NCBI RefSeq assembly: GCF_963675165.1
Contig: NC_087388.1
Location: 5,337,047 to 5,401,046, forward strand
Reading direction: 5' to 3'
From: Halichondria panicea
Taxonomy: Eukaryota > Porifera > Demospongiae > Suberitida > Halichondriidae
Length of the DNA: 64,000 nucleotides
The position numbers were made by a program, and so were the translations under genes. Positions 1 through 64,000 of the stretch are shown in pieces. Every line of letters starts with the position of its first letter. The first letter of the stretch is position 1. The notes under the pieces were generated by a model. The model ran no database searches. It was not told the origin of the DNA and saw only the letters and a list, made by a program, of their open reading frames with translations.

Positions 1-3000
1 TCCTGGCTGCAAGGTCTCGATGGACAAACTTCTGCTGTTCAGCCAAGTAGGCCATTCCCAGTGCTATCTGATGGCACATCTTTAGTAGCAGTTTCCTCAC
101 TGCCAGAATCTGTGGCATAATAGCTGATCAAAAAATGTGTTGGTGCCGTGATCTACCATATATAGCGGGTAAATTTGGTGAAAGAGGCAATTGAACTATT
201 AATGGCAATTGTTAATTTGACGATCAGCTGCATGGCATTCTTATCTCGTGCGATAGATTGGGACTGAGCCCGGTATCAATTAATTTTGGGGAACCTCACC
301 TTGATTTGCAAATCGCCAAAATTACAAATTTACCCGCTATACGGTATATTAAAGGTCAGCCACACCTACACTCTCGATTAAAAAGTTGCTCACCCTAGTT
401 GTACAAAAGATAATTATTCCATAAGAGATACCTGATCTATCTCACAGTCATCATCCAGCTCAAGGCTGCTCCTCTCTCTCATGAGGTAGTCGAGGAGGCT
501 CCCGTTGGCCATATATGGCATCACTATGGCAATGCCGGGGCCAGCATCGAAACACACCCCAATCAGGGACATGACGTGAGGATGGTCAAAGTCCTGCATC
601 TTGTTCACCTCACACACCATGCTCTGAACATCCGACAACGAGAACAGACCTGCAGACAATATTTTGTGAGTGTTGTACTATTAGTAGCAAGAAATTGTAA
701 AGGGTCAGAGGACATATATCTGGTATAGAAATCAAATATCTGGTACGGAAATCAAATCAATGGACAACTATAGAACATACTCAAGAAAAAATGTGCGGTT
801 GACAACATACAATTATAAGCTACAAGTAATTATTAAATAATGTCACCTTTTAGTGTCTTCACGGCCACCCCCTGTATTGGTACATTTTTCCAGTCTGTCA
901 GGATGCCCTTGTACACAATGCCAAATTCACCTGTATAGTGAGTGACATCCCATAAATTAAGTGAAATGCACATCATTCTTTACCTTGTCCAATTGCAGTA
1001 CTGGAGAGCTTCAATATGGAGGCTGGTATTTTGAATGAGTCTGGGATGGACTCAGCAATCTCAACAAGCTCTGATTCTATAGGTCAGTGATATGTATAAC
1101 AGAAACTATACAACATTTACTAAGCCTGAAACTTACTAACAAGTGCAGTATTTCCATCTGTTACCTCTAGATCTTGAGTTTCTCTGCAATATGAAAACTG
1201 TAAATTAACATACAAATTGATTTGTTAACCAATACTTACCCGGTAGCAACGAGCTCCACAATTTCTTCATGCTTAGCAATTGACATGGACTTTCTCCGAG
1301 AGTTTAGATACAAGCAGACGAATATGATCATCATTACACACACGACCACCACAACTACACCCAAAACACTGGGAATGATGATCTCTAGAGGAACCATTGC
1401 CGCCACCCCTAGACCTGTGTATGTCAGTTGCTGGTCCAATACTTGAGCGATGTTTCTCCCAATGGTCACCTGAAAGGGTCTTGCAGTGACACAGTTACAG
1501 TTTATTAATACCTCACATTTATGATGGCTCGGTCTTCCCCTCTAGGGGGCTCCAAGGGGACAGTACAGAATATATCACTTCTTCTATCACTTAAACTACT
1601 GGGTGTCTTGACACACTCCTCCCCTCCCACTGTCACTCGTATCTCACTGATCTCCACTGAGTCGAGATTATCACCCTGGATACACACACGGTAACAGTAT
1701 GGTCAGTGTACTAGCTATATAAGACGTACCAAAATGCGTATGAGCGTCTCCGTACCACTGATGACCTCTTGGGAACTATTTAGTTGGAAATTGGAGGGAT
1801 CTGATTGGACATTAATCGGAAAGCGTGCTTGTGTGATGAGTGGGGCGTCGTCAAACAGCAGGGCATAGTCCAATGGGGTGAGTGAGGTTGTCCCTAGACT
1901 AGGAGTCAAGCATGTGATTGTGGTATTGTCCACAAGAATGCAGTTGCTCCCCTGTGGGGAGAGAGTATATACATCAAACATAATTATAGTTGCTGGCTTA
2001 CTAGAAGAGCCCCCATTTGCTGGTAGATCTCCAACACAGGCTGTTGTACAACGTCCAAATAAACTCCAGTAAAGGTCAGTGTGATGCCTCCACTGGGAAT
2101 GGTGTTGCTAGGAGATGCAACAGTCACATTGGGGTTGTTAAGATAACTGAATACCACTCCTGGATTGCTGACTCTGGCAGCATCAATGGACACCACCACC
2201 AAAGCATCGGAGGGGAGGTTTACTGTTGACGTAGTACAACGAATCTCCTCAGATTGGATAAATCTGCAGGGAAAATTTGAGCACCAGCTATTAATTATAG
2301 TATCACTCACGATATGTTACATGCGTATTTTGACCCACTGATCTCCAGAGAGACTCTAGTATCCTCCTGGTTACCCACGTCCAGTTTAGTCCCCCTAACA
2401 ACAACTGTGGTCCCTCCGGTAATGAATCCAAAGGTCGGAGTCACACTGCTGACAGTAGGATCCACTGCAGTGAAAGAGCCAGCCATTACAATGGCTACTC
2501 TAGAGCCAATGGTCAGAGAGAATTCTTTGGACCCCCCTTCAGTTACGAAGTTGATGGTCTCACAGACAAACTGACGCCCTGGTATGTAACCAGTGTTGGT
2601 GGGAGTGCAAGCCATGCCTCCTAATGTAAGGGTGGCGTTCTGAATATCGGTAAAGGTTATTCCGAGGTCGGTGCCGTTCACAGTGATGGCTGTACCACCC
2701 TCAAATGGTCCTGTGGGGGCCGGGAGGGATTGGTATATCATAGCTGTAGATATCTTAGATTTACAGATGGTAGCAAGATAGCACAGGCGCGCATGAGCGT
2801 AATTGTTACCTGACATTGGAGTGAATGAGTTGATGACAGGGGCAGGACAATTGTTCCCTTCAATAACGAAACTGTTAGAGCACTCTTGCGTCACCTCACA
2901 ACTACCTCCACACCACCCACATGCAAACTCTGACCCCATTCTGGCCGCAATACAAGAGGAACATCCACTTGCCAAATCACGACAATCATACAACGTCACT

Positions 3001-6000
3001 GTGTGTGTTAGTGTGTAAACGTTTGACATAATTTTTGTGACAAGAGTTTACCTGAAGTTATTTCCATGATGCTGCTTAGTGTGTGGTTGACGCCATTCCC
3101 CGTCCATATCACCACGACAACGACAATGGAACCGTTGACCCCAGCAGAGGTGAGCTGCACACAGAATTGTCACTGCTTACAAGTATGCAATATACATGCA
3201 GGATGGAGCAAGCATAAGTTTAAAATGGCAGGCCAAGCTGGGGTCTATCCCGCAAAGCGCCTGAAAATTTTTTGACAGGAAACCACACCCCATAATTATG
3301 ACGTAACACATCGAAATTATACATCCACATGCATGTGTCTTTGTTTCACTAATAGATTTTTCAATATTAACGACCATTACCAGCTAGGAAACCATTATGC
3401 ATAATGGCGACCATTACTTACCTATAGTTGCAAAAAGTGGTCCGATTTTGCTGGACCCCTTGCTATGCTCGATTATGCTTATGATCAATTATGTAACTAA
3501 GAGCAAGTGCAAACTTAATTAACGGCGTTAATTTGAGGTTAAGTTAGTCTACAGCCTCGAGTCAATGCTGCTATGCTAATGTGCAGGTTCTCTCGCTTTT
3601 GCTCCTTTTTATTTTATTTTCTATTTTTGCCAAATTCCAAATTTAAAACTACTACCTTGTTTTGTTGAGGCTATCCATGGTACAAAGGAAATGCTATCGC
3701 AGCCAGGTAAGTAGACTCAGAAGACAGACACACAGACTGACCAACTACTATAACCCGTGGCGTGCCTCGGGTTAACTATAGGTGTGTACATGTGTATTGC
3801 AAGATCATATGGAAAGTCAATGTACGGCCTAACTAAAATGTAATTTAATTATACTACAAACATTTAAGCTGCCCCTACACTCATTGGAATCTGTTTACAA
3901 GTATGTACTGTATAGCGGGTAATTTTCAGTGGGAAAAACATTTATGGTTAAGCAATATTTAGTCACTTTGTTTTCGTGGTTGCTGCTTGCACTGCAGGTA
4001 AGGTAGGCAAGGTCGCTAGGTAAAATATTCGTGGTCAGATCGAGCTTCAATTAGGCCAATAAAATTATGCTAGCATAATTTTAAGACTAATATAGGTGGG
4101 TGGAGCATTGAGTATTATAATACATTATTATATTACAGCCTAATAGGTAAGCCTATTAGGCAATTTTTACCAAATAATGTTGGTAGAAAGTATTTATAGA
4201 AGCACTGAGCCGCATGAGTAATGCTAATAGTTGACCTTTACACTTCTAAGCACATTGACCACATGGTGGCTAGACTGGCTAGTAGTAGTGGCTACTGAGT
4301 ATATACGTATGGATATTATTATTATTGTATACACTCTAAAGTTTTGGAGCGAATAAAAATACCGAGAGGCGTATTAGCACAGCGGAATTTGCAACATTCA
4401 TGTATACATGTTAATCAGTCACGTAATTGTGTGCAAGTATATGTATTGTGACAAACAGTACAAGTGATCCTCTTCATTCCACTGGATAATTCAATCACTT
4501 AAGCTAGCCATCAATACTCACTTGTCCACTGCCCACTGTACACAGGATAGAGCTCTCATTCTCATACTGAGCTGTCAGACTAACTCCATTCACAACACAA
4601 TAGTACTCAAAGCCATCCGTCTAATGGACATGGAGGAACAATCCAGTATTACAATACACGTAGAACAGGCATGCAGCTGTATGTGAGCTAGATAAGTTTA
4701 ATAGTACATTGTGCATGAACACTTGTTGTACCAACTAATAATTATTAAACTCAAGCTTTATAGCTAACTACAGAGGTCATGTGACTTACGGGGGCTATGA
4801 GGTTCCTAGTGGTCAGTCGAAGGTCCTGGGCCACTCTTACTGGTTGAGTGTACCCATCAGAGGGGGGTGTGTCCAAAAGGGGGCACTCGGCAGTGAAGTT
4901 GTTGCCTCCAGACACCTGTACAGAGGATGTATAGAGTCACAGGTCACTATACAGGGCCGTAAGAACCAGGGGGGCTGGGGGGGAAACTGCCCCCCCCACT
5001 CTGAAAACTTGGAGGGCAGAGCCCCCCTGATTTTCAGACAGTGAAATGGGGTGGGGCACTCCTCTGCAGAGTTCAGCAGATCACAGTCCTGATATTATAA
5101 TTATTTAGTGCCTTTTAATCTAACCACATTGGTTAAATGCATGTGCATGGTTTGTTGCAACAACACTGTACAGTAACTAAAGTAAGTTAATCCACATGCA
5201 GCTGAAATTTATATAGCTAGAGCTCACTATGGCACAATATTCATTCTTCAGTACCTCAGCCTGCCCATGATGAAGAAAGTATAGGATCTTCTTCTTACGA
5301 AGCTCGATGAATCTCCAGCGTCTATTCTATATATACTTTATATACACAAGTTTTGCTAACTGACTTTGAAGCAGTTGCTCGTGACTTTGCTTCCACGTCG
5401 AATAAACTATTTTGCTATAGCTCTCACATGCAGATTATTTTATTTATGTATCTTTCTCCTGTTTATCTCTGAGAACATACAAAATGTAAAAAGTTCGCCT
5501 CTGGCGGGGCGGGAGGGGAAATTTCCCCCTCCTGGACCCACCCATGCATGCGTCACAGAGGATCTGTTCCTTTTTTCTGCCCCCCCCCACCTAAAAAATC
5601 TTATTACAGCCCTGCTATAAGCTCACCTGTAGGAAGTGAGATGCATTCCTGCAAGGAGCTAATGTTCCACTGCACTGCTTGTTGAGGTTACACCATCCAC
5701 ACGGACTGTTGAGCCCGAGGCAATCCTTACAGCTGTAGAATGGGAAAGAGGGCCAGTTTTTTAAACACCAAATAGCCTGTGAATTTGAAAAGTGGTGATA
5801 CCTTTTTCCTGCTGAGCAATTGTAGATGACGAGAGCTTGGTTGGTGATATCAAATGGCTCATTGAACAGAGAGCTCTGAAAGCCCAGGTTGATGGTTGCA
5901 GTCACTCCAGGATAGTCAAGTACCAGTCCTTCAATATCACAAATGAACACTGTTCCCGGGATGACCTCAACAGCTGGTACTATGATGGGTGAGAAACGTC

Positions 6001-8010
6001 CTTCACTGTCTGCCACATGACAGGAGATGTTCTCTCCAGGCAGGAGGTCAGGCAGGCCGGGGGAGGTCAGGGTAACATTGAACTGTGGGAGGTATATATA
6101 GGTATGTTATCATATACAACTGTATACATGCAAGCGCCTCACCTCTCTACCACGAATTGCTTGGTCGAGGACAAGTTGCATAGGATCCACTGTAGCAATA
6201 ACACAGTTGGTATTGTTATTTATCCATCTACTGGAGAGACCAGAGTTCTGACACTGCGTCTGACGAGAGCACTTGTTCTCCACCACACACCACCCACACA
6301 GCGGGTTGAGGTCATTGGTACAACTGGTACAGTCTATACGCTGGAAGCACTCCTCTATGGGTACTTGGAACACCTACAGTGTGGGGGGGGATTGTAATGG
6401 ATGGGAGACGGGACATACCTCAAAACAAGCAATAACTTACAGAGTCTGCAGTGACTGCTGTAATGTAGTTCAGTCCCTCCTGCCATGACAACTGATGTAT
6501 CTCAGAGTTCACTGACTGATCGTAGAACTGAACGAATGACACTACAGGGCTAAGAGAAACTTCCAACTGTGGAGAAAAACAGATAATTAGAATACACACT
6601 ATAGCTGACTCAGACACTTACTCCTATTATCGTCTGATCAATCGCCACAAACGCAAAGTAGAACTGCTCTATATTCACAGGTACGATGGCGGTGAGTATT
6701 GTTGGTATACTAAAAGGAATAGTGTCTGGGAAGAGAATACCGACGGGAGTGGGTGTGTCACATCTGTCATCAGCTACCTGGAGAATGAAGTGTGTGAGTT
6801 GGCAGTTATGTTAGAAGCAAGGGTATATAAAGAGAAGAGGGCATGCAACTACAATCTATCGTATTATAAATGGGCGGGGGCTTATATCTAAAGAATTATT
6901 GCACATGGGCTAAATATATAACATATCCTGATGACTCATCAATAATACGACGACGCATACACAGTATACATTGTGAGTTGCATGCCCTCTTCTCTTTATA
7001 CGCCCTTGTTAGAAGTATATAGCACAAACCTGAGGTGGGGTAGTGCAGTTTTCTGAGGAACCTGTTCTCCAAGCTAAACCAATTTCTTCACCAATAGTCC
7101 GTGACACAATACAAGTGTCATACTTAGTGTCCATAGCTTCATTGACGGCATTGACATTGACTAGACAAATAGGGTTTATAGTGCCAGGCGTACAAATGTA
7201 CACAGCTGCAATAGGTCCAGGTATTCCAATGAAGTTGTCCAGTAAAGACGCTGCACACACACGAGTCGCTTCAGTGATTGTTTGACCTTCGCAATTGAAA
7301 TCAACTTCATACAAAGCTGTCATTCCACAGGTACTTGGGCCTCCACAATCAGGCATGTTGCAAACACGTAATAGTCTTATAGCTCGTGCATCAGCAGGTT
7401 GGTAATCGACTACAACATAGTAGGCAAAGTTACCACTCACAAATCCACCATAGAATTGTCGTGCAAAGTCATCAACTCTAAAATTCAGTTCATTGAATGA
7501 GCCAGATGGATTATTATCAGATGACCTATTGAATCCCTCTCCGAATTGTTGCAGTACCATCCTGTGCTGCGTTCCGGCACCAGTCGATGCTCCAGTGTAG
7601 AAAGTGTCTCCTGACGTAAAGATAGCTGCTCCAAAGTCCTGATCTGCTGAAGCTATAGCATTACTGACACTCCTGATAGGACCATCACTGAGGTTGCTTG
7701 CATTGTAGACAGAGCAAGAGAGATCCTCTAAACACACCACCAACATCCCAGTAGAACTCAGGGCCAGTCCTCTAGTGATGACAGTAGCTCCTACATCAAC
7801 TCTTTCTTCTTGAATTAGCTGTGCATTCAGTCCATACAGGTTATTGCCTGTAGCAAGGAATGTTCTCCCAGTTGAGTCCACTTGTAGTCCTGGGGCATTG
7901 ATAGAGACATCAAAGCCAAAGGATAATGATTCAGAATAAGCTACTCCTTGCAGCAGAAAAAAAGCAAAGAGAACCACTAACAAGTAGCACAGCCACATTC
8001 TATATAGCAT
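1..8010 (-). CDS. Gene A: plexin-ectodomain receptor tyrosine kinase, 3' end outside window
   Basis: Single-pass cell-surface receptor kinase. Exons in transcript order: 8010-7030, 6777-6622, 6566-6441, 6373-6143, 6082-5802, 5732-5627, 4915-4790, 4620-4522, 3154-3052, 2998-2810, 2710-2311, 2263-2002, 1951-1730, 1675-1517, 1469-1240, 1183-1137, 1076-984, 930-847, 649-432, 109-1. All have GT/AG borders and matching phases. Exons 1-3 encode a signal peptide and a Sema propeller, exon 4 PSI1 (motif CGWCVVENKC), exon 6 PSI2 ([10 protein letters not shown]), exon 10 PSI3, exons 11-15 four IPT repeats, exon 15 the membrane helix. Exons 17-20 hold the kinase glycine loop GQGEFG, VAVK and HRDLAAR. The DFG exon, C-lobe and tail lie left of base 1. 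The start at 8010 (MLYRMW) precedes a hydrophobic leader; a second ATG at 7998 is equally possible. It is clearly more diverged from C and D than those are from each other. No disablement was seen in the visible exons. Confidence 0.88.
158..350. mobile_element. MITE with TATAGCGGGTAA-type inverted ends (copy in gene A intron 19)
   Basis: The left end reads TATAGCGGGTAAATTTGG and the right end ACAAATTTACCCGCTATACGG, an imperfect inverted repeat about 190 bp apart, with no coding capacity. Related copies lie at about 3908-4033 (partial), 14350-14525, 25339-25480 (right end lost), 37036-37220 and 50424-50630. Most sit in RTK introns or just 3' of RTK genes. Confidence 0.6.
4952..5614. mobile_element. 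Insertion element in gene A intron 6
   Basis: A 663-bp segment whose ends are inverted relatives: CAGGGCCGTAAGAA at the left, and TTATTACAGCCCTG at the right. It is flanked by the direct repeat CTATA (4947-4951 and 5615-5619). It contains G-rich and C-rich runs but no convincing protein. The right end is only about 12 bp from the donor side of exon 6. Confidence 0.55.
7030..8010 (-). other. Gene A exon 1: signal peptide and most of the Sema domain
   Basis: A 981-nt (327-codon) exon ending in phase 0 at a GT donor. A hydrophobic leader (WLCYLLVVLFAFFLL) is followed by Sema-like sequence with paired cysteines and the signature [18 protein letters not shown], which is shared word for word with gene C. 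Several surface segments differ in length and sequence from C and D, for example around 7600-7650 and 7440-7510. Those are the same segments in which C and D differ from each other. Confidence 0.8.
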
Positions 8011-8130
8011 TGATCTTTAATTTGCAAACTATAAAGACTATTATCAAAGTAGACCTATATCCACTATTTATCTATAGATATGCATCCTGTAACTTGATTT
8101 TTCACCATAGATTTCACAGCAAATGTAGCC

Positions 8131-8190
8131 TTAGCCTCGAGACCAGGCCGATTAAAATACGTATTTTAATCGGCCTGGATTCGAGGCTAA
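8131..8190. repeat. Head-to-head terminal inverted repeats (perfect 18-bp palindrome core)
   Basis: The core at 8143-8178 is a perfect inverted repeat with no spacer (arm CCAGGCCGATTAAAATAC). Outside it lie TTAGCCTCGA and its complement TCGAGGCTAA. This is two transposon ends joined with nothing between them. The same end sequence (TAGCCTCGA...CCAGGCCG) occurs near 8988, 9483, 27261, 28340 and 40985. Confidence 0.65.
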
Positions 8191-8191
8191 T

Positions 8192-8962
8192 GTAGCCTCG
8201 ATTCCAGGCTGCTTGAAAAGGCGACCTGGTATACCTTGTATGCGCATGCGCGTACATTACCCCAAAAGGGGGTAATCTGTGTATTTGTGGATACTGTCAG
8301 TAAAATAAACACGTATACTATTTTGTATTTTGAAGTTGTGTCCGTTACATAGAAGTATTGTACAAAGATAACTGAGTTCTTACACCATAGTATATTGTAT
8401 CCAAGCCAAGTCTCTACTTAACGACACCCTACACTGTAAGGCTACAGATGTTATAGGAAAGGCATAATGTGTTCCTGAGAGTCCCCTGATGAGGCTGTGG
8501 TAATATGGACCAGGCAAGTCTTCAGCTACCAAATCTTGCCTTTATGTTCGACAAGAAGTCATTGCTGAAGATAAAAAGCCAATGATCACTCCTGAAAGCT
8601 TTTAATAAGCTTTAACTCGACACTCTGGAAGTTATTCACTCAAGATCTACTGATGTATTAAAGAGTCCACCACTCTTTCCTAGCTGGCAGCTCTAGCTGT
8701 TTGGGAGGCCTTCTTGAACTGCCTCTTTGAAAAACAGAGCTAGAAGAAGCAACACTGCTGCAGCATAATTATTCTACTTTACTCTGCATGAAAGCTGCCA
8801 TTGCATTGTGGTCATGAACATTTTACCACTAATTAACTACATGATCATGCGTATTGTAACTTTGTCCGTTTTATAGTCTTAGTCTATGATGAAATTTCTG
8901 TCAATTATTTCACGCATGCGCATACAAGCCGCCTTTTTCAAGCGGCCTGTAATCGAGGCTAA
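8192..8962. mobile_element. Non-autonomous DNA transposon, about 770 bp, copy 1
   Basis: It begins near TAGCCTCGATTCCAGGC and ends near GCCTGTAATCGAGGCTA, so the termini are inverted repeats. A second copy at about 51995-52772 is colinear through most of its length, including GCCAAGTCTCTACTTAACG and GAGTCCACCACTCTTTCC. There is no long reading frame. It is placed among hAT-like elements because the second copy is flanked by an 8-bp direct repeat. Confidence 0.7.
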
Positions 8963-9095
8963 ATCAAATGTAGCTGTAGCCAACAGGCTAGCCTCAAATC
9001 CAGGCCGATTAAAATACGTCCTGGTCTCTTATTGCTTGGGTGATAGTGCACATGCGTAAACTGAGTCCCCCAGAATCTGGGGGATTCTAAATTAT

Positions 9096-9158
9096 AGTCT
9101 CGCGAGCCATACTCCACAATCTGATACTACCAGATTGTGGAGTATGGCTCGCGAGACT
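9096..9158. repeat. Perfect hairpin with 28-bp arms containing CTCGCGAG
   Basis: The arms run 9096-9123 and 9131-9158 around a 7-nt loop and match base for base. Each arm contains the palindromic core CTCGCGAG. The function is unknown; it may be a very short foldback element. Confidence 0.75.
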
Positions 9159-9864
9159 AGATTCTTTATACGTTTAATAGTATGCTTGTAAACCTTTGTA
9201 AAATTATACCGTAAACTAGTTTGTTTACTAGTTTCTTTCCGTACAAATACTTGTCTCCTGATCCTGTGAAACTATGGCTTCTGCTCTCTATTGCGTTGTC
9301 GAAAAGGCTTGCACACTAGTCTGAAGCCAGAAGAGGCTCTCATCTGTACAGAAACCAAGTTTAAAACATCACGACCATCCAACCATCATAGTAGCTATAG
9401 GGCTAGGCTATAAAGCATAGTAGATACTACATGGGCGTGTACGGACAACGCCTATGATTAATTACACATTTGCAATGAGATACCAGGCCGTATTTTAATC
9501 GGCCTGGATTCGAGGCTACCACCAGGCCTGACCACTTTTTCGAGGCAAATTGGCAATGGTCGTCACTACTGTAAGAACGTAATGGGAAAGGGGCGGAGTT
9601 TTTCACATGGTATACACAATGAAAATGAAAGTCAACGAGAATGAGGCTCAAATTTTTACGGACACTCGTAGCATTAATATAAATACTCAACTCTGAACTT
9701 CCACTCTGGAATGTACTTCCATTCTAAATTCATTCTGTAATAAAATCGGAACGGAAAGGAACGCGCCTGTGCAATAGAATTTCAGAAGCCCTTCGGCTTT
9801 ATTTTTGTATATATATATGCTCTTTATTTTATTTATTATGCTATTTTGCTCGCTCCCTACTAGA

Positions 9865-10287
9865 TAGGCCCTGATAAATTATGCTTTTTTTCACCCATTA
9901 TTCTATTCTTTAATTCTTGAAAAATGTGCCTATTATTCTCATAAAAAATCCGATTATTCTCTGATTTTTCCCAAAAAATGTGACATAACAAAATTAAGAT
10001 GTATAGAAATAAACACAACACACAACTGACTCAAGACATAATTATTTAATTCGTGTTATCTTGCTGAATTGAACTGATCCATAATAATTATTAGGTATTC
10101 CTAAAAGGGCGGCTGATTCATGAGACTAAATATTCACCTTCAGCCATTTTTTGCCATGAAAACGTCGTTATGCAAAGCTTAATGTAATGATATTTACCAA
10201 AAATGGACAAGGCCGCCTATTATTCCCAATTATTCTTTAGACACCTATTATGCTAAAATTATTCTGAGCATAATTTATCAGGGCCTA
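9865..10287. mobile_element. hAT-like MITE, TAGGCCC family, copy 1
   Basis: A 423-bp element with termini TAGGCCCTGATAAATTATGC and its inverted complement. The flanks are CTACTAGA (9857-9864) and CTACTAGT (10288-10295), an 8-bp target duplication with one mismatch. The 8-bp length fits the hAT superfamily. The element is AT-rich and non-coding. Confidence 0.75.
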
Positions 10288-11772
10288 CTACTAGTACCTT
10301 AATTAGTGCTTGTTGTAATAAATTCAGAATGGAAATGCAATATTTACGCAGAACTAAATGGCCTGTACTTCCGTCAGGAAACCACATCAATAATCATACC
10401 ACGTGGTTTTCGTTTCACTAATCGATTTCAATATTGACTATGTATAATGATGACCATTACCTATATCTATATAGCCGCGACAAGTGGTCTGCGACTTTGG
10501 ATGCTTGTGGATGGAGGCCTTGATTGTGAAGGAGGCTATAGCTTGACCCCTTGCTACGGCCTCGACATGAGTATGTGTATACATGTGTATTACGAGTAGG
10601 CCCCAACAAATTATGCTCCTTTTTTTCCTGCTTACCTAGCTCCTGGTATTATGCTTTTGAGCACTGCCAGTCTATTTAATATGCTTGTCGGAAGAACCCA
10701 TTGACGTCATAAATATCAGCAATAGCAGCAACAACAAATGTATCTTAATTGTAATAATAATAATAATTATGGTTTCTCAGCATACATTCAAGTAAGTTGC
10801 AGAAACAGAACAATATACAGGCCAGAGAGTAAGCCAGGTGGTGAGTGTAAAACTGAAGGCTAATCTGAATCTAGTCAGATTGCCCAAGTGAGTAATTATA
10901 CATGTGAGAACAAGCACTTCACAAGCAAACACTAATGACCATTGTGGAACCCCAGGTGAAATGAGCACAAGGTCATGGAAAGTCAATTGTAGGTTTTCTC
11001 AGGAAATTTTTTTGATAGAGGTGCATTCATACAGAAATCCTTACCGAGGAAATCAAGTGCATGGAGTCTATATAATACAGATAGAGCACAATGGGTGGTT
11101 ACAGAATATATGCATGTATGCAGTCGTGTATATGTATATATACTGAATCAGTCGATGTGCCTGATCAATGGGCTGGCATGGCTGTTCTGCTGCGCGGCAT
11201 CTCGATGAGCGTGCTCCTTGGATAGACATGATGGAAGCTCTCAGCAGGGCAAAGCTTAGTTTGCACCTGATCCAATGGTTCGTTTTATTGTCATGTATAC
11301 TCAGTGCGCTCATCATGGCTGCTATATATATATAGAAAGTATTTGCAGTTTTCCCCATCCCTCCATGACATAACTAGTGACATAACTAGTGGAGTAAAGC
11401 TTGCATATCCTTCTCTGTTCATATTGCATTAATTGGCTTGGCGTCTCTTCTCTTGTTCGTGCTTTCTGTATATACTGGTGTGAGTGAGCTTCCACGGTTC
11501 GATCTGGTGCTTGGGTTGAATACCCTGACCCTTCACGAATTCCTCCTCCCCCCAGAAGCTAAACATGGCAATACCGGTCCTCAGTGATTGCTGAATTATA
11601 TAATAGATCGTAGGTTCTCAGGTTACAATGCCTAGAATGGTACGCGGCATGCGGCAATGATGATATAATGATAAACACATACACCATTTGCCTTATAAAC
11701 AGGAAATTAATAATAACATTATTGGTATTCCACCTGGTTATTTTTTCTTTGTTTTTTGCCCTAAATTGGGAT

Positions 11773-12155
11773 TAGGCCCTGATAAATTATGCTTTTTTTT
11801 CACCCATTATTAAAAATGTGCCTATTATTCTCATAACAAATCCGATTATACTCTGATTTTTCCCCAAAAATGAGACATAACAAAATTAAGACGTAGAAAT
11901 AAACACAACACACTGTCTCAAGACATAATTAATATATCGTGTTATCTCGCTGAATTGAACTGATCCATAATTAAAAGGGCGGCTGATATGAGACTAAATA
12001 TTCACCTTCAGCCATTTTTTGCCATGAAAACATCGTTATGCAAAACTTAATGTAATGATCTTTACCAAAAATGGACATTGATCCCTATTATTCCCAATTA
12101 TTCTTTAGACACCTATTATGCTAAAATTATTCCGAGCGTAATTTATCGGGGCCTA
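11773..12155. mobile_element. hAT-like MITE, TAGGCCC family, copy 2
   Basis: It has the same termini as the copy at 9865 and colinear interior sequence (for example CAGCCATTTTTTGCCATG). Flanking sequence ATTGGGA appears on both sides, consistent with a slightly altered target duplication. Confidence 0.7.
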
Positions 12156-12387
12156 TATTGGGACCATGTAGTATTTAACTTTTTGCAGGCAGCCAATTGA
12201 TGCGGGCGCGGCCTACCTGAGAAACTACAAATTAACCTTGTATAATTTTTTAATACCGATGAAAATGTGAGGAGTCGCATTTTCAATTAACTTTGTACGG
12301 CCTAATTATAAATGTGATAAACTACAGCAGTTTTGTTTTACCTTTGCAACACATGAACACAAGCAGGAAAAACCACCATGTACTAAT

Positions 12388-12868
12388 TAGGCCCTGATAA
12401 AAAATTCTCACCCATTATTCTATTCTTTAATTCTTAAATCCTCATAACAAATCCGATTATTCTCTGATTATTCCCCAAAAAATATTAATGTGATATAATA
12501 ATTAATAGACAAAAAAATTAATTAAGATGTATAATAAATTATAGACATATGAACACAGCACACAACTGACACAAGACATAATTAATAATCAGATTCTCAG
12601 TATTATTTTGCTGACTTGAACTGATCCATAGTAATGTATTCACTTTCAGCCATTTTTGCCATGAGAATGTCATTATGCAAACCTTAATGTAATGATCTTT
12701 AACAAAATGGACATTGATGCCCTATTATGCTAAATTTATTCCGAGCATAATAATTATGCTCGGAATAAATTTAGCATAATAGATTAAAGACTTTAGCACA
12801 ATTTAGCACTAGATCTAGTAGGCCTAATAAATTATTTATTAAGGCCTAGATCTAGTGCTAAATTGTGG
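12388..12868. mobile_element. Diverged TAGGCCC-family MITE copy 3 with two nested hairpins
   Basis: The left terminus at 12388 matches the family. Its right part is rearranged into a perfect 30-bp-arm palindrome (12722-12751 / 12753-12782) and a second hairpin (about 12798-12868, arms sharing TTTAGCACTAGATCTAG). The boundaries are approximate. The hairpins look like ends of two elements joined or copied in inverted order. Confidence 0.55.
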
Positions 12869-13269
12869 TTACCGAAATGTAGGACCCTGCAAGCTCGATG
12901 AAATCAAGAAACTGACAGTGGCATAGGCAGAGGGGGGCTGACGAGGATAGAGCCCCCCCCCCTTTTGTGCTTCATGAATTCCAGCTTAGCTTGAATTACT
13001 GTGATCTGTCAATCTATTCTGCAGTACTGCATGCATAGTTACTAAATGTGGGCAGGGCTATCTGATGCGCATGCTTACTGATGCGCATGCTTACTGCTGA
13101 GAAAAAAGTGATCACCTCTTTTTTAGAGGAAATTCAATGATGCTCAACCAATTTGAGCCCTGCCCTTAATTCCCAAAATCCTGGCTACACCATGCACTGA
13201 AACACGCAAATTAGATTGCATCGGAATCAATCCCAGAGCATGTAGAAATGACTTTACTCTTGAAACTCC

Positions 13270-13520
13270 CTGCCTATACACATGTTTCAATAAAAACACT
13301 ACAGTGACTTTACTCTTGTACACATGTTTCAATAAAAATACTACAATGACTTTACTCTTGTACACATGTTTCAATAAAAATACTACAATGACTTTACTCT
13401 TGTACACATGTTTCAATAAAAATACTACAATGACTTTACTCTTGTACACATGTTTCAATAAAAATACTGCAATGAATCAACTCCTGAAACTCTCTGCCTC
13501 CACATGTTTCAATAAAAATA
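13270..13520. repeat. 42-bp minisatellite, about 5-6 units
   Basis: The unit contains TACACATGTTTCAATAAAAA followed by ACTACAATGACTTTACTCTTG. Because 42 is a multiple of three and the unit lacks stops, both strands show long open frames here, and these are artefacts. A degenerate, shorter array of the same unit lies at about 24315-24520 in the duplicated segment. Confidence 0.85.
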
Positions 13521-14349
13521 TTACAATGACATTACTTGAAACTCTATGTACCCACACATTTTTCTTAATTGATGTGCGTACCTATAAGTGTATGCCTGTA
13601 TCTCTTTTGAAGAGTTAATTCATTTAATTGCTGAAAACAGACATATTTTAAATTCTATGTGATATCCAATTACTGCATGGAGCGACTACCATAGAGCCAC
13701 CTGGAGAAATATTGAACCTGACTCACAAAACTATAGGAAATTAGGTGGGTTTAAAAGCTAGTTACAGTACTTTATAGCGATATAACATCGCAAGTAACAT
13801 GCAATTTAATACTTGACTTACTGTCAGACCTAGTATTACATGTAGGTATTGTATATAATTATACACTTATGCAATATAGGACATTTCGATATAATTATCA
13901 CGCTTTACTGCATGCACATGAATAATTATAGTGCTTCTCAGTTTTATAATTATTATGTAGCTGGCTGGGAAGTATAACAACCTTCATAAGCCTCAAAGTC
14001 ATGGTTATGTTATACCAATGACCTGCATGCCTATATATACACAATATAGTGCAGTTTGATAAGTCATCTCTACTTAATAGCCTATAGAAAGATGGGGGGC
14101 TCCAGCCCCTAGCTGGAGACACCCCCCTTCCTATACGCCACTGACCATTCATCTAAAACAAGTTACTATGCACATAACGTCTCAAGTGCTGTCCAGTACA
14201 CATCATTCAAACATAACTTCAACATTCTAAAATCTGTAATTTAGCATTTTTAAATCTTATGGCTATCTGTGTTTTTGTGACTACAAATGCAAGGGGAGTG
14301 GTCTTGAGGTAGTTGCATCACTCCTGCACCCTTTCCTTGTTGGGACCCG

Positions 14350-14525
14350 TATATGTAGCGGGTTATTTTCGTATGGTGGACATTTTCGTAGATTTCGAGT
14401 CGTATTTAAGAGCAATATACACAATTAAAACTACGAAATTCTTCTACCACAATATAGATTCAACGTCACTAAAATACTAAAATTTAATGGGTTGTTCCTA
14501 CGAAAATTACCCGCCATATACGGTA
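14350..14525. mobile_element. GCGGGTAA-type MITE 3' of gene B
   Basis: The ends are TATGTAGCGGGTTATTTTCG and CGAAAATTACCCGCCATATA, inverted and 175 bp apart. It begins about 115 bp past gene B's stop codon. The corresponding copy at 25339-25480 has lost its right terminus. Confidence 0.65.
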
Positions 14526-14639
14526 ATCAAATCACTATACTGCATGGTAGAATATATACCGTAATTCAGCTCAGTTTTATAATATTATACAGGAGAGTCA
14601 TTCGGCCATTAAACAAAAGTTATTGTCTGTTTGTAGTCA

Positions 14640-15068
14640 TTAATTTTCTTCTCCGAGGCCAGACGTACTGTTCTCAGTTGTTAGAGGGTTACCTGACAGA
14701 AGGTCGCCATGGTGATGAGGGGCTTCAGTAGGCGTGGACACATAGTCTACAGTGAAAGAATATCGTGTAGATGAAACAATTATAATTATTGACATAGCTC
14801 CCAACATTAATAATTCATAGTCAGTATAGTACAGTAGACGGAAAAGGTACAGTATTTTTGCTTTTAGCCACTATACTATAGTACAATCATATGTATAGGA
14901 AGACCTTACAATCTTAGGGCAAAAGTCTTAAACAGATTGTGTCTATACACTTACTGAACTGCTCCTCCTTGAGGCCATGGGCACTGTTCTCAATTGTTAG
15001 ACAGTCAGCTGATGGAAGGTTACCATAGTGATGAGAAGCTTCAGTGGGCGTCAGTACATAGTCATATT
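14640..15068 (-). other. Gene B cytoplasmic tail: two tandemly duplicated tyrosine-containing exons
   Basis: Exon 15068-14955 encodes [20 protein letters not shown] and 18 more residues. Exon 14746-14640 encodes a paralogous segment, [19 protein letters not shown] and 16 more residues before TAA. Both start and end with compatible phases and share TPTEA-x-HH. In C and D a single homologous exon carries [11 protein letters not shown] and stops early. The Y-G-N-L in the first exon fits the GRB2 SH2 consensus Y-x-N; a docking role is inference. Confidence 0.75.
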
Positions 15069-18000
15069 CTACAGTAGAGGTAATGAAACATCAATCCAAG
15101 GAGTAGTTGATGGGAATCAAACAAAACATAGCGTATACATGTAGCATGTTGCTGAAAGTCCAAGGTTAAATATTATACATACATGGTCATTTTACAAAAA
15201 TAATAATACATTTTATAGCTATAGCTAGTGTTTCAATGTATGATGATTCAAATTTGTTGTTGAGCATACTAATCAATTCTTCATGACATGCCAAGAATTT
15301 GGCAATACAGCAATTTTCCAAGTACAAAGTGACACTACATGTACAACAATGAGTATCAACGTAGGGAACATAACAATGTAATGTTGTTCATGATGTTGTG
15401 ATTGACATAAGGCCACTCTCCCCTTCACTTGTTTTTGACCAATCCTAGCAATTTCAGTGGTGCAAGTTCACATCTTTTTTGTTCAGCAGGGGCGTAACTA
15501 GCAATGAGGCAGAGGAGGTCCTTGCCTCCTGTACTATTGAACTTCAAGTTTCCTGTGACTCACATCACTATATATATATAGCTTTTACTAGCTCTAGCTA
15601 GCTAACTTCTGGATAACCAGCCAACTATAGGTACATAGAATGAGCAGAAATGAGCTCTATCACTGTCTTGTTGATGAAGAAAAGGGAAGAAAAGCAAGTA
15701 AATAGCATTTTCATGCGCTTCTACGCAATAATTAGTGGTGTGGTTTCCAGTGAAACAATTTGCAGGGGCGCAAGCTCTAAATAGACCTACAACATGTGAC
15801 GATATATGCGAACTGGAGTCAGGAAGCAGTTGGTATCTATATAGGGTGAGAGTTTCAACAAATTATGTCTACACTTACTGAGCTGTTCCTCCTCTTGACT
15901 GGTGTCCACTAACACCATTCCGAGCTCAGTGTAGTCAGAGATGGATGCCAGTAGTTTCTCCACAATGGAGGACAGTTGTGAGAAGGTTGGCCTCTCCTCT
16001 GGATCCTCCCTCCAACACTTGCGCATCACCACAGAACTGGGTGAGTGAGTGGTAGGGGGAGATGTGCGGTCATGCAGTTGGGGGAAAACACAACATTTTC
16101 CTCAAAGTAACTCTTCTAATTTGTGTCTATGCTCCCGATGAACTCAATTTAATGCAAGGAAAGAGCTTGTTACAATACAGGAAAATTGCAGCTGACTCCA
16201 AGAATGCGCTTGCTTCAAACACAGTACTTGTAACTGCTACGAACTCAGAGTGAACACTTACATCTCGGTGGCACAGGCTGTGTTGAGAGGTTTCTCTAAT
16301 CTCCGCCCCTCCCTCAGCAACTGGATGAGGGACAGCGGGTCCACGGCAGGGTAGGGGGTCCGTCCTCCATTGAAGACCTCCCACACAGTCACACCATACG
16401 ACCACTGGGCACATGGACAAAAAGTGTTATTGCACTAAGATAATAACAGTATATAATATAAAAAAAATGCCTTCAGTTGAGTTAGGACCGTAGGAAAGTT
16501 TTAAAGTGGGGAGGCTAATACAAAATAGGGGGGTCCTCCAAGCAAGAAAAAATCTACTGAATGTTCTCTGAGATGAAACAAACCATACACACAAAAAATT
16601 CTTATACATCATCAATCATGATTGCATAAATACAGTGCCAACAATTGATGAGAGCACATGGACCAAAAGTGTTAATGCATGCACTAAGATAATGACAACA
16701 TTATGCATAACAATGCCTTCGGTTGAGTACATTGTATGTGATTACACTAAAATTTCACATAATTATTTCACTGAAAGTGAGGCAATTTGCTAGTCTAAGA
16801 GTATGTGCTAAAATAAATGTCTACCATGCATGTGTACTGACTGACCACATCAGTTTTCTCTGTGAAGATGGCATCGTTGAGACTCTCCAAGGCCATCCAT
16901 TTGTAGGGCAGCTTCACATTGGCTCGGTTGTTCTGTCTGAAGTAGCCGCTAGCATAGACGTCCTCAGCCAGACCAAAGTCTCCCACCCTGATACCCCCTC
17001 CCGAGTCCAACCTAAAGGAATAAACCACACTATTAAAATAATTGTGATACTGTTACGATATTGAACGAAATCTCTCAAAATTGTAGCAGTGCACTGTTAG
17101 CCCGGATGCCTCTTAGTAAATACTGTAAATTGTCAACTCACATGCAGTTTCTGGCTGCAAGGTCTCGATGAACAAATTTCTGTTCGGCCAAGTAGGCCAT
17201 TCCCAGTGCTATCTGATGGCACATCTTTAGTAGCAGTTTCCTCATTGACAGAATCTGTAGAGAATGGCATGGCAGCTGATCAAATGATTTGGTGGTACCG
17301 GGATCTATTATGTTAATGCACCCATCTCAGATCTCTGTTGAGCAACAGTTTCTCACACTAAAAGCCACAGATATAAGAGCTACCTTAACAGTAAAAACAT
17401 ATTTGTTACAGTAACATAAATGAAACGCATCTTTTGAAATTTAATGTAGAAATGACATACATTTTTGTTATAATGACGATGATTCTCATAATTATTATAA
17501 CATAAGTGTATTAACTCATTACGTAAGACACACCTGATCAACCTCACAGTCATCATCCAGCTCAAGGCTGCTCCTCTCTCTCTTGAGGTAGTCGAGGAGA
17601 CTCCCGTTGGCCATATATGGCATCACTATGGCAACACCTGGGCCAGCATCGAGACACACCCCAATCAGGGACATGACGTGAGGATGGTCAAAGTCCTGCA
17701 TCTTGTTCACCTCACACACCATGCTCTGAAAATCCGACAACGAGAACAGACCTGCAAGTAGACAAAATTAATGATGAACAGAGAATCATATATAACTAAT
17801 GCAATATTGTATTGCAGTTTACCAGAAATCTTATACAATCAGTGACTACAAATCTGCATTGTCTGAGAATCAAATCAATGAAAACCATGACCTCAATTAT
17901 TTGCGGTGAACAACATACATGTAATAAATAATATTACTTTTTAATGTTTTCACGGCCACCCCTTGTATAGGTACATTGTTCCAGTCTATCAGGACGCCCT

Positions 18001-21000
18001 TGTACACAATGCCAAATTCACCTGTAAAAATTATATTATAGTACACCATACATTAAGTGAAATACACATCTTTCTTTACCTTGTCCTATTGCAGTACTGG
18101 AGAGCTTCAATATTGAGGCTGGTATTTTGAATGAGTCTGGGATGGACTCAGCAATCTCATCGAGCTCTGATTCTGTAGGTCAGCAACAGAGACTATACAT
18201 ATACAGTCATGTAGATAAGAAAACTTACTAACAAGTGCAGTATTGCCATCCACTACCTCCTGAGTTTTTCTAACACTGTATAAAATAGAGCACTGATTCT
18301 GTATGTAAATACAAACCCTCGGTTAGGTTTAGTATAGTCTAGCTGGCAGGCATTTTTTCAGGGGTATCAATGAAGTAAAGGTATGAGATATATTCAAGAC
18401 TGCTGCTCTAACTTACTTTGCATGGACAGTCGAAAGCAACTAGTTAGAGATTTAGGCTCATTTTAAAAGTCAAAGGTGCAATCAATCAATTATCATTGAT
18501 CACGAACTTTGATCTTTGTTTTATCAGACTGCGTTTTATTACCGGAGACCTTCAAATCCTCTCTTAATGGATATCCAGTAATAATAAAGGTATGGTATAT
18601 AGGTGTAAAGATGCGATTCAAATGACCACACCTTTACAGTAGAGAAGTATTTACAGTACCAGAAGTAGGCAATGCTTTCGAGGTTCAAGTCAATCAGCAA
18701 AATTTATTACCTCGAAAATAACGATACAGTAATTGAACATGCAGTTAACAATGCCTACCTGGTAGCCACAAGCTGCACAATTTGTTCGTGCAAAGCAATG
18801 GACACTGACTTCCTCTGCCAGTTGCGATAGAAGCAGACGAATGTGATTATCATTACACACACGATCATCACAACCACCCCAAAAACACTCGGAATGATGA
18901 TTTCCAGAGGGACCATTGCCCCAGGAACCGCCACCACAGGATCTGTATAGTTCAGTCGCTGGTCCAATACGTGAGCAATGTTGATCCCAATGTTCACCTG
19001 AAGAGAGACAGTAAAATAGTTACAGTTTAATAGTCACTCACTTGTATGATGGCTGAGTTTACCCCTCCTGGGGGCTCTGAGGGAGCACTACAAATGACTT
19101 CGCTCCTTCTTGATTCACTGGGTGTTTCGGCACACTCCTCCCCTCCCACTGTCACTTGTATCTCACGGGTCTCCACTGAGTCGAGATTATCACCCTGCGT
19201 GGATATACTACACATGATAACAAATAGGGTCAGTGTACTAGCAATAAGACGTACCACAATGCGTATGAGGGTCGCTGTGCCACTGGTGACCTCTTGAGAA
19301 CCCTCCAGCCGGAAATTAGAGGGATTTGAAAAGACACTGATTGGGACGAGTGTTTGATTGGTGGGTGGGGCATCATCAAACAGCAGAGCATAGTCCAGTT
19401 GGGTCAGTGAGGTCGTCATTAGATTAGGAGTTGAGCATGTGATGGCGGTAGTGTTCACAACACTGCAGTTGCTCATCTATATATAGGAGGGGGAGAGTAC
19501 ATCATGTAATGCAGTTAGATTGTATATTATTGGAGAAAAGCCTCATTGGAAAATAAAAAGCTACAAAAATGGTCGTAGAACTATCTAACAGTGGTAATCC
19601 TGCAACACTGCAGTAGCTTCTCTGTAGGGGAGGGAGCATGCATCATGCAATAAGACATAAATTATAGCTACCAGAAGATCCCCCATTTTCTGGTAGACCT
19701 CCAACACAGGCCGTTGTACCACATCCAAGTACACTCCAGTGAAGGTCAGTGTGATACCTCCACTGGGAATGGTGTTGCTAGGAAACACGGCAGTTACATT
19801 GGGGTTGTTACGATAACTGAATACAACTCTTGGATTGCTGACTTTGGCAGCATCAATGGACACCACTACCGAAGCATTGGAGGTGAGGGGTCCTGCTGTG
19901 GTCCTGCAACGAATCTCATCAGATTGGATAGATCTGCATGGAAAGGTTTGAGTAATAATTATAGTTACTCAAAACAGTCACTCATAATTATTACATTATG
20001 TTGCAGACGTAGATTGACCCTTCATCCTCTAGAGAGACCCCAGTGTCGTTCTGATTACCCACATCCAGTGTCGTTCCCCTCACAGTCACTGTGGTTCCCC
20101 CGGCCATGGGTCCAAAGGTCGGAGTCATACTGTTGACAGTAGGATCTACCGCAGTGAAGGAGCCAGCGTTTACGATGGCCTCTCTAGAGCCAATAGTCAG
20201 AGAGAATTCTTTGGACCCTCCAGTTACAAAGTTGGTGGTTTCACAGACAAACTGACGCCCTGGTATGTAGCCAGTTTTAGTGGGAGTGCAGACCACATTT
20301 CCTAATGTAAGGATGGCGTTTTGAATGTGAACAAAGGTCACTCCGAGGTCAGTTCCCGTTACAGTGATTGTTGTACCACCTTCAACTGGTCCTGTGGGGT
20401 GAAGTATATAGTCATTCTGACATTGTCAGTATTAATTTTGCATCAGGCTCAACAATGATTACCAGACATTGGAGTGAATGAGTTGATAACAGGAGCAGGG
20501 CAACTGCCCCCTTCAGTAGTGAAACTATTGGAACACTCTTGCGTCACCTCACAGCTGTTCTCACACCACCCACATGTGAACTGTGACCCAATTCTGGACG
20601 CAAGGCACTCTGAACATCTACTAGCCATTTCACGACAATCATACAGTGTCACTGGGAGGGGGTATGACAGAGACTGTATAATTGTTTGTTCCAATGTGTA
20701 ATAGTTTGTGTATACGTACCATTGGTCTGTTGCATGATGCTGCTCAGTGGGTGGTTGATGTCATTCGCTGACCAGATTACCATGGCAATCACTGGGGAAC
20801 TGCTGATCCCAGCAAAAAGTGTGAACTGTACACAAAATCATAATACCTACTAAGTGTACGAATTGTAATGTGTAATGTGGCAATACTGTACAAACCACCT
20901 TTGTTGCAGATATGTGACATTTCAGTGACCATTCTTCAAGCAAGCTACCCCCCACACTGACAATTACCCTACGAAAGATCATTGTCAACACTTACTTGTC

Positions 21001-21583
21001 CACTGCCCACTGTACACAGGATGGAGCTCTCGTTCTCATACCGAGCTGTCAGACTAACTCCATTCACAACACAATAGTACTCAAAGCCATCCGTCTAATG
21101 AGAGGGAAGCCATGTAACAATCAGGTACAGAAATCATGCAACTAACGGGGGCGATGAGGTTCCTGGTGGTCAGTCGAAGGTCCTGGGCCACCCTTACTGG
21201 TTGAGTGTACCCACCAGAGGGGGGCGTGTCCAACAGAGGGCACTCGGCAGTGAAGTTATTGCCTCCAGACACCTGTACAGAGGATGTATAGCAATGGCGT
21301 ATATAGGAAGCAATTTCTCAATGGGGGGGCTCTAGTTTTTTGAATAAAAAAAGTACGGCTATCTACATTATAGTGCAGCTTGAAACTACTTAATATAGAG
21401 CCCCTGCATGGAGTCCCCCTTCCTACGCCATTGTATAGAGTCACAGCTAGGTCATCATAATCACTGACGGTTATCACCTGTAAGAAGTGAGATTCATTCC
21501 TGCAAGGAGCTGATGTTCCACTGCACTGCTTGTTGAGGTTACACCATCCACACAGACTGTTAAACCCAAGGCAGTCCTTACAG
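14640..21583 (-). CDS. Gene B: 5'-truncated plexin-ectodomain RTK with duplicated tail exons
   Basis: Exons in transcript order: 21583-21478, 21272-21147, 21094-20996, 20825-20720, 20651-20463, 20391-19995, 19933-19672, 19476-19255, 19194-19042, 18997-18759, 18269-18229, 18172-18080, 18021-17938, 17751-17534, 17254-17142, 17011-16846, 16404-16262, 16036-15879, 15068-14955, 14746-14640. They equal exons 6-23 of C plus two tail exons, and all phases close over 1044 codons. Present are PSI2, IPT2, PSI3, IPT3-6, a membrane helix and a full kinase domain ([36 protein letters not shown]). The Sema, PSI1 and IPT1 exons are absent upstream, and no in-frame ATG precedes exon 6. It is therefore either a truncated gene with an unseen start or a pseudogene whose remaining frame is intact. 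In the glycine-loop exon the last split codon gives Ser where A, C and D have Gly. Confidence 0.75.
21292..21433. mobile_element. Small MITE in gene B, between exons 6 and 7
   Basis: A 142-bp element with ends CAATGGCGTA and TACGCCATTG, flanked by TATAG on both sides (21287-21291, 21434-21438). Gene A has a different element in the homologous intron and C has none, so this insertion is specific to B. Confidence 0.7.
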
Positions 21584-22842
21584 CTATAGAATGAGAAAGA
21601 AAGCAAAATGAAGTAGGTATATATACGCACGCATGAAAAGCCTTGTGCAGAGTTTGTCTTTAAGTATGGCCGGGAGGTAGAAAGAGTAGACTTGCTAGAG
21701 ATCGAGAATGAGATATAGATCTATAAAATGTTTTTAAAGAATAGCAAAACGCTTGGCCCTAGTGTCATTGCTGGCTTCGTCCATGTGAGACTCTTAAGTT
21801 TTAGTAGCTCAAACTAGTATAGGGCAGTACCTAGCTTCTATAATGCAAAAGAAGAAAAAAAAGATTTTGGACTTTTATAAAGTACCCACACAAATTTTGC
21901 GTGACATTCCTGAGCATGACATACATACAAAAGGTTTTCTGATATACAATGCAGTATTAGTTGCCTCACGCTAAGGCGCTCGGTAATTAACCAAAAGTAG
22001 CCACACCAATGCAATTCCGCATTCCTAAAGCATGACACGTACACAACATGCATATATATAGTAGAATCTCGATTATCCGGCCCTCTCCATTATCCGAAAC
22101 TTCGATTATCCGGCTTGGCAATTTTCTTTTAGAAAATGGGTGTGTCCCTAAAATGCGCATGCGCATTACAGCTATTACTATGGAGACAGGCCTGTTTACC
22201 TTCTGTGCATGCGCATGTATTATCGTGTATCAATAAATAAGCAACTGTTGCACTAGCTGTTAATCTACCTCCGGTATAACCAGATAATTATAACGGAGTC
22301 AAATTGAACGAAAATAAAAACGATTCTAGCATCCCAGATGACACTCGAATGTATTGTTGAGCGTTGTCTAGTGACCGGTCTGTGTCTTTCGCTCAGCCTG
22401 CTATCATCTGCAAATTAAATAAGCAAATTATTCATGTAAACCAATATTTATTTTATTCCCAAAGTCGTGGGTGAAGCCTTCTATATATAAAGCATGCAAC
22501 AACCTAATGGTAAAGAGGTATATTATATATATAGTCAGCACTTTCTTGGAAAATCTACCCAATCAGGTTACCACAACATTGCATTGCAATTGCAAAACCT
22601 AGCTAGCAGTATACAGTCAGTGTATCTCAAGGGCATGCTCTTGCATGATTAGTGTCGTAGGATTGGCGGTACAAACAGTTGGCTGTACATTGTACATAGG
22701 TGTGTTTGTAGCATTAGCAGTGTTTCACATACTATAAATAGTATAGTGTTGATAGTTGCATTAGCGTCACAACTAGGGGTTGGTATTTTGCTGGCATAAC
22801 TTTAAGAGCATACATTTTTTTTTCGAGAAGACTGCTTACTGA

Positions 22843-23553
22843 GTTTACTTGCTTGTACAAAATCAGGAGTGTATAACAGCAAGCGATCGTCACGCTAAAA
22901 AGCTTCGCTCTGCTTCATTGTAAAATTAATGCAAATGCAGCAATCGTCACGCTTGAACTGGACAGACTTACAGAGGGATATAAAGCAGACAGACAGACAG
23001 ACAGACGGATATCCGGTCGCTGAGCTCACTGCAGTACTCAAAACTATTAAAGGGACTTGCCCCAATTACCCTTATAGGACACAATCAAACAACTATACAG
23101 TATTGTAGTATTGTGACAGTATAGTATTGTGAAATACTACTGTCACACGATCAAGCATCGGTCACGCTTTTAAAGCACCCCTATCGATGGACCTGGTTAT
23201 CTCTGAACTGCAAATAGGTTAAACTAATAATTACACTGAATACTCTACCTTTATTTTGTACTGCCATCTATATATTCTAAAGGGAACACTTCCCCCCCCA
23301 AAAAAAATTGTGAAATACTGCTGTCAGTGATGATGTCCATTGTTTTAACAACAAGCAATGATGAAATAAATGTGCAATACATCAAAATGTTATAGCTATA
23401 GACTATCTAGCTATATATAATTTTTAGAGATCGACTATAAGTCTAGCTGAACTGAAATGCATTTGCATTAATTTTTCAATAAAGCAGAGCGAAGCTTTTT
23501 AGCGTGACGATCGATATAATTATACACACTCCTGATTTTGTACAAGCAAGTAA
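22843..23553. mobile_element. DNA element with about 100-bp inverted repeats
   Basis: Left sequence TTTACTTGCTTGTACAAAAT through CGTCACGCTAAAAAGCTTCG recurs inverted at the right as CGAAGCTTTTTAGCGTGACG through ATTTTGTACAAGCAAGTAAC. The interior includes a short (CAGA)n run and no protein. Boundaries are approximate. Confidence 0.65.
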
Positions 23554-23809
23554 CGTAAAGCAAACTCTTTATAATTATATAGTAAACCAGCGACAAGTAA
23601 ACTGCATGGTACTATGGATGAAAGTGACACAGGTCAACAACGGCATTCTCCAACCATCACTCTTCTATCTATGATCCAACAGACCAGGCCAGGGCTTAGA
23701 CTCGCAAGCCGTCACTGTTGCAGGTGAACAGTAGACTGGTCAAACTCCGTGTATAGAGACTCATGTTGCACAGTCAGCATATCAGATAAGATTCTAAGTG
23801 GCTGCGGAT

Positions 23810-24193
23810 TAGGCCCTGATAAATTATGCTTTTTTTTCACCCATTATTCTATTCTCTAATTCTTGAAAAATGTACCTATTATTCTCATAAAAAATCCAAT
23901 TATTCTCATAAAAGTGCAAAAAAATGCGACATATCAAAATTAAAACGTAGACATAAACACAGCATGCACATGTACACACATGCAACTGACACACGACATA
24001 ATTAATATAATCATGATTCTCATGCTGACTTGAACTGATCCTCAATTTTAGCATTTTTGTTATGAAAACGTCGTTATGCAAAACGTAATGTAATGATCTT
24101 TACCAAAAATGGACATTTGTGCCTATTATTCCCAATTATTATTTAGACACCTATTATGCAAAAATTATTCCGAGCATAATTTATCAGGGCCTA
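23810..24193. mobile_element. hAT-like MITE, TAGGCCC family, copy 4
   Basis: A 384-bp element with termini matching the copies at 9865 and 11773. It is flanked by CTGCGGAT (23802-23809) and CTGCAGAT (24194-24201), an 8-bp target duplication with one mismatch. Confidence 0.75.
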
Positions 24194-24245
24194 CTGCAGA
24201 TTTCGTGACGTCAGTATATACTGCATGTGATACCTAGACACCACT

Positions 24246-26880
24246 GAAACACGCAAATTAGATTGCATCAGAATCAATCCCAGAGCATGTAGAAATGACT
24301 TTACTCTTGAAACTCACGGCCTACACATGTTTCAATAAAAACACTACAATGACTTTGCTCTTGTACACATGTTTCAATAAAAATACTCTATACTCTTGTA
24401 CACATGTTTCAATAAAAACACTACAATGACTTTGCTCTTGTACACATGTTTCTAAAAATACTGCGATGAATCAACTCCTGAAACTCCCTGCCTACACACG
24501 TTTCAATAAAAATATTACGATGACATTACTTGAAACTCCATGTATCCACACATTTTTCTTAATTGATGTGCGTACCTATAAGTGAATGCCTGTATCTCTT
24601 TTGAAGAGTTAATTCATCTAATTGCTGAAAACAGACATATTTTAAATTCTATGTGATATCCAATTACTGCATGGAGCGACTACCATAGCCACCTGGAGAA
24701 ATATTGAACCTGACTCACAAACTATAGGAAATTAGGTGGGTTTAAAAGCTAGTTACTGATATGAATAATTTATAGCGATATAACATCGCAAGTAACATGC
24801 AATTTAATACTTAAGTTACTGTCAGACCTAGTATTACATGTAGGTATTGTATATAATTATAAAATTATGCAATATAGGACATTTCAAAATTGATGAATAA
24901 ATATCACGCTTTACTGCACATGAATAATTATAGTGCTTCTCAGTTTTATAATTATTAGCTGGCTGGGAAGTATAACAACCTTCATAAGTCTCAAAGTCAT
25001 GGTTATGTTATACCAATGACCTGCATGCCTATATATATCTACATTTAATAAGTCATCTCTACTTAATAGCCTAGAAAGATGGGGGGCTCCAGCCCCTAGC
25101 TGGAGACACCCCCCCTTCCTATACGCCACTGACCATTCATCTAACACAAGTTACCATGCACATAACGTCTCAAGTGCTGTCCAGTACACATCATTCAAAC
25201 ATAACTTCAACATTCTCAAATCTGTAATTTAGCGTTTTTACATCCTATGGCTATCTGTGTTTTTGTGACTACAAATGCAAGGGGAGTGGTCTTGAGGCAG
25301 TTGCATCACTCCACAACCCTTTCCTTGTTTGGACCCATATAGCGAGTTATTTCGTATGGTGGACATTTTCGTAGATTTCGAGTCGTATTTAAGAGCAATA
25401 TACAAAATTAAAACTACGAAATTCTTCTACCACAATATAGATTCAACGTCACTAAAATACTAAAATTTAATGGGTTGTCACTATACTGCATGGTAGAATT
25501 ATATACCATAATTCAGCTCAGTTATAATATACAGGAGAGTCATTCGGCCATTAAACAAAAGTTATTGTCTGTTTGTAGTCATTAATTTTCTTCTCTGAGG
25601 CCGTATACACTGTTCTCAGCTGTTAGAGGGTCACCTGACAGAAGGTCGCCATAGTGATGAGGGGCTTCAGTAGGCGTGGACACATAGTCTGCAGTGAAAG
25701 AAAATCGTATAGATGAAACAATTGTAATTATTGACATAACTCCCAACATTAATAATTCATAGTCAGTATAGTATACAGTAGACGGAAAAGGCACAGTATT
25801 TTTGCTTTTAGCCACTACTATAGTACAATCATACGTATAGGAAGACCTTACAATCTTAGGGCAAAAGTCTTAAACAGATTGTGTCTATAATACACTTACT
25901 GAACTGCTCCTCCTTGAGGCCATAGGCACTGTTCTCAATTGTTAGACAGTCAGCTGATGGAAGGTTACCATAGTGATGAGAAGCTTCAGTGGGCGTCAGT
26001 ACATAGTCATATTCTACAGTAGAGGTAATGAAACATCAATCCAAGGAGTAGTTGACGGGAATCAAACAAAAATAGCGTATACATGCATGTAGCATGTTGC
26101 CAAGGTTAAATATTGTACATACATGGTCATTTACAAAAATAATAATACATACTATATTATATAGCTAGTGTTCAAGGTATGATGATTTAAATTTGTTTGA
26201 GCATACTAATCAATTATTCATGACATGCCAACAATTTGGCAATACAGCAATTTTCCAAGTACAAAGTGACACTACATGTACAACAATGAGTCTCAACGTA
26301 GGGAACATAACAATGTAATGTTGTTCATGATGTTGTGATTGACATAAGGCCACTCTCCCCTTCACTTGTTTTTGACCAATCCTAGTAATTTCAGTGGTGC
26401 AAGTTCACATCTTTTTTGTTCAGCAGGGGTGTAACTAGCAATGAGGCAGAGGAGGCTCTTGCCTCCTGTACTATTGAACTTCAAGTTTCATGTGACTCGC
26501 TTTTAATAGCTAGCTAGCTAACTTCTGGATAACCAGCCAACTAGGTACATAGAATAAGCAGAAATGAGCTCTATCACTGTCTTGTTGATGACGAAAAGGG
26601 AAGAAAAGCAAGTAAATAGCATTGTCATGCGCTTCTACGCAATAATTAATGGGTGTGGTTTCCAGTTAAACAATTTGCAGGGGCGCAAGCCTCCTTCCCG
26701 TAACATTTCTAGTTACGCCCCTGTTCAGTACGTGTTAGAAAAGACAGAAGTGGAGATATAGTAATTATTGGTAGAGGTTCTATTCTTGAAGACAATAAAT
26801 TACATACCTATATACGTTGAATTTTGTACTTTATGAAATGATAATGCTATACCTTAGTAGATGCTGGTTCTAAATAGACC
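24246..26880. repeat. Segmental duplication, copy 2 (pairs with 13197-15790)
   Basis: Colinear with the 3' flank and tail exons of gene B, in the same orientation. It ends near TTCTAAATAGACCT, shared with 15775-15790; beyond that point no kinase exon is found. It also contains an element at about 26427-26727 with ends AGGGGTGTAACTAG and CTAGTTACGCCCCT, whose right part is deleted in copy 1. Confidence 0.8.
25582..26013 (-). pseudogene. Orphan RTK tail: two tyrosine tail exons without a kinase
   Basis: Exons 26013-25900 and 25688-25582 match gene B's two tail exons with intact phases and a TAA stop. No kinase, membrane or ectodomain exon precedes them before the divergent gene C. This copy keeps tyrosines that B has lost: HHYGDLLSG where B has HHHGDLLSG, and SVYGL where B has STSGL. 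It looks like the last piece of a deleted fifth receptor gene. Confidence 0.7.
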
Positions 26881-27260
26881 TTTACCAGTTCAACTGAGTG
26901 TAGTGCAGAGCCTGATAGGAGTTTGAGCTTCATTTTTGGTCTGCAGCTAGCTAAAGAGTTCCGCTATAGTGCTCAGTTCTTACATTTTCGCAGGAGTCCT
27001 TACTGGTGAGAATATCAGCACTGTCCGAACTTATGTTGTTTTTGTCCGACAATCGCTACCACCGGACAGCGTTTTCTTTCAGCTATAAAACAAACATTTT
27101 TCACAGTATAGCTACACAATTTGGAGAATAGATAGCATAAGACATTAGCTTTAAAATGGTCTTTGAATGGTGTCTGTATCTTTTGTAGTTTTGACCATAT
27201 CGGTGTCCGACATATGATGACGTCCGGTGATTGATACTTTACTCTAGAATAGAGTAAGAC

Positions 27261-28358
27261 TTAGCCTCGATCCCAGGCCGAGTTTTCGCTTTTATAACGG
27301 TTAGGCGAACAACTGGGCCTGGTACTAGTTGTCTGCGCATGCGTCAAATTTTCATTGTATTTGTGGTCGGCAAAGATATTTAATAAATCAATAATAGAAA
27401 TTTGTACACAGAAAATGCACAGAGTGAGTACACAAAAGATGCACATAGGGAGCTGCTTCACAAGGGCCTGGGGAGTTGCCAGTTGTGCTGCAGCACGATT
27501 ACAGTGACCCAGGGCAACTTCAAGATGATTGAATGCCTTCAAATTACGTTTCAACGATTTAGCAGGCTGCTGGACTTCTCTGATTCTAGGCCCCAACTTG
27601 TAACTCAGTTAAACTTTGCTTGAGAAAACGTAGATTCTCTTGATGCCTCTGAGCTACCCAGCAACACTCAAACGATCAGGTCATACTCCAGTCCTGTAAG
27701 TATAGGACAATATTAAAGAAACCAAACACGGTTAAACCCTTACCTTAAACTGTCCAGTCTTGTCCGTTAGTATGGCCAAGAGGAACAATGTTGGGATAGC
27801 TGGATAGTAGCCATTGCTCCTGTACAGAGAAGTAGACATTCAAAATACGTGTAGATCTACTGTATACATGTACATATTAAATTTCTCGTATTAAACAGGT
27901 TATAGTGTCATTGTCGACGAGCTGATGATGGCAGCACCAAGTTCTCTAGCTCACACTCTTCACTTGATCCACCATATTAATGATGATACTATAGATCTTT
28001 TAATACCAAACATGAACACGACTTGACATGATAGCATAGGGCCCACACAAAAATATCTGACCTTAACAAGCTTGACAAAGCTTTATACCTTTTCCCTTGT
28101 TGTTCAGTCTTCAGAATAATGTTTTCTAAGCTTCAGAGAAGAGAGAAGCTTCAGCTAAGAGCCATTCCAATAATGATAAAACGGGAACTGACTTCTAGTA
28201 CACGATAGTACACGAATATAAATGTCACAAAAGTGAACGAGAATATCCATTCGTCAGAATCTGACAAACGACTGACGCATGTGCAGACAACTAGTACCAG
28301 GCCCAGTTGTTCGCCTAACCGTTATAAAAGCGAAAACTCGGCCTGGGATCGAGGCTAA
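27261..28358. mobile_element. DNA transposon inserted just upstream of gene C
   Basis: A 1098-bp element. The left end TTAGCCTCGATCCCAGGCCG and about 85 bp more are repeated inverted at the right end. It is flanked by the direct repeat GTAAGAC (27254-27260 and 28359-28365). The homologous sequence upstream of gene D, around 41055, is an uninterrupted AGAGTAAAACTAAGAAGTAG, that is, an empty site. No transposase is encoded. The element ends 21 bp before gene C's ATG. Confidence 0.88.
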
Positions 28359-28379
28359 GTAAGACTAAGAAGTAGAGCT

Positions 28380-29762
28380 ATGTTATTGTCACTCTTATTT
28401 TTGTTTTTGCTGCAAAGAGCAGCTCATTCTCAATATTTCTCCTATGATTATGCTGAAACTGATACTCTCCCAGGACTGCAAGTGGACTCCACTGGGAGAA
28501 CATTCCTTGCTGCAGACAACTATCTGTATAGACTGAATGCTCAGCTAATACAAGAGGAGAGAGTTGATCTAGGAGATACTGTCATTACCGAAGGACTTTC
28601 CCTGAGCTCTACTGGGATGTTGGTGGTGTGTTTAAATGATCTCTCTTGCTCTGTCTACAATGCAAGTAACCTCATTGCTGGTCCTATCAGGAGTGTCAGT
28701 AATGCTATAGGAAGTTTGGATTTTGGAGTAGCTATCATTGCGTCAAGAGACACTTTCTACACTGGAGAAGACAATTATGGGATGGTACTGAAACAATTCG
28801 GAGAAGGTTTCAATAGATCGTCTGACAACAATCCATCAGGCGAACTCAATGAATTTGTTTTGGAAGATAGTGACTTTTCACGACAATTCTATGCATATGG
28901 TGGTTTTGTGAGTGGTGGATTTGCCTATTACGTTGTCGTCGACTTTCAACCTGTTAGTGCACTAGCTATAAGACTGTTACGTGTTTGCAACATGCCTGAT
29001 TGTGGAGGCCCAAGTACCTGTGGAGTGACTGCTTTGTATGAACTGGGAATCAATTGTGGCTTTCAAACGATCACTGAAGATACTTGTTTATGTGCAGTGT
29101 CACTAGCAGAGGACTTCAGTGGGATATCTGGACCCACTGCTGTTATAAATCTTTGCTACGGTGGTACTAACTCTATTTGTGTGGTCAATATCACTGCTGT
29201 CAATGAAGCTATGGACGCTAAATATGACTCTTGTATTGTGTCACGGACTGTTGGAGAAAAAGTTGGCTTACCATGGAGAACAGGCTCAGATAACTGCGAT
29301 ACTCTGCCTCAGCCTCAGGTTTGTATTGCCTATACTTGCATACTCCTATAACATAGAAATCACATAATATATTTTCCAGGAAACAAGGAACAGATGTGAC
29401 ACACCCAGTCCAGTCGGCCTTCTTATCCTAAATGGTGGTATTGACATAATAGCACCAGTTTGTATCAACTTTGGAAAGAGTTTTATCGCCATAGCTTCAG
29501 TAGCTGTGAAAGTGGAGCATTTTTCCTTTGTGTTTGTGGCAACTAATGAGCCCATTATAAGAGGAGTAAGTGCAGTTCTGTTGAGTCAGCTATATATTGT
29601 GTATAATCATGGTATTGTTTGTCATTGTCACAGTACGATGTCAGTGGTACATCGACTCTGGGCCCCGATAGTGCATTCTACAATCAGCAATTGGCCTCTA
29701 ATGTATTACATTTGTCATGGCACGAGGGTCTAAACTACATCACAGCAGCCTCTTGGAACTCT
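28380..29762 (+). other. Gene C exons 1-3: signal peptide and Sema propeller
   Basis: The leader is [17 protein letters not shown]. Sema features include [13 protein letters not shown] near the end of exon 1, the FAYYVVVD strand and a late-blade strand FSFVFVAT in exon 2. About 23 substitutions and two compensating in-frame indels separate exon 1 from gene D, with only about two silent differences. Confidence 0.85.
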
Positions 29763-32700
29763 GTGAGTTAAAGTTTGCATGTATGTCCTACCCTATCCAT
29801 CTGCCTCCCCTCTGTCCTCTGCTAGGTGTTCCAAATACCGATTGAAGAGTGCTTCCAGCGTTTAGACTGTACTAGTTGTACCAGTGACCTCAACCCGCTG
29901 TGTGGGTGGTGTGTGGTGGAGAAAAAGTGCTCTCGTCAGACGCAGTGTCAGAACTCCAGTATTTCTAGTAGATGGACACAGGACAATGCCAACTGTTTTA
30001 CTGCTGCTACTGTGGAGCCTATGCAACTTGTGCTTGACCCTGAGATTCTTGCCACTGAGGTAAGACTTGTGTGTATATGTGTCTGATATCATATAAACGA
30101 CCCCCTCCCCCCCAGCTCACAGTGACCCTGACCTCTCCCGGCCTGCCTAACCTCCTTCCTGGAGAGAGCTTCTACTGTCATCTGGCGGACAGTGAAGGAC
30201 GTTTCCCACCCATCATAGTACCAGCTGTTGAGGTCACCCCAGGAACAGTGTTCAGTTGTGATATTGAAGGACTGGTACCTGACTACCCTGGAGTGACTGC
30301 AACCATCAACCTGGGCTTTCAAAACTCTCTGTTCAATGAGCCATTTGATATCACCAACCAAGCGCTTACCATCTACAGGTGCTCAGCAGGAGAAAGGTAT
30401 CCACATACATGCATGTATATTAAATACAAATTAGTTTTCTAGTATAATTATAAGCTCATAAATACAACTCCCACAAATAAATGATTGAAGATTATCACAA
30501 TATAAATTGTAGTTTGTCTGCAATGTGTAGCCATGCAGGCTGAGTTTTTGCTTTATAATTATCGGATGGAAAAATAACCTGGGACAATGCCAACCGTTTC
30601 ACAAATAACCTACACAGGCGTGTCTATATAGCGATATAGTAAACTGTGTAGTAAAACAAATGCATGTACACTAAAAACATTAAAAAGTGCGACAACTTAA
30701 TTAGTGTGCTCAACACACTTAAGAACATTGTCTATATAGAGAAAATACGATAATTATGTCTTTATGACACCGTTGTATACAGCTGTAAGAATTGTCTTGG
30801 GATAAATAATCCGTGTCGATGGTGTAACCTCAACAAGCAATGCAGTGGAACATCAGCTCCTTGCAAGAATGTATCTCACTTCCTACAGGTGAGCTCAGTG
30901 ACGTGATGATGACCTGTATATACGTCCCTCTGTACAGGTGTTTGCAGGCAACGACTTCACTGCCGAGTGCCCCTTGTTGGACACGCCCCCCTCTGGTGGG
31001 TACACTCAACCAGTAAGGGTGGCCCAGGACCTTCGACTGACCACCAGGAACCTCATCTCCCCTGTAAGTAACATGACCTGTATATCTGATTGTTCCATAG
31101 TTTCCCTCACCATATAGACAGATGGCTTTGAGTACTATTGTGTTGTGAATGGAGTTAGTCTGACAGCTCAGTATGAGAACGAGAGCTCCATCCTGTGTAC
31201 AGTGGGCAGTGGACAAGTGAGTATTTAGTGATTGTTTAGCTTATGTGACTGTGGAATGAAGAGGATCACTTGTACTGTTTGTCACATTAGATACTTAATA
31301 AGTTTGTGATGGTAGCTTATGTGATTGAATTATCCAGTGGAATGAAGAGGATCACTTGTACTGTTATAGTTACAATAAACACTTGCATGTATTACGTGCC
31401 TGATTAACATGTACATGAATGTTCCAAGTTCCGCTGTACATGGTTAATGCGCCTCGGCATGTTTTACTTCGCTCCAGAATGTTAGAGTGTATAGAATAGG
31501 ACATTAAATTAATGCATAGTTTTTTTAACGAAAGTGTTCCGCTATAGTAATATTCAAGAAATAAATAATATTAGAGCAAGAGTAATACAGTGTTATGGAA
31601 GAGGAGCTTAATGTAACAAGTCTCATTAAAATTAATGGCTGCTGCATGTTTTTGGTAAGAGAACAACAGCTAGAAAGAGCTACTAGTTTTTGTTGCATCG
31701 TTAAACAGTTACAGCTGGAACAGACACACATGTGCACACACACAGTCAGTATTCTTCGTGTGGCTACGCAGATTTTATAATGCACACAGTCATGTACTTG
31801 TAAACACATCCTGATTAAAATTAATAATAGCTACATACTGACGATTTGGTTTACAGCTCACACTTTCCCCTGGTGTTGGAAGTTTCCCTGTGGTTGTTAT
31901 GGTAACCTGGACGGGGAATGACATCAACCACACACTGAGCAACACCATGCAACAACTTTCAGGTATCATTATATGTATCTGTCAACCATAATTCTTTGGA
32001 TAATTTGGATAGACGCTTCCAGGTAGTCTAGACAATCTACTAGTTCACCCCGCACCCACACATATAGTGACGTTGTATGATTGTCGTGACTTGGCCAGTG
32101 GATATCTGGAATGTATTGCAGTCAGAATGGGGTCAGAGTTTGCATGTGGGTGGTGTGGGGGTAGTTGTGAGGTGATGCAAGAGTGCTCCAATACTTTCAT
32201 TACTGAGGGGGACAATCCTCCTGCCCCTGTCATCAACTCATTCACTCCAATGTCAGGTAAGAATGCAGTGAACGTATATACCTGCGTACATACAGTATGT
32301 GATTGTCATAATTATGTAGTGTAGTCAAAGATCTATCATACTTGCATTACTAAGCCTTTTTAACTTTAGTAGTAAGTATATGCATGCTTAACTCACTATT
32401 GATTACATACAAAATTTGTACATACTTAATCCTCAGGACCAGTTGAGGGTGGTACAGCAATCACTTTGAGGGGTACTGACTTCGGAAGAACTTTTGTTGA
32501 CGTTCAGAACTCCATCCTTACATTAGGAGGCGTGGCTTGCATTCCCCTCATCACTGGTTATATACCATGGCAACAGTTTGTCTGTGAGACTGCACATTTT
32601 TTAACAGAAGGGTCAAAAGACTTCTCTCTGACTATTGACTCTAGAGTAGCCGTTGTAATTGGTGGCTCCTTCACTGCGATAGATCCTACTGTCAGCAGTG

Positions 32701-35700
32701 TGACTCCCACCTTTGGACCCATGGCCGGGGGAACTAAAGTGGTTGTGAGGGGTACTGCACTGAACGTGGGTAACCAGGAGGACACTAGAGTCTTTCTAGA
32801 GGTCAGCGAGTCATACTACGTCTGCAAAATATTGTGAGTGATACTCTATAATTATAACAAAGCTCAAACTTTTTTCTGCAGATCTATCGAGTCTCAAGTG
32901 ATTTGTTGCAGTACCTCAGCAGCAAACCTCACCTCTACTGCTTTGGTGGTAGTGTCCATTGATGCTGCCAGAGTCAGCAATCCAGGAATGGTCTTCAGTT
33001 ATCGTAACAACCCTAATGTGACTGCTGTGTTTCCTAGCAACACCATTCCCAGTGGAGGCATCACACTGACCTTTACTGGACTGGACTTGGACGTAGTACA
33101 GCAGCATGTGTTGGAGGTATACCAGCCAATGGGGGATCCTCTGGTAAGCTGCCGTATATATATTCGATGGTCAAACTTTTTGATTGACATTTTTCAGAGA
33201 ACGATGCCCCACGTACTTGTGTCGAATATGTTGTGTCGTTATTGTGTCCCTCCCCTACAGAGGAGCAACTGCAGTGTTGTGGACAATACCACCATCACAT
33301 GCTTGACTCCTAGTCTGACAACAACCTCACTCACCCCATTGGACTATGCCCTATGGTTTGATGATGTCCCACTCATTACACAAGCACACTTCCTTATCAG
33401 CGTCCAACCAGATCCTTCTCAATTTAGACTAGATAGTTCTCAAGAGGTCACCAGTGGCACAGAGACGCTCATACGCATTGTGGTATGTATGATTAGCTAG
33501 TACACTGACTCTACTGTTATCGTGTGTGTATATCCATGCAGGGTGATAATGTTGACTCAGTAGAGACCAGTGAGATAAGAGTGATCGTGGGAGGCGAGGA
33601 GTGTACTACGACACCTAGTAGTTTAAGAGGAAACGAAATCATCTGTATCGCCCCCTTGGAGCTCCCGGGAGGGGAAAACTCAGCCATCATTCAAGTGAGT
33701 GACTATTAAACTGCATATTAGCTAAAATTATACTGTCCCTTCAGGTGAACGTTGGGAGCAACATCTCTCAAGTATTGGACCAGCAGCTGACTTACACAAG
33801 TCCTGTGACTGCTGCAGTTCCACTGGAGATCATCATCCCGAGTGTTTTGGGGGTTATTGTGATGATTGTGTGTGTAATGCTAATCATTTTTGTTCGTTTC
33901 TATCTGAACTCTCGGAAGAAGATCGTGTCAATTGCTGTGCATGAACAGATGATGGAAATCGTGGCTAATACGTAATAATTAGTGTGTAGTCCGTAGCTAG
34001 TCCGTATATAGCTGTTCAATTATCTTATTCATTTACAGGAGAACACGGGAGGACATATTTCCTATGGATGGCAATACAGCACTCATTAGTAAGTTAAGTT
34101 CTATATTATAGTTTGCACTGATAATTATATTCACTGACCCACAGAATCAGAACTTGTTGAGATTGCTGAGTCAATCCCAGACTCAATCAAAATTCCAGCC
34201 TCCATATTGAAGCTCTCCAGTACTGCAATTGGACAAGGTAAAGAAACATTAAAATAATTTACGGAGAGTGTAACTATATAATTATAATTATACAGGTGAA
34301 TTTGGCGTTGTGTACAAGGGAGTCCTGACAGACTGGAACAATGTACCTATTCAAGGGGTGGCCGTGAAGACACTGAAAGGTACGATTTCATATAGCTTGC
34401 TTAATTAATATACTGTTTTCAGCGACTAACTTTATGTTCTATACATGCATGCATGCATGGTTGTCATTCATGAATTTATTCTTTTCACTATTCTTATAAC
34501 AGATTACAATTTCTGCAATTATAACCTCAGTTCTTCTGCAGGTCTGTTCTCATTGTCGGATGTTCAGAGCATGGTGTGTGAGGTGAACAAGATGCAGGAC
34601 TTTGACCATCCTCACGTCATGTCCCTGATTGGGGTGTGTCTCGATGCTGGCCCCGGCATTGCCATAGTGATGCCATATATGGCAAACGGGAGTGTTATTG
34701 GATATCTCAAGAGAGAAAGGAGCAGCCTTGAGTTGGATGATGACTGTGAGATTGATCAGGTGTGTATATAGCTTAAAATCATGGCAGTATCTAGCCTTGT
34801 CTGCATGGGTGTCTCTGGAGAGATGTGAGTGCAATCAAGGGGCTGATTAGTGTGTGTATAGTTATAAGGGAGGACAAAGGTGCACACTATATATACACTC
34901 CCATCTTCTACCGTAGTCAGGATTATTTACTTCCAATTTACTCTTAAACGATTAATTTAACCAGCCTATAGTATTCAATTTGAGGATTATGGGGATATAG
35001 TCTCGTTATAGGAGAAGGTGGTGAGCTTTTTCAGAACACCAAAAATTGTGTGAGGAAGCTCTTGACATTTTCTACAGGTTCTGGAAGTGAGGAAACTGCT
35101 ACTAAAGATGTGCCATCAGATAGCACTGGGAATGGCCTACTTGGCCGAGCAGAACTTTGTCCATCGCGACCTTGCGGCCAGAAACTGCATGTGAGTGAAC
35201 TATCGACGACTGCATGTGTGTACAGAAAAACAAGAATTATAATTTGAAGACATATTAACTAGATCTAGCTGTTTAAGACATGAAAAGATTCCTTGTTTCT
35301 CATCAGCCACTTCCTCAATTTGCATGAGGGGAAGAGGCCAGAGGAGGATCGTCTCTGTCAAAAGGTCTTCCGAAGGACTTTAAAATTCCACTCAACTAGC
35401 TCCACGTGAATTGGACATACTATAAAGAAAGAGTAGATGAGTGGAATTCAATTTAAGTCCTCTGGAAGCAGCTATAATTGACCCTGACGATCCTCCATTG
35501 CTACGTATATCTATATAGTGTGATGTTCATCTTGTACATTCCTATAGGCTGGACTCGGGAGGAGGTATCAGGGTGGGGGACTTTGGTCTGGCTGAGGACG
35601 TCTATACTAGCGGCTACTTCAGACAGAACGACCGAGCGAATGTGAAGCTGCCCTACAAATGGATGGCCTTGGAGAGTCTCAACGATGCCATCTTCACAGA

Positions 35701-37359
35701 GAAAACTGATGTGGTCAGTCATGCAGTACAGCATACATGCATGGTATTAGCTTAAGGCAATAATTGTTGTTATAATTATGTTGTCCATGTGCCCAGTGGT
35801 CGTATGGTGTGACTATGTGGGAAGTCTTCAATGGAGGAAAGACCCCCTACCCTGCCGTGGACCCACACTCCCTCATCCAGCTGCTGGGAGAGGGGCGGAG
35901 ACTAGAAAAACCTCTCAATGCAGCCTGTGCCATTGAGATGTGAGTGTATACCTGAGTTCAGTAAAAATTTTCAGGGTGGTATACATAATATTATATTGTA
36001 TGGCAGTTTCAATGAGCTTTGTGTTCAAGCGAGCCCCTGTAAACAGGTCTTGTAATCCGGGTAGACTGAGGGGAGCTATAGGCCGCTGCATGTATGCCAT
36101 TTGATTATTACTCCGTGCATTCGCAACACGCAGCAGAGTTAGAGTGATTTGTGTGTGTGTGGACACAAAAATGAGCTGTTTGAGCAAACTAGACACTTTC
36201 ATGGACTGCTTAAGCCTTATATAAAACTGCTAATGAGACAGTAGTTGAAAAATAATACGCTATAGTTACAGTTGAATTGTAAGTGATCTTCGAAGACAAA
36301 AAAAAACACTAATCGTTGCTATAGATTCAGGATCATTTCCCGTAATCATAACGTTATAGTAAGGTCATTCGGTAAAAAATGATTGTATCTGTTTTGTTGC
36401 TGCATGGGGTGAATATGTTCTATATGAGAATCTTATACATGCAGTTCTAAGCTGATGCGTCAGTGTTGGAGGGAGGATCCAGAGGAGAGGCCAACCTTCT
36501 CACAACTGTCCTCCATTGTGGAGAGGCTACTGACATCCATTGCTGGCTACACTGAGCTCTGTATGGTGCTACTGAACCCAATTCAAGAAGCGGAGCAGCT
36601 CAGTAAGTGTATGAAAATTATAGATATATACCGGTTAGTAAGCCGGCGCATGCGCCTATAGCGAAAAGAGCAGGCCTCTATGCGCCTATTATCTGGATAT
36701 GCTTATAGAGATTAACCACGCCCATGACGTTTCAATAAAGCAAATCTCCATTAGATATAGCTCGATCGTTTGTCTCCAAGAGGTCTATAGTTATATCTGA
36801 CAGCAGTAACACAGCTACCGGTAGTTAACATCTATAAAGAAGTGTGGAGACCAGTTGTTGGGCAGATAACTTTGCAGAAAACCATGCGCCTTCTATCCAG
36901 GCTCTTAGTCTGCTAACCAGGCGCCTATTAGTTGATGTGCGCTTATCAACAAGATTATAAGGTAATAGTTAAAAATACTGTACCTTAGTATGGCTGCCCA
37001 CAAAGATCATCACAATTTTTGAATTTACTTAGTGTACCGTATAGCGGGTAATTTTCGGGGGACAAAATATTCGTATTGAGACATTTCGTGGGTAATATTT
37101 TCGTGGCTGGAGTTTGCAGTGCAGGTAAAGGTAAGCAATGTCGCTTCATTCGTAGGTAAAATATTCGTGGTTCAGTGTTAAACCATATTTTGCCCCACGG
37201 AAATTATCCTCTATACGATATAATTATGCTAAAACATGCATGTTGTTATAATTATATAGTTTAATCATTCTTACTGCCCATGCAGAATGTGACAATTTAC
37301 CCACACCCACTGAAGACGCTCATCGCTATGTCGATGGTCCACTAGATCACCCTCTATAG
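28380..37359 (+). CDS. Gene C: complete plexin-ectodomain receptor tyrosine kinase, 24 exons, 1584 aa
   Basis: Exons: 28380-29318, 29380-29565, 29634-29762, 29826-30059, 30116-30396, 30783-30888, 30938-31063, 31118-31216, 31857-31962, 32068-32256, 32437-32833, 32882-33143, 33261-33482, 33542-33694, 33745-33971, 34039-34088, 34145-34237, 34296-34379, 34542-34759, 35078-35190, 35548-35713, 35797-35939, 36445-36602, 37286-37359. All borders are GT/AG and the total is 4755 nt. Residues about 1-18 are a signal peptide, 20-418 Sema, 419-470 PSI1, 497-587 IPT1, 588-625 PSI2, 626-736 IPT2, 737-785 PSI3, 799-1165 four IPT repeats, 1170-1193 the membrane helix, 1260-1555 a tyrosine kinase resembling MET, and 1561-1584 a short tail. 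No plexin GAP domain is present. The start is the first ATG and opens a hydrophobic leader. An extracellular ligand, probably semaphorin-like, is inferred only from the Sema fold. Confidence 0.92.
29826..33971 (+). other. Gene C exons 4-15: alternating PSI and IPT modules, then membrane helix
   Basis: PSI1 is exon 4 ([10 protein letters not shown]). Exon 5 is IPT1. PSI2 spans the exon 5/6 junction (YRCSAGESCKNC), where the usual CGWC is CRWC in C only. Exons 7-9 form IPT2, with the plexin-like run RLTTRNL then [12 protein letters not shown]3 is exon 10 ([18 protein letters not shown]). Exons 11-15 hold four IPT repeats, each marked by a P-x-x-GG-T-x-(I/V/L)-x-x-x-G pattern. The helix is [20 protein letters not shown] in exon 15, followed by basic residues SRKK. 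Confidence 0.82.
32008..32062 (+). repeat. LINE-derived fragment forming the 3' end of gene C intron 9
   Basis: Sequence AGACGCTTCCAGGTAGTCTA through ACTAGTTCACCCCGCACCC matches, in sense orientation, the segment immediately 3' of the LINE reverse-transcriptase remnant at 38140-38210 on the minus strand. The fragment runs to within a few bases of the exon 10 acceptor. Gene D has it (about 44568-44615); genes A and B do not. Confidence 0.6.
34145..36602 (+). other. Gene C exons 17-23: tyrosine kinase domain
   Basis: All catalytic landmarks are present: glycine loop GQGEFG (1264-1269), Lys1291 in VAVK, Glu1308 in the C-helix, HRDLAARN with Asp1398 and Asn1403, and DFG with Asp1416. Activation-loop tyrosines are Tyr1424 and Tyr1428 (DVYTSGYF). 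PYKWMALES matches RTKs, and with WSYGV and [10 protein letters not shown] marks a complete C-lobe. The HRDLAARN form excludes a serine/threonine kinase. Confidence 0.93.
37036..37220. mobile_element. GCGGGTAA-type MITE in gene C intron 23
   Basis: The left end is CCGTATAGCGGGTAATTTTC and the right end an imperfect complement ending CTCTATACGATA. The same insertion exists in gene D at 50424-50630, so it predates the C/D duplication. Confidence 0.65.
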
Positions 37360-38129
37360 CATTCGAAAACAGAATGTACAAAGAAGAATTTACTGCAACA
37401 TGTAATTAATTTTAATGCTTATAGCTCACGAGGTTAAAGTCGTATTGCTGTTCTCTGTACAGTATAATGTAGTGAACTGTATCCAGCTGCTTTTATCTTA
37501 ACTAGCATCATAATAGTATATATACACATGTAGTATTATCGTAGCCTATTATTGTTTTTACACATGCATGCAAAGTTAATTTTCCAATATCTGTCTTAAT
37601 TTAATGACAATTAATTTTGTGTAAAACTCGAATGCATAACTTGCTGACTTTACTGTGCTGTATTAACAAATTGCAGTTGTATATAATTATGCAACTGTTC
37701 TCACTATAAAAAAATAATAAGGTTATTAACCACTGAGACAGTGGTCTGTCTGTCTGGTTGTCTGTCTGTCTGTGTCTACTCACCTGGATGTGATAGTGCT
37801 GTGTTTGTACCATGGATATAGCCTAGCTGTAATACCTGTTCTCCTATATAATTATTGTAATGTATAATTATGTACTGATTGCTGTTGTATTGAATTGTGA
37901 GATGATTTTCTATTTGGCTAACTGGACATATCCAAGTTTTAACACGACTTGTTCACTACTCACTCTACTGCATAATAATTATTTCATGCATGCATAAATA
38001 GAACAGTGGATCTATGATTAGGGGTTGGTAGATTATGCGCTCGAGATATTATACCTATTAGCTATGCTATTCTTTTATCCTCAAGTTAACATCCTATTAT
38101 TCTTTCAAACCGCCTATTATTCCCACATT

Positions 38130-38800
38130 ATTTGTGTGTGTGGGTGCGGGGTGAACTAGTAGATTGTCTATAGACTATCTGGAAGCGTCTATCCACTTTC
38201 AGTTTGTTCCAACTCGCTATTGTGTGGGAAGAATGAGTTTTTTAAATAGTTAGTTCTTGTGAAGGGTTTTAAGAGCTGCATGGGGTTTCTATAATGGTTT
38301 GGGTAAGCAGAATTTGCCAGTTCAGGTTTGGTTGGGTACTTAACCTTGTCAAATAAAATATTGAATAGAGGCATAGCTTTGCCATTTTTCTTCTGCTAGC
38401 CATGGTAGGTATGTCACAGTATATATAGTCAAGTAGCTCATTGTAATTAAAGCGCCATGATTTGGTGCAGACTCTGAGGGCAAACTTTTGGACATCCTCT
38501 ATTGCCTTGATGTCTTTGGCAAGAAAAGGATCCCACACAGGACTGGCATACTCCATGTGTGGTCGAATCAGTAATTTATGTAGTTTGCTGAGTGTAAAGG
38601 GGCTTTGAGAATTTGTAAAAGTTCCTGTAGAGTATATAATCCTACTAACTTGCGACTTTTATTGCAAATTATATTTGTGTGATAGGACCATGTGAGATCA
38701 GATGAGAAGTTTAATGATTGCGGAAAGTTTGAATTTTTGAGCAAGCTGTTCACCATCGACGTAGCAAGCTAAAAATTGGTTGAACAATTAAGAAGGATCT
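38130..38800 (-). mobile_element. LINE (non-LTR retrotransposon) reverse-transcriptase C-terminal remnant
   Basis: On the minus strand three frames in sequence give segments typical of the RT C-terminus of CR1/jockey-like LINEs: FSSDLTWSYHTNIICNKSRK, then MEYASPVWDPFLAKDIKAIE with FALRVCTKSWRFNYNELLDY, then LLKPFTRTNYLKNSFFP. The two frame changes show it is dead. The sequence past its 3' end (38200 down to 38130) is the piece also present in introns 9 of C and D. Confidence 0.75.
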
Positions 38801-39589
38801 GAATAACAACATATTCAAGGTAAATGCCATGCAAATGAATAGTGTTTGCAAAGCAGTTGCACAAACTTTGACATAAATACACAACTTGGGAACACATCAT
38901 GAATGACTTCAAGCCTTCTAGCTTGCTGCTAAGCATGCACATACATCAGATGCACTAGTAATAAGTTGATTCTACTTTAGGCAGTCACTGGTTCCTTTCA
39001 CATCTGGAGATATGCAGCCATGAGTTCCACCAACCACATGCAGAGACTATTCAGAATGAGCTATCTTTGAATTTTTGCGCAAGCTGTTCACACTATCTCA
39101 ATCAAGTCCAAACTTGCTGAGTCAATTTGTCTCCTAGTAACAAGTTCTAGTTCAGTAAATGGTCTGTGTTATGAGCTTTGAAAATTCAGAAAAAATCACC
39201 CTTCACTACAATCATGGATGCTACAATCTGAGAGTTGTTGGTGTCATCATTATTAGCGATGTCAGACCGGATTTTCATTTGCTATTTCTAACTCCTATGT
39301 ATTACTATCTCTTTTGAACACTCCAGGCAAACCAGAAAAACTTTACTGCACTGGATTTGGTCAAGCGAATGCAGAGATACAGCGTTTTGAAGAACACTAG
39401 TCAGGAAAAAATTCTTACAAAAATTTACGGCATTTTAATGTACTTGAGCGGGACTTATGAAATGCTGCTGAACCACTTGGACTATTCAAAAAAGTATGAA
39501 ATGGACACTCAGGACTCATTGTAACAATTTCAATTTTGAATAAAGTTTATAATGTTTCTGTAATGTATATCTTTATGATGTCCCTATAA

Positions 39590-40945
39590 AGGAGGGAAGG
39601 ATTGGCAACGGAAGTGGTTCACGTGATCATTTTACATGTGTTTCTGCTGTTTTGTAATGAAACCATCCGTGACTCGCCTGTTTTCCTGCCAGAATGCCCG
39701 CGAAAAGCAGAAAAAGTCTCTTGTGGTCTTCCTTTAGTGCCTCATGACCTCTCATGGTGTTACACTGATGTTGTGCTTTATTTAGAGTTAGATTATCTTG
39801 CCAGTTTGTAAAACTAAAAAAACAAAGACTTTTTACTACAGAAAAACTACAATTTTACAAGGTTTGATCCCTTTTTAAGAAACAGTACTCATCCATATTA
39901 CTATTCTTCAAGTTTTCCTGGTTGTATGCTACTGAAAGGCAAAAATCGCCTATTCATACCATTTAGAATGTGTTGTAGTGTTGCGTATGGCTTATTTCAT
40001 CTGACGTTTTATGCTCCCTTTTTAAGAAACACACATGCTTTTAAAATTATACTGACTTCATGAGAGTGTTTATCAATGTCAGGTCCATCAACTGGCACAG
40101 GTTTTGTGCTTTAAATTTTTGTCAGTTGCAGAAAATATGACTGGAGGTGTAAGGCCTGATTATCGGCTTATAATATAGTAAGAAACAGAACTGGGATAGA
40201 AAGCTCCAGGTCAGTGCCACAGTGTTTTACTAACTCATTCATATGCCCCCCCCTCCCCACATACACAGTCATACTATTAGATCTTCATCGTACTATCAGT
40301 ATGCTGGAAGAAATTTATGAAGCTGAAGAAGGAAGAGTTGATTGACTATTTTGGGCTACATATTAAAAAACGAAATGAAAGACTTTGTTACATGCAAAAG
40401 ACCTGTACAGTTGTATAGCACCAGCTCTACCTCATGCAGTAGCAGCAGTAGCAGTTCATTATGCAGCTTATTATGGCAGTTTAACTTTATATGACTTGTG
40501 AAATGTTGATAATTTATTAAAATTTGGTATTAATAAAATGTCGTACAGAACATGTTACAGAGAATATTGATAATGGCTACAGTACTATCAGTCTATCTAT
40601 GTTATCTAGTTCTTGTGCATACAAGCCCAGAGCTTGTATCAAATGTGAGAATGGACATGAACACAAGCAGTATTGTCTAAGTATTAAAGTGTTGTTTCTG
40701 AGCTTCTCTCTTTCTTGTTGACTTTGAGAATCCCTCTCAGTATTTAACATGAGGCAGATTCTTGGGATATCAACTTGCATCTGTCATCAATGACTTCTTT
40801 CAGAGTTAATAATGACTTGTTCTCTCTGTTATTTTTATTGCCATAGTTTGGAGGCAACAAAAGTAGAGGCAAAGTGATGCATTCCAATGACGTAGCGTGT
40901 CACGGATAGCTTCAAATTTTCTACCGTTGCCAATCCTCCCCTTCC
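39590..40945. mobile_element. DNA element with short inverted ends GGATTGGCAACGG
   Basis: Left AGGGAAGGATTGGCAACGG and right CCGTTGCCAATCCTCCCCTT are inverted, 1.35 kb apart. TATATCTTT lies directly outside the right end and 16 bp outside the left end, so the exact target site is unclear. I found no transposase. Confidence 0.55.
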
Positions 40946-41075
40946 TATATCTTTGGCCGGACAGATAGCCACTTAGAGACAATTAAATCGGCCTGGGAAC
41001 AAGGCTAATCTAACACTGCAGCTATTTAGAATTAGCAATGCATGCTAGAATAGAGTAAAACTAAGAAGTAGAGCT

Positions 41076-44000
41076 ATGTTATTGTCACTCTTATTTTTGT
41101 TTTTGCTGCAAAGAGCAGCTCATTCTCAATATTTCTCCTATGATTATGCTGAAACTTACCCGGACCCAGGACTGCAAGTGGACTCCACTGGGAGAACATT
41201 CCTTGCTGCAGACAACTACCTGTATAGACTGAATGCTCAGCTAATACAAGAGGAGAGAGTTGATCTAGGAGATACTGTCATTGACGAAGGACTTTCCCTG
41301 AGCTCTACTGGGATGTTGGTGGTGTGTTTAAATGATCTCTCTTGCTCTGTCTACAATGCAAGTAACCTCATTGCTGGTCCTATCAGGAGTGTCAGTAATG
41401 CTATAGGAAGTTTGGAAGTAGCTATCATTGCGTCAAGAGACACTTTCTACACTGGAGAATACAAATTGAATTATGGGATGGTACTGAAACAATTCGGAGA
41501 AGGTTTCAATAGATCGTCTGACAACAATCCATCAGGCGAACTCAATGAATTTGTTATAGAAGTTATTAACTTTTCACGAGACTTCTATGCATATGGTGGT
41601 TTTGTGAGTGGTGGATTTGCCTATTACGTTGTCGTCGACTCTGATCCTATTAGTGCACGAGCTATAAGACTGTTACGTATTTGCAACATGCCTGGTTGTG
41701 GAGGCCCAAGTACCTGTGGAGTGACTGCTTTGTATGAACTGGGAATCAATTGTGGCTTTTATACGATCAATGGAGAAACTCATGTGTGTGCAGTGTCATT
41801 AGTGGAGGACTTCAGTGGGATATCTGGACCCACTGCTGTTATAAATCTTTGCCACGGTGGTACTAACTCTATTTGTGTGGTCAATATCACTGCTGTCAAT
41901 GAAGCTATGGACGCTAAATATGACTCTTGTATTGTGTCACGGACTGTTGGAGAAAAAGTTGGCTTACCATGGAGAACAGGCTCAGATAACTGCGATACTC
42001 TGCCTCAGCCTCAGGTTTGTATTGCCTATACTTGCATACTCCTATAACATAGAAATCACATAATATATTTTCCAGGAAACAAGGAACAGATGTGACACAC
42101 CCAGTCCAGTCGGCCTTCTTATCCCAAATGGTGGTATTGACATAATAGCACCAGTTCGTATCGACTTTGGAGAGAGTTTTATCTCCATAGCTTCAGTAGC
42201 TGTGAAAGTGGAGCATTTTTCCTTTGTGTTTGTGGCAACTGATGAGCCCATTATAAGAGGAGTAAGTGCAGTTCTGTTGAGTCAGCTATATATTGTGTAT
42301 AATCATGGTATTGTTTGTCATTGTCACAGTACGATGTCAGTGGTACATCGACTCTGGGCCCCGATAGTGCATTCTACAATCAGCAATTGGCCTCTCGTGT
42401 ATTACATTTGTCATGGCACGAGGGTCTAAACTACATCACAGCAGCCACTAGAAACTCTGTGAGTTAAAGTTTGCATGTATGTCCTACCCTATCCATCTGC
42501 CTCCCCTCTGTCCTCTGTTAGGTGTTCCAAATACCGATTGAAGAGTGCTTCCAGCGTTTAGACTGTACTAGTTGTACCAGTGACCTCAACCCGCTGTGTG
42601 GGTGGTGTGTGGTGGAGAAAAAGTGCTCTCGTCAGACGCAGTGTCAGAACTCCAGTATTTCTAGTAGATGGACACAGGACAATGCCAACTGTTTTACTGC
42701 TGCTACTGTGGAGCCTATGCAACTTGTGCTTGACCCTGAGATTCTTGCCACTGAGGTAAGACTTGTGTGTATATAGTTGTGTCTGATATCATATAAACGA
42801 CCCCCCACAGCTCACAGTGACCCTGACCTCTCCCGGCCTGCCTAACCTCCTTCCTGGAGAGAGCTTCTACTGTCATCTGGCGGACAGTGAAGGACGTTTC
42901 CCACCCATCATAGTACCAGCTGTTGAGGTCACCCCAGGAACAGTGTTCAGTTGTGATATTGAAGGACTGGTACCTGACTACCCTGGAGTGACTGCAACCA
43001 TCAACCTGGGCTTTCAGAGCTCCCTGTTCAATGAGCCATTTGATATCACCAACCAAGCGCTTACCATCTACAGGTGCTCAGCAGGAGAAAGGTATCCACA
43101 TACATGTATATTAAATACAAATTAGTTTTCTAGTATAATTATAAGCTCATAAATACAACTCCCACAAATAAATGATTGAAGATTATCACAATATAAATTG
43201 TAGTTTGTCTGCAATGTGTAGCCAGGCTGAGTTTTCGCTTTATAATTATCGGATGGAAAAATAACCTGGGACAATGCCAACTGTTTCACAAATAACCTAC
43301 ACAGGCGTGTCTATATAGCGATATAGTAAACTGTGTAGTAAAACAAATGCATGTACACTAAAAACATTAAAAAGTGTGACAACTTAATTAGTGTGCTCAA
43401 CACATTTAAGAACATTGTCTATATAGAGAAAATACGATAATTATGTCTTTATGACACCGTTGTATACAGCTGTAAGAATTGTCTTGGGATAAATAATCCG
43501 TGTGGATGGTGTAACCTCAACAAGCAATGCAGTGGAACATCAGCTCCTTGCAGGAATGTATCTCACTTCCTACAGGTGAGCTCAGTGACATGATGATGAC
43601 CTGTATATACGTCCCTCTGTACAGGTGTTTGCAGGCAACGACTTCACTGCCGAGTGCCCCTTGTTGGACACGCCCCCCTCTGGTGGGTACACTCAACCAG
43701 TAAGGGTGGCCCAGGACCTTCGACTGACCACCAGGAACCTCATCTCCCCTGTAAGTAACATGACCTGTATCTGATTGTTCCATAGTTTCCCTCACCATAT
43801 AGACAGATGGCTTTGAGTACTATTGTGTTGTGAATGGAGTTAGTCTGACAGCTCAGTATGAGAACGAGAGCTCCATCCTGTGTACAGTGGGCAGTGGACA
43901 AGTGAGTATTTTATGTGATTGAATTATCCAGTGGAATGAAGAGGATCGCTTGTACTGTTAGTCACAATAAATACTTGCATGTATTACGTGCCTGACTAAC

Positions 44001-47000
44001 ATGTACACGAATGTTCCAAGTTCCACTGTACATGTGCTAATGCGCCTCGGCATGTTTTACTTCGCTCCAGAATGTTAGAGTGTATAGAATAGGACATTAG
44101 TTTGTAAAGTAATGCATATTTTTTTTAAATAAGTGTTCTATATAATAATATTCAAAAAACAAATTAGAGCAAGAGTATAATACAGTGTTATGAAAGAGGA
44201 GCTTAGTCTCATTGAATGGCTGCTGCATGTTTCTGACATCAAGCTAAGATAACAATGGCTAGAAGAAGCTATTAGTTTTTGTTGCATCGTTAAATAGTTA
44301 CAGCTGGAACAGACACAAACACAATCAGTATTAAATAATGCACACAGTCATGTACTTGTCCTAATTAAATAATAGCATGCAAGTATAATTGAATTAACAT
44401 ACTGAAAATTTGTAGTTCGGCACACTTTCTCCTGGTGTTGGAAGTTTCCTTGTGGTTGTTATGGTAACCTGGACGGGGAATGATATCAACCAAACACTGA
44501 GCAACACCATGTCAGGTATACCATTATAAAATTATCTGCCAACCATGAATAATGTGGATAGCTAGACGCTTCCAGATAGTCTAGACAATCTACTAGTTCA
44601 CCCCACACCCACACACACAGTGACGTTGTATGATTGTCGTGACTTGGCCAGTGGATATTTGGAATGTATTGCAGTCAGAATGGGGTCAGAGTTCGCATGT
44701 GGGTGGTGTGGAGGTAGTTGTGAGGTGAGGCAAGAGTGCTCCAATACTTTCATTACTGAGGCGGACAATCCTCCTGCCCCTGTCATCAACTCATTCACTC
44801 CAATGTCGGGTAAGAATGCAGTGAGCGTAATATACGTACCTATCATTATGCGTACATACAGCATGTGATTGTCATATGTATAGTGTATAGATCTATCATA
44901 CTTGCATTACTAAGCTTTTTCCTTCATGAGCTTAGTAGTAAGTATGTTTAACTCACTATTGATCGAGGACATACAAAATCATATACTCAATCCTCAGGAC
45001 CAGTTGAGGGTGGTACAGCAATCACTTTGAGGGGTACTGACTTCGGAGGAACTTTTGTCGACGTTCAGAACTCCATTCTTACATTAGGAGGCGTGGCTTG
45101 CACTCCCCTCATCACTGGTTACATACCATGGCACCAGTTTGTCTGTGAGACCACACATTTTTTAACAGAAGGGTCAAAAGACTTCTCTCTGACCATTGAC
45201 TCTAGAGTAGCATTTGTAAACGGTGGCTCCTTCACTACGGTGGATCCTACTGTCAGCAGTGTGTCTCCGACCTTTGGACCCATGGCCGGGGGAACTAAAG
45301 TAGTTGTGAGGGGGTCTGCACTGAACGTGGGTAACCAGGAGGACACTAGAGTCTCTCTAGAGGTCAGCGAGTCAAACTACGTCTGCAAAATATCGTGAGT
45401 GATACTCTATATAACACAAAGCTCAAACTTTTTTCTGCAGATCTATCGAGTCTCAAGAGATTTGTTGCAGTACCTCAGCAGCAAACCTCACCTCCACTGC
45501 TTTGGTGGTGGTTTCCATTGATGCTGCCAGAGTCAGCAATCCAGGAGTGGTCTTCAGTTATCGTAACAATCCTAATGTGACTGCTGTGTTTCCTAGCAAC
45601 ACCATTCCTAGTGGAGGCATCACACTGACCTTTACTGGACTGGACTTGGACGTAGTACAGCAGCATGTGTTGGAGGTATACCAGCCAATGGGGGATCCTC
45701 TGGTAAGCTGCCGTATATATATCAGTGGCGTGTACAATGGGGGGCTTTGGGGGCTTGAGCACCCCCCTGTCCTCCCAGACAACCATGAAACTAATCCTAT
45801 CACTCAGTAGCTAGCTAGCTAGCTAACTGTGCAGCTCTATCTCATTGACAACGATCAAGTCATGACCACGCCCAATTGAGCATGCGCAATCAGTATTGCC
45901 ATTTGTTATGTAATGCATAATAGCTGATCAAGATCCTCTGCACTCTCCCAGTCACCTCTTGCTCCACTGAGAGATACTGAGAAGCAATGACTAACACTAG
46001 AATGACTGGACATCCCCATTGCAGTGATTGACCATTTTGCTAGGATGTACCCCAGGAGAATAGTGCATGGAGATCCTACAAGATGACTGACACATAATTA
46101 TGTCTTATTATCACGCTATGCATGTATTAGATCCCATTTGAGTGTATTTAGCAGGAAACTATGAGCTATAGTACCGGTACTATAGATTGCTCTGGGCTAC
46201 AAACTGCAACATTATACATTGTATTGTCATTTACAAGAATATACACATGTAATAACATAAAAATTACTGTAGCTAGATGCTTTGTCTAGTATCATAGTAA
46301 CAGAACTAGAATAGAAGAGAGAAGCTTTAGAAGAGAATAGTAGGAGCCGCTCTTTTCTTTGGCAGTGTGCTGTACTTTTTTGCTGCAAGGCTGCATGGGG
46401 GAGGAGCTGGATGTATGAAAGATGCGCCGAAATAAATGCGGGGGCGTAAAATCGCGCTCGCTATGCGCACCCAATTTTTTCTGTACTCTTGAGCACCCTC
46501 CTGCTTCAATCTCTAGAAACGCCCCTGTATATAGCCGGTAATTTCGATGGTCAAACTTTTTGATTGACATTTTTACAGAGAACGACGCCCCACGTACTTG
46601 TGTCGAATATGTTGTGTCGTTATTGTGTCCCTCCCCTACAGAGGAGCAACTGCAGTGTTGTGGACAATACGACCATCATATGCTTGACTCCTAGTCTGAC
46701 AACAACCTCACTCACCCCATTGGACTATGCCCTACTGTTTGATGATGTCCCACTCATTACACAAGCACACCTCCTCATCAGTGTCCAATCAGATCCTTCT
46801 CAATTTAGACTAGATAGTTTTCAAGAGGTCACCAGTGGCACAGAGACGCTCATACGCATTGTGGTATGTATTATTAGCTAGTACACTGACTATACTGTTA
46901 TCGTGTGTGTATATATATCCATGCAGGGTGATAATCTTGACTCAGTAGAGACCAGTGAGATAAGAGTGATCGTGGGAGGGGAGGAGTGTACTACGACAAG

Positions 47001-50000
47001 TAGTTTAAGAGGAAACGAAATCATCTGTATCGCCCCCTTGGAGCCCCCGGGAGGAGAAAACTCAGCCATCATTCAAGTGAGTGACTATTAAACTGCATAT
47101 TAGCTATATATTGTGCCTTCAGGTGAACGTTGGGAGCAACATCTCTCAAGTATTGGACCAGCAACTGACTTACACAAGTCCTGTGGCTGCTGCAGTTCCA
47201 CTGGAGATCATCATCCCGAGTGTTTTGGGGGTTATTGTGATGATCGTGTGTGTAATGCTGACCATTTTTGTCTGTGTCTATCTGAACTCTCGGAGGAAGA
47301 CCGTGTCAATTGCTATGCATGAGCAGCAGATGATGGAAATCGTGGCTAATACGTAATAATTAGTGTGTAGTCCGTAGCTGTTCAATTATCTTATTCATTT
47401 ACAGGAGAACACAGGAGGACATATTTCCTATGGATGGCAATACAGCACTCATTAGTAAGTTAAGTTCTATATTATAGTTTGCACTGATAATTATATTCAC
47501 TGACCCACAGAATCAGAACTTGTTGAGATTGCTGAGTCCATCCCAGACTCAATCAAAATTCCAGCCTCCATATTGAAGCTCTCCAATACTGCAATTGGAC
47601 AAGGTAAAGAAAGATTAATAATTTACGGAGAGTGTAACTATAATTATAATTATACAGGTGAATTTGGCGTTGTGTACAAGGGAGTCCTGACAGACTGGAA
47701 CAATGTACCTATTCAAGGGGTGGCCGTGAAGACACTGAAAGGTACGATTTCATAGCTAGCTTAATTAATATACTGTTTTCAGCGACTAACTTTATGTACT
47801 ATACATGCATGCATGGTTGTCATTCATGAATTTATTCTTTTCACTATTATTATTATACTTATAAGAGATTACAATTTCTGCAATTATAACCTCAGTTCTT
47901 CTGCAGGTCTGTTCTCATTGTCGGATGTTCAGAGCATGGTGTGTGAGGTGAACAAGATGCAGGACTTTGACCATCCTCACGTCATGTCCCTGATTGGGGT
48001 GTGTCTCGATGCTGGCCCCGGCATTGCCATAGTGATGCCATATATGGCCAACGGGAGTGTTATTGGATATCTCAAGAGAGAAAGGAGCAGCCTTGAGTTG
48101 GATGATGACTGTGAGATTGATCAGGTGTGTATAGCTTAAAATCATGGCAGTATCTAGCCTTGTCTGCATGGGTGTCTCTGCAGAGATGTGAGTGCAATCA
48201 AGGGGCTGATTAGTGTGTGTGTAGTTATAAGGGAGGACAAAGGTGCACACTATATATACACTCCCATCTTCTACCGTAGTCAGGATTATTTACCTCCAAT
48301 TTACTCTTAAACGGTTAATTTAACCAGCTTAAAAAAAGAGTATTCAATTTGAGGATTATGGAGATAGTCTCATTATATTATATTATTGATATTTTCTACA
48401 GATTTTGGAAGTGAGGAAACTGCTACTAAAGATGTGCCATCAGATAGCACTGGGAATGGCCTACTTGGCCGAGCAGAACTTTGTCCATCGCGACCTTGCG
48501 GCCAGAAACTGCATGTGAGTGAACTATCGATGACTGCATGTGTGTACAGAGAAACAAGAATTATAATTTGAAGATATATTAACTAGATCTAGCTGTTTAG
48601 GACATGAAAAGATTCCTTGTTTCTCATCAGCCATTTCCTCAATTTGCATGAGGGGAAGAGGCCAGAGGAGGATCGTCTCTGTCAAAAGGTCTTCCGAAGG
48701 ACTTTAAAATTCCACTCAACTAGCTCCACGTGAATTGGACATACTATAAAGAAAAAGTAGATGAGTGGAATTCAATTTAAGTCCTCTGGAAGCACTGGCT
48801 ATAACTGACCCTGACGATCCTCCATTGCTACGTATATCTATATACTTAGTTAATGTTGTACATTCCTATAGGCTGGACTCGGGAGGAGGTATCAGGGTGG
48901 GGGACTTTGGTCTGGCTGAGGACGTCTATGCTAGCGGCTACTTCAGACAGAACGACCGAGCCAATGTGAAGCTGCCCTACAAATGGATGGCCTTGGAGAG
49001 TCTCAACGATGCCATCTTCACAGAGAAAACTGATGTGGTCAGTCATGCAGTACAGCATACATGCATGGTATTAGCCTAAGGCAATAATTGTTGTTATAAT
49101 TATGTTGTTCATGTGCCCAGTGGTCATATGGTGTGACTGTGTGGGAGGTCTTCAATGGAGGAAAGACTCCCTACCCTGCCGTGGACCCACACTCCCTCAT
49201 CCAGCTGCTGGGAGAGGGGCAGAGACTAAAGAGACCTCTCAATGCAGCCTGTGCCATTGAGATGTGAGTGTATACCGGCCTGAGTTCAGTAAAAATTTCC
49301 AGGGTGGTATACATGATATTATATTGTATGGCAGTTTCAATGAGCTTTGTGTTCAAGCGAGCTCCTGTAAACAGGTCTGGTAATCTGGGTATACTGAGGG
49401 GAGCTATGGGCCACTGCATGTATGCCATTTGATTATTACTCCGTGCATTCGCAACACGCAGGAGAGTTAGAGTGATTAGTGTGTGTGTGGACACAAAAAT
49501 GAGCTGTTTGAGCAAACTAGACACTTTCATGGACTGCTTAAGCCTTATATATAACTGCTAATGAGACAGTATAGTTGAAAAATAATACGCTAGTTACAGT
49601 TGAATTGTAAGTGATCTTCGAAGACAAAAAAAAACACTAATCGTTGCTATAGATTCACGATCATTTCCCGTAATCATAACGTTATAGTAAGGTCATTCGA
49701 TAAAAAGTGATTGTATCTGTTTTACCGCTGCAATGAAGCTCAGCGCTGCACGGGGTGAATATGTTCTATATGAGAATCTTACACATGCAGTTCTAAACTG
49801 ATGCGTCAGTGTTGGAGGGAGGATCCAGAGGAGAGGCCAACCTTCTCACAACTGTCCTCCATTGTGGAGAGGCTACTGACATCCATTGCTGGCTACACTG
49901 AGCTCGGTATGGTGCTACTGAACCCAATTCAAGAAGCAGAGCAGCTCAGTAAGTGTATGAAAATTATAGACATACCGGTTAGTAAGCCGGCGCGCATGTG

Positions 50001-50742
50001 CCTATAGTGAAAAGAGCAGGCCTCTATGCGCCTATTATCCACATGCGCTTATAGAGATTAACCACGCCCGTGATGTTTCAATAAAGCAAATCTCCATTAT
50101 ATATAGCTAGCTCGATCGTTTATCTGCAAGGGGTCTATAGTTATATCTGACAGCAGTAACACAACTATTGGTATAGTGAAAGATACTTAACATCTATAAA
50201 GAAGTGTGCCTGGAGACCAGTTGTTGGGCAGATAACTTTGCGAAAACCATGCAGCATGCATGGGCCTTCTATCCAGGATCTTAGTCTACTAACCAGGCGC
50301 CTCTATTAGTTGATGTGCGCTTATTAACCAGATTATAAGGTAATAGCTAAAAAGATTGTACCTTAGTATGGCTATTAATGCCCACAAAGATCATCACAAT
50401 TTTTGAACACGTATACTTAGTGTACCGTATAGCGGGTAATTTTCGGGGGACAAAATATTCGTATTGAGACATTTTGTGGGTAATATTTTCGTGGCTGGAG
50501 CTTGCACTGCATGCAGGTAAAGGTAAGCAATGTCGCTTCATTCGTGGGTAAAATATTCGTGGTCCAGTGTTAAACCACGAAAACCATAAATATTTTGCAC
50601 CACAAAAATTACCCTCTATATACGGTATAATTATGCTATATAGCTTAATCATTCTTACTGCCATGCAGATTGTGATAATTTACCCACACCCACTGAAGAC
50701 GCTCATCGCTATGTAGATGGTCGACTAGATCACCCTCTATAG
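41076..50742 (+). CDS. Gene D: complete plexin-ectodomain receptor tyrosine kinase, 24 exons, 1582 aa
   Basis: Exons: 41076-42014, 42076-42261, 42330-42458, 42522-42755, 42811-43091, 43470-43575, 43625-43750, 43803-43901, 44416-44515, 44621-44809, 44998-45394, 45441-45702, 46642-46863, 46927-47076, 47123-47352, 47405-47454, 47511-47603, 47658-47741, 47907-48124, 48402-48514, 48872-49037, 49121-49263, 49791-49948, 50669-50742. This is a tandem duplicate of C with the same module order and phases. In-frame length differences are confined to exon 9 (two codons shorter), exon 14 (one shorter), exon 15 (one longer) and two compensating indels in exon 1. The kinase is intact ([33 protein letters not shown]). 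PSI2 keeps CGWC where C has CRWC. The tail ends [18 protein letters not shown]. Upstream sequence beyond about 35 bp is unrelated to that of C, so its promoter is probably different. Confidence 0.92.
45723..46527. mobile_element. Roughly 805-bp insertion in gene D intron 12
   Basis: Gene C's intron 12 is 117 bp; D's is 939 bp. The extra segment starts CAGTGGCGTGTACAATGGGG and ends AGAAACGCCCCTG, with TATATA on both sides. The ends resemble the CAATGGCGTA and GTTACGCCCCTG elements elsewhere in the window. Open frames within it are not genes. Confidence 0.7.
50424..50630. mobile_element. GCGGGTAA-type MITE in gene D intron 23
   Basis: Orthologous in position to the copy at 37036 in gene C, with a slightly longer interior and a clearer right terminus (AAAATTACCCTCTATATACG). 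Confidence 0.65.
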
Positions 50743-52952
50743 CATTCGAAAACAGAATGTACAAAGAAGAATTTACTGCAACAGATAATTAATCAATGCT
50801 TATACGTAGCTCATGAGGTTAAAGTCGAATTGCTGTTCCCTGCATGTACAGTATAAATGTAGTGAACTGTAACCAGCTGCTTTTAATTAGCATCATAATA
50901 GTATATACATGTATAGTATTATCGTAGCCTATTATTGTTTTTACACATGCATGCATGCAAAGTTAATCAATATCTGTCTTTAATAACAATTAATTTTGTG
51001 TAAAACTCAAATGCATAACTTGCTGACTTTACTGTGCTGTATTAACAAATTGCATCCAGGTGAGTAGACACAGACAGACAGACAGATAGACAGATAGACA
51101 GACAGACATGCAAACAGACAGACAGACAGACAGACGGACTACTATATATCCCGAGTCACCGCGGCGCAGACATGGGTTAATAACCTTATTATTTTTTTAT
51201 AGTCAAAAAATTGGAACAGTTGCATAATTATATACCATTAGCGTGTGTATAACACATAATTTTATTGTACACTAGGTTTTTAATTACATCGATTTTATAA
51301 AAGTATTAGAATATCAGTCACATTCTTTTGTAATATTAATGCTTCAGTGTACGCATGTGTAACAGCAGCATACGATAATCAATTTGTGTGCGTGTGTATC
51401 CAGCTGTGTAACTGCTCAACAATCAAATTGACAATGCATCGTAACACTATAATAATTATATAGGCTTTTGGCATTTGGGATCTTGATTGTTGGATTTGCA
51501 AAATAGCTTCGTTCTCGAGTTATGCATGGCTATGAACTTATCCGGCTCATCACAGTAGTCTGTATTATAGTTTTATTTGCCATGGAATCTCAGAATCAGG
51601 CGTAACAAATTTAAATTCTACTTAGTAATTTGCAGAGCCGCTAGCTATATTGGTAGCTGCAGGGGTGAGGAAATAGTTGCAAAGCTGCACTACCAAAATG
51701 AGTACAATCTATTATGAATTTACCGGAAAATTGACTCTGAGTCATCTTTCTTGAAAATAGTGGCCGCATAATGCGCTTGCGTTACGAGCTGGTATAAGCA
51801 AACGAATGAGCTCTGCATGAGGTATCAGTATCGTCGTCGTCTTCATTCTATTTTGTCATAAATGTATTTTTGTACTAGGTTTTCTATGCGAGTATATACG
51901 TTTTATTAGTACAGTATAGTACGTACTTGTAGTTCTGCATGTATGCATATATTGACCCTGAAGTCCATTGATCCGACTATATTTCTGTACATCTTGCGTA
52001 GCCTCGATTCCAGACCGCGAAGAGAAAGGCCGCCTAGCTGGTATACCGTGTATGCGTATGTGCGTACATTACCCCAAAAAGGGGGTAATCCGTGTATTTG
52101 TGGATACTGTCAGTAAAAATAAACAGTATACTATTTTGTATTCTGAAGTTGTAGTCCGTTACATAGAAGAATTGTGCAAAGATGACTGAGTCCTTACGCC
52201 CTTTATGTATCAAGCCAAGTCTCTACTTAACGACACCCTACACTGTAAGGCTACAGATGTTATAGGAAAGGCATGATGTGTTCCTGTGGATCCCCTGATG
52301 AGGCTGTGGTAATATGGACTAGGCAAGTCTTCTGCTACCAAATCTTGCCTTTATGTTTGACAAGAAGTCATTTCTGAAGATAAAGAAGCTGATGATCACT
52401 CCTGAAAGCTTTTAATAAGCTTTAATTAACTCAGGAAGTTATTCACTCAAGATCTACTGATGATTAAAGAGTCCACCACTCTTTCCTAGCTGGCAGCTCT
52501 ACTGTCTGGGAGGCCTTCTTGAACTGCCTCTTTGATAAACAGAGTTAGAAGAAGCAACACTGCTGCAGCATAATTATTCTACTTTAATTAGTGTCTCTGA
52601 ACGCTGCCATTGTGGTCATAAACATTTTACCACTAACCACATGGTCATACGTATTCTAATTTTGTCCGTTTTTTTACAATTTGTATGATGAAATTGCTGT
52701 CAATTATTTCGCGCATGCGCATACAAAGTATACTAGGCCACCTTTCTCTTCGCGGCCTGGAATCGACATCTAGTACATCTGTTGCAGCAAATAAAGTTTC
52801 ATGATAAAGATGCTATAATGACAATTCTAAAAAACAATACATGTCATGTTATACTCTATATACATACATTCATTCCAATCTTGAGTTTCTATGTTCTACT
52901 TTGTGTTCACTAATAGTCCTAATATTAACTAGCTAAATAAAGTTCGTTAATC
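50743..52952. other. Intergenic region between gene D and the CCP gene
   Basis: It starts with 3' flank shared with gene C up to about 51054, then a (CAGA)n microsatellite (about 51066-51137) inside a segment inverted relative to C (51055-51229), then about 750 bp without recognised features, then transposon copy 2 (51995-52772). No gene is supported. Confidence 0.65.
51995..52772. mobile_element. Non-autonomous DNA transposon, about 770 bp, copy 2
   Basis: Colinear with the element at 8192-8962. The ends are TAGCCTCGATTCCAGACCGC and GCGGCCTGGAATCGA, inverted. It is flanked by the 8-bp direct repeat GTACATCT (51987-51994 and 52773-52780), typical of hAT transposition. A frame at 51968-52189 lies inside it and is not a gene. 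Confidence 0.75.
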
Positions 52953-54508
52953 TCAGTTATGTATGTACGGACACTCTGTTGAGGATGGGGTGACAGTAGT
53001 TCCGGCACAGGCCAAACCACCGCAGCATTGTAGGTAAACGTTGTGTGTGTTGGTGATACTCAAGCCTTGACAGGACAGTGGGTCAGTGCAGAGGATGTTG
53101 CAGCTGTGGTCTCCAGTGGGACAGGTCACTCGGGCATTGTTACAAGAGTACAGGCCGTCACAATGTATCGTACAATTGTTGTTGTTTGGACATGTGATTC
53201 TTGAATTCTGGCATGTGCTTCCACCAGTGCAATTTAAGCTGGCTGTATCGATATTGGGAAGTGTAATAGTTGCACTGCTGCAAGAGGACTGGCCAGTACA
53301 ATTTAAGCTGCCTGTGATAGTTGCACTGATGCAAGAGGACAAGCTACTACAATTTATTGCACAGTCATTGTTAATTGGACAGGTGATTCTTGCACTCCGG
53401 CATGAGGAGGATCCAGTGCAATTTAAGCTGGCCCTATCAATGTTAGGAAGTGTGATGGTTGCATAGCTGCAAGAGTACTGGCCACTGCAACTCAAGCACT
53501 CTCTGCCACGACCACAGACAATGGTTGAAGACTGACAAGAGTAGTACCCATGCACTGCACTCTACACTACAGTCCCCACTCTCTGAGGGGCAGGTGATGC
53601 GAGAAGAGGAGCACGAGGAACCGCGGTATTGTGAATTAAGGCCACTACAATAGATACTGCATGTACTGTTTTCTTGGCATGAAATGGTTGTGTAACTGCC
53701 AATATAATCATATCTAGAAGAATAACCCAGCCCATGGAAATTGAAGACACAGTTACCACCACTGGGACATGTGAGTTGAGAGTATTGACAAGCATATTGA
53801 TACGTACAGTTGACAACACATAGTCCATTTGGTGGGCAGGAGACTGTTGAGGATTGAAGAGAACTCAAACCTCTGCCATTTATCGTACAGTTACCACTCG
53901 TGCATTGAATGGTTGAGTGTTGACATGATTGATACCCACATTCTACTAGGCAGTTATCTCCTGAGCATTCTGTAGTCAAGCTAGTACAAGCACTGCTCCC
54001 AGCACAATTGTAGATGCAGTTATCTCCTGAGCATTCTGTAGTCAAACTAGTACAAGAACTGCTCCCAGCACAATTGTAGTGGCAGTTATCTCCTGAGCAT
54101 TCTGTAGTCAAGCTAGTACAAGAACTGCTCCCAACACAGTTCATTGTGCAATTTTCACTGGCACATTACATGTTTGAATTAGAACACGACTCTTGTCTCT
54201 GACAGTTGAAGATGCAGTTGTCTCCAGAGCATTCAAAAGCTGAGCTCAAACAGGTGTAGTCGTTCAGGCAGTTCACAATGCAGTCTCCTTGAGGGCATGT
54301 TGTGTTAGCTTGTAGACAGGAATAAGAGTCGTCACAGTTGAGCGTACAATCTCCTCTCCCACTTGGACAATACACGTCAGTCTGGAAGCAAGCGTACGAT
54401 CTTGAGTCATAGCAACCTACAGTGCAGTTGTCTTGTTCTGGGCACACCAGTTGTTCATATCGGCAAGCTGTATCTTGACAATCTATCATAGCTCTGTTAG
54501 GTACAGCA
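52953..54508 (-). other. Cys-rich repeat region, about 20-24 residues per unit
   Basis: More than twenty units follow a loose pattern (I/T)-x-C-P-x-x-x-x-C-x-(I/V)-x-C-x-x-x-x-S-C. Examples are ARITCPINNDCAINCSSLSSC and CSGDNCIYNC. I do not recognise the family. It contains the internal TAA (54168-54166) and the frame change near 53555. A near-identical 66-bp triplication lies at about 53945-54140. Confidence 0.65.
53945..54140 (-). repeat. 66-bp tandem triplication inside the Cys-rich region
   Basis: Three near-identical units of 22 codons encode CAGSSSCTSLTTECSGDNC and three residues more. The unit length is a multiple of three, so frame is kept. The low divergence points to recent slippage or unequal exchange. 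Confidence 0.8.
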
Positions 54509-54642
54509 CCTGTATGTATATTTACGTATCATACAATGACTTGTTAATAGTTGATATGTACATCATCGGTTGATTCTAGCTATTATACCTGTTTGTTAGC
54601 TCATTTGATTGCTATACTATGCATAATTACGCTACTAGTAAC

Positions 54643-56384
54643 AGTATACTTTTAGCTCACATGTTGGGTCACTTCCGCTCCATGTTCCTATAGTAGCAGT
54701 CCCTCCGCTAGTGTCCTGACAAGTCCTAGTGACATCACCAACCAGAACATGACCTTGGTTACAGGTGTAGCTGGCAGTAGTACCCACACCAAGCAGAGTA
54801 GAACTAATCACAAGGGTGCCGTTTTCAGGAACCGTCAACTCAGCGCAAAAAATGACTGTACACAGTGTGATTATTTATTACTGTAGCTACATGCTGTCAA
54901 TAAATTATCGCTTGATTCATACGAAGTCTTTCTCACCTTCACATTCCGGCATTGCTCCAGTCCATGTTCCCACTGAGTCACTATCTGGGTCCGCACAATT
55001 CCTGGTGGTGGTTCCCAGGAGGGCGTAGCCTGGGTCACATGAGTAGGTAGCCACTGACCCCACACTGATCGAGGGGGTTGAATCCAGAGCTGACTATCAC
55101 ACTACCATTTCCAGGGGCCATTAGCACAGGACAGTAGACTGCCTCTGTAGACGTTAATGAATGTGTGTATAGCATCCATTTTAGCTACTATTTAATAGCA
55201 AACAGATTAAGGTGTAATTGTACACATATTGCTTTTACATAATGTACAGTTGTATATATATGTTCACCTCTACAAATCGGCGGGTTTACACTCCAAGCTG
55301 CTGAAGCTCCCCCATACAAGCTCTGACATGTTCTGGTGGTGTGTCCCACTAGTACATAGCCGATGTTACAGGAGTAGGTAGCCACTGAGCCCAGTCCAAT
55401 GTTGCTGTTGTCAGCACCAGGAGTGAATGTGATAGCTCCGTTAGTTGGGGGACTTATTGAGGGGCAAGTGAGTATCTCTGTGTGTTATGCAATTTTTGTG
55501 ATTTCGACAATAATTTTGATACGTTGAATTGTTTAAATACCTTCACAAGTTGGTTCAGCTCCACTCCATGTTCCAGTAATCCCCCCACCACTAACACAGG
55601 TCCTGCTAGCTTGTCCCACTAGTCCGTAACCACTGTTGCAGGAGTAGGTTGCTATAGCTCCCACACCAAGGTTCACTCCGTGTGTACCAGTAGAGATACT
55701 GATTACTCCATTACTCGGCTGAGTCAATGGCTGACATATGATGATCACTGCATGTGTGTTTGTGTGTGAGTGGCTTTTTACTCAATAGCATTTTGTTTAG
55801 ACACAACTGAACTCCTATGAGAAAACAATACTTAGACATTCCCTGCTGTTGTTCTTACCTTCACAACTGGGCATGGTTCCATTCCAAGTTCCAATAGTTC
55901 TGTCACCTCTCTCCTCACAAGCCCTTGTAGTATCACCAGCTAGAATGTAGCCTTGGTTACAGTTGTAGGTAGCTATGGTACCCACTAGTAGAGCTGGGTC
56001 ACTGAGTACCACATTTCCATTATTAAGTGTTGCAAGCTCCGAACATTGTATATCTGCATGTTTGAAAAGATTATTGTGTGTAGAATTTGTATTGTATTGA
56101 AGTATTCAATTGAGGGACTTTTGGTTAGCATTTTTGCGCTGTAAAGTAATTATGTGTATATAGTGTACCTTGGCACAGTGGTGGTGCACCACTCCATGTT
56201 CCCATGGTTACTGTCCCTCCGTTATTGTCCTCGCAAGTCCTGGTCTTCTGTCCCACTAGAGCATAGCCTGGGTCACATGAGTAGGTAGCCACAGAGCCCA
56301 GTCCATAAGTTAGTGAGTTTGGACCAGCCTGTACATTGACACCTCCATTAGTAGGGGGTGATTGCACTTCACAACTTATTGCTC
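54643..56384 (-). other. Six CCP/sushi module exons
   Basis: Each exon encodes one module of about 65-72 residues, with the consensus VATYSC, GY-x-LVG, RTC and TWSG-x-x-P-x-C. All introns are phase 1, the usual arrangement for exon-shuffled CCP modules. The donor of the last module is uncertain: the obvious AAA|GTATAC gives phase 0, whereas T|GTTACT at 54643 gives the phase 1 that the next exon needs. Confidence 0.8.
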
Positions 56385-56436
56385 CTGCATGAGGAGGAAA
56401 AAATCAAAATGTTTGCACAATAAATATCTTGCTTAC

Positions 56437-57265
56437 TTTGATCAATATCTGTTGTGTTTAGCTTGTATTTAAGAGTTTCAACATTTGTGCTTGTTTCTGT
56501 GAGATTTGATTCCAAAGTTTGAATGTCTATTTTCACCATTTGAATTGCTCTGTTTGAGTTGTTTGCTTGCAGCTGTAGTGCATTGATTCCCTCTGAACAC
56601 TTGGTGGCCTGTAGCTCGATCTGTTGACTAACATTTCTCTGTGTCTGCTCATTCAGAGAGACAACAGTCTGTTTGCAGTCGAGGTACCTCTGATTGTGCA
56701 TCTGGGTAGTGTTGTCGATTTTAGCATCAATGCTTACAATTAGCTGAACTATTTGCTGCTGAATCTTTTGACTTGAGTTGTGCAGTTCATTCCGTAGCTC
56801 TTGAATAATCTCGTCGTTTCTTAGCTTTGAGCTACTTATCTGCTGCTGAATCGTTTGATTTGAGCTGTTCAGTTGATTTTGTAGCTGTTGAATGATTTGG
56901 TTTGAGCCACTTAGCTGCTGTTGCATTTCTTGTATTGCATTTTCGTGAAGTTCTTTCAATAATGAAATGTTGGAAGTAGTTTGATCCCTCAAATTCTTCA
57001 TCTCTTGTTTGAGCAATTCCACCTTATCACTAGATGCGCTGGTCTCAGTCTTAGACTCAGTTGTTGTTGGTCTGAACACCATAATGGCAATCACTCCAAC
57101 CAGAGCCAGCACTACAAGAGCAGCAAACGTGGCTAGTGCGCATGTTCGACCAGGGACTTTCTTTCCAGAGGTGTACTTGGGCCTTGCATTGCCTCGGGCT
57201 GTGCCTTCAGACACTTCAGCCATAGAGGGTTGGTCTGGAAACTCAAACACTGGGTTCTTTTCCAT
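56437..57265 (-). other. Exon 1 of the CCP gene: cytoplasmic tail, membrane helix, coiled-coil stalk
   Basis: 829 nt, ending in phase 1, which matches the phase-1 borders of all CCP exons. There is no N-terminal signal peptide, and basic residues (KYTSGKKVPGR) precede the helix, which together predict type II topology. Heptad-like runs such as IIQQLQNQLNSSNQTIQQQI recur two to three times, suggesting internal duplication of the stalk. Confidence 0.75.
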
Positions 57266-57656
57266 GGCTGTGTGTTGAGTGAAGTTAATGACGAATGAGC
57301 TGCTTTTATAGTCGATAGCCTCAACAGGACACATGCACTTCTCATGTTATCATGATATAATGTCATTGGTGGTATCTGTCACCTTGCACTCTTGAGAATT
57401 GTTTGTTATTTCTTTTAATATTTTTGCTGTTGTTGTGTTACTTGGGGAAATTGTTGGGCCTGTTTTGTTGAATAATAATAACAGCACTCGTTGATTTTTT
57501 GCATTCAACACTCGTTGCTTTTAATTCCATCGGTCCATCATGAATTGTCCCGTAAATATCTGCTTTTTTATATATAACTATGTGCAATTTATATCTATTG
57601 CAGCTGTCTAATCAACCATTGCCCTCTCTAACGAATTGTTGTCTCTCCTCCTACAG

Positions 57657-58220
57657 ATATTTGGTGTCTTGCGTACGTATCCCGATAAATCGTCCGAGTG
57701 GGGGGATGCCCCTGTTCCATATCAGCGACCTTATGGACAAGAGATACTGGTCCATTCGCTACATCTTCCAACTCTGTTACCGAGTCATCCAACACTCACA
57801 GAAAGGTTATCGGAAAAATCAGGTGAACACAACCTTCCCCACACACATAACAATACCTTACCCCCGCCCACACACACCCACCCACACACACACCCACACA
57901 CACACACACACAATAAATAACTTACCCCCCACACATAATTATTATACAGGAGGAGATAGCCAACAAGTTCCTGCCGACAATGCAGAGTCAGATCGAGTAC
58001 AGTGTGTTGGCCGAGGACACATGTACAATAGCTGCATGCTCCGGTCAAAAACAATAGTAAACTGCTCCAAGAGTCAGCGTTGACCAATGTGGCTGGATGA
58101 AAAACCTCGACTAATTTCTAGTCTCAACTGGAGTTGTCTGCCAAGATGTGTCATGGCCGACAATACCTCGCCATTAACAGGGTCAAGGAACAGCTGTCAA
58201 TAGATGTAGTACTGAGATAG
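57657..58220 (+). pseudogene. Degraded internal exons of an IP3 receptor
   Basis: Exon 57657-57822 ends with IFQLCYRVIQHSQKGYRKNQ. The next, from 57950, starts EEIANKFLPTMQSQIEYSVL then AEDT. A later piece from 58122 reads QLELSAKMCHGRQYLAINRV then KEQLSIDVVLR. These correspond in order to the conserved GYRKNQ, LAEDT and RQYLAIN blocks of the central part of IP3 receptors. Breaks: a shift near 58040 leads to TAG, the intervening stretch is missing, and a short duplication (ACTGAGATAGTACTGAG) creates a stop at the donor. A (CA)n tract of about 60 bp lies in its intron. The N-terminal half and the channel domain are absent. Confidence 0.75.
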
Positions 58221-58583
58221 TACTGAGGTAATCGCATTGTGAAAGCGTTTTGATTAGCTCCCCTGTATGCATTTTGCTTAATTATTTTTGCGAGTGTGCT
58301 TTTGATTACATCTTGAACTGTATATTACTGTGCACATATTCATATTATCACTGTGTTAAAGTATTTTTCTCTAGGTAGGCTAGCTATATCAGTTAACTGT
58401 ATTCAAAAACTGCACAATCGTACATTGTGTCAAAATCAAGGGTTGTAGCCGTGAGAGATATGCACATGTGTCAGCCTGATATCACCCCTTAAATAGGTAT
58501 GTATCTCAATCAAACACTGAGCAATTTTCTTTTCTGATCTCTCACCACACACCACCTACTCTCCCCTTCCTCCACACACATAG

Positions 58584-58745
58584 TCGTCAAGAATGAGTAC
58601 CAAATCTTCCTCTACAAGAAGCAGCTGTTACAGAACTCATACGATGACAAACAAGCCGAATTAGAGGAGTGGAGAATTACACCTCACTATTGGACAATGT
58701 ACTGGCAGCAGAGAGAGAGAAGCTCAAGAAATGGAATTAGTGGAT
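58584..58745 (+). pseudogene. Frameshifted fragment of an unidentified coiled-coil protein
   Basis: After a plausible acceptor at 58582-58583 one frame reads VKNEYQIFLYKKQLLQNSYD then DKQAELEE. The continuation appears in the +1 frame as ENYTSLLDNVLAAEREKLKK. Both halves are heptad-like and charged. I do not recognise the parent gene, and the frame change suggests a dead exon. Confidence 0.4.
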
Positions 58746-58749
58746 TCAT

Positions 58750-59679
58750 CTTTATCATTTTGTGCTAGTTCAATGGCATTTTTTTTTTGGTAAAATTTAA
58801 TACTATAGCACATTTATTCATTACTTACTGACATATTGATGCTTGCTACTTTGAAACACATCATTTTGCATTCGTGAAGATTAATGTGATCACTATAATT
58901 ATACTGAATTTGGGCAGACTGAAAAAGTACGATAATTGTAGATAATTATAATAATTATACGTAATTGCTTATAGGTGAGAACTTATGACTTAATGCTGTG
59001 TATAATACACTAATAGAACTGTGAGGAGCTCAGCCTGTGGTATCTCAAGCAGTGTAGTAGGTGCATAGAATTCTAGGTTATGCAATTTGCAGAGCAGCCC
59101 CTCCCCCTTGAAATAATTATTTGTGGGCTAGGTCCACATGGACACGTCTTTGTCCTCGAGACAGGGTAGAGGTGACTGACCCACAAGCTAGCTAGCTTTT
59201 CTAGGATCCTCTAGAAAGCTTAGATCAGAGTCTGTTCAGCACTAGATTGGCTGCCATTCTGTGAAGTACAACCATACACATCTGACCTATGTGCTCCGGT
59301 AGGACCCGAGCTGCTAACCTGTGAGATTTTCATTGTTGTTCTTGGTGTCAATGATCCATGATTATGGGCGTGTGTGCTCACTGTACTATATCTACATGAT
59401 ATCTACATGGTTATGTTCTCCTACATGATTGTATCATAACAATGTACTGCTGGAGGTGCATTGAATCATGAGATGGTTATTTGCATAACAATTGATACAA
59501 TCGATTGATATGTTTGGCTAATCAAGCGCATACCAATTAGTTAGCCAAGTGTAAACAATTAATCCACACGTCAATAACAACATTGCACTCTAAGCATCAT
59601 CTGTAGTCAGTCATTAGAGTCCTGTATCAATAATAAACATAATTCACATAATTATTATAGCTGAGCCGACTATTGGACA
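58750..59679. other. Intergenic stretch upstream of the IP3 receptor gene
   Basis: No gene or repeat family is recognised. A possible acceptor (TTATTATAG at about 59660) lies shortly before the first ATG of the receptor, so a non-coding 5' exon could exist here. Confidence 0.4.
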
Positions 59680-59861
59680 ATGGACCGAGCCAGTGGACAC
59701 AGGGATCGACGGAGACTGGTGCTAGGGGAGACATTTGATGATTTGTCCTCCACACAAGACCAGTGTCTACGCACACATCACATACTCAAGATCGGTGACC
59801 ACGTCTCTCTGTTTGCTGAGGGCCAGATTGAGTCAACCAATGGATTCATCAGCACTCTAGG
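59680..59861 (+). other. ITPR: IP3 receptor alternative first exon 1a
   Basis: 182 nt, ending in phase 2. It encodes a 30-residue basic/acidic N-terminal extension before the conserved core [15 protein letters not shown] then NGFISTLG. The extension is absent from typical vertebrate receptors, which start about 8-10 residues before this core. Confidence 0.85.
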
Positions 59862-62800
59862 GTGAGTGTCTCTATATGTGTTGTTTTTATGCTCTAACAT
59901 AAACTCATTGAGTGGGTGCAAGAATTGATTGATTGTTTCTGTGGGAGCTAGCTACATTGGCTCTGTTCAGTAGCTTGTATGTCTACAATTAGCCCTACAC
60001 TGGCTTGTATATCCCTACACTAGCTTGTAATAATCTTGTAGAGAGTATGTTCTGTACATTAATTGGCTTGTACCAATCTTGTATTTACATAGATCTATAA
60101 ATTACTTCAGTACGCCGTTGTTCAGCTTGTACCCCCTATATACATACAGTGACTTGTACAGTGATATAATGGTTATACCAAAGCTTGTACTTCATACACT
60201 GTGGCATCTTCTATATCAGGGTGTCCGGCATACAGGGGGGGGGGGGGGAAGGGGGATATCCTCCCTCTAGCTCCAATCCCCCCCCCCTAAAATGTACATT
60301 CAGGTACTAGTTGTAGTATGACTGAGTGTCCATAGTCGGCTATGAAATAACAGTTGACCTTTTTTTAGCAAAATGTTCTAGTTACTTCTCTTATTTCCCC
60401 CCTCTACTTCAAAATCCTGTATGACAGCCTGTATACAGTGACTTGTACAGTGATATAATGGTTATACCAAAGCTTGTACTTCATACACTGTGGCATCTTT
60501 CTTGAAGGTATGGCTAGATAAACAGAAGCCATGACAACGGTGCTGTGGGTGACATTCGTACAGGAAGTACATTAAGCTCACAATGTGTACTGTGTCAACA
60601 CTGAAGGCCCTAGAATGTTCATGTATGGACTACTATTATGGTATTATTGACATACCATCTATTTATTAGACATAAAGAATGGCTTCTTTTCGATCTTACT
60701 TTCTCAGCTGACTGGCCTATATAAAAGCATGTTTGCCAAGTTATAGAATTCCTAGAAGTGTGTATGAATGGTTTCTCTGCTAAGTGCACTCTTTGTAGTT
60801 TATTCAAATGTGATTACTCATCAATACCTCCATGAGATCTAGTTGCTGTTTTAGACCAAGTTTGTTTGAAGTACATTGCTAGCTAGCTGCGAGCAAGAGC
60901 TTGGAGAATGTCTGAGATGAAAGTGGAAGAGGGGAGTGCTTTGGGCAACACATCTTATCTTCATTTTGGACACACTGTGTCTCTGTATGCTGAGGGCAAT
61001 GTGTCTGGCTTCATTAGCACACTGGGGTAGGTGCCTCCAACTTTAATGAGTAGTCTGATGTTTCTGTGTGAGCAAGAGTATCTCTATACTCTTGGTGTGA
61101 GCTATATACAGCTACAGTGCATCACAGTGTCTGCATGGTACGTGGTGGGACACAGTTGGGTTTTGAGTTGTGAATATTTATATTGGTTAGTGGTCCATTG
61201 TTACTTCAATTAAGACTTGCATCCCATATTTGATAAATGTATTGTTTGTGCTTATTGTACAACACTGCACTTGTGAGACCCTCCTCTCCATTAATTGCAC
61301 TCTTCTCACTATTTTGATTTGATCCCTAAAGAGACTGTACCTCTATAATATAGTTCCTTGCAAGTAGCTTTACTCACATTCAGGCTATTTCCCCGAGTAG
61401 CAAAAGTGTGTTCATATATTGTAAAGTCAAGTCAGTTATAGCTCTGCACTAGTTGTTGCATGCAGCTTGTGTACGTGACTGTCCCTCTTAGCTGCAAGTT
61501 CTTGTCATTCCTTGAAGGCCTGCGTGTCTGGCCCTATCTGTCAGTGGCCATAGTTTAATGTTTTTGTCTAATTACGTTATCCATTGGGTTAAACCTGAAT
61601 GGTTTGTAAACTACAGCTAGTGGAACTAGTGAGTGGAACACTTTGAGACACCTTTCGTTCTAAGTAGCTGCTATATTTTCAGATCTTAGCTCTCTGGTTG
61701 AAGATGAACATAATTATAATCATGAGTTTTGATAACTATGTTGTACTAGAAGTGGAGGAGGCAGATTCTATTAGTAATTACTAATTCATTGAAATATTAT
61801 CTGAGTTCAAACTCTCTTTTGTACGTCTCATGTTCCTATGAAAGCCACTCTTGATAGCACACTAGCATTCACTGACATGTGGGTGCGTTGTTTCGTTTTC
61901 CATTCACTATTAATTATGAAAACCCATTGTTGACAAACTTCCATACAAGCACGTGTACTAAACCCTGTCCGTGTGATAAGCCTGTATTGGAGATATATAA
62001 TAACACAGCTACTCAAAACATGTGGGAATTAATCTTGTAATGAAGAATTGTGTCTCTGGCTTTTTTGTTTAGAGAGAGTACATAATTCATAATTATGTAA
62101 ATGTGTGATATTCCATCTGAAACAAGTTTTTTTTACTACGTATGCAATCTTCAACAACTTTTGACCCGTGTGACATGCTGTTCAACATACTGACAGTGTG
62201 TGTATGGGAGAGGGAGTCTTTACAATAGTACCTGTATTAATGTAATGTCAGTCTTCGTAACACTGACAGCTAGGGATTCAACTCTTGATTGGTTTCATGG
62301 AACTGTTCTTATTATAACTTATCCTCAGGCCATTAATCTTTATTCTCACATCATCACTATGAACCCTGATGAACCATCTCCCCTCTCTCCCCCCAGACTG
62401 GTTGATGACAGGGTGGTAGTGAACCCCTCCGATGGTGACCTCAATAAACCCCCGGCCAAGTTCAGAGGTCAGTTATAAGATTAATTTTTGTCTACTAATT
62501 ATTTTGATAACACTATATAAATGCAAAGAATGTTCAAGTTCTGTATAGTTGTACATGGCTGTATATTGTACATGGCCTCTTCTGTGCACGTATAATACAT
62601 AATCCACTTATTACTACTCTCCCTCCCTCCTCCCAATATTCCCAGACTGTATCTTCAAGATCCTCCCGATGCAGCGCTACTCTGCTCAGGAACAGTATCG
62701 CAAGGCCACCTCCTCCACCAGCACCAAGAGCATGCCAGAGATTGTCATTCAACAGAAACTAAAGGTGAGCTGAATGAACTACACGTTGTCTTGGTTAAAG

Positions 62801-63976
62801 CATAATTATTGTATGAGCACTTGTGTACATAGTCATCATGAGATCAACATGTTTGTTATAAGAGCTTTGTTATTGTGGCCTGTGGGAGTGATGCCGGTTC
62901 CTTGTGCTATGTAAACCACTAGTTATTTTTTTATGACCTCCAGCTGGTTCCAATTACCTCCATATAAAAATTGGAGAGATAAATATAATTTCATGGCCTT
63001 AGATCTATTCATGTACTCCCCCATCTTCTAATGTATTTAATCAGCTCCCGTGAATCTCCTTCCCTCCAGTTGGCGGCAGATCAAGAGAAGAACACGAGTA
63101 AGACAGAGACTGAGAAACTCTGGGGCACTCCAGTGCAGTATGGGACTACCATGATACAGGTGAGGTGGTGTGGTGTGTGTGTGTGTAGTGGGGGCGTGTG
63201 ACAGCTGACCGAAATGTGTGTGTGCGTGTGTGTGTGGTGCAGCACAAGACCACCACGATACAGCAGGTGAGGGGGCGTGTAGTGTGTGTGGTGAGGGGTT
63301 GTGTGGCTGGGTTCAATTGAAATGTGGCATTTTGCAACTCTCACATCACATCAGTGTTGTATTAGCTCATTAGCACAATGCTGTGGACCTGGTAATGTGA
63401 GTGACAATGCTCATATTTCAGCAGGATGTACCTACGTCAGCATCCTCAGGGCATATAGTAATGCCGTATGTGGTATTGGATAGCAACCTTTGTAACTCTG
63501 ACTGTTACAGCTGAGCGTGTTATTGGTACCTGATACTAACTCCGCTGTCAGTGTGTGGTCATATTGCTATACATGTACGTATAGTTCTTGATTACATGCT
63601 ACACTGCATATTATAATCATTATTCGGAGAAGTGAACTGAAACAGTGCAGTTATGTGTGTGTTTGAGCATCTGTGTTTGTGGAATGAAAAGCAAAGCCAG
63701 CTTGGATTATAACATTTTCAATGGCAAACTAAACATTGTCCCCCCCCACACACACACACACAACACACACACACATGCACACAACACACACGTACATTCC
63801 CCCCCACACACACACAGCTTCTCCACGTGAAGAGTAACAAGTTTCTGACGGTGATGAAGCGACTGCCTGCTCTGGTGGAGCGCAAGTCAATGAGATGCTC
63901 ACTGGATGCTCAGGGATCAGAGGCTGCCTGGTTCTATATCTCCCCCGTCTACAAGTTGAGGGCCTCAGGGGAGAAC
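59680..63976 (+). CDS. ITPR: IP3 receptor, N-terminal (suppressor domain) exons; continues beyond window
   Basis: Ligand-gated calcium-release channel of the endoplasmic reticulum. Coding exons: first exon 59680-59861 or alternative 60908-61026, then 62397-62467, 62646-62764, 63070-63159 and 63818-63976, all GT/AG with matching phases. The encoded order matches the N-terminus of IP3 receptors: [66 protein letters not shown] and [12 protein letters not shown]. The ligand-binding core, regulatory region and channel lie to the right. No disablement was seen. It is on the same strand as the dead IP3 receptor fragment 1.5 kb upstream, so the two may descend from a tandem duplication. Confidence 0.93.
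59967..60500. repeat. CTTGTA-rich tract and a duplicated segment of about 70 bp between exons 1a and 1b
   Basis: CTTGTA occurs eleven times between about 59970 and 60475. A segment starting ACAGTGACTTGTACAGTGAT and ending CACTGTGGCATCTT occurs at about 60147-60210 and again at 60432-60500. The two copies flank a G-run/C-run segment (60230-60290). Confidence 0.6.
60908..61026 (+). other. ITPR: IP3 receptor alternative first exon 1b
   Basis: 119 nt from ATG to a GTAGGT donor, ending in the same phase 2 as exon 1a. It encodes [16 protein letters not shown] followed by [14 protein letters not shown] and SGFISTLG, a second version of the same core, closer in length to vertebrate N-termini. No acceptor-coded frame precedes the ATG, so it should be used from its own promoter. 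It was recognised from the sequence, being too short for a simple ORF scan. Confidence 0.85.
63160..63817. repeat. CA/GT microsatellites in IP3 receptor introns
   Basis: GT-rich runs occur at about 63165-63300, and a long CA tract at 63743-63817 runs into the acceptor of the exon at 63818. Open frames here with repeated THTH are artefacts of these runs. Confidence 0.8.
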
Positions 63977-64000
63977 GTGAGTTTGTGCTCAGGGATATAC

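Follow-up and report, generated by a model that had tools for sequence, protein, structure and literature searches.

Plexin input normally ends in a Ras/Rap GAP, and the ectodomain of MET and RON follows the order Sema-PSI-IPT(x4), with one PSI. Receptors that combine a plexin ectodomain with a tyrosine kinase have been named Met-LP and are known from Lophotrochozoa (an annelid and a sea hare) and Echinodermata (a starfish) (Junqueira Alves et al. 2019, PMC6374515); in that survey, the Met-LPs are described as polyphyletic and the joining of the two parts is placed within Bilateria. The survey also describes several GAP-less sponge plexins, Amphimedon Plexin-A1 to -A4, which have short intracellular parts and group with the GAP-bearing Plexin-A5. 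Among the matches listed by full-text searches, judged by titles and abstract starts and excluding subscription journals and preprints, none deals with sponge kinases that carry a plexin ectodomain.

The window analysed here, a 64,000-nucleotide stretch of the genome of Halichondria panicea, quite likely encodes siliceous-sponge receptor tyrosine kinases (RTKs) with the Met-LP architecture, formed by the joining of an ectodomain and a kinase followed by local duplication, and with phosphotyrosine as output (Table 1). The architecture itself is already known. Compared by description, Met-LPs share the plexin-type ectodomain, the transmembrane helix, the tyrosine kinase and the lack of a GAP (PMC6374515). 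New are the siliceous sponge host, the cluster of 29 PSI-plus-kinase loci on one chromosome and the grouping of the ectodomains in one clade with that of a local plexin locus, the last of which probably points to a further independent fusion; new is also the kinase clade beside other ectodomain exons. With MET and RON, the sponge RTKs share a Sema-PSI-IPT ectodomain and a MET/TAM-type kinase but differ in having three PSI and a plexin-type stalk, and their kinase is as near to AXL and Mer as it is to MET. They resemble plexins in the ectodomain order, with high identity to the ectodomain of the local plexin2, but carry a tyrosine kinase in place of the GAP. Amphimedon Plexin-A1 to -A4 are likewise sponge plexin-type ectodomains in several copies without a GAP, but no kinase is reported for them (PMC6374515), whose gene models may have missed kinase exons.

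Table 1 Receptor tyrosine kinase genes in the window and domains of gene C (positions are those of the window)
Feature	Position	Strand	Basis
Gene C, plexin-ectodomain receptor tyrosine kinase	28380..37359	+	Spliced model, 24 exons, 1599 aa
Gene C, signal-like hydrophobic start and divergent Sema, residues 1-425, exons 1-4 (part)	28380..29846	+	phmmer alignment with plexin Sema, starting at residue 264; six-member profile; Foldseek
Gene C, PSI1, residues 427-475	29850..29996	+	Pfam PF01437
Gene C, segment in IPT1 position, residues 476-583	29997..30376	+	phmmer colinearity with plexin-A1; profiles tried negative
Gene C, PSI2 region, largely in exon 6	30377..30982	+	Pfam PSI 5.1e-5, scanned alone
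Gene C, IPT2 region, exons 7-10	30983..32072	+	hhalign match with IPT2 of human plexins, E 2.9e-6; Pfam TIG_2 weak, 0.028
Gene C, PSI3, exon 10	32073..32225	+	phmmer to plexin and MET PSI; Pfam 0.26 in C, weak
Gene C, IPT3-IPT6, exons 10-15	32226..33786	+	Pfam TIG, four stretches; alone: IPT5 2.6e-5, IPT6 4.3e-6
Gene C, one transmembrane helix in exon 15	33808..33906	+	Read by eye: hydrophobic stretch followed by basic residues
Gene C, tyrosine kinase domain, residues 1277-1546	34222..36514	+	Pfam 1.9e-79; motifs read in protein; best PDB matches Mer/MET/AXL
Gene D, also complete, with 24 exons and 1597 aa	41076..50739	+	Spliced alignment of the C protein; no stop
Gene A, Sema-bearing like C and D, 3' end beyond window edge	2..7983	-	Spliced alignment; open over C residues 2-1417
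Gene B, matches C from PSI2 onward (residues 590-1580), transmembrane helix and kinase present	15859..21585	-	Spliced alignment; no stop

Gene model and domain organization

All 23 introns of gene C are of the GT-AG type, and the spliced model contains a single, terminal stop. The exon junctions, annotated by hand, are frame-compatible across the ectodomain, transmembrane helix and kinase, and the same exons were returned by a spliced aligner with the C protein as query, a consistency check that is not independent of the model.

A phmmer search of C residues 1-1192 against the PDB matched Plexin-A1 (E=1.3e-52, spanning C 264-1069), Plexin-A2 (1.9e-51) and Plexin-A4 (3.3e-46), with the match to MET (7.3e-32) starting only at the third PSI. 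The ectodomain is colinear with these plexins from mid-Sema through three PSI to the IPT stack. The initial annotation had proposed the order Sema-PSI-IPT-PSI-IPT-PSI-IPT-IPT-IPT-IPT, as in plexins and different from the one-PSI order of MET and RON; judged by phmmer, Pfam and hhalign, this order holds for every module except IPT1, and the annotation had overlooked the Met-LP receptors described in 2019 (PMC6374515). For the segment between PSI1 and PSI2, no Pfam match was found in any of three members and the hhalign score was no better than that of a reversed-sequence control; we infer its identity as IPT1 from position and the phmmer alignment. IPT2 of the family, on the other side of PSI2, aligned to human plexin IPT2 with a probability of 88 (E 2.9e-6), with all three controls below 3.

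In gene C, Pfam recognized TIG in four stretches, PSI in two and PK_Tyr_Ser-Thr (1.9e-79). Pfam on gene C thus does not literally return the three PSI and six IPT modules of the annotation. PSI2 exceeded the cut-off when scanned alone (5.1e-5), and PSI3 is placed by alignment. Scanned alone with Pfam, PSI3 gave a weak 0.26 in C, and one of four relatives scanned cleared the cut-off (plexin2, 3.4e-5; genes B and A slightly below it with 1.5e-4 and 6.6e-4; locus L009 without a match).

The Pfam Sema model matched neither C nor any of the six family members scanned, and a profile built from those six retrieved eight PDB sequences at E<=0.01, every one a plexin (best 7.1e-5). By sequence, the Sema domain of the family is very divergent, yet of plexin type. 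A structure predicted for the Sema exon from three window sequences was of low confidence (pLDDT 42, pTM 0.40); its first four Foldseek ranks were plexin-B1, a designed Pizza propeller, MET and plexin-A2, with further propellers lower. The presence of three Sema domains among these ranks hints, weakly given the quality of the model, at a Sema identity.

As initially annotated, one helix and a catalytically complete kinase follow the ectodomain: the glycine loop, VAVK lysine, HRD and DFG were all read in the translated protein, which also contains the linker motifs quoted in that annotation. The absence of a GAP was likewise confirmed, as Pfam gave no Plexin_cytopl match in gene C and PF08337 was absent from the window, occurring in the genome only at C12:6.48 Mb and 6.73 Mb, at least 1.1 Mb away.

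Against the PDB, the kinase profile scored highest with a tandem EGFR chain (367 bits, two domains summed), followed by AXL (237.5), MET (234.7), Mer (231.7), RON (219.2), TYRO3 (215.1), RET (210.4) and FGFR1 (209.7), and Mer came first in a single-sequence search. AXL, MET and Mer thus lie about 20 bits above RET and FGFR1, and by sequence the kinase is MET/TAM-like, with no particular leaning to MET; an assignment to MET over AXL or Mer is unsupported by such near-equal scores.

Kinship of the two parts and origin of the probable fusion

In a tree of RTK copies, local plexin loci, human plexins and MET, all 12 RTK ectodomains fell into a single clade (100/99 and 100/100) together with that of plexin2, a plexin locus on the same chromosome. 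The plexin2 ectodomain is 57-83% identical to C across the Sema-to-IPT2 segments, with similar exon lengths; its ectodomain and GAP exons are separated by a run of 5000 N, across which they likely form one gene. Plexin2 was placed beside L001, inside the RTKs, and a single RTK clade excluding it was not rejected (p-AU 0.165). The positions of MET and plexin1 are not firm owing to long branches, and the plexin1 model is rough outside its PSI/IPT exons.

The kinases of the plexin-type RTKs fell into one clade with further kinases from this genome (98/96 in a comparison with human MET, Mer and EGFR), within which the plexin-type kinases grouped together with support of 49/65 only. Five further kinase loci in this clade lie outside the plexin-type set, and the exons upstream of the three scanned with Pfam encode FN3 and Sushi, IgGFc_binding and Sushi, or SRCR; these ectodomains are assigned by exon adjacency. 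A Calx-type label considered for the C1/C11 ectodomains was dropped, as Pfam found no Calx-beta in the segments scanned, which were those of L025 (L027 looked alike by eye).

Since the ectodomain clade includes the local plexin locus and the kinase clade extends to loci beside other ectodomain exons, the receptors probably arose by attachment of a plexin-type ectodomain from this genome to a MET/AXL-type kinase lineage that is likewise local, rather than MET having lost modules from such a form. Of the two origins initially offered, the joining of a plexin ectodomain to a kinase in this lineage is thereby favoured, and the ancestral state from which MET lost modules found no support, with MET not firmly placed in the ectodomain tree. 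A Met-LP already present in the first animals, kept by sponges, lophotrochozoans and echinoderms and reduced in MET, would agree with the same architecture in three distant lineages (PMC6374515), with the MET/TAM-like kinase and with Met orthologues said to exist in sponges (PMC6485061). We consider this improbable, as the ectodomains lie far nearer to the same-genome plexin locus than to the human sequences compared, those of plexins and MET, the kinases lie far nearer to kinases of this genome whose neighbouring exons encode other ectodomains than to those of human MET, Mer and EGFR, and two independent origins within Bilateria are inferred in PMC6374515. With a local fusion, an exon-borne plexin-type ectodomain would have been added to a kinase gene belonging to a MET/AXL-type RTK lineage that was local and repeatedly shuffled, and the fusion gene would then have multiplied through local duplication.

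A clustered family with fast-changing Sema domains

Across the genome, 30 of 42 PSI matches are followed on the same strand, at a distance of 3.7-9.1 kb, by a match to a kinase exon, which makes chance an implausible source of the pairing; they represent 29 distinct PSI-plus-kinase loci, clustered and all on chromosome C12. In ten of the 12 modelled Sema-bearing copies, the covered part is free of in-frame stops; the other two, L005 and L006, have two each, and a further locus, L013, has one. The aligner favours open, GT-AG-joined models resembling C, so an open frame in the paralogs is to some extent a product of the method. The IPT1 segment of L005, only 35% identical to C, is probably poorly modelled.

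Such pairing also bears on whether ectodomain and kinase exons could be separate neighbouring genes, or alternative products, that form one gene in appearance only. The models derive from genomic DNA, Sema and PSI1 matches are absent from some copies (gene B, with no match in the 5.4 kb searched upstream, and the C2/C4/C5 copies, whose 10 kb pieces were possibly cut), and one PSI match within the array has no kinase match within 12 kb among the matches listed. Nevertheless, the hand-annotated junctions of gene C link both parts in frame, the pairing recurs throughout the array, a transmembrane helix was read by eye between the two parts in all 12 aligned RTK rows, and mean dN/dS is below 1 in ectodomain and kinase alike, all of which makes separate genes highly improbable.

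Over 55 pairs (L005 left out), mean dN/dS was 0.16 for the kinase, 0.60 for Sema exon 1 and 0.74 for Sema exons 2-3. Between C and D, the Sema values were 1.49 and 3.14, with replacement changes in excess in Sema compared to the rest (p ~2e-4). The low kinase value and the ten open copies render it scarcely credible that local duplication left an array made up mostly of degenerate copies, despite the in-frame stops, several seemingly N-terminally short copies and the 17 of 29 paired loci that lie outside the modelled set.

A Sema that changes more quickly over a conserved kinase hints at diversified recognition, and the sequences suggest that the copies differ in what they recognize and share one output. 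The more far-reaching reading, a diversified sponge recognition system (fast Sema, one kinase, and a wider RTK lineage with SRCR, Sushi/FN3 and IgGFc-binding exons) that differs between individuals, serves self/non-self or microbe recognition and includes Amphimedon Plexin-A1 to -A4 as unrecognized members, is doubtful.

In the proposed mechanism, the Sema propeller would bind a ligand, either a semaphorin or a protein replacing it, and the PSI/IPT stalk would draw two receptors together. The paired kinases could then cross-phosphorylate the activation-loop tyrosine and tail tyrosines, and plexin-type input would thereby end in phosphotyrosine signalling. Among the Sema genes of the genome that might supply ligands, one matches strongly (1.2e-14) and three weakly (2e-4). 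A large sponge family, a likely plexin donor and a kinase lineage beside other ectodomains form the basis for the view that, if the fusion is real, joining a plexin ectodomain to a kinase is easy and recurrent, with its steps readable within one genome. The family would also offer a testable example, from an animal that lacks neurons, of plexin-type input coupled to an output in phosphotyrosine.

Silicatein-like exons in the genome point to a siliceous sponge as host. Four intronless cathepsin loci (L021-L024) have ordinary Cys active sites and are uninformative in this respect.

Gene models and domain architecture

Gene C, the reference for the plexin-ectodomain receptor tyrosine kinase (RTK) copies and for residue numbers below, was modelled by joining exons by hand on three-frame translations; a script check of the spliced model found GT-AG borders in 23/23 introns, and a purpose-written spliced aligner with the C protein as query reproduced the exons.

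Location and content of the modelled genes and related loci
Feature	Location	Strand	Content
Gene A	left window edge	-	truncated by the edge; no stop across C residues 2-1417
Gene B	window 15859-21585	-	match to C begins only at PSI2
Gene C	window 28380-37359	+	24 exons; 4800 nt including stop; 1599 aa
ORF	window 38269-38658	-	putative C-terminal portion of a reverse transcriptase from a non-LTR retrotransposon
Gene D	window 41076-50739		24 exons, without stop; 1597 aa; spliced alignment, C protein as query
plexin1	C12:6482501 onward		plexin-GAP locus
plexin2 GAP exon	C12:6726265-6726699		plexin2 ectodomain upstream, same strand
plexin2 region (L018/L019)	C12:6726265-6737156		plexin-type ectodomain and GAP exons
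L020	C6		FN3 and Sushi in same-strand upstream ORFs (Pfam)
L025	C1		IgGFc_binding and Sushi in same-strand upstream ORFs (Pfam)
L028	C5		SRCR in same-strand upstream ORFs (Pfam)

When compared to the PDB, the C ectodomain was colinear with plexin-A1, -A2 and -A4 (E 1.3e-52 to 3.6e-46), the alignment starting at Sema or PSI1, passing through PSI2 and PSI3 and reaching the IPT stack; the match to MET was confined to the third PSI onward. In gene C, Pfam recognised the kinase at 1.9e-79, together with TIG in four places and PSI in two. PSI2 matched when its segment was scanned in isolation, and PSI3 was above the cut-off in plexin2, slightly under it in genes A and B and weak in C, with no Pfam match for PSI3 in the further copy L009. 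Of the three PSI modules of the initial annotation, PSI1 and PSI2 were recovered in C by profile, and PSI3 by alignment to plexins and, in plexin2, by profile. Sema was recognised by Pfam in 0/6 members, but a profile built from these six reached E<=0.01 with eight sequences of the PDB, every one of them a plexin; by these comparisons the Sema of this family is divergent. IPT2 matched human plexin IPT2 by hhalign (E 2.9e-6; three controls at prob <3), and the IPT1 segment gave no hhalign match exceeding that of its reversed control. The proposed plexin order of Sema, PSI and IPT modules is thus borne out by colinearity and the Sema profile, except at IPT1.

The spliced C protein retains the glycine loop, VAVK lysine, HRDLAARN and DFG, key motifs of a tyrosine kinase, in agreement with the catalytically complete kinase first annotated. 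The absence of a linked GAP was likewise upheld, as PF08337 (plexin GAP) matched two loci, which are both located on contig C12 at a distance of at least about 1.1 Mb from the window.

An array of receptor kinases on one contig

The window lies on C12 (6.76 Mb of a 131 Mb assembly). A genome search gave at least 42 PSI matches, and among the matches listed 30/42 had a same-strand kinase exon match 3.7-9.1 kb downstream; these exon matches belong to 29 separate kinase loci, every one of which lies on C12 at 4.55-5.58 Mb, with both orientations represented; the PSI and kinase figures are lower bounds. The 12 PSI matches without a listed kinase comprised 11 outside this interval and one (5144153) within it. 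Of the 29 paired loci, 12 Sema-bearing copies were modelled (nine that were fetched, plus A, C and D of the window), and 10 had no in-frame stop in the stretch that the model covers, which ends near residue 1420 in A and L004 and at 1571 in L002. L005 and L006 carried two stops each, and uncut copies had 23-25 exons.

In four copies from contigs C2, C4 and C5 the alignment began at about residue 648 (10 kb pieces, perhaps cut). Gene B, L009, L010, L013 and L014 matched C only from PSI2/IPT2 on, and may be truncated receptors, genes with a different N-terminus or pieces cut on fetching. Equal match scores and near-equal spacing were seen for copy sets at C12:5290204 and 5323217 and at 5463939 and 5527901, and likewise for kinases at C12:5458180, 5494171 and 5521813, a pattern which suggests recent duplication inside the array.

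Mean dN/dS over 55 pairs (11 copies, L005 excluded) was 0.16 for the kinase, 0.34-0.46 across the individual segments between Sema and the kinase (PSI1 through juxtamembrane), 0.60 for Sema exon 1 and 0.74 for Sema exons 2-3, with values >1 in 4/55 and 5/55 Sema pairs, respectively. Between C and D, a single pair chosen for being the finding itself, Sema dN/dS was 1.49 and 3.14, and replacement changes were in excess in Sema relative to the rest (p about 2e-4). These coding-sequence comparisons demonstrate faster change in Sema; since most pairs lie below 1, positive selection there is only suggested.

A closely related plexin locus and known receptors

Of the two GAP loci, plexin1 scored 525 to human plexin-A2, above 407 to plexin2 and 310 to C. 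The plexin2 ectodomain shared 49-83% identity with C by segment and had similar exon lengths, with no kinase at the locus among the matches listed. As exactly 5000 N separate the plexin2 ectodomain from the GAP exons, the two only likely form one gene.

Trees of PSI1-IPT5 were constructed from the 12 RTK ectodomains, plexin2, plexin1 and human plexins, with and without MET. The RTK ectodomains and plexin2 formed a single clade (100/99; 100/100 without MET) distinct from human plexins and plexin1, and a plexin1-plexin2 clade was rejected (p-AU 0.0003). Plexin2 was placed next to L001 (95/92; 90/91 without MET), hence within the RTKs as the tree is drawn; an RTK-only clade with plexin2 outside was not rejected (p-AU 0.165).

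The architecture is already known, as PMC6374515 names Met-LP RTKs with complete plexin ectodomains in Lophotrochozoa and Echinodermata, with two independent origins inferred. That paper mentions no Met-LP in its survey of a sponge, a comb jelly, a placozoan and a sea anemone; the sponge, Amphimedon, is reported to have two full plexins, plus four others whose intracellular portion is short and lacks conserved domains. Met orthologues, among other RTKs, are stated for sponges and ctenophores in PMC6485061. The sponge phylum, the size of the array and the local donor-like plexin were not found in the literature searchable here. In H. panicea, two genes, one for a receptor of the plexin group and one with a Sema domain, were up 6 h after bacterial LPS (PMC8242945), a response that would be compatible with an immune role.

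Kinase affinity and relatives

With the C kinase as single query, Mer scored 222.5 bits, followed by MET (212.9), AXL (211.5), RET (207.2) and RON (205.9); a five-member profile ranked AXL (237.5), MET (234.7), Mer (231.7), RON (219.2), TYRO3 (215.1), RET (210.4) and FGFR1 (209.7), and a tandem EGFR chain topped both through summing two domains. On both rankings the kinase is of MET/TAM type, the two not being separated, and Mer and AXL, respectively, score above MET.

Five further kinase loci (two on C1, one each on C5, C6 and C11) formed a clade with the plexin-type kinases (98/96) that excluded all three human kinases in the tree; the plexin-type kinases were a weakly supported subgroup within it (49/65). 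Three of the five (one each on C1, C5 and C6) shared 68-70% identity with the C kinase, and all five matched it in the lengths of five internal kinase exons (84, 218, 113, 166 and 143 nt). Of these loci (L020, L025, L026, L027 and L028), L028, L020 and L025, the three with 68-70% identity, had their upstream ORFs scanned by Pfam. Read from these neighbouring ORFs, one kinase lineage is found beside four predicted ectodomain types, the plexin type included.

Silicatein-like exons

Silicatein is a protein of siliceous sponges. Among 14 short cathepsin-like exon pieces, the active-site position held serine in five (motif CG(S/A)SYAF) and cysteine in five, with no such motif in four. One serine exon (37 residues) matched silicatein alpha best in the PDB (2.7e-12; cathepsin L1 5.5e-10), which points to a siliceous sponge as the source of the DNA. 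Silicatein-like exons with a serine active site were L031, L032, L033, L034 and L039, on C2, C6 and C13.
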